Made by a program: the position numbers and the translations under genes
Shown: in pieces, positions 1 to 64,000 of the stretch
How the letters are laid out: each line of letters opens with the position of its first letter
Position numbering within the stretch: position 1 is the first letter of the stretch
DNA from: Falsirhodobacter flavus
Lineage (GTDB): Bacteria > Pseudomonadota > Alphaproteobacteria > Rhodobacterales > Rhodobacteraceae
Reading direction: 5' to 3'
Assembly (NCBI GenBank): GCA_029846755.1
Contig: JARWBI010000009.1
Coordinates: 1-64,000, forward strand
DNA length: 64,000 bases
Notes under the pieces: model-generated
What the model was told of the DNA's origin: nothing
Seen by the model: only the letters and a program-made list of their open reading frames with translations
The model's database searches: none

Positions 1-247
1 TCCTCATTCGAATCTCCTCAGCTCACGCTACGAGAAAATTCTACAACCGCATCCCCTTAACCATGGGGAGGATTACCGCTCGGCAAGACTGCTCTGCCAG
101 CAAGCTTCCCCTCACCCCGCAGCAGGTCGAGGGCGGGCAACAGGCGCTTGGCTGGGCGGCGATGGAATAGGGGCCGGACGCCGGCACCGCAATCAGTCCG
201 GGATGCAGGGTCCGTGCCGGTCGGGCGCCGAGTGGTCGATCCCTGCC
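1..247. other. Left-edge stretch without a convincing gene
   Basis: No reading frame here has the codon pattern of the neighbouring genes or a recognisable product. The stretch lies downstream of the small minus-strand gene that ends at 248, so it may hold that operon's 3' end. No convincing terminator or promoter was seen. Confidence 0.4.
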
Positions 248-484
248 CTATTCCCGCGCTGAAAAAGTGCCGCGATGGTCATCTGCTCTGGAAAGCAGTC
301 CCCGGTCGGCCAATATCCCGCTTTCCCGGATGACCAGCGCATGCGCGACGCCAAAGATGCGCGCGAAACTGCGGGCATCCTTGGCGATGCCAAGGTCCAG
401 TGCGCTCAGGATACCGGCAGCGAGGGGGCTCAGACCGTTCGCGATGTGCCGTTCCATTTCTTCGGCAAGTGCTGCTTCGGTCAT
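248..484 (-). CDS. Small uncharacterised protein coupled to the YdeP-like oxidoreductase
   Basis: A 78-residue protein whose ATG overlaps the stop codon of the oxidoreductase gene (ATGA at 484-481), so the two are probably translated together. It begins MTEAALAEEMERHIANGLSP and looks soluble and mostly helical, with an alanine- and leucine-rich middle and an acidic/basic C-terminus. No family is recognised and no function is claimed. The coupling suggests an accessory role for the molybdoenzyme, for example maturation or stability, but this is inference from position only. It could also be an unrelated small gene that shares the transcript. Confidence 0.55.
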   Translation of the reverse strand: MTEAALAEEMERHIANGLSPLAAGILSALDLGIAKDARSFARIFGVAHALVIRESGILADRGLLSRADDHRGTFSARE

Positions 485-2730
485 GGCTTGCGAAAGGCGA
501 CCGGGATGGATTTGGACGCGGGTGTGTCGCTTCCGATGCCGAACATGCTCAGCGGGACGAGGACGTTCAATTCAGGGTAATATCCGGCGACGCAGCCCTG
601 CGGCATGTCATGCGGCACCAGACGGAAGCCGAGCGCGACGCGTTCGACCCCGTCCTCCGCGGGACCGATGACATCCATCCGATCGCCCGGCGCGGCGCCC
701 ATCGCCTCCATATCCCGGGGGTTCATGAACACGACCTGCCGTTCGCCATAGACGCCGCGATAACGGTCATCCAGCCCGTAGATGGTGGTGTTGTATTGGT
801 CGTGCGAGCGGAAGGTCTGAAGCACGAAGCCCCCTTCCCCGCGCCCCTGCCATTCCGTCGCCTCGGGCAATGCATCGGCCGAGAAGGTCGCGCGCTGCGT
901 CGCCGTCCGCCATTCCCGTTCCGCCGCCGGATTGCGAAGCCAGAAGCCGCGCGGCTGGCGGACGCGGGTGTTGTATCCCTCGAACCCCGGCAGAACGCGG
1001 GCGATCATGTCGCGGATCAGGTCGTAATCGGCGGCCATCGCCTGCCAGTCGACGACATCGCTGCCCACCGTCGCGGCGGCGATCCCGGCGACGATGGCGA
1101 TTTCCGATTTCAGCGCCGCCGAGGCGGGCAGGTTGATGCCGCCCGATCCGTGGACCATGCTCATCGAATCTTCGACCGTGACGATCTGGCGGATGCCGGT
1201 GGGGGATTTGTCGATCTCGGTCCGGCCAAGGCAGGGCAGGATGAAGGATGCGCGGCCCGGAAGCAGGTGCGAATGGTTCAGCTTGGTCGCGACATGGACG
1301 GTCAGGTCCAGCCCCGACAGCGCGCGGGCGATCAGCGGGCTGTCGGGCGTGGCGCGGGCGAAGTTGCCGCCAAGGCCAACGAACGCGCGGGCCGATCCGT
1401 CCAGCATCGCGCCGATGGCAGCCAGCACGTTATGCCCTTCGCGCCGCGGCAGGGTCACGCCCAGTTCCCGCTCCATCGCGTCGATCAACGCTGCGGGGGC
1501 CTTTTCGTTGATGCCGACGGTGCGGTCCCCCTGCACGTTGGAATGGCCGCGCACGGGGCAGAGGCCCGCACCGGGGCGTCCGATATTCCCGCGCAGAAAC
1601 ATGAAATTGGCGATCTCTCGGATCGTTGCGACGGAATGGCGGTGCTGGGTGATGCCCATCGCCCATGTCGCGATCACGCTGCCCGCCTGCATATAGATGC
1701 GGGCGGCGGTCTCGATCTGCGCCCGTGTCAGGCCCGACTGATCCTCGATCTGCGGCCAATCCGTTGCCTCGACCGCCGCGCGCCAATCGTCGAAACCGTG
1801 GCAATGCCGTGCGATGAAGTCATGGTCGAGCGTGCCTTCCGCCAGCACCACCTTGGACATGCCGCGCACCGCCGCCATGTCGCCGCCAAGACGCGGCTGG
1901 AAGAAATCGGTCGAGGTCGGCTCGGACCCGCCCAGCAGCATCTCCACCTTGTTCTGCGGGTCGGCGAACCGCTGAAGCCCCTTCTCCTTCAGCGGGTTGA
2001 ACACCACGACCCGCGCGCCGCGTGCCGCCGCCTTGCGCAGATCGGCCAGCATCCGCGGATGGTTGGTGCCGGGGTTCTGGCCGAAGACGAAGATTGCGTC
2101 GGCCTTTTCGAAATCCTCCAGTTGGACGGTGCCTTTGCCGATGCCGATCGCATCGGTCAGCGCGACGCCGGACGCCTCGTGGCACATGTTGGAACAGTCG
2201 GGAAAGTTGTTGGTGCCGTAAAGCCGCACGAAGGTCTGATAGAGGAACGCCGCCTCGTTGCTGGCCCGGCCCGAGGTATAGAATTCGGCCTGATCCGGCT
2301 TCATCCCCCGCAGCGCCGCGCCGATTTCCGCGAAGGCGTCGTCCCAGTCGACCGGAAGGTAACGGTCGGTGGCGGCGTCATAGCGCATCGGATGCGTCAG
2401 GCGGCCCTGGTGTTCCAGATCGTGGTCGGTCCAGCCGCGCAGGTCCGTCACGGTATGAGCGGCGAAGAAATCGGGCGTCACGCGGGCCTTCGTCGCCTCC
2501 CACGCAACCGCCTTGACACCGTTCTCGCAGAACTCGAACGACGATCCGTGTTCGGGATCGCCCCACGCGCAACCGGGGCAGTCGAACCCGTCGGGCTGGT
2601 TCGCATGCAGCATCGCCCGCGCCCCGGCAAAGGGCTTGCCGGTCTTCAGCAATTGCTTGCCGCAGCTTTTGAGCGCGCCCCAGCCTCCGGCGGCTTTGGA
2701 TCCTGCGGCGATGAAGTCGTCCTTGGGCAT
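481..2730 (-). CDS. FdhF/YdeP-family molybdopterin-dependent oxidoreductase
   Basis: About 749 residues, close to E. coli YdeP (759). The N-terminus carries DFDCPGCAW-like spacing (Cys51 and Cys54), as expected for the family's iron-sulfur site. The molybdopterin-binding part shows the family stretches HRHSVATIREIANFMFLRG and CPVRGHSNVQGDRTVGI, and a molydopterin-dinucleotide-binding C-terminal domain follows. The start chosen is the ATG at 2730, giving MPKDDFIAAGSKAAGGWGAL; an upstream ATG at 2778 has no better ribosome site. The family is formate-dehydrogenase-like, but the substrate of most members is unknown; E. coli YdeP is linked to acid resistance. No signal peptide is seen, so it should be cytoplasmic. 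No fdhD maturation gene is present in the window. Confidence 0.9.
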   Translation of the reverse strand: MPKDDFIAAGSKAAGGWGALKSCGKQLLKTGKPFAGARAMLHANQPDGFDCPGCAWGDPEHGSSFEFCENGVKAVAWEATKARVTPDFFAAHTVTDLRGWTDHDLEHQGRLTHPMRYDAATDRYLPVDWDDAFAEIGAALRGMKPDQAEFYTSGRASNEAAFLYQTFVRLYGTNNFPDCSNMCHEASGVALTDAIGIGKGTVQLEDFEKADAIFVFGQNPGTNHPRMLADLRKAAARGARVVVFNPLKEKGLQRFADPQNKVEMLLGGSEPTSTDFFQPRLGGDMAAVRGMSKVVLAEGTLDHDFIARHCHGFDDWRAAVEATDWPQIEDQSGLTRAQIETAARIYMQAGSVIATWAMGITQHRHSVATIREIANFMFLRGNIGRPGAGLCPVRGHSNVQGDRTVGINEKAPAALIDAMERELGVTLPRREGHNVLAAIGAMLDGSARAFVGLGGNFARATPDSPLIARALSGLDLTVHVATKLNHSHLLPGRASFILPCLGRTEIDKSPTGIRQIVTVEDSMSMVHGSGGINLPASAALKSEIAIVAGIAAATVGSDVVDWQAMAADYDLIRDMIARVLPGFEGYNTRVRQPRGFWLRNPAAEREWRTATQRATFSADALPEATEWQGRGEGGFVLQTFRSHDQYNTTIYGLDDRYRGVYGERQVVFMNPRDMEAMGAAPGDRMDVIGPAEDGVERVALGFRLVPHDMPQGCVAGYYPELNVLVPLSMFGIGSDTPASKSIPVAFRKP

Positions 2731-2855
2731 ACGGCATATCCCGTTTCGGGCGGCCCTTTCAGGCCGCCGTGATTTCATGTGTACGGGAAGTGCTGCCGAA
2801 AGCCTTGGGGAGGTGGCTGCTTCCACTCGTTATCTGGCACCTGCGCGGGGCAGGA

Positions 2856-3944
2856 TCAATGCGCCCGTGCGGCAAAAGCGTGTGCGGATGCGGCATCCCA
2901 CTCGATCTGCGTCTGTGCGCCCGGTGCCAGTCCCGACGCCATCGGATGGCCGAAGGGCAGACGGATGCCCACCTCCTCGCCCCAGCTTGTCCGCGCAAGG
3001 ATCGAGGTCACGTTGCCAAGGAAGGTGATGTCGGCGATCGTCACCGGCAGGCTTGGACCCGCGCCGGGCTGCGGCACAAGACGGATGCGTTCGGGGCGCA
3101 GCATCAGTTCGGCGCGGCCCTTGGGATCGGCGCCGTGCAGCGGCACGCCGCGCACCTCGGTCCCGTCGGCAAAGCGCAGATCGGCGGTCCCGCCCGAGGC
3201 GCGGGTAAATTCCGCCGTCAGGAACGCGCTGTCGCCGACGAAATCGGCCACGAAATGCGACGCGGGGCTGTTATAGAGCTGCGGCCCGGTGCCGACCTGT
3301 TCGATCCGGCCCTTGTTGAACACCGCGATCCGGTCGGACAGGCGTAGCGCCTCCTCCTGGTCATGGGTGACATAAAGGATCGTGACGCCGGTTTCCTGAT
3401 GGATGCGGCGGATCTCGTGCTGGATCTCCTCGCGCAGCTTCTTGTCCAGCGCCGAGAGCGGCTCGTCCATCAGCAGGACGGGCGGGTCGTATACCAGCGC
3501 ACGGGCCAGCGCCACGCGCTGCTGCTGGCCGCCCGACATGTTGGCGGGCATCCGGTCCTCGAACCCCTGAAGCCGCGCCAGTTCAAGCGCGCGCTTCACG
3601 CGGCGCTGCACCTCGTCCGCAGGGGTGCGGCGCACGCGCAGGGGAAAGGCGACGTTCTCGCCCACGCTCAGATGCGGGAACAGGGTATAGCGTTGGAACA
3701 CCATCCCGATGTTGCGCTTGTGCGAGGGCGTCTTCAGCAGGGTCTTGCCGCGCAGCAGGATGTCGCCCGCCGTCGGCTCCTGAAAGCCGGCAAGGATATA
3801 GAGCGTCGTGCTTTTCCCCGAACCCGACGGGCCGAGGAAGGTCATGAACTCGCCCTCGGCGATCTTCAGTTCGACATGGTCGGTCGCCACGACATCGCCG
3901 AAGGTCTTGCGGATGCCGTTGATGTGCAGAAACGGGGTCGTCAT
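2856..3944 (-). CDS. ABC transporter ATP-binding protein, PotA type
   Basis: A 362-residue ATPase that powers import through the two permeases encoded just upstream. It has Walker A (GPSGSGKST), the signature [15 protein letters not shown], Walker B (VLLMDEPLSALD) and the switch His (YVTHDQEEA). The C-terminal third is a TOBE/MOP-like regulatory domain (AELMLRPERIRLV), as in spermidine/putrescine and iron importers. The start is the ATG at 3944, which overlaps the permease stop (ATGA), so it is last in the eight-gene operon that starts at 11397. PotA-like ATPases serve polyamines and other small cations; here the operon context points to the substrate of the monooxygenase pathway. Confidence 0.95.
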   Translation of the reverse strand: MTTPFLHINGIRKTFGDVVATDHVELKIAEGEFMTFLGPSGSGKSTTLYILAGFQEPTAGDILLRGKTLLKTPSHKRNIGMVFQRYTLFPHLSVGENVAFPLRVRRTPADEVQRRVKRALELARLQGFEDRMPANMSGGQQQRVALARALVYDPPVLLMDEPLSALDKKLREEIQHEIRRIHQETGVTILYVTHDQEEALRLSDRIAVFNKGRIEQVGTGPQLYNSPASHFVADFVGDSAFLTAEFTRASGGTADLRFADGTEVRGVPLHGADPKGRAELMLRPERIRLVPQPGAGPSLPVTIADITFLGNVTSILARTSWGEEVGIRLPFGHPMASGLAPGAQTQIEWDAASAHAFAARAH

Positions 3945-4741
3945 TGCTTTTTCCCTTTGCGGGTGAAGGCGGCAAGAACCATCAGCGCCACGGTCAGCGC
4001 GATAAGAAGGGTGGAGGCGGCGGCGATCACCGGCGACAGATCCTGCCGCAGCGTGCCCCAGACCTTGATGGGCAGGGTTTGCAGGCGCGGGCTGGCCATG
4101 AAGATCGCCAGAACCACCTCGTCCCACGAGATCAGGAAAGAAAAGATCGCGGCCGAGAACAGCCCGTGCTTGATCGACGGAAGCGTGACGCGCAGACGCG
4201 CCTCCCACGGGGATGCGCCGCACAGGATCGCGGCATCCTCGATGGATTTGTCGAACCCCTCCAGCGCGCCGGAAATCGCGATGATTGCAAAGGGCAGCGC
4301 GATGACCAGATGCGCCAGAACGAAGCCCACGAACGTCCCCGCGATTCCGAGCCACAGGAACGTGGCGTAAAGCGCAATGGCCAACACCACGACTGGCATC
4401 ACCATCGGCATCAGGAAGAACCCGCGCAGGAAGGCCCGCCCGCGGAACGTGCCGCGCACCAGCGCCATAGACGCCAGAAATCCAAGGATCACCGAAAGCA
4501 CCGCCACGACCGCCGCCACCTTGAACGAGGTGAAGGCAGCATCCAGCCAGCGGGGGTCGGAGAACAGCTCCTCATACCATTTCAGCGTCCAGCCTGGCGG
4601 CGGGAAGATCAGCCAGCGGCTGTCGCCGAAGGACAGCGCGATGATGAACAGGATCGGCAGCAGCAGGAACGCGGCCACCAAAGCGCAGACCGCGCCCAGC
4701 GCCCAGCGCCACCAGCCCAGCATGTGAAAGTTCAGAAGCAT
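3941..4741 (-). CDS. ABC transporter permease, PotC type
   Basis: A 266-residue inner-membrane subunit with about six hydrophobic segments and the EAA-loop region DAAILCGASPWEARLRVTLP that contacts the ATPase. It pairs with the permease encoded upstream to form the import channel. The ATG at 4741 overlaps the stop of the preceding permease gene (ATGA), and its own stop overlaps the ATPase start, so the three are translationally coupled. The sequence SFLISWDEVVLAIFM is typical of PotC-type permeases. Substrate cannot be read from the sequence. Confidence 0.93.
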   Translation of the reverse strand: MLLNFHMLGWWRWALGAVCALVAAFLLLPILFIIALSFGDSRWLIFPPPGWTLKWYEELFSDPRWLDAAFTSFKVAAVVAVLSVILGFLASMALVRGTFRGRAFLRGFFLMPMVMPVVVLAIALYATFLWLGIAGTFVGFVLAHLVIALPFAIIAISGALEGFDKSIEDAAILCGASPWEARLRVTLPSIKHGLFSAAIFSFLISWDEVVLAIFMASPRLQTLPIKVWGTLRQDLSPVIAAASTLLIALTVALMVLAAFTRKGKKQ

Positions 4742-5571
4742 CACTGCGCTCCTTTCGGCAGGCCGACCAGCCGGATCTGCAGGGCATAGAGCGCCAGCGT
4801 TGCAACCAGCAGCACGAAGGCCGCCGCGCCGCCAAGGCCCCAGTTCACCAGCGACTGCACCAGCTGCGCGATCAGTTCCGCCAGCATCATGTGCGACGTG
4901 CCGCCCAGAAGCGAGGGCGTGACGTAATAGCCAAGCGCCATGACGAAAACCATCAGCACCCCCGACGCGATCCCCGGCACGCACAGCGGCAGCAGAACCC
5001 GCCATAGCGCCTGCCACCGCGTCGCCCCGCAGAGCGAGGCCGCTTGCAGCACCGAGGCGTCGATCTGTCGGATCACGCCATAGATAGGCAGGATCATGAA
5101 GGGCAGCATGATATAGACCATCCCGATCGTGACCCCGATCAGGTTGTTGACCAATTCCAGCGGCGCGTCGGTGATGCCCAGCCCCATCAGGATCTGGTTC
5201 ACCAGCCCCGTGCGCTGTAGCAGCACCATCCACGCATAGGTCCGCGCCAGAAGGTTCGTCCACATCGACAGGATCACGATGGCGAAAAGCACCATCGACC
5301 AGCGCGGCGGCAGGATCACCAGCGCCCACGCCACCGGAAAGGCCAGCAGCAGGGTGATGACGGTGACGATTCCCGCCACCATGAAGGTGTTCAGGAACAC
5401 CTTGGCATAGGTCGCCGTGCCGAAAAGCGTGGCGTAATTCTGGAACCCGAGGCCGGGTTCGGTGACGGACCGCAGCAGCAGCCACATCACCGGCATCACG
5501 AAAAACGCCACCAGCAGTGCCAGCGCCGGAAGCGCGAAGCCGAAACCGCGACGTGCGGCTATCGCGGCCAT
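4741..5571 (-). CDS. ABC transporter permease, PotB type
   Basis: A 276-residue membrane protein with six predicted helices and an EAA loop (AASLCGATRWQALWRVLLP). The start is taken as the ATG at 5571, one base after the TGA of the binding-protein gene, giving MAAIAARRGFGFALPALALL. An in-frame start further upstream would overlap the binding-protein gene by about 100 bases and is less likely. It forms a heterodimer with the PotC-like subunit. The gene order binding protein, permease, permease, ATPase is the usual one for this transporter class. Confidence 0.92.
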   Translation of the reverse strand: MAAIAARRGFGFALPALALLVAFFVMPVMWLLLRSVTEPGLGFQNYATLFGTATYAKVFLNTFMVAGIVTVITLLLAFPVAWALVILPPRWSMVLFAIVILSMWTNLLARTYAWMVLLQRTGLVNQILMGLGITDAPLELVNNLIGVTIGMVYIMLPFMILPIYGVIRQIDASVLQAASLCGATRWQALWRVLLPLCVPGIASGVLMVFVMALGYYVTPSLLGGTSHMMLAELIAQLVQSLVNWGLGGAAAFVLLVATLALYALQIRLVGLPKGAQ

Positions 5572-5572
5572 C

Positions 5573-6571
5573 TCACTCGGCCTGCCATGCATACCAGCGG
5601 CTGCCGATCTCGTCGCGATGCTCGGCCCAATAGGCCATGTCGGCGTCGATCTGCGGCGCGCTTTGCGCATCGGGCAGGGTGGCGCGGATTTCAGGGTCCA
5701 TCAGGTCCGCGGCCTCAATATTGATCGGGGCGTAACCCGTCGCCGCCGCGAATTCGGCCTGACCGCGGGCGGATGTCGCCTCGGCGATGAAGGCCATCGC
5801 GGCATCCTTGTTCGCGGCACCCTTGGGCACCACCAGCGCGTCGGCGGCGGTGATGTTCTGGTCCCACGCGATGTTCACGTCCATGCCGTCGGCCTGAAGC
5901 GCGGCCAGCCGCCCGTTCCAGAAGATGCCCAAGGGCGCCTCGCCCGAGGCCAGAAGCTGCTGCGACTGCGCGCCCGAGGTCCACCAGATGATCTCGGATT
6001 TGATCGTGTCCAGTTTCGCAAATGCGCGGTCCAGATCCAGCGGGTAGAGCGCGTCGGGTGCCACGCCATCGGCCAGCAGCGCCGCTTCGATCACGCCGGG
6101 GGCGGACCATTTGTAGAAGGTGCGCTTGCCGGGAAATTTCTCGGTGTCGAACAGATCGGCATAGGTCTGTGGCGCTTCGGGAAACGCCGAAGGGTTCGAT
6201 CCCAGCACGAAGGAATAATAGAAACTGCCGACCGCGTATTCCGACACGAAACGCGGGTCGAGCTTGGATTTGTCGATCACGGCGAAGTCCAGCGGCTCCA
6301 GAAGCCCCTGCTGTCCGGCTTGAAGGGCATAGTCGAATTCGACGTCGACCACGTCCCATGTCGGGCTGCCCGCCTCGACCATCGCCTTCAGCTTGCCGTA
6401 GTCGGTGGGGCCGTCCTGCAGAACGCCGGTGCCCGAGGACTCGGCAAAGGGGTCGGCCCAGAATTCGGTCTGGGCGTCCTGCGTGGTGCCGCCCCAGCTG
6501 GTGAACACCATGTCCTGTGCCACCGCAGGCGCGGCAACCACAAGGGCTGCCGCGATCATTGCGTATTTCAT
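5573..6571 (-). CDS. Periplasmic substrate-binding protein, PotD-like
   Basis: A 332-residue protein with a clear Sec signal peptide (MKYAMIAAALVVAAPAVAQD, cleavage after AVA). The mature N-terminus VFTSWGGTTQDAQ is typical of the spermidine/putrescine-type (family 1) binding proteins. It captures the solute in the periplasm for the permeases downstream. The ribosome site and ATG at 6571 lie 24 bases after the aldehyde dehydrogenase stop, so the importer genes continue the catabolic operon. Aromatic residues expected to cage a quaternary or charged amine are frequent (for example EIIWWTSG and IFWNGRL), which would suit a betaine or polyamine, but the ligand is inferred. Confidence 0.9.
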   Translation of the reverse strand: MKYAMIAAALVVAAPAVAQDMVFTSWGGTTQDAQTEFWADPFAESSGTGVLQDGPTDYGKLKAMVEAGSPTWDVVDVEFDYALQAGQQGLLEPLDFAVIDKSKLDPRFVSEYAVGSFYYSFVLGSNPSAFPEAPQTYADLFDTEKFPGKRTFYKWSAPGVIEAALLADGVAPDALYPLDLDRAFAKLDTIKSEIIWWTSGAQSQQLLASGEAPLGIFWNGRLAALQADGMDVNIAWDQNITAADALVVPKGAANKDAAMAFIAEATSARGQAEFAAATGYAPINIEAADLMDPEIRATLPDAQSAPQIDADMAYWAEHRDEIGSRWYAWQAE

Positions 6572-6595
6572 GTCTTCCTCCCTGAATGCGCCTCC

Positions 6596-8062
6596 TCAGC
6601 GCATGATGAACGGATCCGGAATGGGTTCGTCCGACGTCCGCAGCCAGACGGTCTTGACTGCGGTGTAATCCAGCACCGCCGCGATGCCTCCTTCGCGGCC
6701 ATGCCCCGAAAGGCCGTGCCCGCCGAACGGGGCCATCGGCGATACGGCGCGATAGGTGTTGATCCAGACGATCCCCGCCTTGATGCGCCGCACCATCCGG
6801 TGCGCGCGGGCCAGATCGCGGGTGAATACCCCCGAGGCCAGCCCGTATTGCGTCGAATTGGCCAGCGCGACGGCGTCTTCTTCGGTGTCGAAGGCGATGA
6901 CCGACAGGACCGGGCCAAACAGCTCGGTCCCGACCGCAGGCGCATCTGGCACGGCGGAACAATCGAGGATCGTCGGCGGGTAATAGAACCCCTCCCCCTC
7001 CGGCGTCTTGCCGCCCGTCACCAGCGTCGCACCGGCCTCAACGGACGCAGCGACGACCTCCTCGATCTTGCTGCGTTGGCGGGCGGTGCAGAGGGGGCCG
7101 ACCTCGGTCGCCATGTCCTGCGGGGTGCCGATCTTCACCGCCTTCGCCTTTTCGGCGAGCAGGGCGAGGAAGCGGTCCTTCACCTCTGCCGCCACGATCA
7201 GGCGCGAGCCTGCGACGCAGCTTTGCCCCGTCGCGGCGAAGATGCCCGCGATCTGCGCGTTGGCCGCGCTTTCCAGATCGGCATCGGCAAAGACGATGAA
7301 CGGGGATTTCCCCCCCAGTTCCAGCGACGCCGAAGCGAGGTTTTCCGCCGAGTTGCGGATGACATGCCGCGCCGCATCCGGCCCGCCGGTGAAGGCGATG
7401 TGATCGACCAGCGGATGCGCGGTCAGGATCGCCCCGCAGCGCGGACCGAACCCCGTCAGGATGTTGACGACGCCCGCAGGAAACCCGGCTTCATGCACCA
7501 GTTTCGCAAATTCCAGAAGCGGCGCGGGGCCGTCTTCGGATGCCTTCACGACAATGGTGCATCCTGCCGCAAGCGCCGGGCCGATCTTCACCGCCGACAG
7601 GAAAAGCTGGCTGTTCCACGGCACGATCGCGGCGACGACGCCCTTCGGCTCGCGGCGCAGCCAGACCTCCATGTCGGGCTTGTCGATCGGCAGATGCGCG
7701 CCTTCGATCTTGTCCGCCAACCCAGCATAGTAACGGTAGTATTCCGCGACATAGGCGATCTGGGCCGACGTTTCGCGGATGATCTTGCCGGTATCGCGGG
7801 TTTCCAGTTCCGCCAGTCGCGGCGCGTGTTCGGCAATCAGGTCCGCCAGCCGATACAGCAGCTTGCCCCGCGCCGATGCCGTCAGCCCCGCCCATTCCGG
7901 CGCATCGAAGGCGCGGCGTGCGGCGCGAACGGCGCGGTCCACCTCCCCCTCGCGCGCCTCGGGCATTTCGGCCCAAGGCTGCGCGGTCGCGGGGTCGAGG
8001 CTCTGGAACGTCGCCTCGGCATCGCTGAACGTGCCGTCGATATACTGCTGGAACCGCTGCAT
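6596..8062 (-). CDS. NAD(P)-dependent aldehyde dehydrogenase
   Basis: A 488-residue class-1/2-type aldehyde dehydrogenase that oxidises an aldehyde to the acid. The catalytic cysteine is Cys282 in TGQSCVAGSR, the general base Glu248 is in SLELGGKSP, the oxyanion Asn is in VPWNSQ, and the coenzyme loop is FTGGPDA. The ATG at 8062 shares a base with the stop of the LLM gene (TGATG); a GTG three bases upstream would also work. Tight coupling to a flavin monooxygenase suggests that its substrate is the semialdehyde made by ring opening. That role is inferred by analogy with the trigonelline and pyridine pathways, where an aldehyde dehydrogenase follows the oxygenase. Confidence 0.93.
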   Translation of the reverse strand: MQRFQQYIDGTFSDAEATFQSLDPATAQPWAEMPEAREGEVDRAVRAARRAFDAPEWAGLTASARGKLLYRLADLIAEHAPRLAELETRDTGKIIRETSAQIAYVAEYYRYYAGLADKIEGAHLPIDKPDMEVWLRREPKGVVAAIVPWNSQLFLSAVKIGPALAAGCTIVVKASEDGPAPLLEFAKLVHEAGFPAGVVNILTGFGPRCGAILTAHPLVDHIAFTGGPDAARHVIRNSAENLASASLELGGKSPFIVFADADLESAANAQIAGIFAATGQSCVAGSRLIVAAEVKDRFLALLAEKAKAVKIGTPQDMATEVGPLCTARQRSKIEEVVAASVEAGATLVTGGKTPEGEGFYYPPTILDCSAVPDAPAVGTELFGPVLSVIAFDTEEDAVALANSTQYGLASGVFTRDLARAHRMVRRIKAGIVWINTYRAVSPMAPFGGHGLSGHGREGGIAAVLDYTAVKTVWLRTSDEPIPDPFIMR

Positions 8063-9105
8063 CACGCCTCCTTGAACGCGGGCATCACCTCGGCGATGAA
8101 CCGCTCCAGCGAGGCTTTCTTGCGTTCGAACGTCATGCCGGTGTCGATCCAGAACGAGAATTCGTCATATCCCAGATCCTCGTACGCCTTCAGGCGCGAG
8201 ATGACCTCGGGCGCTTCGCCGATGACGCAGCCCTGACGCATCTTGTCCGCGCCGTAATAGGTGTTCGCCGCGATTTCCTCGTCGGTCAGGGTCTGGATCA
8301 GGCCCTGTTCGATGGGGCGCTCGTTTTTGAACCATGCTCCGAAATAGTTGTAGAAGCGGTTCATTTCCTCGGCCCCGCGCTGGGCGTCGGCCTCGCTGTC
8401 CGCGACATAGGTGTGGCGCAGCAGCATGATCTTGGGGCGCGGGATGTCGGGGTGCTTTTCGCAGGCGGCGTTGAAGCGGTCCATCAAGCTGATGACTTCC
8501 TCGTCCGGCAGATGCAGCGGGGTCACCTGCACGTTGCAGCCATTGGCCACCGCGAATTCGTGGCTGTTGGGATCGCGCGCCGCGACCCAGATCGGCGGGT
8601 GCGGTTTCTGCACCGGCATCGGCGCCGATGTGGTCTTGGGAAACTGCCAGAACTGGCCTTCGTGGGTGTAATCGCCCTTCCACAGCCCCTGGATCGCGGG
8701 GATCAGCTCGCGCATCTTCTGGCCCGCGTCCCACGCGGTCAGGCCAGGCTCCAGCCGTTCGTATTCGAAATTGTAGGCCCCGCGCGCGATGCCGATATCC
8801 AGCCGACCCTGCGTGACCAGATCGGTCATCGCGGCTTCGCCCGCCAGTTTGATCGGGTGCCAGAACGGCGCAACCACGGTGCCGGTGCCAAGGCGCACGT
8901 TCTTCGTGCGCCGCGCGATGTCGACAAGGTTGATGAACGGGTTCGGCGCGATGGTGAAGTTCATCCCATGATGCTCGCCCGTCCAGATCGCGTGCATCCC
9001 GCCTTCGTCGGCGATCTTGCACAGCTCGATCATCTGTTCATAAAGCGCGGCCTGATCCTCGGCGGGATCGGTGCGCTCCATGTGGATGAAAAGCGAAAAC
9101 TTCAT
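8062..9105 (-). CDS. LLM-class flavin-dependent monooxygenase
   Basis: A 347-residue luciferase-like monooxygenase beginning MKFSLFIHMERTDP. Family hallmarks include the conserved WTGEHHG near residue 42, NPFINLVDIARRTKNVRLGTGTVV, and the TDLVTQGRLDIGIARG strand. Such enzymes use reduced FMN supplied by a separate reductase to insert oxygen, often cleaving C-N bonds or opening N-heterocycles. The reductase is probably the fusion protein encoded just upstream; the ATG at 9105 overlaps that gene's stop (ATGA). I infer that it performs the committed oxidation of the imported compound. Other LLM substrates such as alkanesulfonates or nitriles cannot be excluded from sequence alone. Confidence 0.92.
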   Translation of the reverse strand: MKFSLFIHMERTDPAEDQAALYEQMIELCKIADEGGMHAIWTGEHHGMNFTIAPNPFINLVDIARRTKNVRLGTGTVVAPFWHPIKLAGEAAMTDLVTQGRLDIGIARGAYNFEYERLEPGLTAWDAGQKMRELIPAIQGLWKGDYTHEGQFWQFPKTTSAPMPVQKPHPPIWVAARDPNSHEFAVANGCNVQVTPLHLPDEEVISLMDRFNAACEKHPDIPRPKIMLLRHTYVADSEADAQRGAEEMNRFYNYFGAWFKNERPIEQGLIQTLTDEEIAANTYYGADKMRQGCVIGEAPEVISRLKAYEDLGYDEFSFWIDTGMTFERKKASLERFIAEVMPAFKEA

Positions 9106-10823
9106 AGGCTGCCTCCCTTGACGAGCTGGCGCACGTCGCCCGCCGTCTCTGTTCCGAAGTAAGTTCCAAAGTTGCCGATCCGGGATTCCTCGGCGAACCG
9201 GGTCAGCATGATGCGAAGTGCGGAGTCCGCGACGTCGCCCAGCGTGCAGTCGTCCAGCGCCACGAAGGAGCCCTTGACGGGCGTTCCCTCGGCGGCCTGA
9301 CACAGGAACGCGATGTGGCTGTGCCCGCGCTTGTCGTCGTCGAACACCGCATAGATGAACCCCGGCTGCACCGACAGGCCCGTCTTTGCCAGCAGGTCCG
9401 CCAGCGCCGCACGCGCGCCATCCTTGCCCGCGATGCGCGAAGGCAGTGTCGAACCGCCGCCGGTGTCATCCACCAGCAGCACCGCGCCCGCCTGTTCGAT
9501 GATCGCGCTGACCACCACATCCGGGCCGGTATCGGCCGCCTTGGCACCGTTCGCCGCCTGCACATAGGCGCCGCGGAAATATCCAAGTCCGGGGGCAGGC
9601 GTATTCTCGAACTCCACCACGCGGCCGATCAGGATGGCGTGGTCCCCCGCCTCGATCACGCGGTGCATGGTGCAGTCGAACCATGCGGCGGTGCCTTCGA
9701 TCACCGGGCTGCCGGCGGGGCCGTGCTTCCACTCGACGGTGGCGAAGCGATCCTCGACCGGGCGGGCGAAAGTGTTGGACACATCCTTCTGCGCTTCGGA
9801 CAGGATGTTGATTGCAAAGCCCTTGGCCCGCGTCACCGCGTCATAGTTGCGCGAGGTCCGCGCGATCGACACCTGCAGCAGCGGCGGGTCCAGCGACACC
9901 GACGCGAAGCTGTTGGCGGTGAAGCCAAGCGGCTGGCCGTTATTGTCCACCGTCACCACGGTCACGCCGGTCATGAACGCGCCGAAGGCATCGCGCAGCG
10001 GGCGCAGCGCATCGGCACCCGACACAGGGCGCGCAAGCCAGTCGCGCATCGCTTCGGTCACCGTTTCGGGCGCGGTCAGGTTGACCATGTGCCGATGGTT
10101 CGGAACGATGAAGGCGCGGCCACGCGGCGCGGCGCGGGCCATCGTCTCGGCCATCGCGGGGGTCGAGTTCGGGTCGAACTCTCCGGTCAGCACCAGCATC
10201 GGGCAGGCGATCTCGGCCAGCCGGTCGGCATAGACGTCATCGCCCGAAGCGAAGGCGGCATAGGCCGTGGCATATCCTTCGGGGCTGACATCGGCCAGAA
10301 GCTGCGAGGTCAGAGCCTTGGCGGCCTGATCGGCCCAGCTTTCCGAGAACCAGCGCGCCAGCGGGGCTTGCGGATCGGCCGGGGTGCCATTGGCGGCGGC
10401 GGCCCGGATCGCGGTGGCGCGGGCGATCACGGCCTCGCGCGCTTCTTCGGTCCGGCGATGCACGCCGCAGACCAGCGCCACGCGCAGGATCAGGTCCGGA
10501 TGATCGACCGCCAGCCCGCCCGCGATCAGCGATCCCATCGAATGCCCGGCAAGGTTCACCGGGCCCACATCCAGCGCACGGATCGCCTGCGCGGCCCAAG
10601 CCACGAAATCGGCCAGCCCCGCGCCCTGCGGCAGCGGGGAAGACCCCCCGTGCCCGGGCATGTCCAGCGCGATGACGCGGTGCGTTCCGGCCAGCGCCTC
10701 GATCTGCGGGCCCCATGCGGCGGACTGCATCCCGACCCCGTGGATCAGGACCAGCGGTTCGCCCTGCCCGGCTTCGCGATAGCTGAGGACGCCCTCAGAC
10801 AGCGGCAGGGTTTTGGACGTCAT
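9102..10823 (-). CDS. Alpha/beta-hydrolase fused to flavin reductase and a Nudix-like domain
   Basis: A 573-residue fusion. Residues 1-265 are an alpha/beta-hydrolase with the oxyanion HG motif (LVLIHGVG), nucleophile Ser95 in AGHSMGS, probable acid Asp217 in LTGEFDP and His245 in PNHRHM. Residues 275-430 are a flavin reductase-like (split-barrel FMN) domain: AFMTGVTVVT, GFTANSFASVSLDPPL, ending GYFRGAY. Residues 435-573 resemble a Nudix fold, but the catalytic box has decayed (LPSRIAGKDGARAALADLLA in place of the GX5EX7REUXEE pattern). The reductase part likely feeds FMNH2 to the LLM enzyme, and the hydrolase part may cleave a formamide, amide or lactone product. The ATG at 10823 is preferred to a TTG at 10829; the gene overlaps the upstream gene by 29 bases. 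Confidence 0.9.
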   Translation of the reverse strand: MTSKTLPLSEGVLSYREAGQGEPLVLIHGVGMQSAAWGPQIEALAGTHRVIALDMPGHGGSSPLPQGAGLADFVAWAAQAIRALDVGPVNLAGHSMGSLIAGGLAVDHPDLILRVALVCGVHRRTEEAREAVIARATAIRAAAANGTPADPQAPLARWFSESWADQAAKALTSQLLADVSPEGYATAYAAFASGDDVYADRLAEIACPMLVLTGEFDPNSTPAMAETMARAAPRGRAFIVPNHRHMVNLTAPETVTEAMRDWLARPVSGADALRPLRDAFGAFMTGVTVVTVDNNGQPLGFTANSFASVSLDPPLLQVSIARTSRNYDAVTRAKGFAINILSEAQKDVSNTFARPVEDRFATVEWKHGPAGSPVIEGTAAWFDCTMHRVIEAGDHAILIGRVVEFENTPAPGLGYFRGAYVQAANGAKAADTGPDVVVSAIIEQAGAVLLVDDTGGGSTLPSRIAGKDGARAALADLLAKTGLSVQPGFIYAVFDDDKRGHSHIAFLCQAAEGTPVKGSFVALDDCTLGDVADSALRIMLTRFAEESRIGNFGTYFGTETAGDVRQLVKGGSL

Positions 10824-11397
10824 GGCCAAGATCCTTCAGGTCCTGATAACGGTCGCCGATGCGGTGATGCGGACGCCCGCCATAGGACGCGCCGAGTGCC
10901 ACGAGGATCTCGTCTTCCGCCGGGGCATCGGGGACCGAGAAGTTGATGGTCAGGTAATGCGAACGGCGGCCTTCGTCATTCTTGTCCATCAGCGGGATCA
11001 TGACGGGCGCGTTCGCCCCGCCCCGCGTGTTGCAGAACGCCAGATAGGATTTCGCGCCGACCGCACTGCGGTAATGGTTGCCGAAACGCAGAGTGTGGAT
11101 CAGCGCCGAGGCATGCTCGACCTCGCCGCCCAGACCCACGACGGCGGATTTGCCGTAGCCTTCGACCCGTTCGCCCGAACCGGCGTGGTCGATGATCATC
11201 TTGGTCAGCACTTCGCCAAGGATCGGGGCGACGCGGTGGATCTCGGGCTTGAGGTCTTCGACGAAGCCCTGACCGAACCACGGGTTCTTCAGGATGGCGG
11301 TGGCGGCGACCATGACCAGCGGGGTCTGCGCCTCGCGTCCGCCCTCGATCAGGGTGGTTTCCACATGGAGGAGGGTTTTTCGGATCAGAGCGCTCAT
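10795..11397 (-). CDS. AA_synth (DUF1185-type) family protein
   Basis: About 200 residues, beginning MSALIRKTLLHVETTLIEGG, first gene of the eight-gene minus-strand operon. The sequence fits the amino acid synthesis (AA_synth, PF06684) family: VVGLGGEVEHASALIHTLRFG, GAKSYLAFCNTRGGANAPVMIPLMDK and GGRPHHRIGD. The biochemical role of the family is not established to my knowledge. Its frequent position beside LLM monooxygenases and flavin reductases, as here, suggests a hydrolytic or isomerising step in heterocycle breakdown, which is inference. A ribosome site (AAAGGT) precedes the ATG at 11397, and the 29-base overlap with the next gene indicates coupling. Confidence 0.85.
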   Translation of the reverse strand: MSALIRKTLLHVETTLIEGGREAQTPLVMVAATAILKNPWFGQGFVEDLKPEIHRVAPILGEVLTKMIIDHAGSGERVEGYGKSAVVGLGGEVEHASALIHTLRFGNHYRSAVGAKSYLAFCNTRGGANAPVMIPLMDKNDEGRRSHYLTINFSVPDAPAEDEILVALGASYGGRPHHRIGDRYQDLKDLGHDVQNPAAV

Positions 11398-11435
11398 TTC
11401 CGCGGACCTTTCAATGGACTTCCTGCCGCCCATTT

Positions 11436-11445
11436 TGGTATACCA
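11436..11445. promoter_or_regulatory. Palindromic operator TGGTATACCA, probable GntR/FCD site
   Basis: A perfect 10-base palindrome between the divergent AA_synth operon and the DUF1330 gene. The same sequence recurs at 14782-14791 before the NCS1 permease. FCD-type GntR regulators commonly bind short TNGTNNNACNA-like palindromes, and such a regulator is encoded at 11809. The assignment is inference from motif and position. Confidence 0.65.
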
Positions 11446-11490
11446 TATGACAGGATGTCAAATGCAAATCTTCTTTCAGCGAGGAAGTCC

Positions 11491-11802
11491 ATGTCTCACG
11501 GCGCCTATTGGATCGCCCATGTCATCGTCACGGACAGCGAGGCTTATGCGGATTATCAGAGGCTTGCACCCGCCGCCTTCGCTGCCCACGGCGCCGTTTT
11601 CCTGGCCCGCGGCGGCAATGCGGAAACACTGGAGGGGCCGGAGCTTGCCCGCCATGTCGTGATCGGCTTCCCTTCGCTGGCGGCTGCCCGCGCCTGTTAC
11701 GACAGCGCGGAATACACGGCGGCGCGGGCCGCCAGAACGGGGGCCGCGCAAACGCATGTCGTCATCGTGGAGGCGCTGGCGCCTCTCTCATCCATCGGGT
11801 AA
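11491..11802 (+). CDS. DUF1330 family protein
   Basis: A 103-residue cytoplasmic protein of the dimeric alpha+beta barrel DUF1330 family, starting MSHGAYWIAHVIVTDSEAYA after a strong GAGGAAG ribosome site. Family signatures visible are YWIAHVxVTD, the YADYQRLAPAAFAAHG helix, ARGG and VIGFPSLAAARACYDSAEYTAA. The function of DUF1330 is unknown; these proteins resemble antibiotic biosynthesis monooxygenase (ABM)-type barrels and may act on a small pathway intermediate. It is divergent from the eight-gene operon, shares its regulatory region, and is followed 6 bases later by the GntR gene, so the two plus-strand genes probably form one transcript. Confidence 0.9.
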   Translation: MSHGAYWIAHVIVTDSEAYADYQRLAPAAFAAHGAVFLARGGNAETLEGPELARHVVIGFPSLAAARACYDSAEYTAARAARTGAAQTHVVIVEALAPLSSIG

Positions 11803-11808
11803 CCTTGC

Positions 11809-12486
11809 ATGATGTCCGATGCTGCCACAGCCCTTCTGCGTATAGATACGCCCCCCAAGACGCTGCGCGAAATGGTGCTGGAGCGGCTTCGCGCTGCAAT
11901 CATCTCGGGCCATTTCAAATCGGGGGAACGGCTGGTCGAACGTCCGCTGTGCGATTCGCTGGGCGTCAGCCGCACCGTCATCCGCGAAGCGATGCGCTAT
12001 CTGGAGGCGGAGGGGCTGGTGGAAATCCAGTCCAATCGCGGCCCGGTGGTTGCATCCATGGACTGGGACCGCGCGGCCCAGATCTATGAAATCCGCCGAT
12101 TGCTGGAGACGAACGCCGCCCGTGCCTGCGCCGAAAAGGCGGATGCCCGCGTGAAGACGGACCTTCGGCGGGCACTCAAGGCGCTGGGCGCGGCATATGA
12201 CTCGGGCGAGACGCGGCCCCTGTTCGACGCATCGACCGAGTTCTATCAGACGATCTTCATTGCCGCCGGCCACGACATGGCGTGGGAGATCGTGCAGCGC
12301 CTGAACAGCCGTATCAGCCGTCTGCGCGCGATGACGCTGGCGACCACCGACCGGCATGTGTCGGGCTTTGCCCGCATGACCCAGATCGCCGAGGCCATCT
12401 GCGCGAACGATGCCGATGCGGCCGGCCGCGCCGTCGAAACCCACCTGTCCGAGGCTGCCGCCATCGCCCGCCGCCTGCTGGTCTAG
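11809..12486 (+). CDS. GntR-family (FadR/FCD) transcriptional regulator
   Basis: A 225-residue regulator. Residues 15-80 form the winged helix (TLREMVLERLRAAIISGHFKSGERL, then LCDSLGVSRTVIREAMRYLEAEGLV). The rest is an FCD effector domain with the usual metal-binding pattern (DASTEFYQTIF, then HLSEAAA near the end). It directly follows the DUF1330 gene. It is the best candidate to bind the TGGTATACCA palindromes at 11436 and 14782, and so to control both the monooxygenase operon and the NCS1 permease. Its last bases overlap the stop of the convergent IclR gene over CTAG (12483-12486). Confidence 0.93.
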   Translation: MMSDAATALLRIDTPPKTLREMVLERLRAAIISGHFKSGERLVERPLCDSLGVSRTVIREAMRYLEAEGLVEIQSNRGPVVASMDWDRAAQIYEIRRLLETNAARACAEKADARVKTDLRRALKALGAAYDSGETRPLFDASTEFYQTIFIAAGHDMAWEIVQRLNSRISRLRAMTLATTDRHVSGFARMTQIAEAICANDADAAGRAVETHLSEAAAIARRLLV

Positions 12487-13196
12487 GCCAGCGTTCGCGC
12501 GAATTCGGCCATCGCCGCGCCGATGCGGGCGGTCACGTCGGGTCGCGCCTCTGCCACGGTCAGCGAGAGGGCGACGGCGGCGTTCGTGCCTGGAATCGCG
12601 GCGCCGATGCAGCACATGCCCTCGCGCACCTCCCCGGCATCGAGCGACCAGCCGCGCGCCGCGGTTGCCGCCAGATCGCGGCGCAGGGCCGGGATGGTGC
12701 GGATGCTGGCCGGGGTGATCGGCGGTGGCAGGGGCCGGGTCAGAAAGACATCCAGTGCGCTCGGCTCCATCGCGGCCAGAAGCGCCTTGCCGGTCGCGGT
12801 GAACACGGCAGGCAGGCGCATGCCCACGCGAAAGGTAATGCCCAAGGGCGCCGCCGAATCGTGGCAGGCCTGATAGATGACCTCGGCTCCCTCCAACACC
12901 GACAAGGTGACCGTGTGGCGCGACAGAAGCGGGTCGGCGGCAAGGCCCCGGCGGAAATCGGCCCGCAGATCGCGCGGGACCGCCCAGCGCGCCGCATGCC
13001 CGCCAAGGTGAAAGCCGCCCGCTTCCTCGCGCAGCAGGTTCAGCTGGCAAAGGGTATGGCACAGGGCATGCGCGCTGCTTTTGGGTATCCCCGCCGCGCG
13101 GGCGATCTCGGACAGGCCAAGGCCCGGCCGGGCGGTGACAAGGTCCAGAATGGCGGCGGCGCGCAATACGGCGGGAACGGGTTTGGCGGTGTTCAT
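12483..13196 (-). CDS. IclR-family transcriptional regulator
   Basis: A 237-residue protein with an N-terminal helix-turn-helix (LSEIARAAGIPKSSAHALCHTL) and a C-terminal IclR effector domain (VFTATGKALLAAM, then GWSLDAGEVREGMCCIGAAIPG). It is transcribed away from the succinate-semialdehyde dehydrogenase gene; the 84 bases between them hold a composite inverted repeat (13239-13261) that is a likely operator. IclR proteins often control catabolism of aromatic or heterocyclic compounds. The effector is unknown. The gene meets the GntR gene tail to tail with a 4-base overlap. Confidence 0.93.
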   Translation of the reverse strand: MNTAKPVPAVLRAAAILDLVTARPGLGLSEIARAAGIPKSSAHALCHTLCQLNLLREEAGGFHLGGHAARWAVPRDLRADFRRGLAADPLLSRHTVTLSVLEGAEVIYQACHDSAAPLGITFRVGMRLPAVFTATGKALLAAMEPSALDVFLTRPLPPPITPASIRTIPALRRDLAATAARGWSLDAGEVREGMCCIGAAIPGTNAAVALSLTVAEARPDVTARIGAAMAEFARTLA

Positions 13197-13238
13197 CGTT
13201 GACGTCGGGACTTTCAGACTGCTAGCTGTTCTTCATAC

Positions 13239-13261
13239 CGAACGCCGTTCGATATGTCGAA
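13239..13261. promoter_or_regulatory. Composite inverted repeats, probable IclR operator
   Basis: Two overlapping palindromes sit just before the dehydrogenase ribosome site: CGAACGCCGTTCG (13239-13251) and TTCGATATGTCGAA (13248-13261). They share a half-site, so the hexamer CGAACG or its complement appears three times. This fits the tandem or interleaved sites bound by IclR-family dimers, and the divergent IclR gene starts at 13196. Confidence 0.6.
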
Positions 13262-13280
13262 CGATATTGAGGAGCCCTCC

Positions 13281-14729
13281 ATGCTGTCCCTGAAAGATCC
13301 CGGCCTTCTGGTCGATACCTGCCTCGTGAACGGAAACTGGGTGCATGCCACCTCGGCCGAGGTGATCGCAGTCACGAACCCCGCCGACGGATCGGTCGTC
13401 GGCACCGTCCCAAGCCTGTCGCCCGCCGAGGTCGAAGGCGCCATCTCCGCTGCCGAAGCCGCCTTTCCCGCATGGGCCAAGCGCCCGGCCAAGGAACGCA
13501 GCGCGATCCTGCGGAAATGGTTCGACCTGATGATCGCGAATGCCGACGATCTGGCGGCGATCATGACCGCAGAACAGGGCAAACCTCTGTCCGAGGCGAA
13601 AGGCGAGATCACCTATGCCGCCAGCTTCATCGAATGGTTCGCCGAGGAGGCCAAACGCGTCTACGGCGACACGATCCCCTCGCCGCAGGCAAACAGCCGC
13701 CTGACCGTCATCCGCCAGCCAATCGGTGTGACTGCCGCGATCACGCCGTGGAACTTCCCCGCCGCGATGATCACCCGCAAGGCCGCGCCGGCGCTCGCCT
13801 CGGGCTGCGTGATGATCGTGCGGCCCGCCGATCTGACACCGCTGACGGCACTTGCGCTGGGCGTTCTGGCCGAACGGGCGGGCGTTCCGGCGGGCGTTCT
13901 GCAGATCGTCACGGGTGAAAGCCGCCCGATCGGCAAGGTGCTGACCGATTCGGACGTGGTGCGGAAACTCTCCTTCACCGGATCGACCGAGGTGGGCCGC
14001 GTGCTGATGGCGCAATGCGCGCCGACCATCAAACGCATATCGCTGGAACTGGGCGGCAACGCGCCTTTCATCGTGTTCGACGACGCCGATCTGGATGCCG
14101 CCGTCGAAGGCGCGATGATCGCGAAGTATCGGAATGCGGGCCAAACCTGCGTCTGCGCCAACCGCATCCTGGTGCAGCGCGCCATCTATGACGCCTTTGC
14201 CGAAAAACTGGCGGCCAAGGTCGCCGCGCTGAAGGTCGGCCCCGGCACCGAGGACGGCGTGCAGATCGGCCCGATGATCGAAGAAAAGGGCATCGCCAAG
14301 GTCGAGGCGCATATCGCCGACGCGCTGTCCAAGGGGGCAAAGCTGATTACCGGCGGCAAGCGCCTGGGCGGGCTGCTTTTTCAGCCCGGCGTGCTGACGG
14401 GCGTGACCACCGACATGACCGTGACGCGAGAGGAGACCTTCGGCCCCCTCGCCCCGCTTTTCGCCTTCGACACCGAGGAGGAGGCCGTCGCAATGGCCAA
14501 TGACACGATCTTCGGGCTAGCGGCCTATTTCTACACCCGCGACCATGCCCGCATGATCCGCGTGTCCGAGGCGCTGGAATACGGCATGGTCGGCCACAAT
14601 ACCGGCCTCATCTCGAACGAGGTGGCACCGTTCGGCGGCGTCAAGCAGTCCGGCCTTGGCCGCGAAGGATCGAAATACGGCATCGAAGAATACCTTGAGG
14701 TCAAATACGTCTGCTCGGCCATCGGCTGA
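13281..14729 (+). CDS. gabD: Succinate-semialdehyde dehydrogenase, GabD-like
   Basis: A 482-residue aldehyde dehydrogenase that probably oxidises succinate semialdehyde to succinate. Catalytic Cys290 lies in GQTCVCANR, giving a Cys-X-Cys pair as in the redox-switched SSADHs; the base is Glu256 in SLELGGNAP, and the C-terminal HNTGLISNEVAPFGGVKQSGLGREGS block is characteristic of GabD. The cofactor-contacting lysine of the usual KPA motif is Arg here (IVRPADLTP), which may alter NAD/NADP preference. The start is the ATG at 13281 after GAGGAG. It stands beside the monooxygenase operon, and in trigonelline and pyridine breakdown an SSADH closes the route. Confidence 0.9.
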   Translation: MLSLKDPGLLVDTCLVNGNWVHATSAEVIAVTNPADGSVVGTVPSLSPAEVEGAISAAEAAFPAWAKRPAKERSAILRKWFDLMIANADDLAAIMTAEQGKPLSEAKGEITYAASFIEWFAEEAKRVYGDTIPSPQANSRLTVIRQPIGVTAAITPWNFPAAMITRKAAPALASGCVMIVRPADLTPLTALALGVLAERAGVPAGVLQIVTGESRPIGKVLTDSDVVRKLSFTGSTEVGRVLMAQCAPTIKRISLELGGNAPFIVFDDADLDAAVEGAMIAKYRNAGQTCVCANRILVQRAIYDAFAEKLAAKVAALKVGPGTEDGVQIGPMIEEKGIAKVEAHIADALSKGAKLITGGKRLGGLLFQPGVLTGVTTDMTVTREETFGPLAPLFAFDTEEEAVAMANDTIFGLAAYFYTRDHARMIRVSEALEYGMVGHNTGLISNEVAPFGGVKQSGLGREGSKYGIEEYLEVKYVCSAIG

Positions 14730-14781
14730 ACCCGGCCTGAGGCGGCGCGACCCCCTTGCGCATCTTAAATATACCCTATTA

Positions 14782-14791
14782 TGGTATACCA
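14782..14791. promoter_or_regulatory. Second copy of operator TGGTATACCA
   Basis: A palindrome identical to that at 11436-11445, placed 26 bases before the NCS1 permease start and just after an AT-rich stretch (AAATATACCCTATTATGG) that could hold a -10 box. Binding here would block transcription of the permease. The shared motif links the permease to the minus-strand catabolic operon. Confidence 0.65.
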
Positions 14792-14816
14792 CTATTGCAG
14801 AGGGGGGAGCCGCCGC

Positions 14817-16193
14817 ATGTCAACCATCGAAGAGAACAGCGTCGGCTTCGTCCCGCTTGGTGAACGCCACGGCCGGGCGCATGATCTGTTCACCCTCTGG
14901 TTCACGACAAACATCGCGCCGCTTCCGATCGTGACCGGCGCGATGGCGGTTCAGGTGTTCGACCTGCCGCTGATCTGGGCCGCGACCGCCATCGTCTTCG
15001 GCAATATCGTCGGCGCACTCATCCTCGGGGCCTGTTCGGCGCAGGGGCCGCAGATGGGCCTTGCGCAGATGATCCAGAGCCGGGGCCAGTTCGGACGCTA
15101 TGGTGCGCTGCTGGTCGTGGGCTTCGCGACGCTGCTTTATCTCGGCTTCTTCACCTCCAACATCGTGCTGGCGGCAAAATCGGTCCACGCGCTGATGCCT
15201 GCGATAAACACGCCTTCGGGGGCCGTGATCTCGGCACTGGCGGCGGCCATCATCGCCATCATGGGATACCGCACGATCCATCTGCTGAATCGCGTCGGCA
15301 TGTGGTTCATGGGCATTGGCCTTCTGGCGGCGGGATATAACCTCGTGACCTCCCTGCCCGAGGGGATCTGGACCCAGGGCGAGGTCACGGTCTTCGGCTG
15401 GTTCTCGATGTTCTCGCTCGCTGCGGTCTGGCATCTGTCATACGCCTGCTACACCTCGGACTACTCGCGTTACCTGCCGCCGCAGGTCGGCATCCGTGCC
15501 CCGATGCTGGCCAGCTTCGGCGGAGCTGCAACGGGCACCTCGGCCTCGTTCATGCTTGGCGCGATCGCGGTGGCCGGGGCGCCCGCAGGAGCCGATGCGA
15601 TGGAGATCGTCAGCGCATCCGTCGGCGTTCTGGCACCCGTTCTGCTGCTTTTGTTCATCCTGAACATCGTCGCGCACAATGCGCTGAACATCTATGGCGC
15701 GGTGCTGTCGCTCATCACGGTGATCCAGACCTTCGCCGCCAATTGGGAACCGGCAAGGCGCGCGCGCATCGTCATGTCGATCGCGGTGCTTCTGGGCTGT
15801 CTTGCGATGGCAACCCTGACTGCCGACTTCGTGCCGCGCTTCATTTCCTTCGTGATCGGCCTGATGATCGTGCTTGCGCCTTGGGTGACCATCAACATCC
15901 TCGACTTCTATGTCGTGAAACGCGGCAGATACGATATCGCGTCCTTCTTCCGACATGACGGAGGGATCTATGGCAAGTTCCAGCTCCGCGCCGCCATCGC
16001 CTATTTTCTCGGGATCGCCTGCCAGATCCCGATGTTGAACACGCCCTTCTATACCGGCCCCGTCGCCCGCGCGATCGGAGAGGTCGATATCGGCTGGCTG
16101 GTGGCCTTCATCGTGACAGGTATCGCCTATTTCGCCCTTGCGCCATCCACGCAGGGGGCTGCCGCGCTCGCCCCCTTACCTTCGCGTCGATAG
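14817..16193 (+). CDS. NCS1-family (purine-cytosine permease-like) transporter
   Basis: A 458-residue integral membrane protein with about 12 hydrophobic segments. The N-terminus has the NCS1 pattern HDLFTLWFTTNIAPLPIVTG, and LSYACYTSDYSRYLP matches the substrate-binding helix region of cytosine/allantoin-type permeases. Members import nucleobases, hydantoins, allantoin, thiamine precursors and similar N-heterocycles with sodium or protons. A good ribosome site (AGGGGGGAG) precedes the ATG at 14817. Its shared operator with the monooxygenase operon suggests that it brings in the same or a related heterocycle. It overlaps the convergent membrane-protein gene by 18 bases. Confidence 0.92.
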   Translation: MSTIEENSVGFVPLGERHGRAHDLFTLWFTTNIAPLPIVTGAMAVQVFDLPLIWAATAIVFGNIVGALILGACSAQGPQMGLAQMIQSRGQFGRYGALLVVGFATLLYLGFFTSNIVLAAKSVHALMPAINTPSGAVISALAAAIIAIMGYRTIHLLNRVGMWFMGIGLLAAGYNLVTSLPEGIWTQGEVTVFGWFSMFSLAAVWHLSYACYTSDYSRYLPPQVGIRAPMLASFGGAATGTSASFMLGAIAVAGAPAGADAMEIVSASVGVLAPVLLLLFILNIVAHNALNIYGAVLSLITVIQTFAANWEPARRARIVMSIAVLLGCLAMATLTADFVPRFISFVIGLMIVLAPWVTINILDFYVVKRGRYDIASFFRHDGGIYGKFQLRAAIAYFLGIACQIPMLNTPFYTGPVARAIGEVDIGWLVAFIVTGIAYFALAPSTQGAAALAPLPSRR

Positions 16194-16949
16194 GCTCCGG
16201 CCCTCGCTGCACTGCACTTCCAGCTGCAGAGTGCCGCCCGGCCCGGCAAGAAACATCAGCACCGCGTGAAGGAAGACGATCAGACCGCCCATTTCCAGCG
16301 TTTCCTCAAGCGTGGCAAGAAGACTGTAGGCGACGTTGTCCCACCCCTGCGCTGCCCAAAGCCGGGCGCCGATCATCTCCACCCCCAACGCGCCGCCAAG
16401 ATAGATCGCGGCAGACAGCACGAACAGCGCCGTGCTGCGCCTTGGAAGGGCCAACAGGAACCGGCTGAAGGCGATGGCCAGCACAACCACGACCGCGGCC
16501 CCCGGAATGACCCAGGCAAATGCAAGAAAGCCGCCGGTTTCAACGACACTGCCCACAAGTTTGTTGAGTCCTTCGTGAACTTGCGCCGCTTCGTCATAGG
16601 CCAGAAGCAGAAAGCCTGCGGACAGCGCAAGCCAGTGCCAGCGCCACCTGTCCCGTCCGCCGAACCCGCAGGCCGCCACCACCGCCAGCGCGCCCATGTT
16701 GGCCAGCAGCAGCACGAAATTGAGGAGGGTCGGAAGGTTCCGCTCCTCCTCGAACAGCAGCAGGTCCGCGATCTGGTGGAGCGTCGCGTTCGTGCTGCGA
16801 TAGGTCATCGCGGTTCCACACAGGCTGAGCACAAGCAGCAGAAGCAATGCGCCGCCAAGGATCAGGTCGATCCGGATGATCCGGATGCCGGGCGACATAT
16901 GGCCCCGCGTTGGAACATGAACCCGAGAACTCGTGAAAAACGCACCCAA
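16176..16949 (-). CDS. Uncharacterised multi-pass membrane protein
   Basis: A 257-residue protein with about six or seven hydrophobic segments (for example IDLILGGALLLLLVLSLCG, NFVLLLANMGALAVVAACGFG, WHWLALSAGFLLLAYDE). Conserved-looking polar spots inside or beside helices are AYDEAAQVHEG and LLATLEETLEMGGL, which could bind metal or protons. No named family is recognised. The start is set at the TTG at 16949 because a strong GGGAGG lies 5 bases upstream; the first ATG, at 16895, would give a shorter form. It stands alone on the minus strand, overlapping the end of the NCS1 gene. Function unknown. Confidence 0.65.
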   Translation of the reverse strand: MGAFFTSSRVHVPTRGHMSPGIRIIRIDLILGGALLLLLVLSLCGTAMTYRSTNATLHQIADLLLFEEERNLPTLLNFVLLLANMGALAVVAACGFGGRDRWRWHWLALSAGFLLLAYDEAAQVHEGLNKLVGSVVETGGFLAFAWVIPGAAVVVVLAIAFSRFLLALPRRSTALFVLSAAIYLGGALGVEMIGARLWAAQGWDNVAYSLLATLEETLEMGGLIVFLHAVLMFLAGPGGTLQLEVQCSEGRSLSTRR

Positions 16950-17200
16950 CTTGATCCTCCCTGGCGTGTTGACATGCGAATGATGAACCCAGCGTAACCT
17001 CGCGCGGTGAATATTGTAACAGAAATGTGACGGTCAATCGGGCCGAAGCATGGCGAAAGCCGCTGGCTGGTTTCAGCACCAGCCAGCCGGAATGGGCATT
17101 CACCCGGTGAATGCGATTGTCAGCGCGGCCATGTCTTCTGTTTCCAGAACCGCGCATTCGTGCGAACAGGTTCCGCCGGGCACGGCCAAAGGTGCATATC

Positions 17201-17231
17201 GTTCATGGGCGCCGTATCTGCGCCCATGAAC
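17201..17231 (-). terminator. Twelve-base-pair hairpin after the cytochrome c gene
   Basis: GTTCATGGGCGC (17201-17212) and GCGCCCATGAAC (17220-17231) form a perfect 12-base stem with a 7-base loop, 8 bases past the cytochrome stop. No U-run follows, so it may be a 3'-end-stabilising hairpin or a Rho-assisted terminator. Confidence 0.5.
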
Positions 17232-17239
17232 AAGGGGGC

Positions 17240-18541
17240 TCAGTGCGCCGGGGCGCGGAAGGCTCCGATCTCCGATGCTGCGACGGGCGGGGCATCGTTG
17301 CCCCAGGCCTGGCGCAGGAACGTCATCAGCGCCGCGACCTCATCGTCCGAAAGGCGGTCGGCATAGCCCTGCATCTTCAGCTTCATCGGGCGGTGTTCGG
17401 TGCTGGGCAGTTCAGCCCCGTGCAGGATCACATTGGCCAGACCGCCGATCTGCGGCGCGGTGACGATGGAGTTGTTCGCAAGCTCGGGGAAGATTTCCGC
17501 CGCGCCCTTGCCATCGACGAAGTGGCAGGCCGAACAGTTGTCCATGTAAAGCCGCGCGCCAAGGTCCAGATCGGTCGCCTCGGTCAGCATGGTTTCCGTC
17601 GTGGTCGCAGCCTCGGCGACGGTGGGCGTTCCCGGCTCTCCGTCCATCGCCTTGAGGTAGGTGGCGATGGCGAGGTTGTCCTCATCCGTCAGGTGCTGGA
17701 GCGAGTCGCGCACGACCAGCCCCATCTCGCCATTCGCGGCCGAATGGGCGTTGCGGCCCGTGGACAGATACGCCGCCATCTCTTCGACAGCCCAGACATG
17801 CGGCGCGCTTCCCTCGCCCCGCAGCGCGGGGGCGTGCCAGCCAGCCACTTCGCCGCCGGTCAGATAGTTTTCGTCGCTTTCCGTCAGGCCGTCCTGCGCC
17901 ATGAAGGTCGTGCGCGGGCTGTGGCAGGCGGCGCAGTGCCCCGCGCCCTGCACCAGATAGGCGCCCCGGTCGAACGCCGCGTCCCCGGTCGCCGCCGAAG
18001 GCCCGGCCTCGTGCGCCAGCGCCAGCCAGTTCCATGCGCGGATGCCGAAACGCATGTTGAAGGGGAAGGACAGCGCCGTCGCCTCGACCGCGTTGTTCAC
18101 CGGGGCGACGTCTTCCATGAAATACTGATACAGTGCGCGGATGTCCTCTTCGGTCATCAGGCGGTAGTTTTCATAGGGCATCGCCGGGTAAAGATGCGCG
18201 CCATCGGCACGGATGCCGTCGATCATCGCCGCCCGGAATTCGTCCAGGGTATATCCGCCGATCCCGGTTTCCGGGTCGGGCGTGATGTTGGTGGACCAGA
18301 TCGTGCCCATCGGCGAATGGATCGCGCGGCCGCCCGCGAACGGCTCGCCCCCTTCGGCGGTGTGGCAGGCCATGCAGTCGCCCGCATACATCACATATTC
18401 GCCCGCGCCTTCCGGCGCTTTCCAGTCGGCGGGCAGGTCGGTCACGGCGACGGTGCGCTGCACGGGAACGAAGACGAAGGCGGCAAGGCCCGCAGCGCCA
18501 AGAACGGCGGCGCCGCCGATCACGCGGAGGATGGTATTCAT
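17240..18541 (-). CDS. Triheme cytochrome c subunit of a GMC-type dehydrogenase
   Basis: A 433-residue membrane-anchored cytochrome with three heme motifs: CMACH (56-60), CAACH (203-207) and CSACH (336-340). An uncleaved or signal-anchor N-terminus is visible (ILRVIGGAAVLGAAGLAAFVFV). It matches the cytochrome subunit of membrane-bound gluconate, sorbitol and alcohol dehydrogenases, taking electrons from the flavoprotein and passing them to ubiquinone or a terminal oxidase. The ATG at 18541 follows GAGGAGAG and lies 10 bases after the flavoprotein stop. The linker TVAEAATTTETMLTEATDL before the third heme domain is low in complexity. It is the last gene of a three-gene operon. Confidence 0.93.
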   Translation of the reverse strand: MNTILRVIGGAAVLGAAGLAAFVFVPVQRTVAVTDLPADWKAPEGAGEYVMYAGDCMACHTAEGGEPFAGGRAIHSPMGTIWSTNITPDPETGIGGYTLDEFRAAMIDGIRADGAHLYPAMPYENYRLMTEEDIRALYQYFMEDVAPVNNAVEATALSFPFNMRFGIRAWNWLALAHEAGPSAATGDAAFDRGAYLVQGAGHCAACHSPRTTFMAQDGLTESDENYLTGGEVAGWHAPALRGEGSAPHVWAVEEMAAYLSTGRNAHSAANGEMGLVVRDSLQHLTDEDNLAIATYLKAMDGEPGTPTVAEAATTTETMLTEATDLDLGARLYMDNCSACHFVDGKGAAEIFPELANNSIVTAPQIGGLANVILHGAELPSTEHRPMKLKMQGYADRLSDDEVAALMTFLRQAWGNDAPPVAASEIGAFRAPAH

Positions 18542-18551
18542 GTCGCTCTCC

Positions 18552-20321
18552 TCAGACCAGCGGGCGGGGGTTGGACAGGTATTGCGTGCGGATCGCATGC
18601 GCCGTCCAATAGGCAAGCCCGCCGACCAGCCCGGTCGGGTTGTATTGCGTGTTCTGCACGAAGTTGCCCGCGCCCAGCGCAAAGACGTTGTGCTTGTCCC
18701 ATGCCTGCGAATAACGGTTCACCGCGCCCGTATCCGGTGTCGCGGACATGATGTGCCCGCCGGTGTTGTGCGTCGTCTGATAGGGGCGGACGTCGTATTG
18801 CGCGCCTTCCTTCTTGAACGACGACTGCATCAGGTCGGGGTTCATCGACTGGGCCAGCGGCTCCATCTTCGACTTCATGAACTGCGTCTGGCGGATGTCG
18901 TTGGCATTCCAGTTGAACGTCATCCGCATCAGCGGACGGCCATGACGGTCGGTATAGGTCGGGTCGAGGTCCAGATGGTTCGTCGCATAGGACATGCACG
19001 AGCCATGCGCGCCGATGGACATGGCATGGCCATACCATTCGCCCACCGCCCGTTTCCAACCCGCGCCCCATGTCGGCGTGCCGGATGGCAGCGGCATCGA
19101 CCGGATCGGCTGACCGTTGGTCTGGCCCGACCGCCAATACGCACCGCCGATGAAGCCTTCGGCGCCATAGTCGATGTTGTTCATCCCGAAATCGTCGATG
19201 CAGAAGCCGTTGGCCCCGGTGCCGATGAACGGGTTGAAATGCTCGTCCTTGAAGAACATCGTCACGCCACCGTTCATCTGATAGCCGTAGTTCTTGCCCG
19301 TAACCCCTTCGCCGGTGCGCGCGTCATAGGGCTGGCCGATGCCCGACAGCAGCATCAAATGCACGTTGTTCAACTGATAGGTCGCAAGGATCACGATATC
19401 GGCGGGCTGGAACACTTCCTCGCCGGCCTTTTCGTCGAAATAGGTGACGCCCGTGGCGGTCTTGCCGTCGGCGGCCATCTCGACCCGCAGCACTTCGGAT
19501 TCGGTGCGGTAGCTGAAGTTCGGATATTGCTTCAGCCGGTCGAGGATCGCCGTCTGCGGCGAGGATTTCGAATACTGGAAGCAGCCGTAACGCTCGCAGA
19601 AGCCGCAGTGGTTGCACGGCCCCATCTGCATTCCGTATTCGTTGACATAGGCGCGCGACGCGATGCCGCCGGGGCTGGGGAAGGGATGATAGCCCGCAGC
19701 CTTCGCCGCCTCGGCGAATTTCACGCCGTCCCAGGTCGAGGGCATGGCGGGCATCGGATAGTCTTCGGACCGCCAGCCTTCGAACGGGTTGCCGCCTTCG
19801 CGCAGCTCGCCCTTGATGTTCCCCGCAGTGCCGGAAATCCCCGCCACACGTTCGAAGCGGGCAAAGAACGGCTCCAATTCGTCATAGGTGACGGGATAAT
19901 CGCCGATGGTCATGTCTTCGGGGATGATCTGCTCGCCCCAGTTCTCCGCGATATAGGACCGCAGGCGCATCTCCTCGGCCTGCGGGCGCCAGTTGAGGCC
20001 GTTCCAATGCGTGCCCGCGCCGCCGACGCCATTGCCCGGCAGGAAGGATCCGAGGCTCCGGTAAGGCAGCGCCGTCTCGCCCTCGTTCCGGCGGACGGTG
20101 ACCGTCTGCTGGCTGGGCTTCTGCATCATCTTCAGACGGACGCCGTATTTCAGCTCGTCGATCATGTTGGGGTATTGGAAGTTCGGCACGGTGTTCTGGT
20201 CGTGCCCACGCTCCAGCGCGACGATCTCCAGCCCTTCTTGCGCCAGTTCGATCCCCATGATCGCCCCGGTCCAACCCAGACCGACGATGACCACGTCCTT
20301 CTTTGCTTCCTGACGTGCCAT
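18552..20321 (-). CDS. GMC-family FAD oxidoreductase, gluconate 2-dehydrogenase-type large subunit
   Basis: A 589-residue flavoprotein with an N-terminal FAD-binding Rossmann motif (VVIVGLGWTGAIMGIELAQEG), the GMC signature region GNGVGGAGTHWNGLNWRP, a cysteine cluster CNHCGFCERYGC near residue 235 that may hold an iron-sulfur centre as in FAD glucose dehydrogenases, and C-terminal active-site blocks (TTHNTGGHIMS, NPTGLVGGLAYWTAHAI). It should oxidise a sugar, sugar acid or polyol in the periplasm, exported with its Tat partner. Its ATG overlaps the small-subunit stop by one base (TAATG). The exact substrate cannot be told from sequence. Confidence 0.93.
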   Translation of the reverse strand: MARQEAKKDVVIVGLGWTGAIMGIELAQEGLEIVALERGHDQNTVPNFQYPNMIDELKYGVRLKMMQKPSQQTVTVRRNEGETALPYRSLGSFLPGNGVGGAGTHWNGLNWRPQAEEMRLRSYIAENWGEQIIPEDMTIGDYPVTYDELEPFFARFERVAGISGTAGNIKGELREGGNPFEGWRSEDYPMPAMPSTWDGVKFAEAAKAAGYHPFPSPGGIASRAYVNEYGMQMGPCNHCGFCERYGCFQYSKSSPQTAILDRLKQYPNFSYRTESEVLRVEMAADGKTATGVTYFDEKAGEEVFQPADIVILATYQLNNVHLMLLSGIGQPYDARTGEGVTGKNYGYQMNGGVTMFFKDEHFNPFIGTGANGFCIDDFGMNNIDYGAEGFIGGAYWRSGQTNGQPIRSMPLPSGTPTWGAGWKRAVGEWYGHAMSIGAHGSCMSYATNHLDLDPTYTDRHGRPLMRMTFNWNANDIRQTQFMKSKMEPLAQSMNPDLMQSSFKKEGAQYDVRPYQTTHNTGGHIMSATPDTGAVNRYSQAWDKHNVFALGAGNFVQNTQYNPTGLVGGLAYWTAHAIRTQYLSNPRPLV

Positions 20322-21019
20322 TATGCGCGGTCTCCGCTGATCGATACGGGGCCGAGCGGATAGGCGATGTTGTGCCGTCCGACCCATTCCTTGTAGGCCG
20401 CCCGCGCACCGGGAAAGCCAATATAGGCCCAAGCGGCCATGCCTGCGTTCCCGCCATAGATCGGGTCCGCGAAATAGCCCTCCTTGGTGTTCTGAAGCAG
20501 GATCTTGAAGAAATCGCGGATCTCGGGGGCAAGCTCGACCTCGCCCTCCTGCATCGCGGTCAGGACGGTGTCCTGCTGGTCGGGTGCGAGGTCTGCGAAG
20601 ATCGCGCCATGCGTCTGTTCGCACCATGCGTTCACCGCCGGGATCGCCTCGCGGTAGATCTGCGCAGGGGTCAGCGGCGTCTGCCAGCCCAGCAGCGGGT
20701 CGGCGGCGGCATTGTGCGGGCCTTGCATATACCAATCCACGGCGGTGCCGAAATCGCCGGTCAGCTCTCGGTCGATGAAGACCGGGACCCCCGCCTCGAT
20801 CGCGCCGGGGCCGTCGCCATCCGACGGAATCAGCCGCGCCGTCGCCGCCAGCACGAAGGCCCATTCGGCGTCCGTGAAAAATACCGGCTGATACTGGTCA
20901 AGCTGGATCGGCGGTGCGGGCTGTGCGGTCGCGGCAAGGGCGAATCCGCTGATGGCGACACCGGCAGCGGAAGCTTTCAAAAAGCTGCGGCGGCTGGGAA
21001 AGCCGGGAAGATCGGTCAT
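20321..21019 (-). CDS. Gluconate 2-dehydrogenase subunit 3 family protein
   Basis: A 232-residue small subunit with a twin-arginine signal (SRRSFLKASAAG, then a hydrophobic stretch to ATAQP). It carries the family-typical middle part AATARLIPSDGDGPGAIEAGVPVFIDRELTG and the end NTKEGYFADPIYGGN. This subunit folds with the GMC flavoprotein and carries it through the Tat system. First gene of the operon, with start at ATG 21019 after GGGAGC. The 275 bases upstream to the ectR gene presumably carry the promoter; no regulator dedicated to the operon is adjacent. Confidence 0.92.
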   Translation of the reverse strand: MTDLPGFPSRRSFLKASAAGVAISGFALAATAQPAPPIQLDQYQPVFFTDAEWAFVLAATARLIPSDGDGPGAIEAGVPVFIDRELTGDFGTAVDWYMQGPHNAAADPLLGWQTPLTPAQIYREAIPAVNAWCEQTHGAIFADLAPDQQDTVLTAMQEGEVELAPEIRDFFKILLQNTKEGYFADPIYGGNAGMAAWAYIGFPGARAAYKEWVGRHNIAYPLGPVSISGDRA

Positions 21020-21294
21020 ATCTTGCTCCCTACCGGGCATGATCCCGGTGTCAGTGGCTGGTCGAGGTTGGCGATTTCCCGCCGACATCCTCTGCGCTCT
21101 TAGCCCCCGCATACCGTCGTATGCAACCATAAAACGGGATGTTCTTCCGGTTGGTAGCCAATTGTCGAAAATTTATCCCGTGCAAGCGCCATGACTATGG
21201 CCACACTGTTCTGACAGGGCCCCGCCCCGGCCCTGCATATCGACGCGTTGCGAATGACTGTGACTCACCCCTTTGGGCCTGCCACCAGTTGCCG

Positions 21295-21768
21295 TCAGAT
21301 TTGCGCGGATCCCGGTTCCTCGTCCGCAACCGTATCGACCAGCATCGCCGCGATACGCTGCAATGACGAAACGAGCTGCGTCTGCTCCCAATCCTCCAGC
21401 GCCGAAAAGCGGTCGTGGAAGCGAGCATGGACGCCATCGGGTGCGATCGTCAGAAGCTGGCGGCCGTGGTCTGTCAGCGACAGCCATGACTGGCGGCGAT
21501 CCTGGGCGCCCTTGCGGCGCTGGACGATGCCGCCATCCTCCAGCTTGTGGATCAGCACCGTGGCGGTGGCCTGCGTGATCCCCATGCGGGCTGCCACGAA
21601 GCCTGCGGTCTGCTCGCCCGCCTCCTCCAGTATGTGCATGAAGATCAGTTGCGAGGCGGTCAGCCCCGTCTCGCGCATCAGCGCGCGGCTGCTCAGCTCG
21701 GTGCTGCGCAGGATCTGCCGCATGGCGGTCAGGGCAAGTTTGGTGCGATCTTCCACGATATCCATCAT
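21295..21768 (-). CDS. ectR: MarR-family regulator of ectoine genes (EctR-like)
   Basis: A 157-residue MarR protein with the winged helix at about residues 35-100 (LTASQLIFMHILEEAGEQ, VAARMGITQATATVLIHKLEDGGIVQRRKGAQDRR). It is divergent from ectA with 215 bases between them. In halophilic methylotrophs EctR1 represses the ect operon by binding a palindrome over the promoter, and a similar palindrome is present here at 21930-21943. The name is given from context and family. No clear ribosome site precedes the ATG at 21768, so the start is uncertain by a few codons. Confidence 0.85.
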   Translation of the reverse strand: MMDIVEDRTKLALTAMRQILRSTELSSRALMRETGLTASQLIFMHILEEAGEQTAGFVAARMGITQATATVLIHKLEDGGIVQRRKGAQDRRQSWLSLTDHGRQLLTIAPDGVHARFHDRFSALEDWEQTQLVSSLQRIAAMLVDTVADEEPGSAQI

Positions 21769-21922
21769 GTTGCGAATCCGCGAATGATACCCGTCCCCGC
21801 GCGGGGAACCAATCGGGTGAAGATGGTAAGTCGATACGAAGCAATATCCACAGTCGCCGCCGCGAGGACCAACAAGTTACGGCGATAATTCAGCGCATTA
21901 GCGTATATCTGCCAAAACATCT

Positions 21923-21950
21923 TTGACATTTAGTATATACTAACTAACCT
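21923..21950 (+). promoter_or_regulatory. ect operon promoter with EctR-like palindrome
   Basis: TTGACA (21923-21928) and TAACCT (21945-21950) with a 16-base spacer form a reasonable sigma-70 promoter. The perfect palindrome TTAGTATATACTAA (21930-21943) fills the spacer, an ideal place for a repressor. It resembles the published EctR1 site, two TTAGT-like half-sites around a short centre. The first gene, ectA, starts at 21984. Confidence 0.6.
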
Positions 21951-21983
21951 TCATGGGGCAGCCGCAGCAACCCATCAGGACCC

Positions 21984-22511
21984 GTGCTACAGACCCGAGC
22001 GAAACCCGATACCGACACGCTTTCCTTCCGCCCCCCGCGGGCCGAGGATGGACCCGCGATCTGGCAGATGATCCAGGCATCCGGCGCGCTCGACACCAAC
22101 TCGCTCTATTGCAACCTGCTGCAATGCACCGACTTTGCCGGGACCTGCGTTCTGGCGGAACGGGCGGGCGCGCCCATGGGCTGGATGTCGGCCTATGTTC
22201 CGCCCGCACGGCCGGGCACACTGTTTGTCTGGCAGGTCTGCACGGCGCCCGAGGCGCGGGGGCAGGGTCTGGCCCGGCGCATGATCCGTTCGGTCCTTGC
22301 GCGCCCCGCCTGCCGCGATCTGCGCCACGTCGAATGCACGATCACCCGCGCCAATGCGCCGTCCTGGGGGCTGTTCCGCAGCCTTGCGCGCGAGCTTCGT
22401 GCCCCCATCGAATCCGAGCTGCATTTTTCCCGCGAAACCCATCTTGGCGGCCGTCACGACAGCGAAATGCGCGTGACCATCGGCCCATTCCAAACCGGAG
22501 ACATCCAATGA
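21984..22511 (+). CDS. ectA: L-2,4-diaminobutyrate acetyltransferase
   Basis: A 175-residue GNAT acetyltransferase, the second step of ectoine synthesis: acetyl-CoA plus diaminobutyrate gives N-gamma-acetyl-diaminobutyrate. Family features are FRPPRAEDGPAIWQMIQASGALDTNSLY, the NLLQCTDFAGTCVLAE block, the acetyl-CoA loop APEARGQGLARRM and HVECTITRANAPSWGLF. The start is a GTG at 21984 with AGGA a few bases upstream; an ATG at 21953 is in another frame. Its stop overlaps the ectB start (ATGA), so the operon is coupled. Confidence 0.95.
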   Translation: MLQTRAKPDTDTLSFRPPRAEDGPAIWQMIQASGALDTNSLYCNLLQCTDFAGTCVLAERAGAPMGWMSAYVPPARPGTLFVWQVCTAPEARGQGLARRMIRSVLARPACRDLRHVECTITRANAPSWGLFRSLARELRAPIESELHFSRETHLGGRHDSEMRVTIGPFQTGDIQ

Positions 22512-23773
22512 CCCTCGCCACCTTCGATCGCGTCGAAAGCCGTGTGCGTTCCTATTCCCGCAGCTTCCCGCGCCTGTTCGACCGGGCCGAGGGCGCGACC
22601 ATCTTCGGCAAGGACGGGCGCGAATACACCGATTTCCTGTCGGGCTGTTCGTCGCTGAACTATGGCCACAACGATCCCGACCTGAAAGCGGCGCTGATCG
22701 ACTACATCTCGGGCGACGGCATCGCGCATGGTCTGGACATGTTCACCGAAGCGAAGGCGCAGTTCCTCGCCGCGTTCGAGAGCATCGTGCTGAAGCCGCG
22801 CGGCATGGATCACCGCGTCCAGTTCACCGGCCCCACCGGCGCGAACGCGGTCGAGGCGGCGATGAAGCTGGCCCGCAAGGTCACGGGGCGGCACAACATC
22901 ATCGCCTTCACCAACGGCTTTCATGGCGTGACGATGGGCGCGCTGGCGGCGACCGGCAACGGCAAGCATCGCGGCGGCGCGGCGATGCCGCTCGCGGGCG
23001 TGACCCGCGCGGCCTTCGACGGCTATCACGGCGATGTCTGCACGGCGGAGATGCTGGACCGTCAACTGTCCGACCCCTCGGGCGGGATCGACGCGCCTGC
23101 CGCGATCATCGTGGAAACCGTGCAGGGCGAAGGCGGTCTGAACGCCGCCTCCCCCGAATGGCTGCGCAAGATTGAGGCCATCGCCCGCAAACACGGCGCG
23201 CTGTTCATCATCGACGACATCCAGGCCGGGTGCGGTCGCACGGGGGGCTTCTTTTCCTTTGACGGGATGGGTCTGTCGCCCGACATCGTGACGATGGCGA
23301 AATCGCTGTCGGGCATGGGCCTGCCGCTGGCCGTGACGCTGATCCGCCCCCAGCACGACATCTGGAAACCGGCCGAGCACAACGGCACCTTCCGCGGCAA
23401 CAACCATGCCTTCGTCACCGCCCGCGCGGCGCTGGAGAAGTTCTGGGCCGACGACGTATTCGCCCGCACGAACGCGGGCAACGCCGCCTATCTGGGCCAG
23501 CGCCTGACGGAAATCGCGGATCGCTACGGCTTCACCCTGCGCGGGCGCGGCATGATGCAGGGCATCGACGCAGGCGATGGCGAAACCGCCGCCGCCATCT
23601 GCAAGACCTGCTTCCAGCACGGGCTCATCATCGAAACCTCGGGCAGCCATGACGAGGTGGTAAAGATCCTCGCCCCGCTGACCATCCCGCGTGCGCAATT
23701 CGCCAAGGGGTTGGACATCGTCGAGGCGGCTTTCGCCGACCGCATGACCGCCCTGAAAACCGCAGCCGAATAA
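22508..23773 (+). CDS. ectB: Diaminobutyrate-2-oxoglutarate (glutamate-dependent) transaminase
   Basis: A 421-residue class-III PLP aminotransferase that makes L-2,4-diaminobutyrate from aspartate semialdehyde and glutamate, the first committed step of ectoine synthesis. Visible are the [19 protein letters not shown] phosphate-binding region, the [11 protein letters not shown] block, the cofactor Asp in [13 protein letters not shown] and the PLP lysine in [10 protein letters not shown]. Length and sequence fit EctB throughout. It lies between ectA (ATGA overlap) and ectC (10 bases). Confidence 0.97.
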
Positions 23774-23783
23774 GGAGAAAGAC

Positions 23784-24182
23784 ATGATCGTCCGCGACCT
23801 GAACGATGCAAGAAAGACCGACCGCCTCGTGACCGCAGATGGCTGGGACAGCACCCGCCTTCTGCTGGAAGGCGACAAGATGGGCTTCAGCTTTCACATC
23901 ACCCGCATCACCGCCGGGACCAGCCACGTCTTCGAATACAAGCACCATTTCGAAGCCGTCTACTGCATCTCCGGCCAAGGCAGCATCGAGGATCTGGCGA
24001 CTGGCCAGACCCATCCGATCCGCCCCGGCGTGATCTATGCGCTGAACCTGCACGACCGCCACCGGCTGAGCGCAAGCACCGAACTGGTGCTGGCCTGCGC
24101 CTTCAATCCCCCCGTCACCGGGCAGGAAGTCCACCGCGAAGACGGCTCCTATGCCCCCGCACCGGAGGAAGCCCATGCTTGA
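23784..24182 (+). CDS. ectC: Ectoine synthase
   Basis: A 132-residue cupin enzyme that closes the ring of N-acetyl-diaminobutyrate to form ectoine. It starts [21 protein letters not shown], which is highly typical, and carries the iron-binding cupin residues in [18 protein letters not shown] and [10 protein letters not shown] ribosome site (AAGGAGAAAG) precedes the ATG. The last codons overlap the ectD start by 8 bases, so hydroxylase translation probably depends on ectC. Confidence 0.97.
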
Positions 24183-25086
24183 CCAGACCCATGACGACTA
24201 CCCCACCCGCTTGCCGCAGGAACGCTGGTTGGAACGGAGCGATCCGACCGTCTGGCAAAGCTGGACCGAAAACGCCCCCCTGACCCGCCAGCAGGCCGAG
24301 TTCTTCGACGCGAACGGCTATCTGGTGCTGGAGGGCATGTTCTCGGACGCCGAGGTGGCGCTGCTGCAGAAGGAATCCGCGAGCCTGCGGACGGGCGGCG
24401 GCATCGCCCCCGAAAACGTCATCACCGAGCCGGGCTCGGACGAGGTGCGGACCGTCTTCCGGCTGGACGAGCAGAACGCGCTGTTCGCGCGACTTGCGGC
24501 GGACGAGCGGGTGGCGGGCAAGGTTCGCTTCCTGCTGGATGACGATCTGTATCTGCACCAGTCGCGCCTGAATTACAAACCCGGCTTCACGGGCAAAGAG
24601 TTCTACTGGCATTCGGATTTCGAGACGTGGCACGCCGAAGACGGGATGCCCCGGATGCGCGCCGTCTCGGCCTCGGTGCTGCTGACGGACAACTCGCCGC
24701 TGAACGGGCCGCTGATGCTGATCCCCGGATCGCACAAGACCTTCGTCGCCTGCGCGGGCGAGACGCCCGACAACAACCACGCGACATCGCTGAAGAAGCA
24801 GGAAATCGGCGTGCCGTCCCCCGAAAGCCTGTCGAAGATGGCCGAGGCGCATGGCATCGAATACGCCTCGGGCCGCGCAGGAACGGTGATCCTGTTCGAC
24901 TGCAACACGCTGCACGGATCGAACGGCAACATCACGCCCTTCCCCCGGTCGAATGCGTTTTTCGTCTATAACGCGTGGTCGAATCGCGTAGGTCAGCCCT
25001 TTGCCGCCAAATCGCCGCGCCCGGCCTTCCTGTCGTCGCGCGCGCCGGACGCACCCATCGCGATCACGGGTGGCCCCCTTGCATAG
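24175..25086 (+). CDS. ectD: Ectoine 5-hydroxylase
   Basis: A 303-residue Fe(II)/2-oxoglutarate dioxygenase that converts ectoine to 5-hydroxyectoine. The EctD signature is present ([21 protein letters not shown], with the His-X-Asp iron ligands), the distal His is in [15 protein letters not shown], and the ectoine-contacting WHSDFETWH is intact. The ATG at 24175 after ACCGGAGG places it 8 bases inside ectC; the protein begins [12 protein letters not shown]. It indicates protection against heat and desiccation as well as salt. Confidence 0.96.
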
Positions 25087-26470
25087 CGTCGAAAAGATCG
25101 GCGGCACATCCATGTCGCGCACGGCAGAGCTTCTGGAAACGGTGCTTTTGCGCCGTGACCCCTATGGCCGGATCATCTGTGTGTCGGCCTATGCCGGGAT
25201 GACGGATGCGCTGCTGGAGCACAGGAAGACCGGCGCGCCCGGCATCTATGCCAGCTTTGCCGCCCAAGGCGACTGGCAGGCGGCGCTGGACGGGGTGCTG
25301 GAGCAGATGCTGGCGGTGAACGCGGGTATCTTCGCCAACCCCGCCGAAGCCGACGCCTTCGCCCGCGAGCGGATCGAAGGCGCGCGGTCCTGTCTCTTGG
25401 ACCTGTCGCGGCTGTGCTCTTTCGGGCATTTCCAGATGGACCAGCACCTGATGACGGTGCGCGAACTTCTGGCATCGCTGGGCGAGGCGCATTCGGCCTT
25501 CAACACCGCGCTTCTGCTGCGGGGCCACGGCGTCGCCGCGCGGTTCGTGGACCTGACGGGCTGGTGCCGCAGCGGCGACGCGCCGCTGGACGAGGTGATC
25601 GCCGATGCCTTCGCCGGGATCGACCTGACCCGCGAATTGCCCATCGCCACCGGATACGCCCGCTGCCGCGAGTCGTTGATGCGGAAATACGACCGCGGCT
25701 ATTCCGAGATCACGCTGGCCCGCATCGCCGTCGTCACCGGCGCGGCCGAGGCGGTGATCCACAAGGAATTCCACCTGTCCTCCGCCGATCCGCGCGTGGT
25801 CGACGGGGTCCGCACCATCGGCGAGACGAATTACGACGTGGCCGACCAGCTGTCGAACCTTGGGATGGAGGCGATCCACCCCGGCGCGGCGAAAAGCCTG
25901 CGCCGCGCAGGCATCCCCCTGCGCGTTCGCAACGCGTTCGAGCCGGACCACGCCGGCACGGTGATCCGCGAAGGTCTGCAACCCGCGACGCCGGGGGTGG
26001 AGATCGTGACCGGGCTGCGCGACGTCTTTGCGCTGGAATTCCATGACCCCGACATGCTGGGCGTCAAGGGATATGACGCGGGCATCCTCGATGCGCTGAA
26101 GCGGCACGGGGTCTGGATCGTGGCGAAAACCTCGAACGCGAACACGATCACGCATTTCGTCAAAGGGTCCATGTCCGCGATCCGGCAGGTGGAGGACGAT
26201 CTGTCCGCCGCGTGGCCCGAGGCCGACATTTCGCTTGAAAAGGTGGCGCTGGTATCGGCCATCGGGCGCGACCTTGGCGACGGCGTCCTGCCGCGCGCGC
26301 TGGAGGCGCTGGCCGAGGCCGGGGTCGCCCCGCGCGGCATCCATGATCTGATGCGCAAGGTCGATCTGCAGGTGGTGGTCGACCCCGATCAGCACGACGC
26401 GGCCCTTCGCGCGATGCATCGCGGACTGGTCGAACGCGCCCCGCGCCCCAGTTTGCACGCCGCTGCATGA
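25079..26470 (+). CDS. ask: Ectoine-specific aspartate kinase
   Basis: About 463 residues, an aspartokinase of the Ask_Ect type that supplies aspartyl phosphate for ectoine synthesis. The conserved kinase start VEKIGGTSMSRT is only complete if translation begins at a TTG at 25079 ([12 protein letters not shown]), overlapping ectD by 8 bases; the first ATG, at 25112, would remove the KxGGTS catalytic motif. Other matches are TGYARCRESLMRKYDRGYSEIT and the C-terminal ACT-like domain (VALVSAIGRDLGDGVLPRALEALAEAGV). Such paralogues usually escape lysine/threonine feedback. Confidence 0.93.
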   Translation: MHSVEKIGGTSMSRTAELLETVLLRRDPYGRIICVSAYAGMTDALLEHRKTGAPGIYASFAAQGDWQAALDGVLEQMLAVNAGIFANPAEADAFARERIEGARSCLLDLSRLCSFGHFQMDQHLMTVRELLASLGEAHSAFNTALLLRGHGVAARFVDLTGWCRSGDAPLDEVIADAFAGIDLTRELPIATGYARCRESLMRKYDRGYSEITLARIAVVTGAAEAVIHKEFHLSSADPRVVDGVRTIGETNYDVADQLSNLGMEAIHPGAAKSLRRAGIPLRVRNAFEPDHAGTVIREGLQPATPGVEIVTGLRDVFALEFHDPDMLGVKGYDAGILDALKRHGVWIVAKTSNANTITHFVKGSMSAIRQVEDDLSAAWPEADISLEKVALVSAIGRDLGDGVLPRALEALAEAGVAPRGIHDLMRKVDLQVVVDPDQHDAALRAMHRGLVERAPRPSLHAAA

Positions 26471-26487
26471 ACGAAAAGGATTTACAG

Positions 26488-27321
26488 ATGACACGTATCG
26501 CCCTCATTGCCCTCGCGCTGTCCGCTGGCACCGCCCATGCGGCCAGCCTTGACCAGATCCAGCAAAGCGGCACCATCCGCATCGCCGTCGCGAACGAAAT
26601 CCCCTATGGTTTCGTCGGCTTCGATGGCGAGGCGCAGGGTGCCGGGCCGGACGTGGCCAAGATGATCGCCGAAAAGCTGGGGGTCGAGAAGATCGAGTGG
26701 GTGACCACAAACTTCTCCACCCTGATCCCCGGTCTTCAGGCCGACCGTTTCGACATGGTGGCCGCCGAAATGGCGATCCTGCCCGACCGCTGCAACCAGG
26801 TGCTGTTCTCGGAACCGAATACCTCCTATGGCGAGGGGCTTCTGGTCGCGGCCGGGAACGAGAAGGACGTGCACACTTATGCCGACTTCGCCGAAAATCC
26901 CGACCTGAAGATCGCGATCATGTCCGGCGCCGACCAGCTGGAGATGATGCAGAAGTTGGGCGTGCCGGAATCCAGCATGGTGATGATCGGATCGAACGCC
27001 GATGCGATTTCCACCGTGTCCACGGGCCGCGCGGATGCCTATGCCGCGACGGGTCTGACCGTTGCCGGGCTGGCCGAACAAAGCCGCGCGGTCGAACTCG
27101 CCGCCGAGTTCACCGACCCGGTGGTTGATGGGGAGCCGATCCGTAGTTGGGGCGGCTTTGCCTTCGCATCGGGCAACGAGGCGCTTCGTGATGCGGTGAA
27201 CGAGGCGCTGGCCGAGATCAAGCAGACGCCGGAATGGACGGAAACCGTGACCGGATACGGCTTCACCGAAGCGGACGTGGCGGCATCTTCCGAACGCACG
27301 ACCGCCGATCTTTGCGGCTGA
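26488..27321 (+). CDS. ehuB: Ectoine/hydroxyectoine ABC transporter, substrate-binding protein
   Basis: A 277-residue family-3 binding protein with a signal peptide (MTRIALIALALSAGTAHA). The mature start QIQQSGTIRIAVANEIPYGFVGFDGE and the block NFSTLIPGLQADRFDMVAAEMAILPDRCNQVLFSEP match EhuB. The ATG at 26488 follows AAAGGA; an in-frame ATG at 26467 that overlaps the ask stop would extend the N-terminus by seven residues. In Sinorhizobium EhuB binds ectoine and hydroxyectoine for use as nutrients; here no eut/doe degradation genes follow, so uptake is likely for osmoprotection or recovery of leaked ectoine. Confidence 0.92.
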   Translation: MTRIALIALALSAGTAHAASLDQIQQSGTIRIAVANEIPYGFVGFDGEAQGAGPDVAKMIAEKLGVEKIEWVTTNFSTLIPGLQADRFDMVAAEMAILPDRCNQVLFSEPNTSYGEGLLVAAGNEKDVHTYADFAENPDLKIAIMSGADQLEMMQKLGVPESSMVMIGSNADAISTVSTGRADAYAATGLTVAGLAEQSRAVELAAEFTDPVVDGEPIRSWGGFAFASGNEALRDAVNEALAEIKQTPEWTETVTGYGFTEADVAASSERTTADLCG

Positions 27322-27325
27322 TCCG

Positions 27326-28003
27326 GTGGACGTTCATTGGACCGAATACCTGCCCCCTCTGCTGGAGGGGGCATGGGTCACGATCCGCCTGACGGTGTTC
27401 TCGACACTGCTGGGCGCGATCCTTGCCTTCGCGGCGGGCGTGGGGCGGCTGTCACGGAACGCCGCCCTTCGCGCCGTCTCGGTCGCGTATATCGAGGTGT
27501 TTCGCGGCACGTCCCTGCTGGTGCAATTGTTCTGGCTGTATTTCGCGCTGCCCCTTGCCGGGCAGGCGGTGGGGCTGGATCTGCGTATCCCGCCGGTCAT
27601 CGCAGGCATCCTCGCGCTGTCGCTGAACATCGGCGCTTACGGGGCCGAGGTGGTGCGCGGCGCGATCCAGTCCGTGCATACCGGCCAGCACGAGGCGGCG
27701 CTGGCGCTGAACTTCACCCCCCGCCAGACGCTGGCCCGCGTGACCATCCCGCAGGCGATCCCCGAAATGATGCCGTCCTTCGGTAATCTGGCGGTCCAGA
27801 ACCTGAAGGATACGGCGCTCGTCTCGCTCATCAGCCTTGGCGACATGACGTTCCGGGCCGAACAGATCCGCAACTTCACCCAGGACAGCGTCACCGTCTA
27901 TTCCATGCTGCTGGCGATGTATTTCGGCATGGCGCTGGTGCTGACGGCGATGATGCGGGGCATCGAACATTCCGTGGGCCGCTGGCGCCCGGTCAGGAGC
28001 TGA
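27326..28003 (+). CDS. ehuC: Ectoine/hydroxyectoine ABC transporter permease
   Basis: A 225-residue His/Glu/Gln-type permease with about five membrane helices and the EAA loop ALALNFTPRQTLARVTIPQAIP. It begins with a GTG at 27326, 4 bases after the ehuB stop, and no clearer start exists. It pairs with EhuD. The sequence VFRGTSLLVQLFWLYFALPL is the standard helix of this family. Confidence 0.9.
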   Translation: MDVHWTEYLPPLLEGAWVTIRLTVFSTLLGAILAFAAGVGRLSRNAALRAVSVAYIEVFRGTSLLVQLFWLYFALPLAGQAVGLDLRIPPVIAGILALSLNIGAYGAEVVRGAIQSVHTGQHEAALALNFTPRQTLARVTIPQAIPEMMPSFGNLAVQNLKDTALVSLISLGDMTFRAEQIRNFTQDSVTVYSMLLAMYFGMALVLTAMMRGIEHSVGRWRPVRS

Positions 28004-28004
28004 C

Positions 28005-28697
28005 ATGCTGTTCGGATTTGAATGGGACCTGAGCAGTCCGCTGGCCTTCGCCGTCTCGATCCTGCCGATGTTGTTGACGGGAATGTGGGTGACGATTCAG
28101 GCCGCCGTTTTGGGATTTGCGCTGGCGCTGGTTCTGGGGCTGGTCTGGGCGGTGCTGAAGGCGGCCCCGCTGCGCATCATCGCATGGCCCGCTGCCGTGG
28201 TGACCGAGTTCCTGCGCGACACGCCGCTGCTGGTGCAGCTCTTCTTCCTGTATTACGTGCTGCCCGAATACGGCATCGTGCTTCCGGCCTTCATGACCGG
28301 CGCGCTGGCGCTGGGCCTGCAATACAGCGCCTATACCGCCGAGGTGTATCGCGCCGGGCTGCAGGCCGTGCCGCGCGGCCAGCACGAGGCGGCGCTGGCG
28401 CTGAACCTGACGCCCGCGCGCAAGTTCACCCATATCGTCGTCCCGCAGGCCATCCCGCGCATCGTGCCGGCGATGGGCAACTACCTCGTGTCGATCATGA
28501 AGGATGTGCCGGTCCTGTCCGTCGTGACCGTGCTGGAGATGCTGAACGTCGCGCGGATCATCGGGGACCGGACCTTCGATTACCTGATCCCGCTGTCGAT
28601 GGTCGGCGCGATCTATCTGGTCATGACGCTGATCGCATCCGCCGGGGTGCGCGCGCTGGACACATACCTTCCCAAAGAGGGGATACCGCTGAAATGA
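28005..28697 (+). CDS. ehuD: Ectoine/hydroxyectoine ABC transporter permease
   Basis: A 230-residue permease of the same family with [26 protein letters not shown] and an EAA loop [22 protein letters not shown]. The start lies 1 base after the ehuC stop. Its stop overlaps the ATPase start by ATGA. Together with EhuC it forms the channel. Assignment as EhuD rests on order and similarity. Confidence 0.9.
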
Positions 28698-29470
28698 GCG
28701 ATCCGATCATCCGCTTCGACAATGTCGTCAAACGCTTCGGCGATCATACCGTGCTGGACCGTCTGAACTTCACCGTGAACCGTGGAGAGAAGGTGACCAT
28801 CATCGGCCCCTCCGGTTCGGGCAAATCCACCGTCCTGCGCATTCTGATGACGCTGGAAGGGATCGAGGGCGGCGTCGTCCATGTCGGCGGCGAGCCCTTG
28901 TGGCACGAGGCCGACGGCGTCACACCGGCATCCGAGGCGCATCTGCGCCGCAAGCGGGCCGAGATGGGCATGGTCTTCCAGCAGTTCAACCTGTTCCCGC
29001 ACATGACCGTGCTTCGCAACATCACCGAAGCGCCGGTGCGCGTGCTTGGCCTGCCCAAGGCCGAAGCCAAGGCGCGGGCCGAGGAACTTCTGGAGCTGGT
29101 CGGCCTGACCGAGCACATGGCGAAATTCCCGCACCAGCTTTCGGGCGGCCAGCAGCAGCGCGTCGCCATCGCCCGCGCGCTGGCGATGCGCCCGTCCATC
29201 CTGCTGTTCGACGAGCCGACATCCGCGCTTGACCCCGAACTGGTGGGCGAGGTGCTGGGCGTCATCCGCCGCCTGGCCGAAGAACACGATCTGACCATGC
29301 TGCTGGTCACCCACGAGATGCGTTTCGCCCGCGAAGTGTCCGACCGCGTGGTGTTCTTCGATCAGGGCCGCATCCGCGAAGAAGGCGCTCCCGAGGAAAT
29401 CTTCACCGACCCGTCCGAAGAACGCACGCGAGAGTTTTTGAAGACGACGCTGGAACCGTCATCTCCGTGA
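28694..29470 (+). CDS. ehuA: Ectoine/hydroxyectoine ABC transporter ATP-binding protein
   Basis: A 258-residue ATPase with Walker [11 protein letters not shown]-loop [12 protein letters not shown], signature [15 protein letters not shown], Walker [13 protein letters not shown] and switch TheMRFA-type His ([10 protein letters not shown]). It is the last gene of the coupled row that begins with ectA. In Sinorhizobium ehuA is first in its operon, while here it is last (order B-C-D-A), a local rearrangement. The 158 bases to the next gene show no strong terminator. Confidence 0.92.
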
Positions 29471-29628
29471 CGCGGGCATCCGCGCGAGGGTGCGAAGACT
29501 TCACCGACCTTCGGCGATCTGCCATACATTGAGGATTGATTTGCTCACCGTGAACGCGCAGATTTCGCCGTCGGCTTTTGGCACGACGTGAGGGTTCTCA
29601 TGCTTCCCCGACGCAGAGAGGCAGCCAT

Positions 29629-30666
29629 ATGCGCACGACCAAGGTCATCCACGTCGTTTCCTGCCATGCCGAGGGCGAGGTCGGCGATGTGATCGTCGGC
29701 GGTGTCGCACCGCCTCCGGGCGATACCCTCTGGGATCAGCGCAGCTGGATCGAACAGGACGAGACCTTGCGCAACTTCGTGCTGAACGAGCCGCGCGGCG
29801 GGGTCTTCCGCCACGTGAATCTGCTGGTGCCGCCCAAACACCCCGAGGCGCAGGCCGCCTGGATCATCATGGAGCCAGAGGATACGCCGCCCATGTCCGG
29901 GTCCAATTCCATTTGCGTGTCGACCGTGCTGCTGGACACCGGCATCATCCCGATGACCGAACCCGTGACCGAAATGGTGCTGGAAGCGCCGGGCGGGCTG
30001 GTCCGCGTGCGCGCCGATTGCGCCAATGGCAAGGCCAAGCGCATCACGGTGCAGAACGTGCCATCCTTCGCCGGCATTCTCGCCGCGCCGCTGGAGGTCG
30101 AGGGGCTGGGCACGCTGACGGTCGATACCGCCTATGGCGGCGACAGTTTCGTCGTCGTCGATGCGCCGGCGCTGAACATGGACCTGCGCGTGGACGAGGC
30201 GCGCGATCTGGCGGTTCTGGGCGTGCAGATCACCAAGGCCGCGAATGAACAGCTTGCCTTCCATCACCCGGAACAGCCGGACTGGAAGCACCATTCCTTC
30301 TGCCTGTTCGCTGGCGCGCTGGAGGAGGGGCCGCAGGGGTTTTCGGCGAAATCGGTCGTGTCGATCCAACCGGGAAAGCTCGACCGCTCCCCCACGGGGA
30401 CTGCCATCTCGGCACGGATGGCTTTGCTGCATGCCAAAGGGCGCATGAGGGTCGGTGACGCTTTCACCGGCGTGTCGATCATCGGATCGGAATTCCACGG
30501 CCGCATCCTTGGGGAAACGACCGTGGGCGGGCGCGCGGCGATCATTCCGCAGATCAGCGGACGGGCCTGGGTCACCGGGATCCATCAGCATATGCTGGAC
30601 CCCGACGATCCGTGGCCGGGCGGTTACAAAGTGGCGGACACCTGGCCCATGCCGAAGGCGAAGTGA
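29629..30666 (+). CDS. Proline racemase-family enzyme lacking both catalytic cysteines
   Basis: A 345-residue member of the proline racemase / hydroxyproline epimerase / trans-3-hydroxyproline dehydratase superfamily. In classical racemases two cysteines act as acid and base. Here the first is Ser90 ([13 protein letters not shown]) and the second is Thr256 ([10 protein letters not shown]). Cys/Thr members are trans-3-hydroxy-L-proline dehydratases and Ser/Cys members are known, but with Ser/Thr neither side has a thiol. Racemisation by the two-cysteine mechanism is therefore unlikely; a dehydratase or other lyase is more plausible. The start is ATG 29629 after GAGAGG. It is convergent with the pxpCBA genes, which could reflect linked proline/pyroglutamate metabolism. 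Confidence 0.88.
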
Positions 30667-30712
30667 CGCCGACGGCGCCAATTTTTATTCTTCAATTTGG
30701 TTTACAGCGGCG

Positions 30713-31663
30713 TCAGTCGCGCCTTGCAATCCGGACGCGCAATGGATGCAGGCGCGCGCGAAGGGCTTGGGCATGGGCGATCCACACCCGTTCCGCGGCG
30801 TCGCGGTCGATGGCGCGGAACCGCACGGTCCCGCCCGTCACGACCTGCGCAAGACGCCCCAGATCGGCCCCGATGACCGTTGCGATCTTGGGATAGCCGC
30901 CGGTTGTCTGGCTTTCGGCCATCAGGACCAGCGGCCGGCCCGATCCGGGAACCTGTATCGACCCCGCCACCGTCCCGTCAGAGACGATGTCGTGGCTGCG
31001 CGCGCGCAGGGGCGGCCCGTCCAGCGTCATTGCCATGCGGTCGCGCGCGGGGGTGACGGTGAACGGCTGCGACAGCAGGAGGGCCCAGGTTTCCGGGGGA
31101 AAGGCATCCTGCTGCGGGCCAAGCACGACGCGGATGTCCTTTACGGGCCAAGGGGGGGCCGCGACTGGATAGGGTTCAAGGCAGGGCACGCGTGGATCGA
31201 ACGGCCCAATCGGCAGCATCGCCCCCGCCGGGACCGTCCCGCCGTCCAGCCCGCCAAGGCCGCTGCGCAGATGGGTGGCGCTCGATCCCAGCGTCGGCGG
31301 GCAATCGATCCCCCCCGAAACCGCAAGATATCCCCAGACCGAGCCTCCCATCGCCCCGATGGTCAGCACTTGCCCCGGCGCAAGCCTGTGCGCGGCATCC
31401 GGTCCGATGCGCAGCCCGTCAATGGACATCTCGGGCGTCCCGCCCGTCACCGCGATCCGGCAGGCGGCATGGGCGCGGAACAGCCCGCCGATGCCGGCGA
31501 ATTCCAGCGCCGCCGCGCCGGGATCGTTCGCGACCAGCGCATTGGCAAGCGCAAAGGCGGCGGCATCCATCGGCCCCGCCGACGACACGCCCGCATGGCG
31601 CAGCCCGGTCCGGCCCCGGTCCTGCACGGTCAGCATCACGCCGGGCCTCACGACTTCCAGCAT
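30713..31663 (-). CDS. pxpC: 5-oxoprolinase subunit C (biotin-dependent carboxyltransferase-like)
   Basis: A 316-residue protein of the KipA/PxpC family, starting MLEVVRPGVMLTVQDRGRTGLRHAGVSSAG, with the family blocks PMDAAAFALANALVAN, LGGLDGG and GYPKIATVIGADLGRLAQ. With PxpA and PxpB it forms the ATP-dependent prokaryotic 5-oxoprolinase, which opens pyroglutamate to glutamate. Its ATG overlaps the pxpB stop (ATGA). The order A-B-C in one operon is typical. Confidence 0.95.
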   Translation of the reverse strand: MLEVVRPGVMLTVQDRGRTGLRHAGVSSAGPMDAAAFALANALVANDPGAAALEFAGIGGLFRAHAACRIAVTGGTPEMSIDGLRIGPDAAHRLAPGQVLTIGAMGGSVWGYLAVSGGIDCPPTLGSSATHLRSGLGGLDGGTVPAGAMLPIGPFDPRVPCLEPYPVAAPPWPVKDIRVVLGPQQDAFPPETWALLLSQPFTVTPARDRMAMTLDGPPLRARSHDIVSDGTVAGSIQVPGSGRPLVLMAESQTTGGYPKIATVIGADLGRLAQVVTGGTVRFRAIDRDAAERVWIAHAQALRARLHPLRVRIARRD

Positions 31664-32421
31664 CACATCCCCTCCGGCGCGATCAGGGGGCTTCCCTCGG
31701 CGGCGCGGCGTGCAAGGCGGTCGAAGGTGGCGGCATCTATCGGCTCGAACAAAATGCGGTCGCCGGCGGCGAACAGGACGGGATCGCGCCGTTTCGGATC
31801 GAAGGGGCGGACGGGCGTGCCGCCGATGAACCGCCACCCGGAGGGCCCCGCCACCGAATTGACGCTGGCCTGCCGCCCGCCGATCCCGATGGCCCCGGCG
31901 GGGATGAACTGGCGCGGAACCCTAAGGCGCGGCGTGTGCAGCGGTTCGGGCAGGCCACCAAGATAGGTGAAGCCCGGCGCGAAGCCGATCATGAACACCC
32001 GGTATTCGGCCCCGTGATGCAGCGCCACCAGCGCCTCGGGCGACATCCGCTTTTCTTCGGCCAGCGTTTCCAGATCCAGCCCCGCCTCTCCGCCGTAATG
32101 CACGGGCACGCGCCAAAGGCGCGCGGGCTGCGCGCGCACGTCCAGCGCCGCATGCAGATCGATCAGCCGCCGTTCCAGCGCCGCCCCCCGGATCCGTTCG
32201 GGGTCATAGCAGACCAGAAGCGAGCCATAGGTCGGAACGCGTTCAGTGACGCCGTCGATCCCTGCGGCATCCAATGCGGCGGCCAGCGCGATCACCTCGG
32301 CATTCGCGGCCGCGTCTATTCCCTCGGCGATGCGGAAGGTCAGCGCCCGGTCGCCGGAGGGCAGGATGGTCGGTGCTTGGGTCAAGTCGCCTCCGCCATG
32401 GCGCATGGGGTTTCGCGGCAT
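31663..32421 (-). CDS. pxpB: 5-oxoprolinase subunit B (KipI-like)
   Basis: About 252 residues of the KipI/PxpB family: GDRALTFRIAEGID, RVPTYGSLLVCYDP, VFMIGFAPGFTYLGGLPEPLHTPRL and the conserved GGRQASVNSVAGPSGWRFIGGTPV. It is the partner of PxpC in the 5-oxoprolinase complex. The first possible ATG, at 32421, lies 6 bases after the pxpA stop; ATG 32406 is an alternative. The core family sequence starts around residue 16, so the true start could be a little further in. Confidence 0.94.
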   Translation of the reverse strand: MPRNPMRHGGGDLTQAPTILPSGDRALTFRIAEGIDAAANAEVIALAAALDAAGIDGVTERVPTYGSLLVCYDPERIRGAALERRLIDLHAALDVRAQPARLWRVPVHYGGEAGLDLETLAEEKRMSPEALVALHHGAEYRVFMIGFAPGFTYLGGLPEPLHTPRLRVPRQFIPAGAIGIGGRQASVNSVAGPSGWRFIGGTPVRPFDPKRRDPVLFAAGDRILFEPIDAATFDRLARRAAEGSPLIAPEGM

Positions 32422-32427
32422 CCCGCC

Positions 32428-33180
32428 CTAGGCCGAAACGGCGATCCCCGCCGCCTCCAGCCCCGTGCGCAACCTTTGCGCCATCGCCACGGCGACGGGC
32501 GTGTCGCCATGCACGCAGACGGAATCGATCCCGGTTTGCAGCACCTTGCCCGATTGCGACACCAGCCGCCCTTCGGATACGAAGCGCAGGATGCGTTCCA
32601 GCGCCTCGTCCGGGTCGTGGATCATCGCATCGTGGCGGCTGCGCGGGGTCAGGTTGAAGCTGTCGGCATAGGTGCGGTCGGCATATATCTCGCGGATGGG
32701 GCGCAGGCCCAGCTTTTCCGCCGCGCGTTCCGTGGGCGTTCCCGGCATCACGAAATAGGCAAGCGAGGGATCGACCGCGCGGATCGCCCGCCCCACCGCC
32801 ATCGCCAGCCCGTCATCGTCGTTGGCGGCATTGGCCATCGCGCCATGCGTCTTCACATGGGTCATCGGATGGCCCGCCAGCGCGCAGATCCCCGCGAACG
32901 CCCCGGTCTGATAGGCGACCAGATTTTCGATATCCGTCTCGGTCATTCCGGGCCAGGCGCGGCGTCCGAACCCCGCAAGGTCGGCATAGCCGGGATGCGC
33001 CCCGACCGCCACGCCGCGATCCTTGGCGGCAAGCACCGTCGCGCGCATGATCGCAGGATCGCCCGCGTGAAGGCCGCAGGCGACGTTCGCGGTCGTGACG
33101 ATGCCCAGCATCGCCGCGTCGTCGCCGATCCGCCATGCGCCGAACCCTTCGCCAAGATCCGCGTTGAGGTCTAACTTCAT
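32428..33180 (-). CDS. pxpA: 5-oxoprolinase subunit A (LamB/YcsF family)
   Basis: A 250-residue LamB/YcsF protein starting MKLDLNADLGEGFGAWRIGDD. The NADLGEGFG motif, the metal/active-site row ANVACGLHAGDPAIM, VGAHPGYADLAGFGRR and VKTHGAMAN are complete. It is first in the pxpABC operon and acts in the cytoplasm. There is no adjacent transporter for pyroglutamate. The start at ATG 33180 is the only one that keeps the conserved N-terminus. Confidence 0.95.
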   Translation of the reverse strand: MKLDLNADLGEGFGAWRIGDDAAMLGIVTTANVACGLHAGDPAIMRATVLAAKDRGVAVGAHPGYADLAGFGRRAWPGMTETDIENLVAYQTGAFAGICALAGHPMTHVKTHGAMANAANDDDGLAMAVGRAIRAVDPSLAYFVMPGTPTERAAEKLGLRPIREIYADRTYADSFNLTPRSRHDAMIHDPDEALERILRFVSEGRLVSQSGKVLQTGIDSVCVHGDTPVAVAMAQRLRTGLEAAGIAVSA

Positions 33181-33260
33181 GCCCGTCCCGATCCTTGGTG
33201 ATCCGGTCGCGAACCTATCGCAGCGGCGGCAGGAACGCCATGTATATGCCAGCGATCCGG

Positions 33261-34058
33261 TCAGCCGGGATCGCACAGCGCGAAGACATATCCCGGCTGC
33301 CCCTGCCGCAGCAAAAGACGGTCGCGCAGAACGGTGCGCCGGGGCTGGTCCGGCAGGCGGCAGACCTGCGCGAAGTCCAGATCGCGGGCCGGCGCGTCGG
33401 AATATTCGATGTCGATATGCCGGTCCCCATACTGCGCGTGATAGGCGCCGCATTCGTTCCAGACCGCGCATTCCTCGCTGATGGCGAAGTCGAAGCCTGC
33501 TGCGGGGCCGCGCGCGGCAAGGTCGGGCGCGTTCTTCTGCCCCGCCGCCAGCCCCAGCCGATGCGCCGCCGCGACAAGCCGCGTGGCCAGCGCGAGGTTG
33601 CCCTCGGCCGTCAGCCCCGCGAACCGGGTCCAACTGTCCAGATTGTCGAACTCCACCGCGTCGAAACCCGCATCGGCACAGCGCCGGATCGCCGCGCCCA
33701 CCGCCAGCGCGATGCCGTCCCGCCCCTGCGGTGTGGAGGTGTCCAGCGCATATTCGTCGGGCCAGCCCGGATCGGCGACGGGCTGGCCATCCTGCCGCAG
33801 CACCGCCTGCGGGTGATGGTCCAGCCACCAATCCAGATCGCCCGGCTGGGTCTGGAAACCGTTGACATAGCAGATGTTGTAATGCCCCGCGCTGGGCTGG
33901 GCGGTGCTGTCGCGCACGACCGTCGCGACGCGGGGATCGGGGGGATAGGCGCCGCCAAGCTGGTAGTCCACGCCCCCCTCCGGCGGCAGGCGCGGCGCGG
34001 CCCCGGCGCCCGAGGCGGCAAGCAGCAATGTCACGAGCGATGGAAGCAACCGGGCCAT
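33261..34058 (-). CDS. Secreted GH114-type glycoside hydrolase (endo-alpha-1,4-polygalactosaminidase-like)
   Basis: A 265-residue protein with a signal peptide (MARLLPSLVTLLLAASGAGA). The TIM-barrel sequence fits GH114: VDYQLGGAYPP, ICYVNGFQTQPGD, DAVEFDNLDSW (likely catalytic Asp/Glu), GLAAGQKNAPDL and FDFAISEECAVWNECGAY. GH114 enzymes cleave galactosaminogalactan-like polymers. In bacteria they are often isolated genes, as here, and may act on the cell's own exopolysaccharide. It sits alone between pxpA and the VapBC module, with its start 114 bases from the vapB start on the other strand. Confidence 0.87.
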   Translation of the reverse strand: MARLLPSLVTLLLAASGAGAAPRLPPEGGVDYQLGGAYPPDPRVATVVRDSTAQPSAGHYNICYVNGFQTQPGDLDWWLDHHPQAVLRQDGQPVADPGWPDEYALDTSTPQGRDGIALAVGAAIRRCADAGFDAVEFDNLDSWTRFAGLTAEGNLALATRLVAAAHRLGLAAGQKNAPDLAARGPAAGFDFAISEECAVWNECGAYHAQYGDRHIDIEYSDAPARDLDFAQVCRLPDQPRRTVLRDRLLLRQGQPGYVFALCDPG

Positions 34059-34114
34059 GCCCCTACATTTTCCACGGCGGGGCGCACGGTCAATGTCTTT
34101 CGCATGCGCGGCCC

Positions 34115-34159
34115 TTTACCTGCGGGGGTGTCAGATATACATTCGACTGCAAGTATATC
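34115..34159 (+). promoter_or_regulatory. vapBC promoter with inverted-repeat operator
   Basis: A weak -35 (TTTACC, 34115-34120) and -10-like TATACA (34136-34141) precede vapB. A perfect inverted repeat, GATATAC (34134-34140) and GTATATC (34153-34159) with a 12-base gap, lies over the -10 box and leads straight into the ribosome site AAGGAGGT. Such repeats are normal binding sites for AbrB/VapB-type antitoxins. Confidence 0.55.
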
Positions 34160-34171
34160 AAGGAGGTCGCC

Positions 34172-34399
34172 ATGCAGGTCGCAAAATGGGGAAATTCGCT
34201 GGCTGTCAGGCTGCCCGCGAAACTGGTGGCCGAACTTGGCCTTCAGGCCGGGGACGAGATCGAGGTCGAGGTCGCGCAGGGGCGGCTGGCCCTGGCGCGT
34301 CCCCGCTCCACCGATCAGATCCTGACCGACCTCGACCGTTTCCGGGGACGGCTGCCTGCGGATTTCCGCTTTGACCGCGATGCGGCGAACGAGCGGTGA
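34172..34399 (+). CDS. vapB: AbrB/MazE-like antitoxin, VapB type
   Basis: A 75-residue antitoxin with an N-terminal SpoVT/AbrB swapped-hairpin DNA-binding domain (MQVAKWGNSLAVRLPAKLVAELGLQAGDEIEVEV). The C-terminal RFRGRLPADFRFDRDAANER segment should wrap the toxin. A strong AAGGAGGT precedes the ATG at 34172. Its stop overlaps the toxin's GTG start (GTGA). As a plasmid-borne antitoxin it likely helps keep the replicon in the population. Confidence 0.92.
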   Translation: MQVAKWGNSLAVRLPAKLVAELGLQAGDEIEVEVAQGRLALARPRSTDQILTDLDRFRGRLPADFRFDRDAANER

Positions 34400-34794
34400 A
34401 GACCGCCATCGACACGAATGTCCTTCTGTATCTTCTGGGCGACGGGGCAAAGGCCGCGACCGCCCGCGACGTTCTGGCAGAGGGCGGGATCGTCAGCGTT
34501 CAGGTGCTGAACGAGATGACCACGGTCTGCCGCCGCAAGGTCGGCATGGGCTGGGACGAGGTGCGCGACCTGCTGGGGCTGGTGCGCGAACGCATGGCGG
34601 TGGTCGATCTGACCGAGGCGGTGCACGATGTCGGGCGGGCGCTGGCCGAACGGTATCAGCTTTCGGTCTATGACGCGATGATCGTTGCCTCGGCGCTGGT
34701 CAACGGATGCGAACGGCTGCTGTCCGAAGACATGCAGGACGGTCTGGTGATCGAAGGGCGGTTGCGGATCCAGAACCCATTCGCGGCGGCATGA
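34396..34794 (+). CDS. vapC: PIN-domain ribonuclease toxin, VapC type
   Basis: A 132-residue PIN-domain toxin with the acidic metal-binding set Asp6 (AIDTNVLLYL), Glu40 (VLNEM), Asp93 (SVYDAMIV) and Asp112 (SEDMQDG). VapC toxins cut tRNA or rRNA when the unstable antitoxin is lost. It starts with GTG at 34396, overlapping vapB, which lowers toxin output relative to antitoxin. The module is complete, so it should be active. Confidence 0.93.
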   Translation: MKTAIDTNVLLYLLGDGAKAATARDVLAEGGIVSVQVLNEMTTVCRRKVGMGWDEVRDLLGLVRERMAVVDLTEAVHDVGRALAERYQLSVYDAMIVASALVNGCERLLSEDMQDGLVIEGRLRIQNPFAAA

Positions 34795-34826
34795 AGCGGG
34801 GCGGCATGGCGCCGCCCCCTTTCGTC

Positions 34827-35573
34827 TCACTTCGGTTCGGCGATCCTGCGGTGCAATTCGGCCACCATGCCCGCCGGGAGCACCTCGGCGGCGGTGGCCT
34901 GCACCTTGTTCATCACCCCATGCGTGACCTGTTCCCGCCCCGCCATCAGCGCGTCGTATCCGGTGCGGGCGACATCGGCGGGATCGTCCTTCTTCATCTG
35001 CCCGACGGGGGTGTCGAGCATCCCCGCACGTTCGAACACTCGCGTGTCCGTCACCCCCGGCATCAGGCAGGTGACGGTGACGCCGCTGCCCGACAGCTCG
35101 TGCGACAGCGCAACCGACAGCGAATTCACATAGGCCTTGCTGGCGTTGTAGACCGCCTGGAACGGCCCCGGCATGTATCCGACGATGGATCCGGTGAACA
35201 GGATGCGCCCCGATCCGCGCGCGGCCATCGCGGGTGCGATCCGGCGGGCGAGGATCGTCGTGCCGGTGACATTGGTTTCGATCACATCCAATATCTCGTC
35301 CTCGGGTTGCTGGCCGAAGGCATGACCAAGGCTGCGCCCCGCGTTCAGCATCAGAATGTCCGGCACGCGCGCGCCCAGCCGTTCGCACAGCGCATCGACG
35401 CCCCCGCGCGTCGCAAGGTCGGCCAGAACCGACCCCGCGCCCAGGTTTGCCGCAACGCCGTCAAGCGCGGGATCGCGGTCGACCAGCAAAAGCTCATGCC
35501 CATCGGCGGCGGCGATGCGCGCCAGGTCCAGACCTATGCCGCTTGCCGCCCCGGTGATGACGCAGAAACCCAT
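34827..35573 (-). CDS. Short-chain dehydrogenase/reductase
   Basis: A 248-residue classical SDR with the NAD(P) motif TGAASGIGLDLAR, NAG in LMLNAGRSLG, catalytic Ser in FTGSIVGY and the YNASK motif (YNASKAYVNSL). The Asp in LLVDRD after strand 2 points to NAD rather than NADP. It starts at ATG 35573 after AGGAGG and is downstream of the Mn-catalase gene (28 bases), so it may be co-transcribed. Substrate unknown; similar proteins act on acyl chains and diverse alcohols. Confidence 0.9.
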   Translation of the reverse strand: MGFCVITGAASGIGLDLARIAAADGHELLLVDRDPALDGVAANLGAGSVLADLATRGGVDALCERLGARVPDILMLNAGRSLGHAFGQQPEDEILDVIETNVTGTTILARRIAPAMAARGSGRILFTGSIVGYMPGPFQAVYNASKAYVNSLSVALSHELSGSGVTVTCLMPGVTDTRVFERAGMLDTPVGQMKKDDPADVARTGYDALMAGREQVTHGVMNKVQATAAEVLPAGMVAELHRRIAEPK

Positions 35574-35601
35574 ATCGTTCCTCCTGACAGGATCGGCCGG
35601 A

Positions 35602-36423
35602 TCACATCTGTTCGCTTTGCGCGCCGCTGTTCGGGCGGGCCTTGCCAAGATCGGGCACCTGCGCCGACGGCTCCAGCACGCCCGAGGTGAACTGCCCCTT
35701 GCCGTCGATGGACGGCCCTTCGGACCAGCGACCCGGCGCGGCGGCGCTGCCATCGGCCTGAAAACCCAGATAGGCATAGCTGAACTCGGTCTTCTCCTCG
35801 GCCTGCGGATGGCTGTTGGGGATCGGGAAGGCTGCCGTGCCGCCCAGCTCCTCCAGCGCGGCCATCCACTGGTTCTGGTGCATGGTGTCGCGCGCGATCA
35901 GATATTGCAGCATGTCCTTCATGCCCGCATCGTCCGTCATGTTGTAAAGCCGCACGGCCAGCGTGCGGCCCGTGGATTCGGCGGCGATGTTGGCGGTCAT
36001 GTCCGCCGCGATATTGCCGCTGGCATAGATGTGGGACATGTCGAACGGCACGCCGTCGCTGTCCACCGGCATGGCCGAAAGCCCCGAGGACAGCAGGTTC
36101 TTGAGATTGATGCCGCCCATCACAGCACCGACGGCGGCGTCCTTCGCCATCTGCTCCTGAAGGCTGAGCGGCGCGCCGTCGAGGTTCAAAGCAACGGCGG
36201 TCGCCAGCATCTCGATATGGCCGAGTTCCTCGGCGGCGGTGTTCATCAGAAGGTCGCGGAATTTCGGGTTGCCGCGCGCACCGCAGGCTTGGAAGAAATA
36301 CTGCATCGCCACGCGGATCTCGCCCTCGACCCCGCCGATGGCCTGTTGCAGCGCGCGGGCGAACAGCGGGTTCGGCGCATCGACGCGGACGGGATATTGC
36401 AGCTTGTTGTCGGTATAGAACAT
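35602..36423 (-). CDS. Manganese (non-heme) catalase
   Basis: A 273-residue dimanganese catalase that breaks down hydrogen peroxide. All five metal ligands of the family are in place: Glu35, Glu66, His69, Glu149 and His182 (GGVEGEIRVAMQYF, TAAEELGHIEM, NIAAESTGRT, RDTMHQNQWM). The C-terminal tail GKARPNSGAQSEQM is typical of the family and disordered. The ATG at 36423 follows AAGGAGACC. Together with the next gene (an SDR) it suggests a stress-response transcript. Confidence 0.95.
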   Translation of the reverse strand: MFYTDNKLQYPVRVDAPNPLFARALQQAIGGVEGEIRVAMQYFFQACGARGNPKFRDLLMNTAAEELGHIEMLATAVALNLDGAPLSLQEQMAKDAAVGAVMGGINLKNLLSSGLSAMPVDSDGVPFDMSHIYASGNIAADMTANIAAESTGRTLAVRLYNMTDDAGMKDMLQYLIARDTMHQNQWMAALEELGGTAAFPIPNSHPQAEEKTEFSYAYLGFQADGSAAAPGRWSEGPSIDGKGQFTSGVLEPSAQVPDLGKARPNSGAQSEQM

Positions 36424-36656
36424 GGGGTCTCCTTGGGTTCTGGATGTGCGGGACCGCCCGGCGGCTGCCGGTTTATGCCCGCGTTCGGGGGGATGAGGGT
36501 CGGCTAGTGCCCGCCTGCCGGTCGCGCAGTCCGGGCCTTCGCCCGCCGCTTTGCGTGCGGGCTCGTGATCGGGGCGGGCTGCGTGCTGGTCATGCGGTTC
36601 TCCTGCTCGGGTTCACGCAACAGGAAGCGCGCGGGATGGTTCCAGACGATCCGCGC

Positions 36657-36947
36657 CTATGCCCCGCGCCCCGCGCCGGCCCCGGTCCCGAGGCCGCCCG
36701 GCGGTCTGCGCACCGGAATGCCCGCGCTGGTCAGCGCCGCCGCGACCGCCGTGCGCGCGATCTCGTGATCCGCCTCGTGTTCCATCACCTGATAGCAGGC
36801 GCTGGTCGCCTCGCGGTATTCGGGGGTGTAGCCCCAGGCCCAGTCCTCGGCCAGAAACACGATGGCCGCGCCGGTATCCTGAAGCACGACCGTCCGGCCC
36901 GTTTCGGGATGCGTGAAGATGATGTCCTCTGCCCATGTCCGATGCAT
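36657..36947 (-). CDS. DUF982 domain protein
   Basis: A 96-residue protein whose first 78 residues match DUF982: hydrophobic beta part (IIFTHPETGRTVVLQDTGAAIVFLAEDWAWG) followed by the helical REATSACYQVMEHEADHEIARTAVAAALTSAGIPV. DUF982 proteins are common in rhizobia and Rhodobacterales and have no known function. The last 17 residues are low-complexity Gly/Arg/Pro. Start at ATG 36947; the gene stands alone between the catalase promoter side and a divergent small gene. Confidence 0.75.
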   Translation of the reverse strand: MHRTWAEDIIFTHPETGRTVVLQDTGAAIVFLAEDWAWGYTPEYREATSACYQVMEHEADHEIARTAVAAALTSAGIPVRRPPGGLGTGAGAGRGA

Positions 36948-37094
36948 AACACTCGTCCTACACAAAGCTGCCGGGGAGGCTGGGTTAGAAAATAGCCCTG
37001 TTTTCCGGGCCTTCAATTTGCGGCGCGTCGATACAGGTCCGGGTTGAACTTTGGTCCGGCGGCGCGGTTCCATCCCTGAACGAGGGGGTTATCG

Positions 37095-37592
37095 GTGCAA
37101 TCCACAGTCGTAAAGCTCGACCATGCGCGGGGGTCGCGATCCACTCGCATCCTCTGGCTTCTGAACGAGATCGGCGATCCGTTCGATCTGGCCATCTCGG
37201 ACAGCAGCCTTTACGCGCTGCATGACGGCGGGGCCCGGATGCACGAGACGGGGGCGATGACCGAATGGCTGTGCGACACCCGCGCCCGCCACCTCTGGCG
37301 CGGGCCGGGGCAGGATGGGCGCGTCGGCTGGCTCGACTGGCTGCATTTTGCCGATACGATCCTGATGCGGGCGAAGGAAGGCGATGCGGCGATGCTGAAG
37401 ACCTCGTTCGGCATTCTGGATGACGGGCTGGCGGGCGACTGGCTCTTGGGCGAATTTTCGGGGGTGGATTGCCAGATGGGCTATTCGCTTTGGGCGATAT
37501 CGCAGGGGCACGATCTTCAATCGCCGTCGCTGCGCGCCTATCTGCGGCGCTGCATGGGGCGCGATGCGTTTCGCCGCGCGCTGGAGGGTTGA
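37095..37592 (+). CDS. Short glutathione S-transferase-like protein
   Basis: A 165-residue protein. The N-terminus (KLDHARGSRSTRILWLLNEIGDPFDLAI) looks like a GST thioredoxin fold, and the C-terminal half resembles a GST helical domain (VGWLDWLHFADTILMRAKEG, MGYSLWAISQGHDLQSPSLRAYL). It is about 40 residues shorter than usual GSTs, chiefly between the two domains. It starts with GTG at 37095 after a GAGGGGG ribosome site. The glutathione-activating Ser may be one of those in GSRST. Substrate unknown; possibly a reduced or diverged paralogue. Confidence 0.65.
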   Translation: MQSTVVKLDHARGSRSTRILWLLNEIGDPFDLAISDSSLYALHDGGARMHETGAMTEWLCDTRARHLWRGPGQDGRVGWLDWLHFADTILMRAKEGDAAMLKTSFGILDDGLAGDWLLGEFSGVDCQMGYSLWAISQGHDLQSPSLRAYLRRCMGRDAFRRALEG

Positions 37593-37622
37593 AGGGGGCA
37601 GCCTGTGCCGCCCCCCCAAATT

Positions 37623-38585
37623 TCACGCCCTGCGGCGCCGCGCGATCCCGGCGAAGGCGAGCAGCCCCGTGCCCAGAAGCACGATCCCCGCAGGCAGCGG
37701 GACCGGCGCAGGCGGCACGACAGCGAACCCGTCCAGCGCGCCGAAATCGGCCGTTGCGGCGCCAAGGAAATAGGCATTCACCCGCCCTTCGGCATCCGCC
37801 GTCAGGTCGATTTCGTAGATGCCGGTCGAAAACCCGGTCGACAGCAGCGCCAGCGCCTGGTTGTTCCCCTCGGCCAGCGAAAGGATGTCGAAGCCGCCGG
37901 TGCTGGTGAAATCCAGCGCCTTGCCGTCCACGAAGATGCTGCCGATGGTGGTCAGAAGGCCCGTGTTGTTGCCCAGCGTCGCGAGCGAATCCGTCTGGCT
38001 GTCCAGCACGAACTGGATGTTCGCGGTCGGGTTCGGCACGGCATTGGTATAGGCGTTGGCAAAGACCGAAGGATCGCGCCCTTCGTTCACATCGCCCGCG
38101 CCATAGAACAGATCGACGATGCCCGCCGCTTCGCCCGCGATGTTGGGCGGGGTGTTATTGGGGAAGAACACGCGGTTTTCATCCGCCGTGGTCACGATCC
38201 GCGCCGCATCCAGCACGTTGTTGAAATCGAAGCCCAGCGTGTCGACCGTCGTGCGCTCGGCCATGCCTGCGGTCACGACCTTGGACGCGACGCCCGTCGC
38301 CACGTCCACGGCATAGACCGTGTCGTCGATGTCGCTGTAGCCATACATCTGCCGGTTCGACGGGCGGAAGGCGAGCGAGCTGAGCGAGAGGTTCTGCCCC
38401 GCCTCGGTCCGGATTGCCGCCCCGGTCGCGCCGCCGGGCGCGTTCAGGTCCGGCATCGTGACCAGCGTGAAGCCGTTATTGCCAAGGGCATAGCCGATGG
38501 CCCCCGACGGAACGGTCGCCGCCGCGGCCATGTTCGCCCCAGTCAGAACCGCACCCCCGGCCAAAAGAGCCGCATAGGTTTTCAT
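37623..38585 (-). CDS. Secreted DUF4394-like beta-propeller protein with VPLPA-CTERM sorting signal
   Basis: A 320-residue exported protein. Residues 1-23 are a signal peptide (MKTYAALLAGGAVLTGANMAAAA). The middle is rich in propeller-like strands (GYALGNNGFTLVTMPDLNAPG, LSSLAFRPSNRQMYGYSDID, VYAVDVATG), as in DUF4394 proteins. The C-terminus is a textbook VPLPA-CTERM: PVPLPAGIVLLGTGLLAF, then a basic tail (RRRRA), recognised by an exosortase and probably anchored to exopolysaccharide or the outer surface. The exosortase gene is not in this window. Function of the propeller is unknown. Confidence 0.88.
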   Translation of the reverse strand: MKTYAALLAGGAVLTGANMAAAATVPSGAIGYALGNNGFTLVTMPDLNAPGGATGAAIRTEAGQNLSLSSLAFRPSNRQMYGYSDIDDTVYAVDVATGVASKVVTAGMAERTTVDTLGFDFNNVLDAARIVTTADENRVFFPNNTPPNIAGEAAGIVDLFYGAGDVNEGRDPSVFANAYTNAVPNPTANIQFVLDSQTDSLATLGNNTGLLTTIGSIFVDGKALDFTSTGGFDILSLAEGNNQALALLSTGFSTGIYEIDLTADAEGRVNAYFLGAATADFGALDGFAVVPPAPVPLPAGIVLLGTGLLAFAGIARRRRA

Positions 38586-38852
38586 GAAGATATCCTCCCC
38601 TTCACCATTTACGAATGTCCGGTCATTTCCAAATTCCGGTGCCCCGAATATGGTGCAACACGTTGATCGGGGACACTTTTATATTTTCGCTCGCGGCTGC
38701 ATCCGAATGGCGGCGGCGCGTGTCTTCAAGTATCGGAAACGCAATTTCCGCCGGTTGCCGGGAATAAATGCCGCGTGCGCAACCCAAGGCAGATCGCGCC
38801 TTTTCGGAACATGCCCCGCGTCTTTTGGTTCACCGGGGCAGGAGGACCTGAA

Positions 38853-39074
38853 ATGGCAGATGCAAACCACAAGAAATTCGGCGCGACCCATCAGGGCAAG
38901 GGTGACGGCACCGGCGGCATGGCGATCATCGAACCCGAAGACGTCGAACAAGGCGCGGTCCTGTCGAACCGCGACAAGTCGCAGGATTCGCGGGCACGCG
39001 GTCAGGACGGAAAGGCAAACCTAACCGAACAGCGCGAGGATCATGCGGCGAACCGCATCCCGAAGGACGAATGA
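38853..39074 (+). CDS. Small hydrophilic protein of unknown function
   Basis: A 73-residue, highly charged protein with no hydrophobic core (MADANHKKFGATHQGKGDGT, then GAVLSNRDKSQDSRARGQDG). It looks intrinsically disordered, like small stress-related proteins of Rhodobacterales, but no family is recognised. A strong AGGAGGACC ribosome site supports ATG 38853. Its stop overlaps the ATG of the next micro-gene (ATGA), so the two are coupled. Confidence 0.7.
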   Translation: MADANHKKFGATHQGKGDGTGGMAIIEPEDVEQGAVLSNRDKSQDSRARGQDGKANLTEQREDHAANRIPKDE

Positions 39075-39223
39075 CGAACCGCGCCTCGGCCAGCATCCGC
39101 ACCCGGCATGTGCAGGCAAGCGCGCAGGTCGAGGTAAGCCCGGCCGGGCTTCTTGCGATCGGCGCGCTTGTCTGCGGCATCCTGCTGTGCACCGTGCCGA
39201 TCGTCCGGGCCGCGCGACGCTAA
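39071..39223 (+). CDS. Fifty-residue single-span membrane protein
   Basis: A 50-residue frame starting at ATG 39071 inside the stop of the preceding gene. The N-terminal 24 residues are polar; residues 25-46 form one membrane helix (AGLLAIGALVCGILLCTVPI), followed by a basic end (VRAARR). The TAA stop overlaps the TAG of the convergent alaE gene within four bases. The coupling to a well-supported upstream gene is the main evidence. Function unknown. Confidence 0.55.
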   Translation: MTNRASASIRTRHVQASAQVEVSPAGLLAIGALVCGILLCTVPIVRAARR

Positions 39224-39675
39224 TTCAGCGACATCGGCCTGTCGCCCCCCGGCGGCAGGCCGAACATCCGCCGCACCGCGTTCAGGAATGCGCCATAGGG
39301 GCGGCCCAGCACCAGCATCATCGCCGCCGCCCCGATCATGCCGCGCAGCAGGCCGCCGCCGCTTGCCCCACTGGCAAAGATGATCGCGCCATAGATCGGA
39401 ACCTGGAACGACACCAGCGCAAGACTGTCCCATAACAGCTGCGACAGGCGCGACTTTCCCGCATGGCGCATGACCCAATCGCGCCAGAGCCCATAGGGCC
39501 GCCCCACCGGGATCATCAGCACGCCCCCGATCAGCCGGGCGCGCAGGACTTCTTCCCACGTCATGCCGACGATGAACCGCTCGTTCACGATTCCGGTGGC
39601 GGTGAAGAACACCAGCAGCGCCAGCGTATCGGCGACCGGCGCGCACCAGCCCCTTTGCCGATCCGATTCCGCCAT
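39220..39675 (-). CDS. alaE: L-alanine exporter AlaE family
   Basis: A 151-residue inner-membrane protein with four hydrophobic segments, the same size as E. coli AlaE (149). Family stretches are VADTLALLVFFTATGIVNERFIVGMTWEEVL, RLIGGVLMIPVGRPYGLWRDW and the repeat-like VLGRPYGAFLNAVRRMFGL. AlaE lets out L-alanine to avoid toxic build-up. The ATG at 39675 follows GGGGAGGGGG. Confidence 0.9.
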   Translation of the reverse strand: MAESDRQRGWCAPVADTLALLVFFTATGIVNERFIVGMTWEEVLRARLIGGVLMIPVGRPYGLWRDWVMRHAGKSRLSQLLWDSLALVSFQVPIYGAIIFASGASGGGLLRGMIGAAAMMLVLGRPYGAFLNAVRRMFGLPPGGDRPMSLN

Positions 39676-39761
39676 GCCCCCTCCCCTGCCCCGAGCCCGC
39701 CTCGCAGATAGCGCCCCGCCGACGGATTTCGCGGCCGGGACGCAAAAAATCCCGCATGCCA

Positions 39762-39788
39762 TGTCACATCCCGCTTCGCCCGCTCGTC
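39762..39788 (+). promoter_or_regulatory. ECF41-type promoter before the ahpD-like gene
   Basis: TGTCACA (39762-39768) and CGTC (39785-39788), separated by 16 bases, match the known ECF41 promoter elements (-35 TGTCACA, -10 CGTC). The downstream gene and the ECF41 sigma factor gene overlap each other, so the sigma factor probably controls its own operon. Confidence 0.75.
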
Positions 39789-39814
39789 ATAGCCGTGTCA
39801 GATGAGCACAGGAG

Positions 39815-40282
39815 ATGACGATGACACCCCGCATGAGCGATCATTTCAAACGCGCCGAAACCGGGTTCAAGCCGCTGTTCGCGCTGGAAGCCGCAATCAG
39901 AACCAGCACGCTGGAGCCGAAGCTGCTGCATCTGGTCAAGCTGCGCGCCAGCCAGATCAACGGCTGCGCCTTCTGCATCCAGATGCATGTGTCCGAAGCC
40001 CTGCGCGATGGCGAAGCGCCGCTGCGGCTCCACATGCTGCCCGCATGGCGCGAAAGCCCGCTTTATGCGCCGCGCGAGCGCGCCGCGCTGGCCTGGACCG
40101 AGGCCTTGACCCGCGTGGCCGAGACCGGCGCGCCCGATGCCGACTGGGCCGAGGTGCAGGATGCCTTCACCCCGGACGAGCGCGCGTGGCTGTCGCTGGC
40201 CATCGGCGCGATCAACCTGTGGAACCGCGTCCAGATCGGCTTCCGGTCGCCCCATGCGCTGGACCTGCCCCATGCAGCCTGA
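39815..40282 (+). CDS. AhpD-like carboxymuconolactone decarboxylase family protein
   Basis: A 155-residue protein of the alkylhydroperoxidase AhpD core family. The redox motif is CAFCIQMH (Cys-X-X-Cys followed by His), in the context KLLHLVKLRASQINGCAFC. Such proteins reduce peroxides or act on gamma-carboxymuconolactone. Its neighbour is an ECF41 sigma factor, whose classical partner genes are exactly this kind of redox enzyme. ATG 39815 follows CAGGAG; an in-frame ATG two codons later is also possible. The stop lies inside the sigma gene start (11-base overlap). Confidence 0.92.
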   Translation: MTMTPRMSDHFKRAETGFKPLFALEAAIRTSTLEPKLLHLVKLRASQINGCAFCIQMHVSEALRDGEAPLRLHMLPAWRESPLYAPRERAALAWTEALTRVAETGAPDADWAEVQDAFTPDERAWLSLAIGAINLWNRVQIGFRSPHALDLPHAA

Positions 40283-41114
40283 CCTGTTCGAGACGCAGCG
40301 GCCCCGGTTGCTGCGTCTTGCCTATCGCATGCTGGGCAGCCATGCCGAGGCCGAGGACATGGTGCAGGAGGCGTTTCTGCGCTGGCACCGGACCGAAGGC
40401 GTGGAAAACCCGCCCGCATGGCTGACCCGCACCCTTTCGCGCCTGTGCCTCGACCAGATGAAATCGGCCCGTGCCCGGCGCGAAAGCTATCCCGGCACAT
40501 GGCTGCCAGAGCCGCTGATCGAGCCCGAGGACGACGCCCTGCGGCCCGACAACCTGACCCTGTCGCTGATGATCGCGCTGGAACGCCTTTCGCCGCTGGA
40601 ACGGGCGGCGTTCCTGCTGCACGACGTCTTCGGCCAACCGCTGGACGAGGTCGCGCAGACGCTGGAGCGCAGCCCCGCCGCCACGCGCCAGCTTGCCAGC
40701 CGCGCCCGCGCCCATGTGCAGATCGACCGCCCCCGTTTCGCCGTGCCGCGCGACACAGGCGCGGATCTGGCCCGCGCCTTTTTCGACGCCTGCCGGACGG
40801 GCGATGCCGCCGCGCTGGGCGCGATGCTGGCGGCCGGTGCGACGCTGCATGCCGATGGCGGTGGCAAGGTTACCTCCTATCCCAACGTGATCGCCGGGGC
40901 GCCGAACCTGATCCGCCTGTTCCAGAGCCTTGCGCGCAAGGCGGGCGGGCGGATGGAGTTTCTTGGCGCCACGGTCATCGACGGGCTGCCGGGCTTCGTG
41001 TCGCGCATGGACGCCCATCTGCAGACCACCGCGCTGGAGATCGACAACGGGCGCGTCACCGCGCTCTACATCACCCGCAATCCCGACAAACTGGCGGCCC
41101 TGACGCGGCATTGA
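40272..41114 (+). CDS. ECF41-group RNA polymerase sigma factor with SnoaL-like C-terminus
   Basis: A 280-residue sigma factor. Residues 1-70 are region 2 (LRLAYRMLGSHAEAEDMVQEAFLRWHR), residues 95-155 region 4 (SLMIALERLSPLERAAFLLHDVFGQPLDEVAQTLE). The last 120 residues are the NTF2/SnoaL-like extension of group 41, with both diagnostic motifs: DGGGK (195-199) and NPDKL (270-274). In this group the extension replaces an anti-sigma factor and tunes activity. The matching promoter lies at 39762. The ATG at 40272 is placed in the end of the ahpD-like gene. Confidence 0.95.
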   Translation: MQPDLFETQRPRLLRLAYRMLGSHAEAEDMVQEAFLRWHRTEGVENPPAWLTRTLSRLCLDQMKSARARRESYPGTWLPEPLIEPEDDALRPDNLTLSLMIALERLSPLERAAFLLHDVFGQPLDEVAQTLERSPAATRQLASRARAHVQIDRPRFAVPRDTGADLARAFFDACRTGDAAALGAMLAAGATLHADGGGKVTSYPNVIAGAPNLIRLFQSLARKAGGRMEFLGATVIDGLPGFVSRMDAHLQTTALEIDNGRVTALYITRNPDKLAALTRH

Positions 41115-41221
41115 GGCGCCTGAATGCCCGTATTTGCTGCCCCTGCCGCGAAAACTCCGTAAAAACCCCTTGCCCGAATCCGCAAAACCCTCCACACACT
41201 TACGGCTATAAGCAAATAACA

Positions 41222-41247
41222 CGTGCCAAAGCGTAACACACGGCACG
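41222..41247. promoter_or_regulatory. Inverted repeat before repA, possible autoregulation site
   Basis: CGTGCC (41222-41227) and GGCACG (41242-41247), with 14 bases between, lie just before the repA start. RepA proteins with RepB repress the repABC promoter by binding near it. An AT-rich run (41187-41221) upstream may hold the promoter. Assignment is tentative. Confidence 0.4.
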
Positions 41248-41250
41248 GAC

Positions 41251-42450
41251 ATGAGGGCAGAGATGAGGCGGCAGGAACGGATCGACGTTCTGGTGGGCGA
41301 GCATGCGGCGCGGCTGTCCGAACGGCTGCAACAGCATCGTGAACAGCTTTTCCCCCCCGATGCCAGCAAGGAATTGCGGAAATTCACCTCGGGCGAGGTT
41401 GCGGACCTGCTGGGCGTCAAGGATGCCTATTTGCGCAAGCTGCACCTGGACGGGCGCGGCCCCTCGCCCGAAACGCGGGCCGGGGGGCGGCGGTATTACA
41501 GCCTCGAAGACGTGCAGGCGCTGCGCGTTCTGCTGGAAAAGGGCACCAAGACGCCCGGAACCTATATTCCGGGGCGGCGCGCGGGCGATCATCTTCAGGT
41601 CATCACCGTCATCAACTTCAAGGGCGGATCGGGCAAGACCACCACCGCCGCGCATCTGGCCCAGAAGCTGGCGCTGGACGGATACCGCGTGCTGGCCATC
41701 GATCTGGACCCGCAGGCCAGCTTTTCCGCCCTGCACGGCTTCCAGCCGGAGTTCGACCTGATCGACGGCGGCACGCTTTACGACGCGATCCGTTATGACG
41801 ATCCGGTGCCGCTGGCCGACGTGATCCGCAAAAGCTATTTCCCGGGGCTGGACATCATCCCCGGCAACCTCGACCTCATGGAGTTCGAGCACGAGACCCC
41901 CCGCGCGCTGGCCGAACGGTCGGCTCAGTTCTTTTTTACCCGCGTCGGCGACAAGCTGGCCGAGGTGCAGGACGATTACGACGTGGTCGTAATCGACTGC
42001 CCGCCTCAGCTGGGATTTCTGACCATGTCCGCTCTGTCCGCCGCCACCGCCGTTCTGGTCACCGTCCATCCGCAGATGCTGGATGTGATGTCGATGTGCC
42101 AGTTCCTGTTGATGACTTCGAACCTTCTGGGCGTCGTGGCCGAGGCGGGCGGCAACATGAGCTATGACTGGCTGCGCTATGTCGTGACGCGCTATGAACC
42201 AGGCGACGGGCCGCAGAACCAGATGGTCAGCTTCATGCGGTCGATGTTCGGCGAACATGTGCTGAACCATCCGGTGCTGAAATCCACGGCGATTTCCGAT
42301 GCAGGGATCACCAAACAGACGCTGTACGAGGTGGAACGCACGCAGTTCACCCGGTCCACCTATGAACGCGCGATGGAAAGCCTCAACGCCGTCAACGGCG
42401 AGATCGAGGCGCTGATCCAGACGGCCTGGGGCCGGAAAGGGGCGGTCTGA
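41251..42450 (+). CDS. repA: Plasmid partitioning protein RepA (ParA-type ATPase)
   Basis: A 399-residue ParA-type ATPase that segregates the replicon and represses its own operon. It has an N-terminal MerR-like helix-turn-helix (FTSGEVADLLGVKDAYLRKLHLDG, about residues 45-68), deviant Walker A KGGSGKTT (124-131), and the DLDPQAS and VVIDCPPQLGF motifs. The last bases overlap the repB ATG. Start at ATG 41251; a second ATG at 41263 has a better upstream AGGGCAG and may be used. Confidence 0.97.
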   Translation: MRAEMRRQERIDVLVGEHAARLSERLQQHREQLFPPDASKELRKFTSGEVADLLGVKDAYLRKLHLDGRGPSPETRAGGRRYYSLEDVQALRVLLEKGTKTPGTYIPGRRAGDHLQVITVINFKGGSGKTTTAAHLAQKLALDGYRVLAIDLDPQASFSALHGFQPEFDLIDGGTLYDAIRYDDPVPLADVIRKSYFPGLDIIPGNLDLMEFEHETPRALAERSAQFFFTRVGDKLAEVQDDYDVVVIDCPPQLGFLTMSALSAATAVLVTVHPQMLDVMSMCQFLLMTSNLLGVVAEAGGNMSYDWLRYVVTRYEPGDGPQNQMVSFMRSMFGEHVLNHPVLKSTAISDAGITKQTLYEVERTQFTRSTYERAMESLNAVNGEIEALIQTAWGRKGAV

Positions 42451-43361
42451 TGGCACGCAAGGATCTTCTGAAGAACCTGCTCGGGGCTGCGCCCCCCTCC
42501 CCTGCCCCGCAGGCCCCGCCGCGCCCGACCAAAGGTGCCATCGGGGCCGTCAGCCAGTCCATCGCCGATCTGCGCAACCGTTCGGTGATCGAGGTTCCGC
42601 CCGACATGATCGACCATGCCGGTCTGCGCGACCGGATGGACGAAGACCCGGACGGCATCGCCGCGCTGGCGGACTCGATGCGCGATTACGGCCAGCAGGT
42701 GCCGGTGATGCTGCGCCATTCCCCAAATGTCGAAGGCCGATACGAGATCGTCTATGGCCGCCGCCGCGTCGCCGCGATGAAGCTGCTGGGCCAGCCGGTC
42801 AAGGCGATGGTCCGCCAGCTTAACGACCGCGATCTGGTGATCGCACAAGGCCAGGAAAACGCGGCCCGAAAGGATCTGTCCTTCATCGAAAAGGCGAATT
42901 TCGCCCGAAAGATGCGGGACGGCGGGTTCGAGCGCAAGGTGATCTGTGACGCGCTGCATATCGACAAGACATTGATTTCACGTATGCTTTCCATCGCGGA
43001 CGGCATCCCCCCTGCCCTTCTGGATGCCATCGGTGCCGCCCCCGGGATCGGTCGCGACCGCTGGATGACCCTTGCCACCCGCATCAAGGATATGGACTCG
43101 GCACCGCTGATCGCCGCCGCGTCGGGCGACAGTTCCGACGCGCGCTTCGATGCGGTTCTGGCCCATGTCAGCGTCAAACCCGCGGCGGCGCCGAAGCCGC
43201 AGCTGACGGGCGCGGATGGCCGGTCGCTGGGCGACGTCGCCCGCAGCGCGCGCGTGACGACGATCACCCTGTCGCGCGACCGGGCCGGCGGTTTCGATGA
43301 CTGGCTGGTCGAGAACATGGACGAGATTCACCGCAACTGGCTGACCAGTCGCGAGGGATGA
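42450..43361 (+). CDS. repB: Plasmid partitioning protein RepB (ParB-type)
   Basis: A 303-residue ParB-like protein that binds the parS palindromes and works with RepA. It has a ParB/Srx nuclease-like N-domain (DPDGIAALADSMRDYGQQVPVMLRHSP, YEIVYGRRRVAAMKLLGQPVKAMVR, with the GENAARKDLS-type motif as GQENAARKDLSFIEKANFA) followed by a helix-turn-helix (KVICDALHIDKTLISRMLSIADGIP). It overlaps repA by one base. The N-terminal Pro/Ala-rich segment (PPSPAPQAPPRPTKG) is the usual RepA-interaction end. Confidence 0.97.
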   Translation: MARKDLLKNLLGAAPPSPAPQAPPRPTKGAIGAVSQSIADLRNRSVIEVPPDMIDHAGLRDRMDEDPDGIAALADSMRDYGQQVPVMLRHSPNVEGRYEIVYGRRRVAAMKLLGQPVKAMVRQLNDRDLVIAQGQENAARKDLSFIEKANFARKMRDGGFERKVICDALHIDKTLISRMLSIADGIPPALLDAIGAAPGIGRDRWMTLATRIKDMDSAPLIAAASGDSSDARFDAVLAHVSVKPAAAPKPQLTGADGRSLGDVARSARVTTITLSRDRAGGFDDWLVENMDEIHRNWLTSREG

Positions 43362-43400
43362 CCCAATAACAACAACAACGGAGGCACGGACAGGACCCGC

Positions 43401-43439
43401 AAAAGAAAAAGCCCCCCAGGACATGACATCCCGAGAGGC
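43401..43439 (-). terminator. Intrinsic terminator of the antisense RNA
   Basis: On the minus strand the arms at 43439-43429 and 43421-43411 form an 11-base-pair stem with a 7-base loop followed by the U-rich tract UUUUUCUUUU. Three of the pairs are G-U wobbles, which only form in the minus-strand RNA; on the plus strand they become A-C mismatches. This fixes the direction. Confidence 0.82.
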
Positions 43440-43457
43440 CGTTTCGTCGATCTAAGC
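43401..43457 (-). ncRNA. Antisense RNA (ctRNA, incompatibility RNA) of the repABC replicon
   Basis: A minus-strand RNA of about 57 bases between repB and repC, the position where repABC plasmids encode the counter-transcribed RNA that limits RepC. Evidence: a promoter with TTGACA at 43492-43487 and TTACGT at 43469-43464 (17-base spacer) and an intrinsic terminator at 43401-43439. The start is estimated 7 bases after the -10. It should pair with the leader of repC mRNA and set copy number. Confidence 0.8.
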
Positions 43458-43463
43458 ACTCGC

Positions 43464-43492
43464 ACGTAACGCCTAAAGTTGACAGCTGTCAA
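43464..43492 (-). promoter_or_regulatory. Promoter of the antisense RNA
   Basis: The -35 TTGACA is at 43492-43487 and the -10 TTACGT at 43469-43464, with an ideal 17-base spacer. The -35 box is inside the parS palindrome (43478-43493), so RepB bound at parS should affect transcription of this RNA. Confidence 0.75.
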
Positions 43493-43493
43493 C
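43478..43493. other. parS centromere-like site 1
   Basis: GTTGACAGCTGTCAAC is a perfect 16-base palindrome fitting the repABC parS consensus GTTNNNNGCNNNNAAC. It lies between repB and repC, the normal location in many repABC plasmids. RepB should bind it. The same 16 bases occur at 44604-44619, and the identity extends to AAA on the left side. Confidence 0.88.
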
Positions 43494-43533
43494 ACCCGTC
43501 TGTCCGACGGCGCGATTTTTTGCACCCTCGTGA

Positions 43534-44628
43534 ATGCAGATGAAGCATATTTCCATGACGCCCTTCGGGCGGCATCCGATGGCGGCTGGCCATCTGGAAC
43601 GGCAATCGCTGGCCGAAGCCCCCTGCCCTGCCGGTGCGGCGGACAAATGGGCCATCCTGCGCGATGTGGGCACGGCGCGGCGCGTTTTCGGCGTCAGCGA
43701 CCGCGACCTGATCGTCCTGCAGGGGCTGCTGTCCTTTCTGCCTACGGCGGATCTCGCGGCCGATATGCCGACGATCGTGTTTCCCTCTAACGCAAAGCTG
43801 GCGGAACGCGTGCATGGTATGCCGGAAAGCACCCTGCGCCGCCACATCGCCGCGCTGGTCGCCGCCGGGCTGATCCTGCGACACGACAGCCCCAACGGCA
43901 AACGCTATGCCCGCCGTGACATGTCGGGTCAGATCGCGCGCGCCTTTGGGTTCGACCTGCGCCCCCTGCTCGTCCGACAGCCCGAGATTGCTGCCGCCGC
44001 CCGCCGGGTCCACGAGGATGCCGCGCTCCTTCGCGACCTGCGCGAGGAGGTCACCCTGCGCCTGCGCGATGCCTCGCGTCTGTTGCCCAAGGATGCCGAA
44101 CGCTGCCTTGCGCTGCAACGCCTTCTGCGGCGCAAACTCACGCTGGCGCAGGTTCAGGATCTTCACCGCGAAACCGAGGATATCTTTGCCCGCGCTGCTG
44201 CCCTTGTCCCCCCGCCCGCAAGACTTTCAAGCGGCTGTGACAGCCAGAATGAGCGGCACATACAGGATTCAAACAAACCATTCCCTGACTCTGAAAAGAG
44301 CGCAGAAACGATCGCGGTTCGCACTGTTGTAGATAACTGTCCCAGCGTTCGCGATTACAGCACCGAAGCGATCACGACGTGGCAGCAATTGGTCGCGATT
44401 GCGGCTCTGGTCTGTCCGATGATGGGGATCACGCACGAAACCTGGCGCCACGCGCTGCGGTCCATGGGGTCCACGACCGCAGCGGCGACTGTGATCTGCA
44501 TTCTTGAGCGGTTCGACCAGATATCCCGCCCTGGCGCCTATCTTCGGGCGCTCGCCAAGAAGGAAGGGTTCAGCGTCATCCCCATGCTGGGCGCCTTGGG
44601 AAAGTTGACAGCTGTCAACCCGGCATGA
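43534..44628 (+). CDS. repC: Replication initiator RepC
   Basis: A 364-residue RepC initiator. The N-terminus MTPFGRHPMAAGHLERQ is the family hallmark; residues 45-130 form the DNA-binding winged helices (VFGVSDRDLIVLQGLLSFLP, TIVFPSNAKLAERVHGMPESTLRRHIAALVAAGLILRHDSPNGKRYARR). The C-terminal domain (ITTWQQLVAIAALVCPMMGI, RPGAYLRALAKK) is also typical. It initiates at an origin inside its own gene. Three in-frame ATGs lie close together (43534, 43540, 43555) without a strong ribosome site, in keeping with control by the antisense RNA. Confidence 0.96.
   Translation: MQMKHISMTPFGRHPMAAGHLERQSLAEAPCPAGAADKWAILRDVGTARRVFGVSDRDLIVLQGLLSFLPTADLAADMPTIVFPSNAKLAERVHGMPESTLRRHIAALVAAGLILRHDSPNGKRYARRDMSGQIARAFGFDLRPLLVRQPEIAAAARRVHEDAALLRDLREEVTLRLRDASRLLPKDAERCLALQRLLRRKLTLAQVQDLHRETEDIFARAAALVPPPARLSSGCDSQNERHIQDSNKPFPDSEKSAETIAVRTVVDNCPSVRDYSTEAITTWQQLVAIAALVCPMMGITHETWRHALRSMGSTTAAATVICILERFDQISRPGAYLRALAKKEGFSVIPMLGALGKLTAVNPA
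44221..44340. other. AT-enriched part of repC, candidate oriV
   Basis: By hand count these 120 bases are about half A+T, against roughly a third in the surroundings. RepABC origins have been mapped to an AT-rich region within repC between its two domains. The encoded part (SCDSQNERHIQDSNKP and following) is hydrophilic and linker-like, so the composition is not forced by a protein domain. Confidence 0.5.
44604..44619. other. parS centromere-like site 2, inside the end of repC
   Basis: A second exact GTTGACAGCTGTCAAC. It lies in the last codons of repC, where it encodes K-L-T-A-V-N in the reading frame KLTAVNPA, 9 bases before the stop. Thus repC is flanked by two identical sites 1126 bases apart. 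Confidence 0.88.
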
Positions 44629-44633
44629 GCTTG

Positions 44634-45407
44634 TCACACGGTCGGAACCGTCCCGCCGTCGATCACGTATTCCGCGCCGGTGATAGCCGCCGCGCGGTCC
44701 GAGGCAAGAAATGCGATCAGGTCCGCAACCTCGGACGGTCTGGCGGGCCTGCCCAGCGGAATGCCCCCAAGCGCGGCCATGACGATCGCCTTGCCGCCCG
44801 CGTAATCGGTGCCTGCCTCGGATGCCAGCCGTTCGGCCAGGCGGACCGAGGCTTCGGTCTCGATCCAGCCCGGCGAGACGCGATTGACCCGGATGCCCTT
44901 GGGCGCAAGTTCCTTGGACAGGCTCTTGCTATAGGTCGACAAGGCGGCCTTGGCAGCGGCATAGGCGGTCGTCGCCTCGGGTAATGGCATGCTGCGCTGG
45001 ATCGAGGTGACATGCACCACCGCGCCGCCGCCCTGCGCAAGCATCATCGGGATCAGGGCGCGATCCAGACGCAGCGCGGGGAACAGGTTCAAATCCAGTT
45101 CGCGCCGCCAGATCTCATCGTCCAACGCGGCAAACCCGCCGCCCGGGGCCGATGAACCGCCCAGCATGTGGACAAGGATGTCGAGCCCGCCCAGATGCGT
45201 GCCCACCGCTCCGGCAACCAAGGCACAGCCCTCTGCCGTGGTCAGATCGGCGGCGACGAAATCCCGATCCTCCTTGCGCCGCGATCGTGCGGTGGTCAGA
45301 ACCCGCGCGCCCAGATCGCGCAACAGGGCAACCGTGGCCGCGCCTGCGCCTTGCGTGCCGCCGGTCACCAGCGCGCGCTTGCCGGAAAGGTCGATGAAGG
45401 GGGCCAT
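44634..45407 (-). CDS. Short-chain dehydrogenase/reductase, FabG-like
   Basis: A 257-residue SDR with [12 protein letters not shown] for cofactor binding, Ser in [11 protein letters not shown], the active-site Tyr-X-X-X-Lys (YAAAKAAL) and a typical C-terminus ([19 protein letters not shown]). Its ATG shares a base with the stop of the NTF2-like gene, forming a two-gene operon divergent from a LysR gene that would normally control it. Substrate unknown. Confidence 0.92.
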
Positions 45408-45706
45408 CACTTGATCTCCAACCGTGCGATCAGGTCGTCTTCGATCACGAAGGCGAAACGCAGCCGGGCAGGGCTGCCGGGGAAATCGCCGCTGACGTGT
45501 GCGTGGACGGTGGTGCCGTCGATGGCCTCGGGCCGGGTGCTGTGACAATACCTGTCCTTGCCGGATTGCCACCATGCGCGGATGGCGTCAGGGCCGCGAT
45601 GGGTTTCGCCCTCGTCATGCACCACGGCATGCGCGGCAAAGGCAGATGCAAGCGTCGCACCATCGGTGGCGCGAAAGAAACGGTCGATCGGTTCGGGAAG
45701 ATCCAT
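45407..45706 (-). CDS. NTF2/SnoaL-like small protein
   Basis: A 99-residue cone-shaped NTF2-fold protein ([39 protein letters not shown], then [19 protein letters not shown]). Such proteins act as isomerases, hydrolases or binding partners. It begins at ATG 45706 after AAGGAGACAGG and is coupled to the SDR gene that follows. Confidence 0.88.
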
Positions 45707-45799
45707 ATCCTGTCTCCTTGACGTAATGGACGAAATGTAATCTTCCGCTATCATCGCGATAACCGGGACGGTCCGGTATGCCGTGATGACAGGATCGGG

Positions 45800-46690
45800 A
45801 TGATGCACAATGCGGGACTGAGGGAGCTGATGGCGGTGATGGCCGTTGCGCGGCGCAGATCGTTCCGCGCGGCGGCGTCCGACTTGGACATGTCCACCAC
45901 GGCGCTGTCGCACACCATCGCGCGGATGGAGGCAGGGCTGGGCGTGCGCCTGTTCCACCGCACGACCCGCAGCGTCGCGCTGACCGAGGCGGGGGAAGCC
46001 TTCGTTGCGCAGATCGCGCCGGCCCTGTCCGAAATCCAGGGCGCGATGGAGGCTGTTCAGGCCCGCCGCGAAAGCCCCTCCGGCACGCTGCGCATCAACG
46101 CCTCGCGCGTGGGCGGGTGCGAGGTGATCGGGCCGCTGGTGCTGGAATTCCTGCGCCGTTTTCCCGAAATGCAGGTCGATCTGGTGACCGAGGAACGGCT
46201 GGTCGATATCGTGGCCGAGGGGTTCGACATGGGCATCCGTCCGGCGCATCTGGTGCCCAGCGACATGATCGCGCTGCCGGTGGGCAAGGTGTAGCGTTAC
46301 GCCGTGGTGGCCGCGCCGGACTATTTCGCGCAGCGTCCCATGCCGCTGGTGCCAGCCGATCTGATGGGCCATGACTGCATCCGCGTGCGGCTTCCGAACG
46401 GCACACCCTTTCGCTGGCATTTCGAAAGGGCAGGGGAGGCGCTGCACCTCGACGTGCCCGGGCGCCTGACGCTGGACGAGGCCGACATCGCGCGGCGGGC
46501 GGTGCTGGCGGGCGGGATGATCGGCTTCTTTCTGGAACAAAGCGTGATCGAGGATATCGCAGCCGGTCGTCTGATCCGGCTGCTGGAAGACTGGACGCCG
46601 CCAAGACCGGGGTTCAGCCTGTATTACGCAAGCCGCCGCAATCCTTCGGCGGGCATGGCGGCGTTTCTCGCCCTTGCGCGGGGCTCATAG
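45800..46690 (+). pseudogene. LysR-family regulator interrupted by an amber codon
   Basis: A 296-codon LysR frame with an N-terminal helix-turn-helix (ELMAVMAVARRRSFRAAASDLDMSTTALSHTIARMEAGLGVRLFHRTTRSV) and a full substrate-binding domain, but with a TAG at 46292-46294. The two halves are in the same frame: before it IALPVGKV, after it RYAVVAAPDYFAQRP. Homologues usually have Gln or a similar residue at that spot, and CAG to TAG is a single change. The first part alone (165 residues) could still bind DNA. It would regulate the divergent SDR/NTF2 operon. A sequencing error is also possible. Confidence 0.85.
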
Positions 46691-46693
46691 CTG

Positions 46694-47038
46694 TCAGATC
46701 GCGACTTGCGCGTGCTGCACCACCGTCCAGTCCTCGTGCCCCTTGCGGCGATAGACCGAGGTGCAGGCCGCCGCGAAACGCGTATCGCCCTTTCTGGCCT
46801 CCACGCGGTATCCGGCGACGATCAGCCCTTCTTGCGGGCGCGACACTACGCGGTCCGAAAACGCCACATCGTCCCAGTCCGGGGTGCCGCTGACAGCGTC
46901 GATCGCCGCCTCTCCTCGGACGAGGTTCGGCGCATGGCTCAGCGCCATGACGCATTCGGGATCGACCTTTTCGTGATACCGCTCCTCCGAGGTCTTCCAC
47001 AGGCTTTCCTCGAAGCTCCAGATACGTTCGTCATCCAT
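46694..47038 (-). CDS. DUF4440/NTF2-like protein
   Basis: A 114-residue NTF2-superfamily protein (IWSFEESLWKTSEERYHEKVDPECVMALSHAP, RFAAACTSVYRRKGHEDWTVVQHAQVAI). The ATG at 47038 follows AAGGAGAG. It ends 3 bases from the stop of the broken LysR gene on the opposite strand. Function unknown; these proteins are often found as small stand-alone enzymes or binding domains. Confidence 0.85.
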   Translation of the reverse strand: MDDERIWSFEESLWKTSEERYHEKVDPECVMALSHAPNLVRGEAAIDAVSGTPDWDDVAFSDRVVSRPQEGLIVAGYRVEARKGDTRFAAACTSVYRRKGHEDWTVVQHAQVAI

Positions 47039-47093
47039 TCCGCTCTCCTTGCAGGTGCGGGGGGTGAACCGATCCGGGGGGCAGGTGTTCCCG

Positions 47094-47720
47094 TCAGAAG
47101 GCGATGCGCGGGTCGTGGAAATCGGTGACCGAAAAGGCGGCCCCTGCGCGGCGCAGGTCCGCATCGCCCAGCGTGGTCGCGATGCCGATGGTGCGGATGC
47201 CGGCAGCGACGGCCGCGCGGATGCCGGGGATGGAATCCTCGAAGGCCAGCGCCTCGGACGCGGTGGCGCCAAGACGGTCCAGCGCGGTCAGATAGGGCAG
47301 GGGGTCGGGCTTGGGGCGGTCCATCTCGTCGCCATGGACGATGGTGTCGAAGGCCCCGTCAAGGCCGATGGCCGCCAGCATGTGATCGACATTGGCGCGC
47401 GGCGCGTTGGTGACCAGCGCCAGGCCCAACCCGCCCCGTCTGGCGGCGGCGATCAGGTCCGCCGCCCCGGCCAGCGGCACCAGATCGGCGGCATAGTCGC
47501 GAAACAGCGCTTCCTTGCGCGACAGCAGTTCGGCGTGATCGTCGCGGTCCGGGAACAGGTGGCGCCCGACCTCGGCGTTGGACCGGCCCGAGATCTGGTC
47601 GCGATACATCGCCTCGTCCATGGTCAGCCCGTGTTCGCCCAGCAGGTGCTGCAATGCGCGCAGGTGGATCGGGTCGGTATGGGTCAGCGTTCCGTCAAGA
47701 TCGAACAGCAGAGCCTTCAT
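47094..47720 (-). CDS. pgmB: Beta-phosphoglucomutase-like HAD phosphatase
   Basis: A 208-residue HAD enzyme with the aspartate pair DLDGTLT (Asp8 nucleophile), motif II Thr in LALVTNAPRAN, the conserved Lys in DRPKPDP and motif III EDSIPGIRAA. Its gene overlaps that of a GH65 phosphorylase (ATGA), the standard pairing in which the phosphorylase releases beta-glucose 1-phosphate and this mutase makes glucose 6-phosphate. The cap region is that of the beta-PGM group. Confidence 0.9.
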   Translation of the reverse strand: MKALLFDLDGTLTHTDPIHLRALQHLLGEHGLTMDEAMYRDQISGRSNAEVGRHLFPDRDDHAELLSRKEALFRDYAADLVPLAGAADLIAAARRGGLGLALVTNAPRANVDHMLAAIGLDGAFDTIVHGDEMDRPKPDPLPYLTALDRLGATASEALAFEDSIPGIRAAVAAGIRTIGIATTLGDADLRRAGAAFSVTDFHDPRIAF

Positions 47721-50059
47721 TCGATGGTCCCTTCATATGTCGCGCCGGGCGGCAGATCGTGCGGGATGCCCCGGACCAGCAGCGGCACAGGCCCGTGATT
47801 GCCGCCATCGGCATGGATGGCGATCCGCCCCCGGTCCAGTGTGACCGCGACCGAATTGGAACGAAAGAGCACATGCGCCGCGATGCGGGCGATATGCCCC
47901 TGCGGCGCGGGATCGACGATCAGCGCCTCCTCGGCGGGTCGAAGGCCAAGGTGGATGCGCTGCACGATGTCGATGGACGCGGCCATCGCGCCCAGATGAA
48001 TGCCCTTTTCGGTGCCGGAATGGCCGGTTTCGGCATCGTCGGGATGCAGCGCGCCGCGAAAGATGCGCCATGCCTTTTCCGGTGCCAGCCGCGCCAGCGC
48101 CCCGGCATAGATCAGGTCCGACAGGCTGGAATCATGCGAGGTGCGGGCAAGGTCCGCTTCGATGGTGCGGCAGATGATCTCGGGCGGGGCAGGGTGGCCC
48201 ATCCTGGCCAGCAGGGCGGAAAGCTCGTCCGGGGTGAACAGATGGCCCAGCATGGCGAAGGTCGCCTGCTTCTGGGCCTGAAGCGCGTTGATGTCGCCGC
48301 CCTGCGCCTCGATGAACCAGTCCAGCCTTTCGCCGGGGTGGTCGCGCTCGTGCGCTTCCATGTCGAAGGGGCGAAGCGTGTCATAGCGGTCGAAGGGCAG
48401 GAACCGCCCCTGATCGTCGCGGACCAGATGCAGATGCGCGGCGATATGGGCCCAGTGCCGCGCCTCGTCCGCGCCGACGGCCAGCCGCGCGGTCACGGCA
48501 TCGCGGTGGCAGGCGGGCAGGCGGTCCAGCGCCTTTGCCGCGTGGATCAGCACCCAGGCGGCCATGACGTTGGTATAGGTTTCGTCGTCCAGCCCCGGTG
48601 CCTCTGCGCCGGGATATCGGGTGTGGAATTCGTCCGGCCCGACCACGCCGCGCAGGGTGAAGCGGCCTTCGATGCCCGGATGCGGTTTCGCCAGCGAAGC
48701 CCACATACGCGCGATCTCGACCATCAGTTCGGCGCCATAGCTGGCCATGAAATCGAAATCCCCGGTGGCAAGGAAATAGCGCCAGACGTTATGCGCGATG
48801 GCCGATCCGACGTGGAACTGATACCGCGTGTCGTCGCGCATCCAGCGCCCGGATTTGGGGTTCTTCTGGAACTCGGGCGTCTCTTCGAAACCCACGGTGC
48901 CGCTGCGCCACGGGAACAGCGCCCCCTCCAGCCCGGCATCGCGCGCCCGCCGCCGCGCCGCATCCAGCCGCCGATGCCGATACAGCAGGGCCGAGCGCAC
49001 CACGTCCGGCAGATGCAGGCTCAGGAACGACAGCGAAAGCATGTCGTCCCAGAAGATGTGGCCGTGATACGCCTCTTGCCACCCGCGCGAGGGCAGGCCC
49101 GCATCCGACAGCGCCGCATGGGGCGATGCGGTTTGCAGCAGGTGGAAGCTGTGCAGCGCCAGCGCGCGGGACAATTCGGCCCCGTCCACCTCCAGCCGGC
49201 AGCGGCCGCGAAGCTGCGCCCATGCGCGGATATGGTCCTCGCGCAGCGCGTCGTGGCATCGCGCCTCGGCCGCCGCCGCTGCGGCCGTTTCGCCGGGATC
49301 GCCGATGGCGTGATCGCGCGAGGTGCAGGTGATGCCGACCTTTTCGATGCAAAGGGTCGCGCCTTGGGGCAGATCGACCTCCGGCCCCTCAACGCGGCTT
49401 TCATCGACGCGAAGGGTCGTGCGGGCGGCGACGGCGATCTCCACATCGGTGCCGATGGTGCGCGCGTGGCCCGCCGCCAGATGGCGCAGCGCCTGCGGGT
49501 CATAGCCGCCCTCATCCGCGATGACGTTGCCGATGCCGCCGTCGATGCCGGACCGGACCACGACGCGCCCCGACCAGTCGATCGCGCGCAGACGCGTGCG
49601 CAGCGCCCCAAGCCGCGCCGTCGCCATCGACACGAAGCGTTCCTCGTTGAATTCCGACAGGCGGCCCGCCCCGTCGCGGAACGTCACCTCGCGCGTCAGG
49701 ATCGCGGTCCGCAGGTCCAGCTGCTGGCGATAGCTGACGATGCGCACCCGGTCGAAGGACAGCCATTCGTCACCCAGCCGGAACGACAGGTCCAGCCAGT
49801 TGGGCAGGTTCGCCAGCGAATCCGTAGCCACATCCACGCCTTCGACGGTGCCGGTCAGGCGGGCATAGCATCCGGCGCGGTAAAGGCCGGGGCGGTGGCA
49901 GGGGCCTGCCCGCTCCTCTGGAGCGGACGCGCGCATGTGAAGAAAGCCGTTGCCGATGGACAGAAGGGATTCGCGGCGCAGCTCGTCTTCGGGGTCGTAA
50001 TGGTCGAAACCGAGGATATGGGCATCGTCACGGGTCGGAAGGGCGGAATGCTGCGTCAA
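47717..50059 (-). CDS. GH65 disaccharide phosphorylase (maltose/trehalose/kojibiose type)
   Basis: A 780-residue inverting phosphorylase with the (alpha/alpha)6 barrel. The general acid Glu is in VVGPDEFHTRYPG (about residue 475), and the phosphate-site region is SGTEKGIHLGAMA near 660. The N-terminal beta-sandwich starts LGFDHYDPEDELRRESLLSIGNGFLHMR, fully typical. The start is a TTG at 50059, giving MTQHSALPTRDDA; no ATG stands earlier in the frame. It cleaves an alpha-glucoside with phosphate; the linkage cannot be told. No sugar transporter lies next to it, unlike the usual arrangement. Confidence 0.93.
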   Translation of the reverse strand: MTQHSALPTRDDAHILGFDHYDPEDELRRESLLSIGNGFLHMRASAPEERAGPCHRPGLYRAGCYARLTGTVEGVDVATDSLANLPNWLDLSFRLGDEWLSFDRVRIVSYRQQLDLRTAILTREVTFRDGAGRLSEFNEERFVSMATARLGALRTRLRAIDWSGRVVVRSGIDGGIGNVIADEGGYDPQALRHLAAGHARTIGTDVEIAVAARTTLRVDESRVEGPEVDLPQGATLCIEKVGITCTSRDHAIGDPGETAAAAAAEARCHDALREDHIRAWAQLRGRCRLEVDGAELSRALALHSFHLLQTASPHAALSDAGLPSRGWQEAYHGHIFWDDMLSLSFLSLHLPDVVRSALLYRHRRLDAARRRARDAGLEGALFPWRSGTVGFEETPEFQKNPKSGRWMRDDTRYQFHVGSAIAHNVWRYFLATGDFDFMASYGAELMVEIARMWASLAKPHPGIEGRFTLRGVVGPDEFHTRYPGAEAPGLDDETYTNVMAAWVLIHAAKALDRLPACHRDAVTARLAVGADEARHWAHIAAHLHLVRDDQGRFLPFDRYDTLRPFDMEAHERDHPGERLDWFIEAQGGDINALQAQKQATFAMLGHLFTPDELSALLARMGHPAPPEIICRTIEADLARTSHDSSLSDLIYAGALARLAPEKAWRIFRGALHPDDAETGHSGTEKGIHLGAMAASIDIVQRIHLGLRPAEEALIVDPAPQGHIARIAAHVLFRSNSVAVTLDRGRIAIHADGGNHGPVPLLVRGIPHDLPPGATYEGTIE

Positions 50060-50515
50060 GGATCACCGGGCGCTGAGGGGTCGCGTCACCAATCCGCGGC
50101 GCCGGCAGCGGGTTCCGCGTTGCGACAAAAGGGGTCAGCGCGGGCGCGCCTGTCACCTGTCTGAAAAGACATGTCCGCTTTGGCAACTTCTCCGACGCGC
50201 GAATCTCTGCGATGTCATGCACGCGGATGAGATGATGTTCGCGCCAGAAGCGCCTTGCCTGCCCCGTCCCTCAAGCGAGAAAGGGACATCAGTTCGCCGC
50301 GACGTTGTTCCGAGTTTCTGATTACCTGTTGATTGTTAACAAGTTACTTCGATTACGAGTTGGTTCATTTTCCAGTATTGCCGGGATTTGGTGATACCAG
50401 CGGCGGCAGGCTTCCCCCTGTCGCCGCTTGTTTTCTTTCCGCTGCCGTTTCGGGCGCGGAACAAATATCCGTCCCCCTCGATTGAAAAGCGGAACAAGTT
50501 TTGGAAACCGATTGC
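50060..50515. other. Gene-poor stretch before the small-ORF cluster
   Basis: No convincing gene was seen. The part from about 50300 to 50360 is unusually AT-rich for this window and includes the palindrome TTGTTAACAA (50333-50342). It could hold promoters for the GH65 operon (minus) and for the tiny reading frames downstream (plus). No long repeat, tRNA or terminator was found. Confidence 0.4.
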
Positions 50516-50593
50516 ATGGAAAAGACGCTGCTGGTCATGATCGTCATCGGTGTCGTCCTGATCGTCATGACGGGGGTCGCCGCCACGCATTGA
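50516..50593 (+). CDS. Possible 25-residue membrane peptide
   Basis: A frame that encodes one hydrophobic span: MEKTLLVMIVIGVVLIVMTG, then VAATH. A single-helix micropeptide of this look is common in alphaproteobacterial intergenic regions, but the upstream site (GGAAACC) is weak and coding cannot be proven by eye. Confidence 0.35.
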   Translation: MEKTLLVMIVIGVVLIVMTGVAATH

Positions 50594-50698
50594 CTCACAC
50601 GCCGGTTGCAAGGATCGCGTCAGGGCGTATGGTTGGGTTCAGCCCCCAAGACACGCGCCCGCCCGAATCGGGCGCACCTTGCCAAGATCGGAACTGCC

Positions 50699-50800
50699 AT
50701 GTTCCTTCCGTTGCTGCTTGTGGTCGAAACCGCCGCCTTCGTCTTAGGGATGGCCGGCGTTGGCATATGCGCTGCGCTGTTCATCCTGTCGCGATGGTGA
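50699..50800 (+). CDS. Possible 33-residue membrane peptide
   Basis: A frame with one hydrophobic span (MFLPLLLVVETAAFVLGMAG, then VGICAALFILSRW). No good ribosome site stands before ATG 50699; an in-frame GTG lies farther upstream. It resembles the preceding micropeptide only in type. It may be chance. Confidence 0.35.
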   Translation: MFLPLLLVVETAAFVLGMAGVGICAALFILSRW

Positions 50801-50874
50801 AGGTTTTCCAAAACAACGCGGGTCTTGCCACCTTTTCGCCCTAGCTATGGCTTCTGCATGAAACTGGAGGGCAC

Positions 50875-51027
50875 ATGGCTGGATACCACAAGCGCATCGA
50901 CGAAGTGACTGCCGCCGCGCAGGAGATCATGGATGCCGAACGCGAGGCCCGTGACAGCAAGACCGCGCGGCTGCGTGCGGCCCGGCTTGCCGCACAGGCC
51001 GCGCCGACGAAGGCATCGAAGGACTGA
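50875..51027 (+). CDS. Small charged helical protein
   Basis: A 50-residue protein (MAGYHKRIDEVTAAAQEIMD, then AEREARDSKTARLRAARLAA) that should be almost wholly helical, with alternating charges and alanines. A clear TGGAGGG ribosome site supports ATG 50875. A perfect 20-base palindrome follows the stop. No family is recognised; similar small helical proteins occur widely in Rhodobacterales. Confidence 0.6.
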   Translation: MAGYHKRIDEVTAAAQEIMDAEREARDSKTARLRAARLAAQAAPTKASKD

Positions 51028-51040
51028 TCCCAAGGCAAGA

Positions 51041-51060
51041 GCGGCCCCGGCCGGGGCCGC
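51041..51060. terminator. GC-only hairpin between convergent genes
   Basis: GCGGCCCCGGCCGGGGCCGC is a perfect 20-base palindrome lying between the stops of the small gene (51027) and the DapA-like gene (51067). It could act in both directions. No U-tract is present on either side. Confidence 0.5.
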
Positions 51061-51066
51061 CGCCGT

Positions 51067-51963
51067 TCACGCGGCCTTCTGCGCGGCGATGATCGCCTCC
51101 AGCTCTGCCCGTTCGGCCTGCGACAGTTTCGGCACGCCAGGAAGGCGCACCGCACCCATATCGGTCCCAAGGATCGCCAGCGCCTCCTTCACCACGGTCA
51201 CGTTCGATCCGTTGCGGTAATGGGTGCGCAGCTCCTCGAACCCCGCGAAACGGTTGATGAGCTTTCGCGCCGCCGGATAATCGCCCCGGACCAGCGCGGC
51301 ATGAACCTGAAGCGAGATTTCGGGGAAGACGTTGACGAAACCCGAAGTGAACCCCTGCGCGCCGATGGCATAGAAGGCGGGGGCCCATGCCTCGGCCAGG
51401 CCGCAGACCCAGATCGTGTCCAGATCCTCGGTCTGGCGGATCACGTCGGCCAGCAGCATCAGGTTGGTCGAGGCGTATTTGACCCCGGCGATATTTTCAT
51501 GTGCGCCCAAGCGGCGGAAATCATCCACCGCAAAGGTGTCGGTGCGGACATAGGCGATGACCGGGACGGTCGCGGCATCGGCCAGCGACAGGAAATAATC
51601 CACCTGCGCGCCGGGGCTGGCGAAGGGGTCCATCGGATGGTGGCTCATGATCGCGCCGCAGCCCGCGGCGATGGCGTCGCGCGCCAGCGACTTCGCCTCG
51701 ACCAGCGACCGGCCCACGGCAGCGCTGATGAGCGTGCGGTCCCCGGCGGCTTCGGCGGTGATGGCGTGGACGCGGCGGATCTCGTCCAGCGACAACGAGA
51801 AGAACTCCCCCGTATTGCCCGCCGCCATCAGGTTGTGGATGCCCGCATCCGCCAGCCGCCGGATCAGCGGCGCCAGAAGCCCCGCATCGATCTGCCCGTC
51901 CCGGTCGTAAGGCGTCACCGGAACGCCCGAAATGCCCTTGAGCGCCTGCCTGATCTTTTCCAT
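51067..51963 (-). CDS. DapA-family lyase, likely 5-dehydro-4-deoxyglucarate dehydratase or related
   Basis: A 298-residue class-I aldolase-fold protein. The Schiff-base Lys is Lys162 (AGVKYAST) and the partner Tyr is Tyr138 (VIAYVRTD). The phosphate/carboxylate loop is AAGNTGEFFSLS, which resembles KdgD (GGTGEFFSL) more than dihydrodipicolinate synthase (GTTGE). With an enolase-superfamily dehydratase in the same island, it probably processes the 2-keto-3-deoxy acid made from a sugar acid. It lies downstream of the GntR gene (5 bases), likely one transcript. Confidence 0.88.
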   Translation of the reverse strand: MEKIRQALKGISGVPVTPYDRDGQIDAGLLAPLIRRLADAGIHNLMAAGNTGEFFSLSLDEIRRVHAITAEAAGDRTLISAAVGRSLVEAKSLARDAIAAGCGAIMSHHPMDPFASPGAQVDYFLSLADAATVPVIAYVRTDTFAVDDFRRLGAHENIAGVKYASTNLMLLADVIRQTEDLDTIWVCGLAEAWAPAFYAIGAQGFTSGFVNVFPEISLQVHAALVRGDYPAARKLINRFAGFEELRTHYRNGSNVTVVKEALAILGTDMGAVRLPGVPKLSQAERAELEAIIAAQKAA

Positions 51964-51968
51964 TCGGG

Positions 51969-52646
51969 TCAGTCCTTGTTCTTGTTGAAGACGAGGTTGA
52001 GAAAGCTTTCGCCCGCGCGCAGGACATGGGCCTTCATCGCAGATTCGGCGCGTTCGGGATCGCGGGCGATCACGGCGGCACCGATGGCGGAATGTTCGTC
52101 GAAGGCCTGTCGGCGTTCGCGCGGGTCCATGTGGATCACCTGCCGCGCGCCGCTGTCATAGACGTCCTGCCGGTCATTCAGCACGCGCAGGTAATTCGCC
52201 CGCGCGATGGACCGGATATGGTCGTGGAACACTTCGTTCAGGCGGATCAGATCCTCGACCCCGCCATCGGCGGTCGCGCGGCGCATGTCGTCCAGCACCT
52301 GCTGCAAGGCGGGAATGTCGGCATCGGTGATGCGCTGCGCCGCAAGCCGGGCGATGGTGGATTCGATGGCGGCGCGGGCAAGGATCATCTCCTCAGCCCA
52401 GTGATAATCGAAGCGCACGATGACGCCGCTGCGGGGTTTGGTCAGGACCAGCCCGTCCGCCTCCAATTGGCGCAGCGCCTCCTTCACCGGGGTCGTGCTG
52501 ACGCCAAGCTGCTGCGCGAGGCTGCGTTCGTTCAATCGCGTGCCGGGATCATAGCTGCCCGACAGGATCGCCTGTCGCAGCGCGCGGTGGACATGTTCGC
52601 GCAGGCTGGCCGTGGCGATGGCATCAAGCGGGGCGAGGGTGGCCAT
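51969..52646 (-). CDS. GntR-family (FCD) regulator of the sugar-acid island
   Basis: A 225-residue regulator with the winged helix LREHVHRALRQAILSGSYDPGTRLNE and LAQQLGVSTTPVKEALRQLEADGLV, then an FCD domain (LNEVFHDHIRSIA, DEHSAIGAAVIA, MKAHVLRAGESFL). It is divergent from the transporter operon; the palindrome TGATATATCA between them is its probable site. The ligand is likely the sugar acid or a breakdown product. Confidence 0.93.
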   Translation of the reverse strand: MATLAPLDAIATASLREHVHRALRQAILSGSYDPGTRLNERSLAQQLGVSTTPVKEALRQLEADGLVLTKPRSGVIVRFDYHWAEEMILARAAIESTIARLAAQRITDADIPALQQVLDDMRRATADGGVEDLIRLNEVFHDHIRSIARANYLRVLNDRQDVYDSGARQVIHMDPRERRQAFDEHSAIGAAVIARDPERAESAMKAHVLRAGESFLNLVFNKNKD

Positions 52647-52685
52647 GGAAAACTTTCATTGACGGACGCGCATTGTTGTGAAATC

Positions 52686-52695
52686 TGATATATCA
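52686..52695. promoter_or_regulatory. Palindrome TGATATATCA, probable GntR operator
   Basis: A perfect 10-base palindrome 40 bases from the GntR start and 61 bases before the binding-protein start. It is flanked by further dyad-like bases (TGTG before, CACA after), giving TGTGAAATC...TATCACA. FCD regulators typically bind such AT-centred palindromes in divergent promoters. Confidence 0.6.
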
Positions 52696-52755
52696 CACCC
52701 CGGATATTGTCGATTGCAAAAACGGCAGCCCGGGTCCTTGGGGGAGGAGACGACG

Positions 52756-54351
52756 ATGCTACGACGCCAATTTCTGGCGACCGCTGCCGCATGGCCGATG
52801 GTTGCCGTTCTGCCGAAACTCGCATGGGGGGCGACCCCGCAGGACCAGTTCGTCATCGCGACCAACATGACGACGATGCGCGGCGTCGATCCGCACGAGG
52901 CGAACCAGATCGAATCCATCGAAATCCTCGCCAACCTCTATGACCGGCTGGTCTATTTCGAACCCGACAACCTGACCGAGCCGAAGCCGCAGCTTGCGAC
53001 CGCATGGACCGTGTCCGAGGATGGCCGCACCTTCACTTTCACCATTCGCGAAGGTGTCGTCTTCCATTCCGGCAACCCGCTGACCGCGGAAGACGTTGCG
53101 TGGTCGCTGCATCGGCTGGTGAAGCTGGGCCTGTCGCCCGCAATCGACCTGCGCCAATGGGGGTTCACCGACGAAAACGTGGATGCGCTGATCCGCGCGA
53201 CCGACGACCGGACCGTTGTGATCGAAACGCCCGAGGTCTGGAACGAAAGCCTGATCCTCGGCTCGCTGGCCAGTTCCGGCTGTTCGGTCGTGGACCGCAC
53301 ATTGGCGCTGGAGCAGGAGCGGGACGGCGACATGGGCCGCGCCTTCATGCAGGCGGCTGATGCGGGGTCGGGGCCGTTCTCGCTTCGCAATTTCCGCCCG
53401 AACGACGTGCTGATGGCCGATGCCTTTGCCGATTACTGGAACGGCGCGCCCGCGATGCGCCGGGTCATCATGCGCCACATGCCCGAATCCTCGGTCCAGC
53501 GGCTGCAACTGGAGGCGGGCGATCTGGACGTGGCAACGCGCCTGTCCTCGACCGACCTTGCCGGGTTCGAGGCGGCGGGCAGCATCGACATCCAGAAGGT
53601 TCCGGGCTTCGGTTTCTACTATATCGCGCTGAACCAGAAGGACGACATCCTGTCCCGCCCGCAGGTGCGCGAGGCGTTCCGCTACCTGATCGACTATGAC
53701 GGGCTGGCCAATTCCATCATGCGTTATTACGGCGTGATGCGGCAGACGATCATCCCGACCGGCCTGCCGGGCGTGCTGGATCAGGCCCCCTACAAGCTGG
53801 ACATCGAAAAGGCGAAATCCCTGCTGGCCGAGGCGGGGCTGCCGGACGGCTTCACCAAGAACTGCTATCTGCCCGCAGGCACGCCCTATTTCGAATTCGC
53901 CCAATCGCTTCAGGCCAATGCCGCGCAGGCCGGGATCAAGCTGGAGCTTTTGGTCGGCGACTACCTTGGCAAGTTCCGCGAACGGACGACCGACATCTAT
54001 TTCGCCCGCAGCGGCGAGCGTCTGCCTGATCCGCACGCGATCCTGCAAAGCTATGCCTCCAACTCCGACAACAGCGACGGCGCGCCGCTGAGCGGTCTGC
54101 TGGCGTGGCGGTCGGCATGGGACGTGCCGCAATCCTTGCAGGAAAAGGTGCGGGCGGCGGCGCGGGAGACCGATCCCGACACGCGGGCCGAAATCTATGC
54201 CGCGCTGAACGAGGAATACCTGCACGCCTCGCCCGCGCTCATCACCTCGTTCGAACGGATCGACGTGAAGGCGGTGGCCGCGCGGGTCAGCGGATATGTG
54301 GGCCATCCGACATGGGTGACCCGCTGGGACAACGTGACCAAGGACGCCTGA
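52756..54351 (+). CDS. Dipeptide/oligosaccharide-type ABC substrate-binding protein
   Basis: A 531-residue family-5 binding protein (DppA/OppA-like) with a signal resembling a Tat leader but with only one complete Arg pair (MLRRQFLATAAAWPMVAVLP). Core motifs are DPHEANQIESIEILANLYDRLVY, PQLATAWTVSEDGRTFTFTIREGVVFHSG and the PTGLPGVLDQAPYKLDIEKAKSLLAEAGLP block. Family 5 also binds oligosaccharides, glycosides and sugar acids, which suits the neighbours. The start is ATG 52756 after GGGGAGGAGA. Confidence 0.92.
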   Translation: MLRRQFLATAAAWPMVAVLPKLAWGATPQDQFVIATNMTTMRGVDPHEANQIESIEILANLYDRLVYFEPDNLTEPKPQLATAWTVSEDGRTFTFTIREGVVFHSGNPLTAEDVAWSLHRLVKLGLSPAIDLRQWGFTDENVDALIRATDDRTVVIETPEVWNESLILGSLASSGCSVVDRTLALEQERDGDMGRAFMQAADAGSGPFSLRNFRPNDVLMADAFADYWNGAPAMRRVIMRHMPESSVQRLQLEAGDLDVATRLSSTDLAGFEAAGSIDIQKVPGFGFYYIALNQKDDILSRPQVREAFRYLIDYDGLANSIMRYYGVMRQTIIPTGLPGVLDQAPYKLDIEKAKSLLAEAGLPDGFTKNCYLPAGTPYFEFAQSLQANAAQAGIKLELLVGDYLGKFRERTTDIYFARSGERLPDPHAILQSYASNSDNSDGAPLSGLLAWRSAWDVPQSLQEKVRAAARETDPDTRAEIYAALNEEYLHASPALITSFERIDVKAVAARVSGYVGHPTWVTRWDNVTKDA

Positions 54352-54352
54352 G

Positions 54353-55387
54353 ATGGGCGCGGGGGGAACGGCGCTGGTCGGGGCAGGGCGCAAGCTCGCG
54401 ACCTCGGTCGGCGTCATCGCAACGACGCTGTTCGGGCTGCTGGCGCTGACCTTCATCATCGGGCGGATGGTTCCGGCCGATCCGGTGCTGGCGATCCTGG
54501 GGGATACGTTCGATCAGGCGGCCTATGACCGGGTCTATCAATCGCTGGGGCTGGACCGGCCGCTGTATGTGCAGTTCTTCCAATACGTCCAGAACATCGC
54601 CCAGCTTGATTTCGGCCAGTCGAACGTGACCAAGAACATGGTCGCGTCCGACCTTGCGCGGGTGTTTCCGGCGACGCTGGAACTGGCGATCCTTGCCATC
54701 TTCATCGGCACGGTGCTGGGCGTGCCGCTCGGCATCGTGTCGGCGGTGCGGCGCGGGACGTGGGTGGATCATCTGGGCCGCGTCGTCGGCCTTCTGGGCC
54801 ATTCGACGCCGATCTTCTGGCTGGGGACGATGGTGATCCTGATCTTCTATGCCGGTCTTGGCTGGATTCCCGGCGGCGGGCGGATCGACCTTTACAACGA
54901 CGGGCTGGTCGATGGGCCGACCGGGATGCTGATTCTCGACGCCGCGCTGGCGGGGGAATGGGAGGTGTTCGCCTCGGCCATCCATCACATCATCGCACCG
55001 GCCCTGCTGCTGGGCTATGCCGCGATGGCTTATCTGAGCCGGATGAGCCGCAGCTTCATGCTGGAGCAACTGGGGCAGGAATACATCCTGACTGCGCGGG
55101 CCAAGGGTCTGTCGCAGCGGCCCATCGTCTGGAAACACGCCTTCCGCAACATCCGTGTGCAGCTTCTGACGGTGGTGACGCTGGCCTTCTGCGGCCTGCT
55201 GGACGGGGCCGTGCTGATCGAGACGGTGTTCGGCTGGCCGGGGCTTGGCCAATACCTGACCGCCGCGCTGTTCTATGCCGACATGAACGCGGTGCTGGGG
55301 TCGGTGCTGCTGATCGGTCTGATCTCGGTCGTGATCAACCTGCTTTCCGACGTCGTCTATCGCTTCGTCGATCCGAGGACCCGCTGA
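54353..55387 (+). CDS. ABC transporter permease, DppB type
   Basis: A 344-residue permease with six helices, the N-terminal FGLLALTFIIGRMVPADPVLAILG typical of DppB/OppB, and the EAA loop EYILTARAKGLSQRPIVWKHAFRN. It starts 1 base after the binding-protein stop, and its own stop shares a base with the next start (TGATG). It forms the channel with the DppC-like subunit. Confidence 0.93.
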   Translation: MGAGGTALVGAGRKLATSVGVIATTLFGLLALTFIIGRMVPADPVLAILGDTFDQAAYDRVYQSLGLDRPLYVQFFQYVQNIAQLDFGQSNVTKNMVASDLARVFPATLELAILAIFIGTVLGVPLGIVSAVRRGTWVDHLGRVVGLLGHSTPIFWLGTMVILIFYAGLGWIPGGGRIDLYNDGLVDGPTGMLILDAALAGEWEVFASAIHHIIAPALLLGYAAMAYLSRMSRSFMLEQLGQEYILTARAKGLSQRPIVWKHAFRNIRVQLLTVVTLAFCGLLDGAVLIETVFGWPGLGQYLTAALFYADMNAVLGSVLLIGLISVVINLLSDVVYRFVDPRTR

Positions 55388-56295
55388 TGACAACGACGCC
55401 GAAACTCCGCGCATGGCTGCTGACCGAGGATTTCACATCCGCCCGCCATGCCCGCGCGCATCAGGCCTACCTGTCATGGCTGCGGTTCAGCTCCAACCCC
55501 TTGGCCTTTGGCGGGCTGGCGGTGGTGGTGCTTCTGGCCCTGATCGCGGCGCTGGCCCCTTGGGTCGCGATCTATGACCCCTTCGCGCAGGACTTTTCCC
55601 GCGCGTTGCAATCCCCCTCCGCCGCGCATTGGTTCGGCACGGACGAGCTTGGCCGCGATGTCTATTCCCGCCTTGTCTGGGGGGCGCGGACGACGCTTTA
55701 CATCGCGATCCTCGTGACCGTGATCGTGGGGCCGATCGGCTTCGTCATCGGGGCGACGGCGGGGTATCTCGGGGGCTGGGTCGATACGGTGCTGATGCGG
55801 GTCACCGACATCTTCCTCGCCTTTCCCAGCCTTGTCCTTGCGCTGGCCTTTTCGGCCGCGCTTGGGCCGGGGATCGAGAATGCGGTGATCGCCATCGCCC
55901 TGACCATCTGGCCCCCCGTGGCGCGATTGGTGCGGGCGGAAACGCTGACCTTCCGCCAATCCGATTTCGTCGTCGCGGCCGAACTTCAGGGCGCATCGAC
56001 CCCGCGCATCCTGTTTCGCTATATCGTGCCGCTTTGCGCGCCGTCGGTCATCATCCGGCTGACGCTGAACATGGCGTCGATCATCCTGACGGCGGCGGGG
56101 CTTGGCTTCCTTGGCCTTGGCGCGCAGCCGCCGATGCCGGAATGGGGCGCGATGGCGGCGCAGGGGCGGCAATACCTGCTGGATGCCTGGTGGCTGACGG
56201 CGGTGCCGGGCATCGCGATCCTGATCGTCAGCCTTGCCTTCAACCTGCTCGGCGATGGGCTGCGCGATATTCTGGACCCCAAACATGGCTCATGA
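55387..56295 (+). CDS. ABC transporter permease, DppC type
   Basis: A 302-residue permease with the DppC signature HWFGTDELGRDVYSRLVWGARTTL and the EAA loop DFVVAAELQGASTPRILFRYIVP. A hydrophilic N-terminal part of about 40 residues precedes the first helix, as usual. The gene overlaps the following ATPase gene by 11 bases. Confidence 0.93.
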   Translation: MTTTPKLRAWLLTEDFTSARHARAHQAYLSWLRFSSNPLAFGGLAVVVLLALIAALAPWVAIYDPFAQDFSRALQSPSAAHWFGTDELGRDVYSRLVWGARTTLYIAILVTVIVGPIGFVIGATAGYLGGWVDTVLMRVTDIFLAFPSLVLALAFSAALGPGIENAVIAIALTIWPPVARLVRAETLTFRQSDFVVAAELQGASTPRILFRYIVPLCAPSVIIRLTLNMASIILTAAGLGFLGLGAQPPMPEWGAMAAQGRQYLLDAWWLTAVPGIAILIVSLAFNLLGDGLRDILDPKHGS

Positions 56296-57124
56296 ACCCC
56301 TGCTGTCCGTGCGCAACCTGACGGTCGAATTCCCGTCGCTGCACCGCATCCGCCCCGCCGTCAGCAGCGTCAGCTTCGATCTGGGACGCGAGAAGGTCGG
56401 CATCATCGGTGAAAGCGGGTCGGGAAAAAGCACCTGCGGGCGGGCGATCATGCGCCTGCATCCGGGGCGCACCCGCATCACGGCGGACCGGATGGCCTTC
56501 ATGGGGCAGGACCTGTTGACCCTGCCGGAACGCCAGATGCGGGCCATTCGCGGCCACCGGATCGCGATGATCCTGCAGGACCCGAAATATTCGCTGAACC
56601 CGGTGATGACGGTGGGCGAGCAGATCGCGGAAACGGTGATCCTGCACGAACGCCTGCCGCGCCGCGCTGCCCGCATCCGCGCGATGGAGATGCTGGAGAA
56701 GGTGCATATCCGCGACCCCGAACGGGTCATGCGCCTTTATCCGCACGAGGTTTCGGGCGGCATGGGCCAGCGGGTCATGATCTCGATGATGCTGATCGCG
56801 AAACCCGCGCTCATCATCGCGGACGAGCCGACTTCGGCGCTGGACGTGTCGGTGCGCCAGCAGGTGCTGGCGATTCTGGACGAATTGGTGACGGGCAGCG
56901 ACATGGGTCTTCTGTTCATCTCGCACGATCTGAACCTTGTGCGCAGTTTCTGCGACCGCGTGCTGATTATGTATGCGGGCCGCGTGGTCGAGGAAATCGC
57001 CGCCGCCGATCTGGACCGCGCCCAACACCCCTACACGCGGGGGCTGCTGGAGGCGCTGCCCAGCCTGACCCAGCCGAAGGATCGGCTGGCGGTCTTGCAG
57101 CGCGATCCGGCATGGGGGGCGTGA
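56285..57124 (+). CDS. ABC transporter ATP-binding protein, DppD type
   Basis: A 279-residue ATPase with Walker A GESGSGKST, Q-loop ILQDPKYSLNPVMTV, signature VSGGMGQRVMISMML, Walker [13 protein letters not shown] and HDLNLV switch. The C-terminal HPYTRGLLEALPSL is the oligopeptide-type motif. The full-length cysteine cluster for iron-sulfur binding seen in some DppD proteins is absent, and the C-terminus is short, ending soon after that motif. Confidence 0.93.
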   Translation: MAHEPLLSVRNLTVEFPSLHRIRPAVSSVSFDLGREKVGIIGESGSGKSTCGRAIMRLHPGRTRITADRMAFMGQDLLTLPERQMRAIRGHRIAMILQDPKYSLNPVMTVGEQIAETVILHERLPRRAARIRAMEMLEKVHIRDPERVMRLYPHEVSGGMGQRVMISMMLIAKPALIIADEPTSALDVSVRQQVLAILDELVTGSDMGLLFISHDLNLVRSFCDRVLIMYAGRVVEEIAAADLDRAQHPYTRGLLEALPSLTQPKDRLAVLQRDPAWGA

Positions 57125-57126
57125 GC

Positions 57127-57882
57127 ATGATCGAAGTCAAAGACCTCCACGTCACCTTCGGCACCAACCATGTCGTGCGCGGCGTCGATATGACGGTGTC
57201 CGAAGGAGAGTGCTTCGGGTTGGTGGGCGAATCCGGCTGCGGCAAGTCCACCGTTCTGGGGGCCATCGCGGGGCGTGTGAAACGCTGGCAGGGCAGCATC
57301 AGCGCAGCCGAAGCGGACCTGCGCCCGGAACGGCGGACGCTGGCCCAGCTTCGGCTGCAACAGATGGTGTTTCAGGACCCGTTCGGCTCGCTCCACCCCC
57401 GGCATACGATCGGGCGGGCGCTGTCCGAACCGCTGGAGATCCACGGCATCCCGGACCGCGAGGCGCGGATCGAACAGGCGCTGGACCGCGTCGGCCTGCC
57501 GCGCCGGTTCCGCTTTCGCTATCCGCACCAGCTTTCGGGCGGGCAGCGCCAGCGCGTCGCCATCGCCCGTGCGCTGATTCTGGAGCCGAAGGTGCTGCTG
57601 CTGGACGAGCCGACCTCGGCGCTGGATGTGTCGATCCAGGCCGAGATCCTGAACCTGCTGAAGGACCTGCGCCAGCAGCAGGGGCTGACCTATGTGCTGG
57701 TCAGTCACGACATGGCCGTCGTCACGCATCTAAGCGACCGGATCGCCGTGATGCAGGACGGCACCTTCGTCGAGGTGGCCCCCCGCGCCGCGATGATCTC
57801 GGGCGATCTGGCCCATCCCTATACCCGGATGCTGCGCGAAGGCAGCCTCGGATACCGTCCGACCGAAAAGGAAGCATTATGA
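57127..57882 (+). CDS. ABC transporter ATP-binding protein, DppF type
   Basis: A 251-residue ATPase with GESGCGKST, Q-loop MVFQDPFGSLHPRHTI, signature [15 protein letters not shown], Walker [13 protein letters not shown] and HDMAVVTHLSD. It ends with AHPYTRMLREGSLG. It starts 2 bases after the DppD-like stop and overlaps the enolase-family gene by 4 bases, so the transport and catabolic genes are coupled. Confidence 0.93.
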   Translation: MIEVKDLHVTFGTNHVVRGVDMTVSEGECFGLVGESGCGKSTVLGAIAGRVKRWQGSISAAEADLRPERRTLAQLRLQQMVFQDPFGSLHPRHTIGRALSEPLEIHGIPDREARIEQALDRVGLPRRFRFRYPHQLSGGQRQRVAIARALILEPKVLLLDEPTSALDVSIQAEILNLLKDLRQQQGLTYVLVSHDMAVVTHLSDRIAVMQDGTFVEVAPRAAMISGDLAHPYTRMLREGSLGYRPTEKEAL

Positions 57883-59066
57883 AGATCGACCGGATGCGGG
57901 TGTTCATGACCCGCGACAAGGACCGCCCGCGCGTGATCGTGGCGCTGGATACGGATGACGGGCTGACGGGGTGGGGCGAATGCTACAACCACGGCCCCGA
58001 TCTGGCGCTGCCGCCGCTCTTGGACTACCTGTATGGCTTCATCGCGGGCAAGGACCCGACGCGGGTCGATTACCTGACCAACTACATGATCCAGCAATGC
58101 CGCTTTCCGCCGGGGGCGCTTGGGCTGGCGGCGATTTCGGGGCTGGACCATTGCCTTTGGGATCTGGCGGCCAAGGCGGCGGGGGTTCCGGTCTACAAGA
58201 TGCTGGGGGGCGAGGTGCGGGACCGCATCAAGGTCTATGCCGGCGTCTATACCGCCCCCGATGTCGGCGCGGCGAAAGAGGAGCTGGACCGGCTGCACGA
58301 AGGCTGGGGCTTTTCGGCCTTCAAGCTCAGCCCGTGGCGGGTCAACCTGCACGCCCATCGCTGGGGCGAGGTGGTCCGTGCATCGGCCGAATACTTCCGC
58401 GAACTGCGCGAGACGGTGGATAACAGCTACGAGATCGCCTTCGATGCCCATGCCCAGATCTTCGACGTGCAGGCCGCGCGCACGCTTGGCAACGCGCTGG
58501 CCCCCTATGATCCGTTGTTCTTCGAAGAACCGCTGCGCCCGGAAAATATCGAGATCTATGGCGATCTGAAACAGGGGCTCGCCTGTCCGCTGGCGACCGG
58601 AGAGTCGCTCTATAACCGCAACGAATTCCTGCGCCTGTTGCAGGTCAAGGGCGCCGACCTGATCCAGCCCGACATCTGCGTGGTGGGCGGCATTTCCGAA
58701 ATGCGCCGCATCGCGACCTTGGCCGAGGCGCATTTCGTCGGCATCGCGCCGCACAACCCGATGGGACCGCTGGCAACGGCGGTGAACGTGCATTTTTCCG
58801 CCGCGCAGCAGAACTTCCGCATCCTGGAATATCGTCTGCCGATCGGGCAGGTCTACAGCTATGGCGGGACCGACGTGCAGCGGACCGAGGCGTCGGCCCG
58901 CTATGTCGTCGATCCCTATCTGCCGAAAGACGGGTATCTGGAACTGCGCCCCGACCGCCCCGGCTGGGGGGTGGAGATGGACGAGGCCGCGATGCAGGAA
59001 GACGGTTACATCCATTGGCAACGGCGGGTGCCGGCGCGGCCCGACGGCTCCTACGCTTTCGCGTAG
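57879..59066 (+). CDS. Enolase-superfamily (mandelate racemase/galactonate dehydratase-like) enzyme
   Basis: A 395-residue acid-sugar dehydratase-like protein. Metal ligands appear as Asp189 (EIAFDAHAQ), Glu216/217 (FFEEPL) and Glu242 (ATGESLYNR); the catalytic His is His292 (GIAPHNPMGP), and His191 lies next to the first ligand, as in galactonate/mannonate-type dehydratases. The usual K-x-K base motif is reduced to Lys149 (FKLSPW). It likely dehydrates an aldonic or aldaric acid to the 2-keto-3-deoxy acid, handled by the DapA-like enzyme. A weak GGAAGC precedes ATG 57879; the gene is coupled to the ATPase gene. Exact substrate unknown. Confidence 0.9.
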   Translation: MKIDRMRVFMTRDKDRPRVIVALDTDDGLTGWGECYNHGPDLALPPLLDYLYGFIAGKDPTRVDYLTNYMIQQCRFPPGALGLAAISGLDHCLWDLAAKAAGVPVYKMLGGEVRDRIKVYAGVYTAPDVGAAKEELDRLHEGWGFSAFKLSPWRVNLHAHRWGEVVRASAEYFRELRETVDNSYEIAFDAHAQIFDVQAARTLGNALAPYDPLFFEEPLRPENIEIYGDLKQGLACPLATGESLYNRNEFLRLLQVKGADLIQPDICVVGGISEMRRIATLAEAHFVGIAPHNPMGPLATAVNVHFSAAQQNFRILEYRLPIGQVYSYGGTDVQRTEASARYVVDPYLPKDGYLELRPDRPGWGVEMDEAAMQEDGYIHWQRRVPARPDGSYAFA

Positions 59067-59067
59067 G
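59050..59067. terminator. Hairpin across the enolase-family stop codon
   Basis: CCTACGC (59050-59056) and GCGTAGG (59061-59067) pair around a TTTC loop. It lies between convergent genes that end at 59066 and 59079, so it may terminate or protect transcripts of either strand. No U-run follows. Confidence 0.4.
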
Positions 59068-59078
59068 GGCCGCGCGCT

Positions 59079-59909
59079 TCAGTGTTTCGCCCGCGCCACG
59101 ATCTGCGTCGGGTTCACGAAACGCAGCGCGATCAGCAGCCAGACCAGCGACGTGACCATATAGATCACCGCCATCGCGTCGATCGACTGCACCGACCGCA
59201 CCCCCGCCGCGAACACTGAATAATACAGCGACACCACCAGCGTCTGGCTGGTGGGGCCGGCGGTCAGGAAGGTCAGCTCGAACATCGCCACGGTGCGGAC
59301 CAGCACCAGCAGCATCGACGCAAGGATGCCGGGGATCAGCATTGGCAGCAGGACAAATCGGAACAGCTTGAACGTGCCCGCGCCGAACACCCGCGCGGCG
59401 GCTTCGACCTTGGGGTCGATCTGTTCGATGAACGGGATCATCACAAGGATCACGAAGGGCACCGTCGGCACCAGGTTCGCCAGCACCACCCCCCAGAACG
59501 TGCCGCCTACGCCGACCTTGTAAAGCACCGTCGCCAGCGGAATCCCAAACGTGATCGGCGGCACCAGAAGCGGCAGCAGAAAGATCAGCAGCACGAACCG
59601 CTTGCCCGGAAAATCCCGCCGCGCCATGGCGTATGCCGCCGTGACGCCCAGCAGCCCCGACAGCAGCACCACGGTGAAGACGATCTGAAACGTGACCAGC
59701 AGCACGTGATCCAGCTGGAACTCCCGCCACGCGGCCAGATACCATTTCGTCGTCAGCGCCTCGGGCAGCCAAGTGCCAAGCCAGCGCGTGCCGAAGGACG
59801 ACACTACCACGGCGGCGATCACCGCCAGCACGTTCAGCACGAAGAACCCCGTCACGGCCCAGACCGCCGTGATCCACAGTTTCGAAAGCAGAGATGTATC
59901 GCGGATCAT
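59079..59909 (-). CDS. ABC transporter permease, PotC/iron type
   Basis: A 276-residue permease with six helices and an EAA loop (EAAARVFGAGTFKLFRFVLLPMLIPG). It is last in a minus-strand importer set, 4 bases after its partner permease gene. Fits the spermidine/putrescine and iron(III)/thiamine class. Start at ATG 59909. Confidence 0.92.
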   Translation of the reverse strand: MIRDTSLLSKLWITAVWAVTGFFVLNVLAVIAAVVVSSFGTRWLGTWLPEALTTKWYLAAWREFQLDHVLLVTFQIVFTVVLLSGLLGVTAAYAMARRDFPGKRFVLLIFLLPLLVPPITFGIPLATVLYKVGVGGTFWGVVLANLVPTVPFVILVMIPFIEQIDPKVEAAARVFGAGTFKLFRFVLLPMLIPGILASMLLVLVRTVAMFELTFLTAGPTSQTLVVSLYYSVFAAGVRSVQSIDAMAVIYMVTSLVWLLIALRFVNPTQIVARAKH

Positions 59910-59913
59910 CGCC

Positions 59914-60798
59914 TCATCCTTTCCCGCCAGCGGTCGAGCCGCGATAGAACAAAGACCGCAGGCCCAGCAGCGACGCCACGACCAGAAGCTGCACAGCCGC
60001 CATTATCATCGCGATGGCCGAGGCCATGCTGTCGTCATACTGCTCGAACGCGGCCTGGGCGGCGGCGATGGAGATCACCCGCGTCGGCCCCGAAGGCGCA
60101 CCCAGCAGCACCGCGGATGGAAACACCGCAAAGGCCTGCACGAAGGTCAGGCAGGCCGCCACCACCAGCCCCGGCACCAGCAAGGGCAGCATCACATGCC
60201 GGAACCGCTGCCAGCTGTTCGCGCCATGCGTCGCCGCAGCCCGTTCCAGCGCCGGATCGATCCCGGTGATATAGGACAGCGTCAGCAGGAACGTGAACGG
60301 GAACACGGTGATGACCAGCGACACCAGCACGCCCCAGTAATTGTTGGTCAGCTTCAGCGGGTTGTCGATGAAGCCGATGGCCATCAGCGTCCGGCTGAAC
60401 CAGCCCTGCGGGCCAAGGTAGTTCAGCAGCCCTTCAGCGACCAGAACCGTGCCCAGCGTCACTGGCAGCACCAGTATCGTCGTCAGCAGCCGCTGGCGTT
60501 TCATCAGCCGCACGCGCAGGGCGATGGGAACGGCCAGAAGGATGCTCAGCAGCGTGACCGGGACCGCCAGCCAAAGCGTCGCGCCGATGGTCTTGTAGAG
60601 GTAGGGGTCCGAGAAGAACTTGGCGTAATTGGCCAGGGGGCCGCCTTCCAGCGGCTCGAACGACAGCACCAGCCCATACAGGAACGGATAGATGAACACC
60701 GCCACCACGAAGATCAGCGCGGGCAGGATCAGAAGCGTCACGCCGTCGATCCCGCGATTGGCAAGGCGCTGGCGCAGGCCGGGGGTCAGGTCATCCAT
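59914..60798 (-). CDS. ABC transporter permease, PotB/iron type
   Basis: A 294-residue permease (LILPALIFVVAVFIYPFLYGLVLSF, EAA loop ERAAATHGANSWQRFRHVMLPLL). The ATG at 60798 gives [16 protein letters not shown] and overlaps the ATPase gene by 8 bases; a TTG at 60813 is an alternative. It partners the permease encoded downstream. Confidence 0.92.
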   Translation of the reverse strand: MDDLTPGLRQRLANRGIDGVTLLILPALIFVVAVFIYPFLYGLVLSFEPLEGGPLANYAKFFSDPYLYKTIGATLWLAVPVTLLSILLAVPIALRVRLMKRQRLLTTILVLPVTLGTVLVAEGLLNYLGPQGWFSRTLMAIGFIDNPLKLTNNYWGVLVSLVITVFPFTFLLTLSYITGIDPALERAAATHGANSWQRFRHVMLPLLVPGLVVAACLTFVQAFAVFPSAVLLGAPSGPTRVISIAAAQAAFEQYDDSMASAIAMIMAAVQLLVVASLLGLRSLFYRGSTAGGKG

Positions 60799-61852
60799 GC
60801 GCACCCCCGGCAAAGACCAGCGCCCGCGCCGGGTCGATCACCAGCGCGATGCGGCTGCCAAGGGCAAGGTGACGCGGGCTGTGAAAGATCATCTCCATCC
60901 CGCTGTCCGTCCGGGCGGTGCCGACATGCTCGCGCCCGCGATATTCGATGGTTTCGACCGTGGCGGGCAGGCCGTCGGTGCCAAGCGCCACATCATCGCC
61001 CCGCGCGGCCAGCACGGCATTGTCGCCCACCGCCAGAGCATCCATAGCGCGGCCCGACAGTTCCGCGCTGCCGACGGCGATGAAGGCGGTCCCGCCCTCG
61101 ATCCGCGTGACGCGGCCCGCGACCTTGTTGCGGAACCCCATGAACTCGGCCACGTCCAGAAAGGCGGGGCTTTCGTATAATTCATGCGGCGTGCCAACCT
61201 GCCGGATGGACCCGTCGCGCAGAACGACGATGCGGTCGGCCAGCGACAGCGCCTCGTCCTGATCGTGGGTGACGTAGATGGTTGTCGCACCAAGCTGGTT
61301 GTGGATGCGCCGGATCTCGGCCCGCATTTCAAGCCGCAGCTTGGCATCGAGGTTCGACAGCGGCTCGTCCATCAGCACCAAAGGCGGTTCGATCACGATG
61401 GCGCGGGCGATGGCGACGCGCTGCTGCTGCCCGCCCGAAAGCTGGCCGGGCAGCTTGTCGCCCTGACCTTGCAGCCGCACCAGCGCCAGTGCGGCTTCGG
61501 CCCGGCGGGTTACTTCGGCGCCGGGCAGCCCGCGCATCTTCAGCCCGAAGCCGACGTTCTGCAGCACCGTCATATGCGGAAACAGGGCATAGTTCTGGAA
61601 CACCATGCCGAAGCCGCGATCTTCGGGCTTCAACTGGTCGATCCGCCGTCCGTCAAGGAAGATGCCGCCCCCGGTGGTGCCCAGAAGCCCCGCGATGCAG
61701 TTGAGCGCGGTGGACTTGCCGCAGCCCGACGGGCCGAGAAGGGCGATGAATTCGCCCTTCCCGACCGTCAGGTCGATTTCGTTCAGCGCGTTGAAGGCCC
61801 CGAACGACCGGCTCATCCGGTCGAGTCGAAGTTCGGTAAAAGATGCGGACAT
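60791..61852 (-). CDS. ABC transporter ATP-binding protein, PotA/FbpC type
   Basis: A 353-residue ATPase: Walker [11 protein letters not shown]-loop [13 protein letters not shown], signature [15 protein letters not shown], Walker [22 protein letters not shown] switch and a C-terminal TOBE domain. The ATG at 61852 has GGAG upstream. The ATPase gene follows the binding-protein gene, unlike the other pot-like set in this window, where it is last. Confidence 0.94.
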
Positions 61853-61873
61853 GCGCAGCTCCAATAAGGGGGG

Positions 61874-63040
61874 TCAGCCGGCGGCCACTTCCTCGTCCCA
61901 GCGGCGGAAGGCGGTCACCAATGCGGCAGGCTCCAGCGGCAGCTCGATCGGGTTGTTCGCGATCCAGTCCTCGTATTCGGGGCGTCCGAATTCGGCGATG
62001 ATGTCCTGGCTGGACTGCGGCGCCATCGACAAAGGCACGTCCTTGACCGCCGGACCGGGATAGAAATAGCCCGCGTCATAGGAATAGGCCTGCTGTTCGG
62101 GTTGCAGCGCAAACGCGATGAACTGCATCAGGGCTGCGATCTTTTCTTCGGACACGCCCTTGGGGATGGCGAAGTAATGTGCGTCGCAGACCCAGTGGAA
62201 GCCGTCCAGCTTGGCCACCATCGCTTCTTTCTGCACGACGCCAAGGGCGCGGGGGTTGATGTCCCAGCCGGTGGTGGTCACGGTCATGTCGCGCGTGCCC
62301 TCGCCCAGCTCCTTCATCAGCGCGCCGGTGCCTGCGGGATAATATTCGATGTGCTGGTGCAGCTCCTTGAGGTAGGCCCAAGTCTTGTCCCAACCCTTCG
62401 CGGGGTCCTTCGGGTCGGCATCCCCCAGAAGATAGGGCAGCCCCATCAGGAACGTCCGCCCCGGCCCCGAGTTCGCTGGCCGCGCATAGATGAACTTGCC
62501 GGGGTTTTCCTTGGCATAGGCCAGCAGTTCCTCGGCCGTGGTCGGCACTTTCGCGACCTTGTCCGGCATGTATTCCAGCAAGGGGCCAGAGGGGTAATAG
62601 GACACGACCACCCCTTTGCCCTGTCCCATCCCCTGCATCCGCCATGCCGGGTCCTGATAGATCGCCTGCAGATCCGGCAGCCCCGAATCCGGCAGCGCCA
62701 TGATGTCGGTCCAGATATCGTCCGCCAGCCCCGCCGAAAGCGCATCCGGCCCGATGATGACCAAGTCGATGTCCACCCGGTTCGCGCGTTGCTGCGCGCG
62801 GACCTTGCCGGGCAGTTCCGGGGCAGGGGCCTTGTTGAAGGTGAAGCGCGAGACGACATCCGGGTGCGCTGCGGCGAAGTTGTCGAAGATCGGCTGCGTC
62901 AGGGCAAGGTTGCCCGCCGCGTCGATGACGTTCAGCGCAACAGCCGATTGCGCCCAGGCGCGGCGCGGCAGGATCAGCCCCGCGCCGGTGGCCGCCCCTG
63001 CGGCGGCGATGAAACTGCGACGTGAGACTTTGGGATTCAT
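61874..63040 (-). CDS. Tat-exported ABC substrate-binding protein, family 1
   Basis: A 388-residue binding protein with a twin-arginine signal (VSRRSFIAAAGAATGAGLIL, then AWA cleavage). The mature part (VALNVIDAAGNLALTQPIFDNFAAAHPDVV) is of the putrescine/iron/thiamine type. Export by Tat suggests that the protein folds in the cytoplasm, possibly with a cofactor. GGAGGAG precedes ATG 63040. Ligand unknown. Confidence 0.92.
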   Translation of the reverse strand: MNPKVSRRSFIAAAGAATGAGLILPRRAWAQSAVALNVIDAAGNLALTQPIFDNFAAAHPDVVSRFTFNKAPAPELPGKVRAQQRANRVDIDLVIIGPDALSAGLADDIWTDIMALPDSGLPDLQAIYQDPAWRMQGMGQGKGVVVSYYPSGPLLEYMPDKVAKVPTTAEELLAYAKENPGKFIYARPANSGPGRTFLMGLPYLLGDADPKDPAKGWDKTWAYLKELHQHIEYYPAGTGALMKELGEGTRDMTVTTTGWDINPRALGVVQKEAMVAKLDGFHWVCDAHYFAIPKGVSEEKIAALMQFIAFALQPEQQAYSYDAGYFYPGPAVKDVPLSMAPQSSQDIIAEFGRPEYEDWIANNPIELPLEPAALVTAFRRWDEEVAAG

Positions 63041-63093
63041 GGCGTTCTCCTCCGGTTGCCATAGCCGCGCCCCCTCCCAAGGGCGGCGGGTCG

Positions 63094-64000
63094 TCAAAGA
63101 TATGCGGTCGACAGCGCCGGGATGAACGCGATCAGCAGAAGACCGACGATCAGCGCGGCGATATAGGGCCAGATCGCGCCCATCGCCTCGTCCGGCGGGA
63201 CGTTCCCGATCTTGCAGGCGATATAGAATCCGATGCCGATGGGCGGGGCCATCAGGCCGACGTTCATCGCGGTGACGACGACCATCGAATAATGGATGTC
63301 GTTGATGCCAAGGCTTGCGGCGATGGGGAACATGATCGGTGCCATCAGCACGATTGCCGGAAGCCCTTCCAGCACGCAGCCGAGGATCGCGAAGACGGCG
63401 ATCGTCACCAGCATATAGGTGACCCAGCCCCCCGGCAGATCCGTCACCAGCCGCGCCATGTGGAAGGCGAACCCGGTCTGCGTCAGCGCCCAGGCCATCG
63501 CCGAGGCCGCGCCAAGGATAATCAGGATCGCCCCCGACAGCGCCGCCGTCTCCACCAGCATCGACCACAGCCGCGCGGGTTTGATCCCGCCATACAGCAC
63601 CATCCCGATCACCAGCGCATAGACGACGGCCAGCGTCGACACCTCGGTCGCGGTGGCGATGCCGCCGCCGACGGCAGATCGGATCAGGAAAGGCAGCACC
63701 AGCGCCGGGGCCGCGATCACCGCCGCCTGCCCGATGACGCGCAGGGGGGCGCGGCGCACACCCTCCATCACCTCGTGCCGCGCCTTCCAGCGGGCCAGCA
63801 CCGCCAGCACCAGCAGAAGCACCATCGCGATCACGAAGCCCGAGGTGAACAGCCCCGCGATGGACACGCCCGCGACCGATCCCAGCACGATCAGCACGAT
63901 CGACGGCGGCACGGTATCGGCCATCGCCGCACCCGTTGCCAAAAGCGCGATCATCTCTTTCGGCTTGTGCCCGCGCCGCTTCATCTCGGGGAACAGGGCA
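63094..64000 (-). CDS. dctM: TRAP transporter large permease, DctM type (5' end cut off by the window edge)
   Basis: At least 302 residues of the C-terminal part of a DctM protein: GAAMADTVPPSIVLIVLGSVAGVSIAGLF, AILGCVLEGLPAIVLMAPIMFPIAASLGINDIHYSMVVV, NVGLMAPPIGIGFYIACKIG. The frame continues off the end of the window (upstream residues ALFPEMKRRGHKPKE), so about a third of the protein is missing. TRAP systems import organic acids with sodium; the binding protein and small permease should be upstream beyond 64000. It lies 53 bases before the ABC set and may share its transcript. Confidence 0.92.
   Translation of the reverse strand, partial: ALFPEMKRRGHKPKEMIALLATGAAMADTVPPSIVLIVLGSVAGVSIAGLFTSGFVIAMVLLLVLAVLARWKARHEVMEGVRRAPLRVIGQAAVIAAPALVLPFLIRSAVGGGIATATEVSTLAVVYALVIGMVLYGGIKPARLWSMLVETAALSGAILIILGAASAMAWALTQTGFAFHMARLVTDLPGGWVTYMLVTIAVFAILGCVLEGLPAIVLMAPIMFPIAASLGINDIHYSMVVVTAMNVGLMAPPIGIGFYIACKIGNVPPDEAMGAIWPYIAALIVGLLLIAFIPALSTAYL

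Follow-up and report, generated by a model that had tools for sequence, protein, structure and literature searches.

Trigonelline (N-methylnicotinate) is a plant-made compound that is found in the sea too, and its degradation has reportedly been worked out in Acinetobacter baylyi, whose tgn cluster Perchat et al. are said to have described in 2018. In the type strain of that species, the locus contains genes for a DUF1330 protein, a GntR regulator, TgnF, TgnD, TgnA, TgnB, TgnC, an NCS1 permease and an SSADH, and an operator-like site lies before tgnF. The database names tgnA, tgnB and tgnC are attached to genes of Acinetobacter sp. PK01, in a cluster composed of these same components. A further relative is found on pSymA of Sinorhizobium meliloti near nodulation and nif genes, where AA_synth, hydrolase, reductase, LLM and ALDH genes and four Pot-type genes follow one another, with GntR and SSADH homologues nearby. 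We take this cluster to be, probably, the old trc locus. A S. meliloti strain lacking pSymA does not grow on trigonelline (PMC4207669).

What might be encoded by the comparable genes in the window analyzed here, a 64,000-nucleotide stretch of Falsirhodobacter flavus DNA (contig JARWBI010000009.1, positions 1 to 64,000)? Orthology makes it very probable that they constitute a complete trigonelline degradation cluster, in which tgnF, a fused tgnD-tgnA, tgnB, tgnC and a Pot-type ABC importer form one operon, adjoined by tgnE (the SSADH gene) and genes for an NCS1 permease, a DUF1330 protein and a GntR regulator (Table 1). The initial annotation had recognized the eight closely packed minus-strand genes (AA_synth, hydrolase/reductase fusion, LLM, aldehyde dehydrogenase, Pot-type importer) and their SSADH, NCS1, DUF1330, GntR and IclR neighbors, all of which we find in place, and it had proposed a pyridine-betaine ring-opening pathway parallel to tgn. 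The pathway is almost certainly tgn itself, already worked out in Acinetobacter, and the present case is one of annotation, not of a new pathway. The description of the pathway as uncharacterized, with a layout unlike any described, can no longer be held: the A. baylyi locus has the same parts, including AA_synth, DUF1330, GntR, NCS1 and SSADH, and the AA_synth protein is a homolog of the published TgnF (PMC7913881). What had been a guessed pathway for an unknown heterocycle now has a name and a testable substrate.

Table 1. Features of the predicted trigonelline cluster (positions within the window)
Feature	Coordinates	Strand	Basis
tgnF (AA_synth/PF06684, formerly DUF1185)	10795..11397	-	PF06684 E 1.7e-65; start 11397 from ribosome-binding-site-like stretch; longer ORF from 11433
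tgnD-tgnA fusion: alpha/beta hydrolase, flavin reductase, probable degenerate Nudix-fold C-terminal domain (about 9105-9542)	9102..10823	-	one open frame, 575 codons
tgnB, predicted luciferase-like trigonelline monooxygenase	8062..9105	-	LLM PF00296 E 6.7e-54; identity to A. baylyi
tgnC, aldehyde dehydrogenase, predicted oxidizer of ring-opened hydroxybutyrolactone	6596..8062	-	identity to A. baylyi
Pot-type substrate-binding protein, predicted trigonelline binder	5573..6571	-	SBP_bac_8 E 4.1e-41; 72% to S. meliloti
ABC permease, PotB-like	4741..5571	-	BPD_transp_1; 67% to S. meliloti
ABC permease, PotC-like	3941..4741	-	BPD_transp_1; 57% to S. meliloti
ABC ATPase, PotA-like	2856..3944	-	ABC_tran + TOBE_2; 65% to S. 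meliloti
Predicted GntR (TgnR) operator TGGTATACCA	11436..11445	.	between tgnF and DUF1330-GntR; overlaps promoter-like -10 hexamer
Promoter-like site TTGACA-18-CAAAAT, tgnF operon	11432..11461	-	sigma-70-like pattern match
DUF1330 protein	11491..11802	+	PF07045 E 2.4e-33; 54% to A. baylyi; 41/83 loci
GntR/FCD regulator, predicted trigonelline-responsive repressor	11809..12486	+	52% to A. baylyi; 79/83 loci
IclR regulator	12483..13196	-	0/83 loci; not a conserved tgn part
SSADH, predicted tgnE	13254..14729	+	60% to A. baylyi gene; above NCBIfam SSADH cut-off
Second exact TGGTATACCA site	14782..14791	.	upstream of NCS1 gene
NCS1-type permease, second predicted trigonelline transporter	14817..16193	+	PF02133 (Transp_cyt_pur) E 2.5e-34; 49% to A. 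baylyi cluster NCS1

Identities to the A. baylyi proteins are 73% for TgnF, 54% for TgnD, 49% for TgnA (over 297 alignment columns), 75% for TgnB (347 of 347 residues), 71% for TgnC (over 489 residues), 60% for SSADH, 49% for NCS1, 54% for DUF1330 and 52% for GntR; because the A. baylyi locus is matched part by part in this way, trigonelline is the most likely substrate, and homarine is disfavored. We compared 83 related tgn loci, 63 of them at least 21 kb long. All 81 that hold the five genes F, D, A, B and C keep them in that order on a single strand within 5 kb, which argues that the arrangement is not due to chance. Agreement was also counted at strongly conserved columns, i.e., those in which 95% or more of the other proteins share the residue, leaving out matches that covered less than 85% of the query. 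The window protein agrees at 94 of 96 such columns for TgnF (82 others), 73 of 74 for TgnD, 69 of 71 for TgnA and 236 of 238 for TgnC (81 others each). With catalytic residues chosen from knowledge of the families, the Cys and Glu of TgnC and the Ser/Asp/His of TgnD are present in all 82 aligned proteins, the window counted. TgnF, the only PF06684 match in the genome, is 74-78% identical to its counterparts in Acinetobacter sp. PK01, S. meliloti and Leisingera, and corresponds to the published protein of that name.

Differences from the known clusters can also be discerned. The Acinetobacter loci have a porin-like gene, a CMD-family gene and separate tgnD and tgnA genes, and have no Pot-type importer in the locus. 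The S. meliloti cluster shares the order of the window up to and including the four Pot-type genes, but a NIPSNAP gene separates tgnC from the binding protein gene, tgnD and tgnA are again separate, its 25-kb locus has no NCS1 or DUF1330 match, and no TNGTATACNA occurs in the region before tgnF. Leisingera methylohalidivorans, a marine member of the Roseobacteraceae, has GntR, F, D, A, B and C in order; unlike the window, its 25.7-kb locus has no Pot-type binding protein or permeases, no NCS1, no DUF1330 and no SSADH of at least 50% identity, and an FAD oxidoreductase, RidA, DUF1028 and another ALDH come next.

To the known tgn repertoire the present cluster adds the TgnD-TgnA fusion with what is probably a degenerate Nudix-fold tail, and we found no report of such a fusion in the open-access literature searched. 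The hydrolase and flavin reductase do share one open frame, as the initial annotation had it, but the domains number three and not two: about 146 residues that match Nudix enzymes follow the reductase. The Nudix box has the pattern GX5EX7REUXEEXGU, and a strict pattern search, run without a positive control, found it in none of 82 TgnA proteins, that of the window included. The TgnA half is 51% identical to S. meliloti TgnA and matches PDB 3rh7 (E 7.8e-86), named SMa0793 of S. meliloti, which is the crystal structure of that very protein under the entry title 'putative oxidoreductase'. The purpose of the Nudix-fold domain is a question cheap to test.

Just two exact copies of a GntR-type palindrome, TGGTATACCA, are present in the whole 4.02 Mb genome, one before tgnF and the other before the NCS1 gene, which suggests that a single regulon takes in both transporters. 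Before tgnF, 80 of 81 loci have a predicted operator that differs from TGGTATACCA in no more than one position; four Acinetobacter loci have a second exact-type site too, but there it lies before the SSADH gene and not before NCS1. The NCS1 gene most likely starts at 14817, because the ATG farther upstream (14781) runs into the operator-like site. The promoter-like site before tgnF is the sole sigma-70-like match in 2700-16300, a count that is not significant, as shuffles average 2.1, and its interest comes from its position on the operator-like site. No report of a TgnR operator was found in the open-access literature searched. The conserved site would delimit a small trigonelline regulon, one open to searching in other genomes, and it connects the NCS1 permease with the pathway.

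Could the pathway have been retuned to homarine (N-methylpicolinate) or another marine pyridine betaine? TgnB relatives occur in marine Roseobacteraceae, and homarine, which the initial annotation had thought a plausible substrate, greatly exceeded trigonelline in abundance in the sea samples of one study (PMC8269262). The same paper, however, calls opening of homarine by TgnA/TgnB unlikely for steric reasons, and describes growth of Ruegeria pomeroyi on homarine as less effective than on trigonelline (PMC8269262). Compared with 83 other proteins, among them those of A. baylyi and S. meliloti, TgnB of the window has the conserved residue at 167 of 169 strongly conserved columns, and the downstream enzymes are orthologous to tgn enzymes as well. 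TgnB falls among TgnB proteins in the tree, where a 40-row fork holds both the window and A. baylyi but not S. meliloti, at a support of 86/75 that is below the starring threshold; the forks immediately around the window are likewise unstarred, and the sequence drawn as its sister sits on a long branch. Acinetobacter sp. PK01 has a gene annotated tgnB, followed by one annotated tgnC, and the window TgnB is 75.3% identical to the product of the former. On the steric argument, the column agreement and the orthologous downstream enzymes we set homarine aside as the leading substrate and regard such retuning as highly improbable. Profile scores rule out alkanesulfonate or other named LLM families for TgnB: against the alkanesulfonate monooxygenase (SsuD) model TIGR03565 it reaches 32.2 bits, the cut-off being 518.2.

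The outer genes of the cluster invite two further readings, and the more serious, though still unlikely, is that a tgn core (F-D/A-B-C, GntR, DUF1330) adjoins an unrelated, IclR-controlled SSADH-NCS1 pair for GABA or a nucleobase. Consistent with this, the IclR gene is in none of the 83 loci, an SSADH of at least 50% identity is in only 33 of the 83 (28 of 63 when counting loci of 21 kb or more), and a search allowing one mismatch gave no operator-like site for the SSADH gene itself. Against it, NCS1 has one of the two exact TGGTATACCA sites and is, at a threshold of E 1e-20, the only match in the genome to the permease of the A. baylyi cluster, the SSADH ranks first among the 11 genome matches to TgnE (the runner-up has 55%), and Acinetobacter clusters contain both genes. 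The SSADH scores 716.7 bits against an NCBIfam SSADH cut-off of 646.35. Because it departs at 10 of the 163 strongly conserved columns (153 agree) and has no site of its own, its predicted identity as TgnE is the weaker assignment, and it could be an ordinary GabD. Less probable still is a chance juxtaposition, in which the Pot-type genes would encode an importer of polyamines or of another compound. PotA, PotB, PotC and PotD are among the best-scoring named models, as is the 2-aminoethylphosphonate model PhnT2 for the ATPase, yet no polyamine model is reached at its cut-off: PotA scores 322.1 bits against 482, PotB 165.4 against 348, PotC 167.1 against 326 and PotD 42.2 against 582, and the nearest, a PotA subfamily, 321.5 against 355.6. 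Moreover, the same four genes, 57-72% identical, follow tgnC and the NIPSNAP gene in S. meliloti, and the binding protein, like the full set of four, is found in 36 of the 83 tgn loci.

In the preferred reading of a single trigonelline cluster, with the chemistry carried over from A. baylyi, trigonelline would enter via the ABC importer, the NCS1 permease or both, and would inactivate the GntR protein, whose polarity as a repressor we infer, seated on the TGGTATACCA sites ahead of tgnF and the NCS1 gene. TgnA would give reduced flavin to TgnB, which would open the ring between C5 and C6; TgnC would oxidize the resulting hydroxybutyrolactone, TgnD would cleave the product to succinic semialdehyde, methylamine, formate and CO2, and TgnE, aided by TgnF, would form succinate. 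The fate of the methylamine counts against this reading, as all genome matches to TIGR03105, which we take to be the model covering GmaS, are below its cut-off. A search for methylamine dehydrogenase gave no match in the genome, nor in the controls, and so carries no weight. Co-operonic oxidation of formate by the FdhF/YdeP gene (481-2826) is unsupported, such a gene being present in none of the 83 tgn loci.

TgnF has been described as a helper of the SSADH TgnE (PMC7913881). TgnF keeps company with TgnC/TgnD in the loci examined, including those that lack an adjacent TgnB or TgnE, and for this reason the helper role deserves retesting. The neighborhoods of distant PF06684 proteins (33-39% identical to TgnF; 14 of 20 contexts, from 58 places) contain no tgn core enzymes except one 31% aldehyde dehydrogenase match, generic ABC ATPase and GntR matches having been set aside; the neighbors among the ten genes scanned are mixed and uninformative on TgnF function. 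The true activity of PF06684 proteins is another question cheap to test. The substrate of TgnC is a cyclic lactol form, and succinic semialdehyde forms one too. We tentatively raise the idea, itself rather doubtful, that TgnF might act at the TgnC/TgnD steps and not as an SSADH helper, e.g., by opening the cyclic lactol of 4-oxobutanoate-type intermediates or hydrolyzing an enamine from TgnD, and that the Nudix tail of TgnA might sense the substrate and thereby turn on the reductase. Action of TgnF at those steps would explain the faster TgnE, the company of TgnC/TgnD in examined loci with no TgnB or TgnE next to it, and the presence of a homolog in the pathway of 7-hydroxycoumarin, a lactone.

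Which pathway is encoded by the eight minus-strand genes of the window, adjacent members of which overlap or lie no more than about 25 bases apart? The cluster is tgn, a known pathway, with small variations. Its LLM protein is about 75% identical to Acinetobacter gene products, and one of these matches, in Acinetobacter sp. PK01, is annotated tgnB and adjoins tgnA and tgnC. In the PK01 cluster, DUF1330 and GntR share a strand, and the opposite one carries AA_synth, hydrolase, tgnA, tgnB, tgnC, a cytosine-type permease, a hypothetical gene that we read as porin-like, and SSADH. Genome contigs were scanned using an alignment of four TgnB sequences, and the 80 top-ranking relatives, out of 537 confirmed, included the A. 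baylyi type strain, whose locus shows identities to the window proteins of 73% (TgnF), 54% (TgnD), 49% (TgnA), 75% (TgnB), 71% (TgnC), 60% (SSADH), 49% (NCS1), 54% (DUF1330) and 52% (GntR). The trigonelline pathway was reportedly worked out in A. baylyi ADP1 by Perchat and colleagues in 2018. Ring opening by TgnA/TgnB is credited to Perchat et al. 2018 in the available text of PMC8269262, as is TgnF in that of PMC7913881, from which we infer that the PF06684 (AA_synth) gene of the A. baylyi locus is TgnF itself. AA_synth, which the initial annotation could not place, is therefore a known part of the pathway. That annotation named a gene set that is present in full and saw rightly that it parallels tgn, which can be strengthened to identity; its description of the pathway as uncharacterised is unsupported, the same parts being found in A. 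baylyi.

Genes of the tgn region in the window (minus-strand start codons judged by eye from the DNA)
Feature	Position	Strand	Remark
AA_synth (tgnF)	10795-11397	minus	
Hydrolase/flavin reductase fusion (tgnD-tgnA)	9102-10823	minus	
LLM oxygenase (tgnB)	8062-9105	minus	
Aldehyde dehydrogenase (tgnC)	6596-8062	minus	
Binding protein, Pot-type	5573-6571	minus	
Two ABC permeases	4741-5571, 3941-4741	minus	
ABC ATPase	2856-3944	minus	
DUF1330	11491-11802	plus	
GntR/FCD regulator	11809-12486	plus	
IclR regulator	12483-13196	minus	between GntR and SSADH
SSADH	13254-14729	plus	
NCS1 permease	14817-16193	plus	

The best 80 relatives and three further loci (L001-L003), picked from other searches, formed a conservation set of 83, scored at fixed identity thresholds; as it was selected by TgnB, the presence of tgnB in all 83 is by construction. 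tgnC is likewise found in 83, and tgnF, tgnD and tgnA in 82 each, the sole locus without tgnF and tgnD being a 3.3-kb contig (L047) and the sole one without tgnA being L065. All 81 listed loci holding the five core genes have them in the order F-D-A-B-C, on the same strand and within 5 kb. Among the 83, GntR occurs in 79, DUF1330 in 41, SSADH in 33, NCS1 in 18 and IclR in none; the binding protein and each permease occur in 36 and a PotA-like protein in 37. The full Pot-type set stands alone in 33, NCS1 alone in 15, both in 3 and neither in 32, counts affected by contig ends that cut off some loci; the two transporters together, as in the window, are thus uncommon yet not unique. In samples not selected by tgn, 14 of 385 genomes from the class matched TgnB (E 1e-100), and 37 of 295 from the family matched the fusion query (E 1e-60), some of the latter only distantly; both counts include the own genome. 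An SSADH homologue (L002, 18839-20300) that adjoins the tgn cluster of S. meliloti ABS7 matches in two frames and may be broken or misread at their junction near 20140. Two loci (L190, L191) hold a TgnB-like LLM protein (62%) without TgnF, TgnA or TgnC matches, adjoined by an alpha/beta hydrolase (scanned in L190), which would represent a sister use of the TgnB-type oxygenase. In a divergent tgn cluster (L194), a DAO-type FAD oxidoreductase (11913-13259) immediately follows tgnC, and an FAD oxidoreductase is likewise found after tgnC in Leisingera methylohalidivorans; the enzyme possibly acts on the methylamine or an N-methyl intermediate.

In the window, a single frame runs through tgnD and tgnA; some ten linker residues separate the two, and the junction has a GTG codon but no Met. 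A survey of 127 loci (own genome twice, some genomes possibly repeated) found the two genes adjacent in 118. Of these, six besides the window have them fused (L009, L035, L036, L039, L062, L095); all six keep Met at the junction, and in four each half reaches at least 45% identity. Because of these six, the fusion probably arose repeatedly and a sequencing slip in the window is unlikely; the product may be a single protein.

Could the substrate be homarine, which was initially thought plausible? In a 99-row TgnB tree, drawn with its root on a very long outgroup branch, the window protein shares a 40-row fork with A. baylyi (86/75, not above the support threshold), and a well-supported rhizobial fork with S. 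meliloti (100/98) lies outside it. The classical trigonelline catabolism (trc) locus of S. meliloti is found on pSymA, close to nif genes. By path, the window TgnB is closest to Paracoccaceae rows (Defluviimonas, Gemmobacter), and its exact position is unsettled because the drawn sister (L186, 82/86) is a long branch. The window TgnB matches 167 of 169 columns conserved at 95% or more. In its available text, PMC8269262 considers TgnA/TgnB action on homarine unlikely and describes Ruegeria pomeroyi as growing less well on homarine than with trigonelline. Homarine as substrate is unsupported.

How might the cluster be controlled? The GntR protein carries an FCD domain. The palindrome TGGTATACCA has exactly two copies in the genome (4,019,516 bases), both inside the window (11436 and 14782), but this rarity alone is no proof, because a control pattern (TGGTATACCA read backwards, uncomplemented) also has two. 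Allowing up to one mismatch, the window holds three matches versus 0.17 expected, a number reached by none of 100 shuffles; the third, inexact match (3487, inside potA) is probably chance. It is the position before tgnF that makes the site convincing. TNGTATACNA lies near the tgnF start (300 bases upstream and 30 downstream of the approximate start, 330 in all) in 68 of 81 listed loci, whose combined 1.62 Mb has no more than 74 of these sites, and TGGTATACCA with at most one mismatch precedes tgnF in 80 of 81. The same search found it before SSADH in 10 of 32 and never before tgnB (0/82), tgnC (0/83), binding protein (0/35), potA (0/36), permB (0/36) or the porin-like gene (0/10). Four Acinetobacter loci have a second exact-type site before SSADH, whereas that of the window precedes NCS1, an arrangement without parallel in the 18 NCS1 loci tested (0/18), which counts against a general rule. 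The predicted operator agrees with the TKGT/ACMA boxes of FadR-type GntR proteins in the available text of PMC4494728, and overlaps the sole promoter-like match of the region. GntR may be a repressor released by trigonelline.

For the PF06684 structure BB2672, the available text of PMC2954203 notes four histidines (His93, 98, 144, 174); the candidate counterparts in TgnF, H93, H99, H145 and H175 or H176, are kept in 83 of 83 proteins, window included, and this pairing, our reading by number and motif, is likely. From 58 places of a phylum-wide draw, known tgn-bearing genomes omitted, we hand-picked 20 PF06684 neighborhoods. Six have TgnF at 54% or more; each of these also carries TgnC (56-71%) along with a TgnD-like hydrolase (36-51%), TgnB is present in four, and none has SSADH at 50% or more. 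Of the 83 tgn loci, 82 have TgnF and 33 have SSADH nearby. These data suggest that TgnF acts at the TgnC/TgnD steps, though linkage is weak evidence because SSADH is common and may be encoded elsewhere. Two TgnF-TgnD-TgnC clusters (L174, L176) lack a TgnB match and are accompanied by CMD, GntR and a short flavin reductase. The gene scan, which covered L174 of the two, gave the order F-D-C-flavin reductase-CMD-GntR, with no TgnB match within its 12.5 kb; perhaps these clusters encode a related pathway beginning with another oxygenase.

The last 146 residues of TgnA have no Pfam match. A model of this tail, built from 46 sequences (mean pLDDT 84), matches PDB 3rh7 first, followed by Nudix enzymes such as 3cng. 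Entitled 'putative oxidoreductase (SMa0793)', 3rh7 is TgnA from the trigonelline cluster of S. meliloti, with a near-identical sequence. None of 82 TgnA proteins contains a canonical Nudix box (strict pattern, run without a positive control), and the tail is therefore probably no hydrolase. In p-hydroxyphenylacetate hydroxylase reductase a C-terminal domain has a sensor role, and by analogy the TgnA tail could be a sensor.

Downstream of the ABC ATPase (481-2826, minus) is an FdhF/YdeP molybdopterin oxidoreductase (TIGR01701, 927.7 bits), absent from all 83 listed tgn loci; formate is one product of trigonelline degradation. Ectoine genes (21953-25086, plus) encode EctB, EctC and the hydroxylase EctD, and a MarR regulator gene lies upstream of them. 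EctB (606 aa) has an additional N-terminal stretch of about 186 residues, transaminase models beginning at residue 187-190; no EctA match was seen with the whole protein, and the stretch may be a fused EctA. A GMC oxidoreductase, a cytochrome c and a protein without a Pfam match (16176-20864, minus) possibly form a three-part dehydrogenase.
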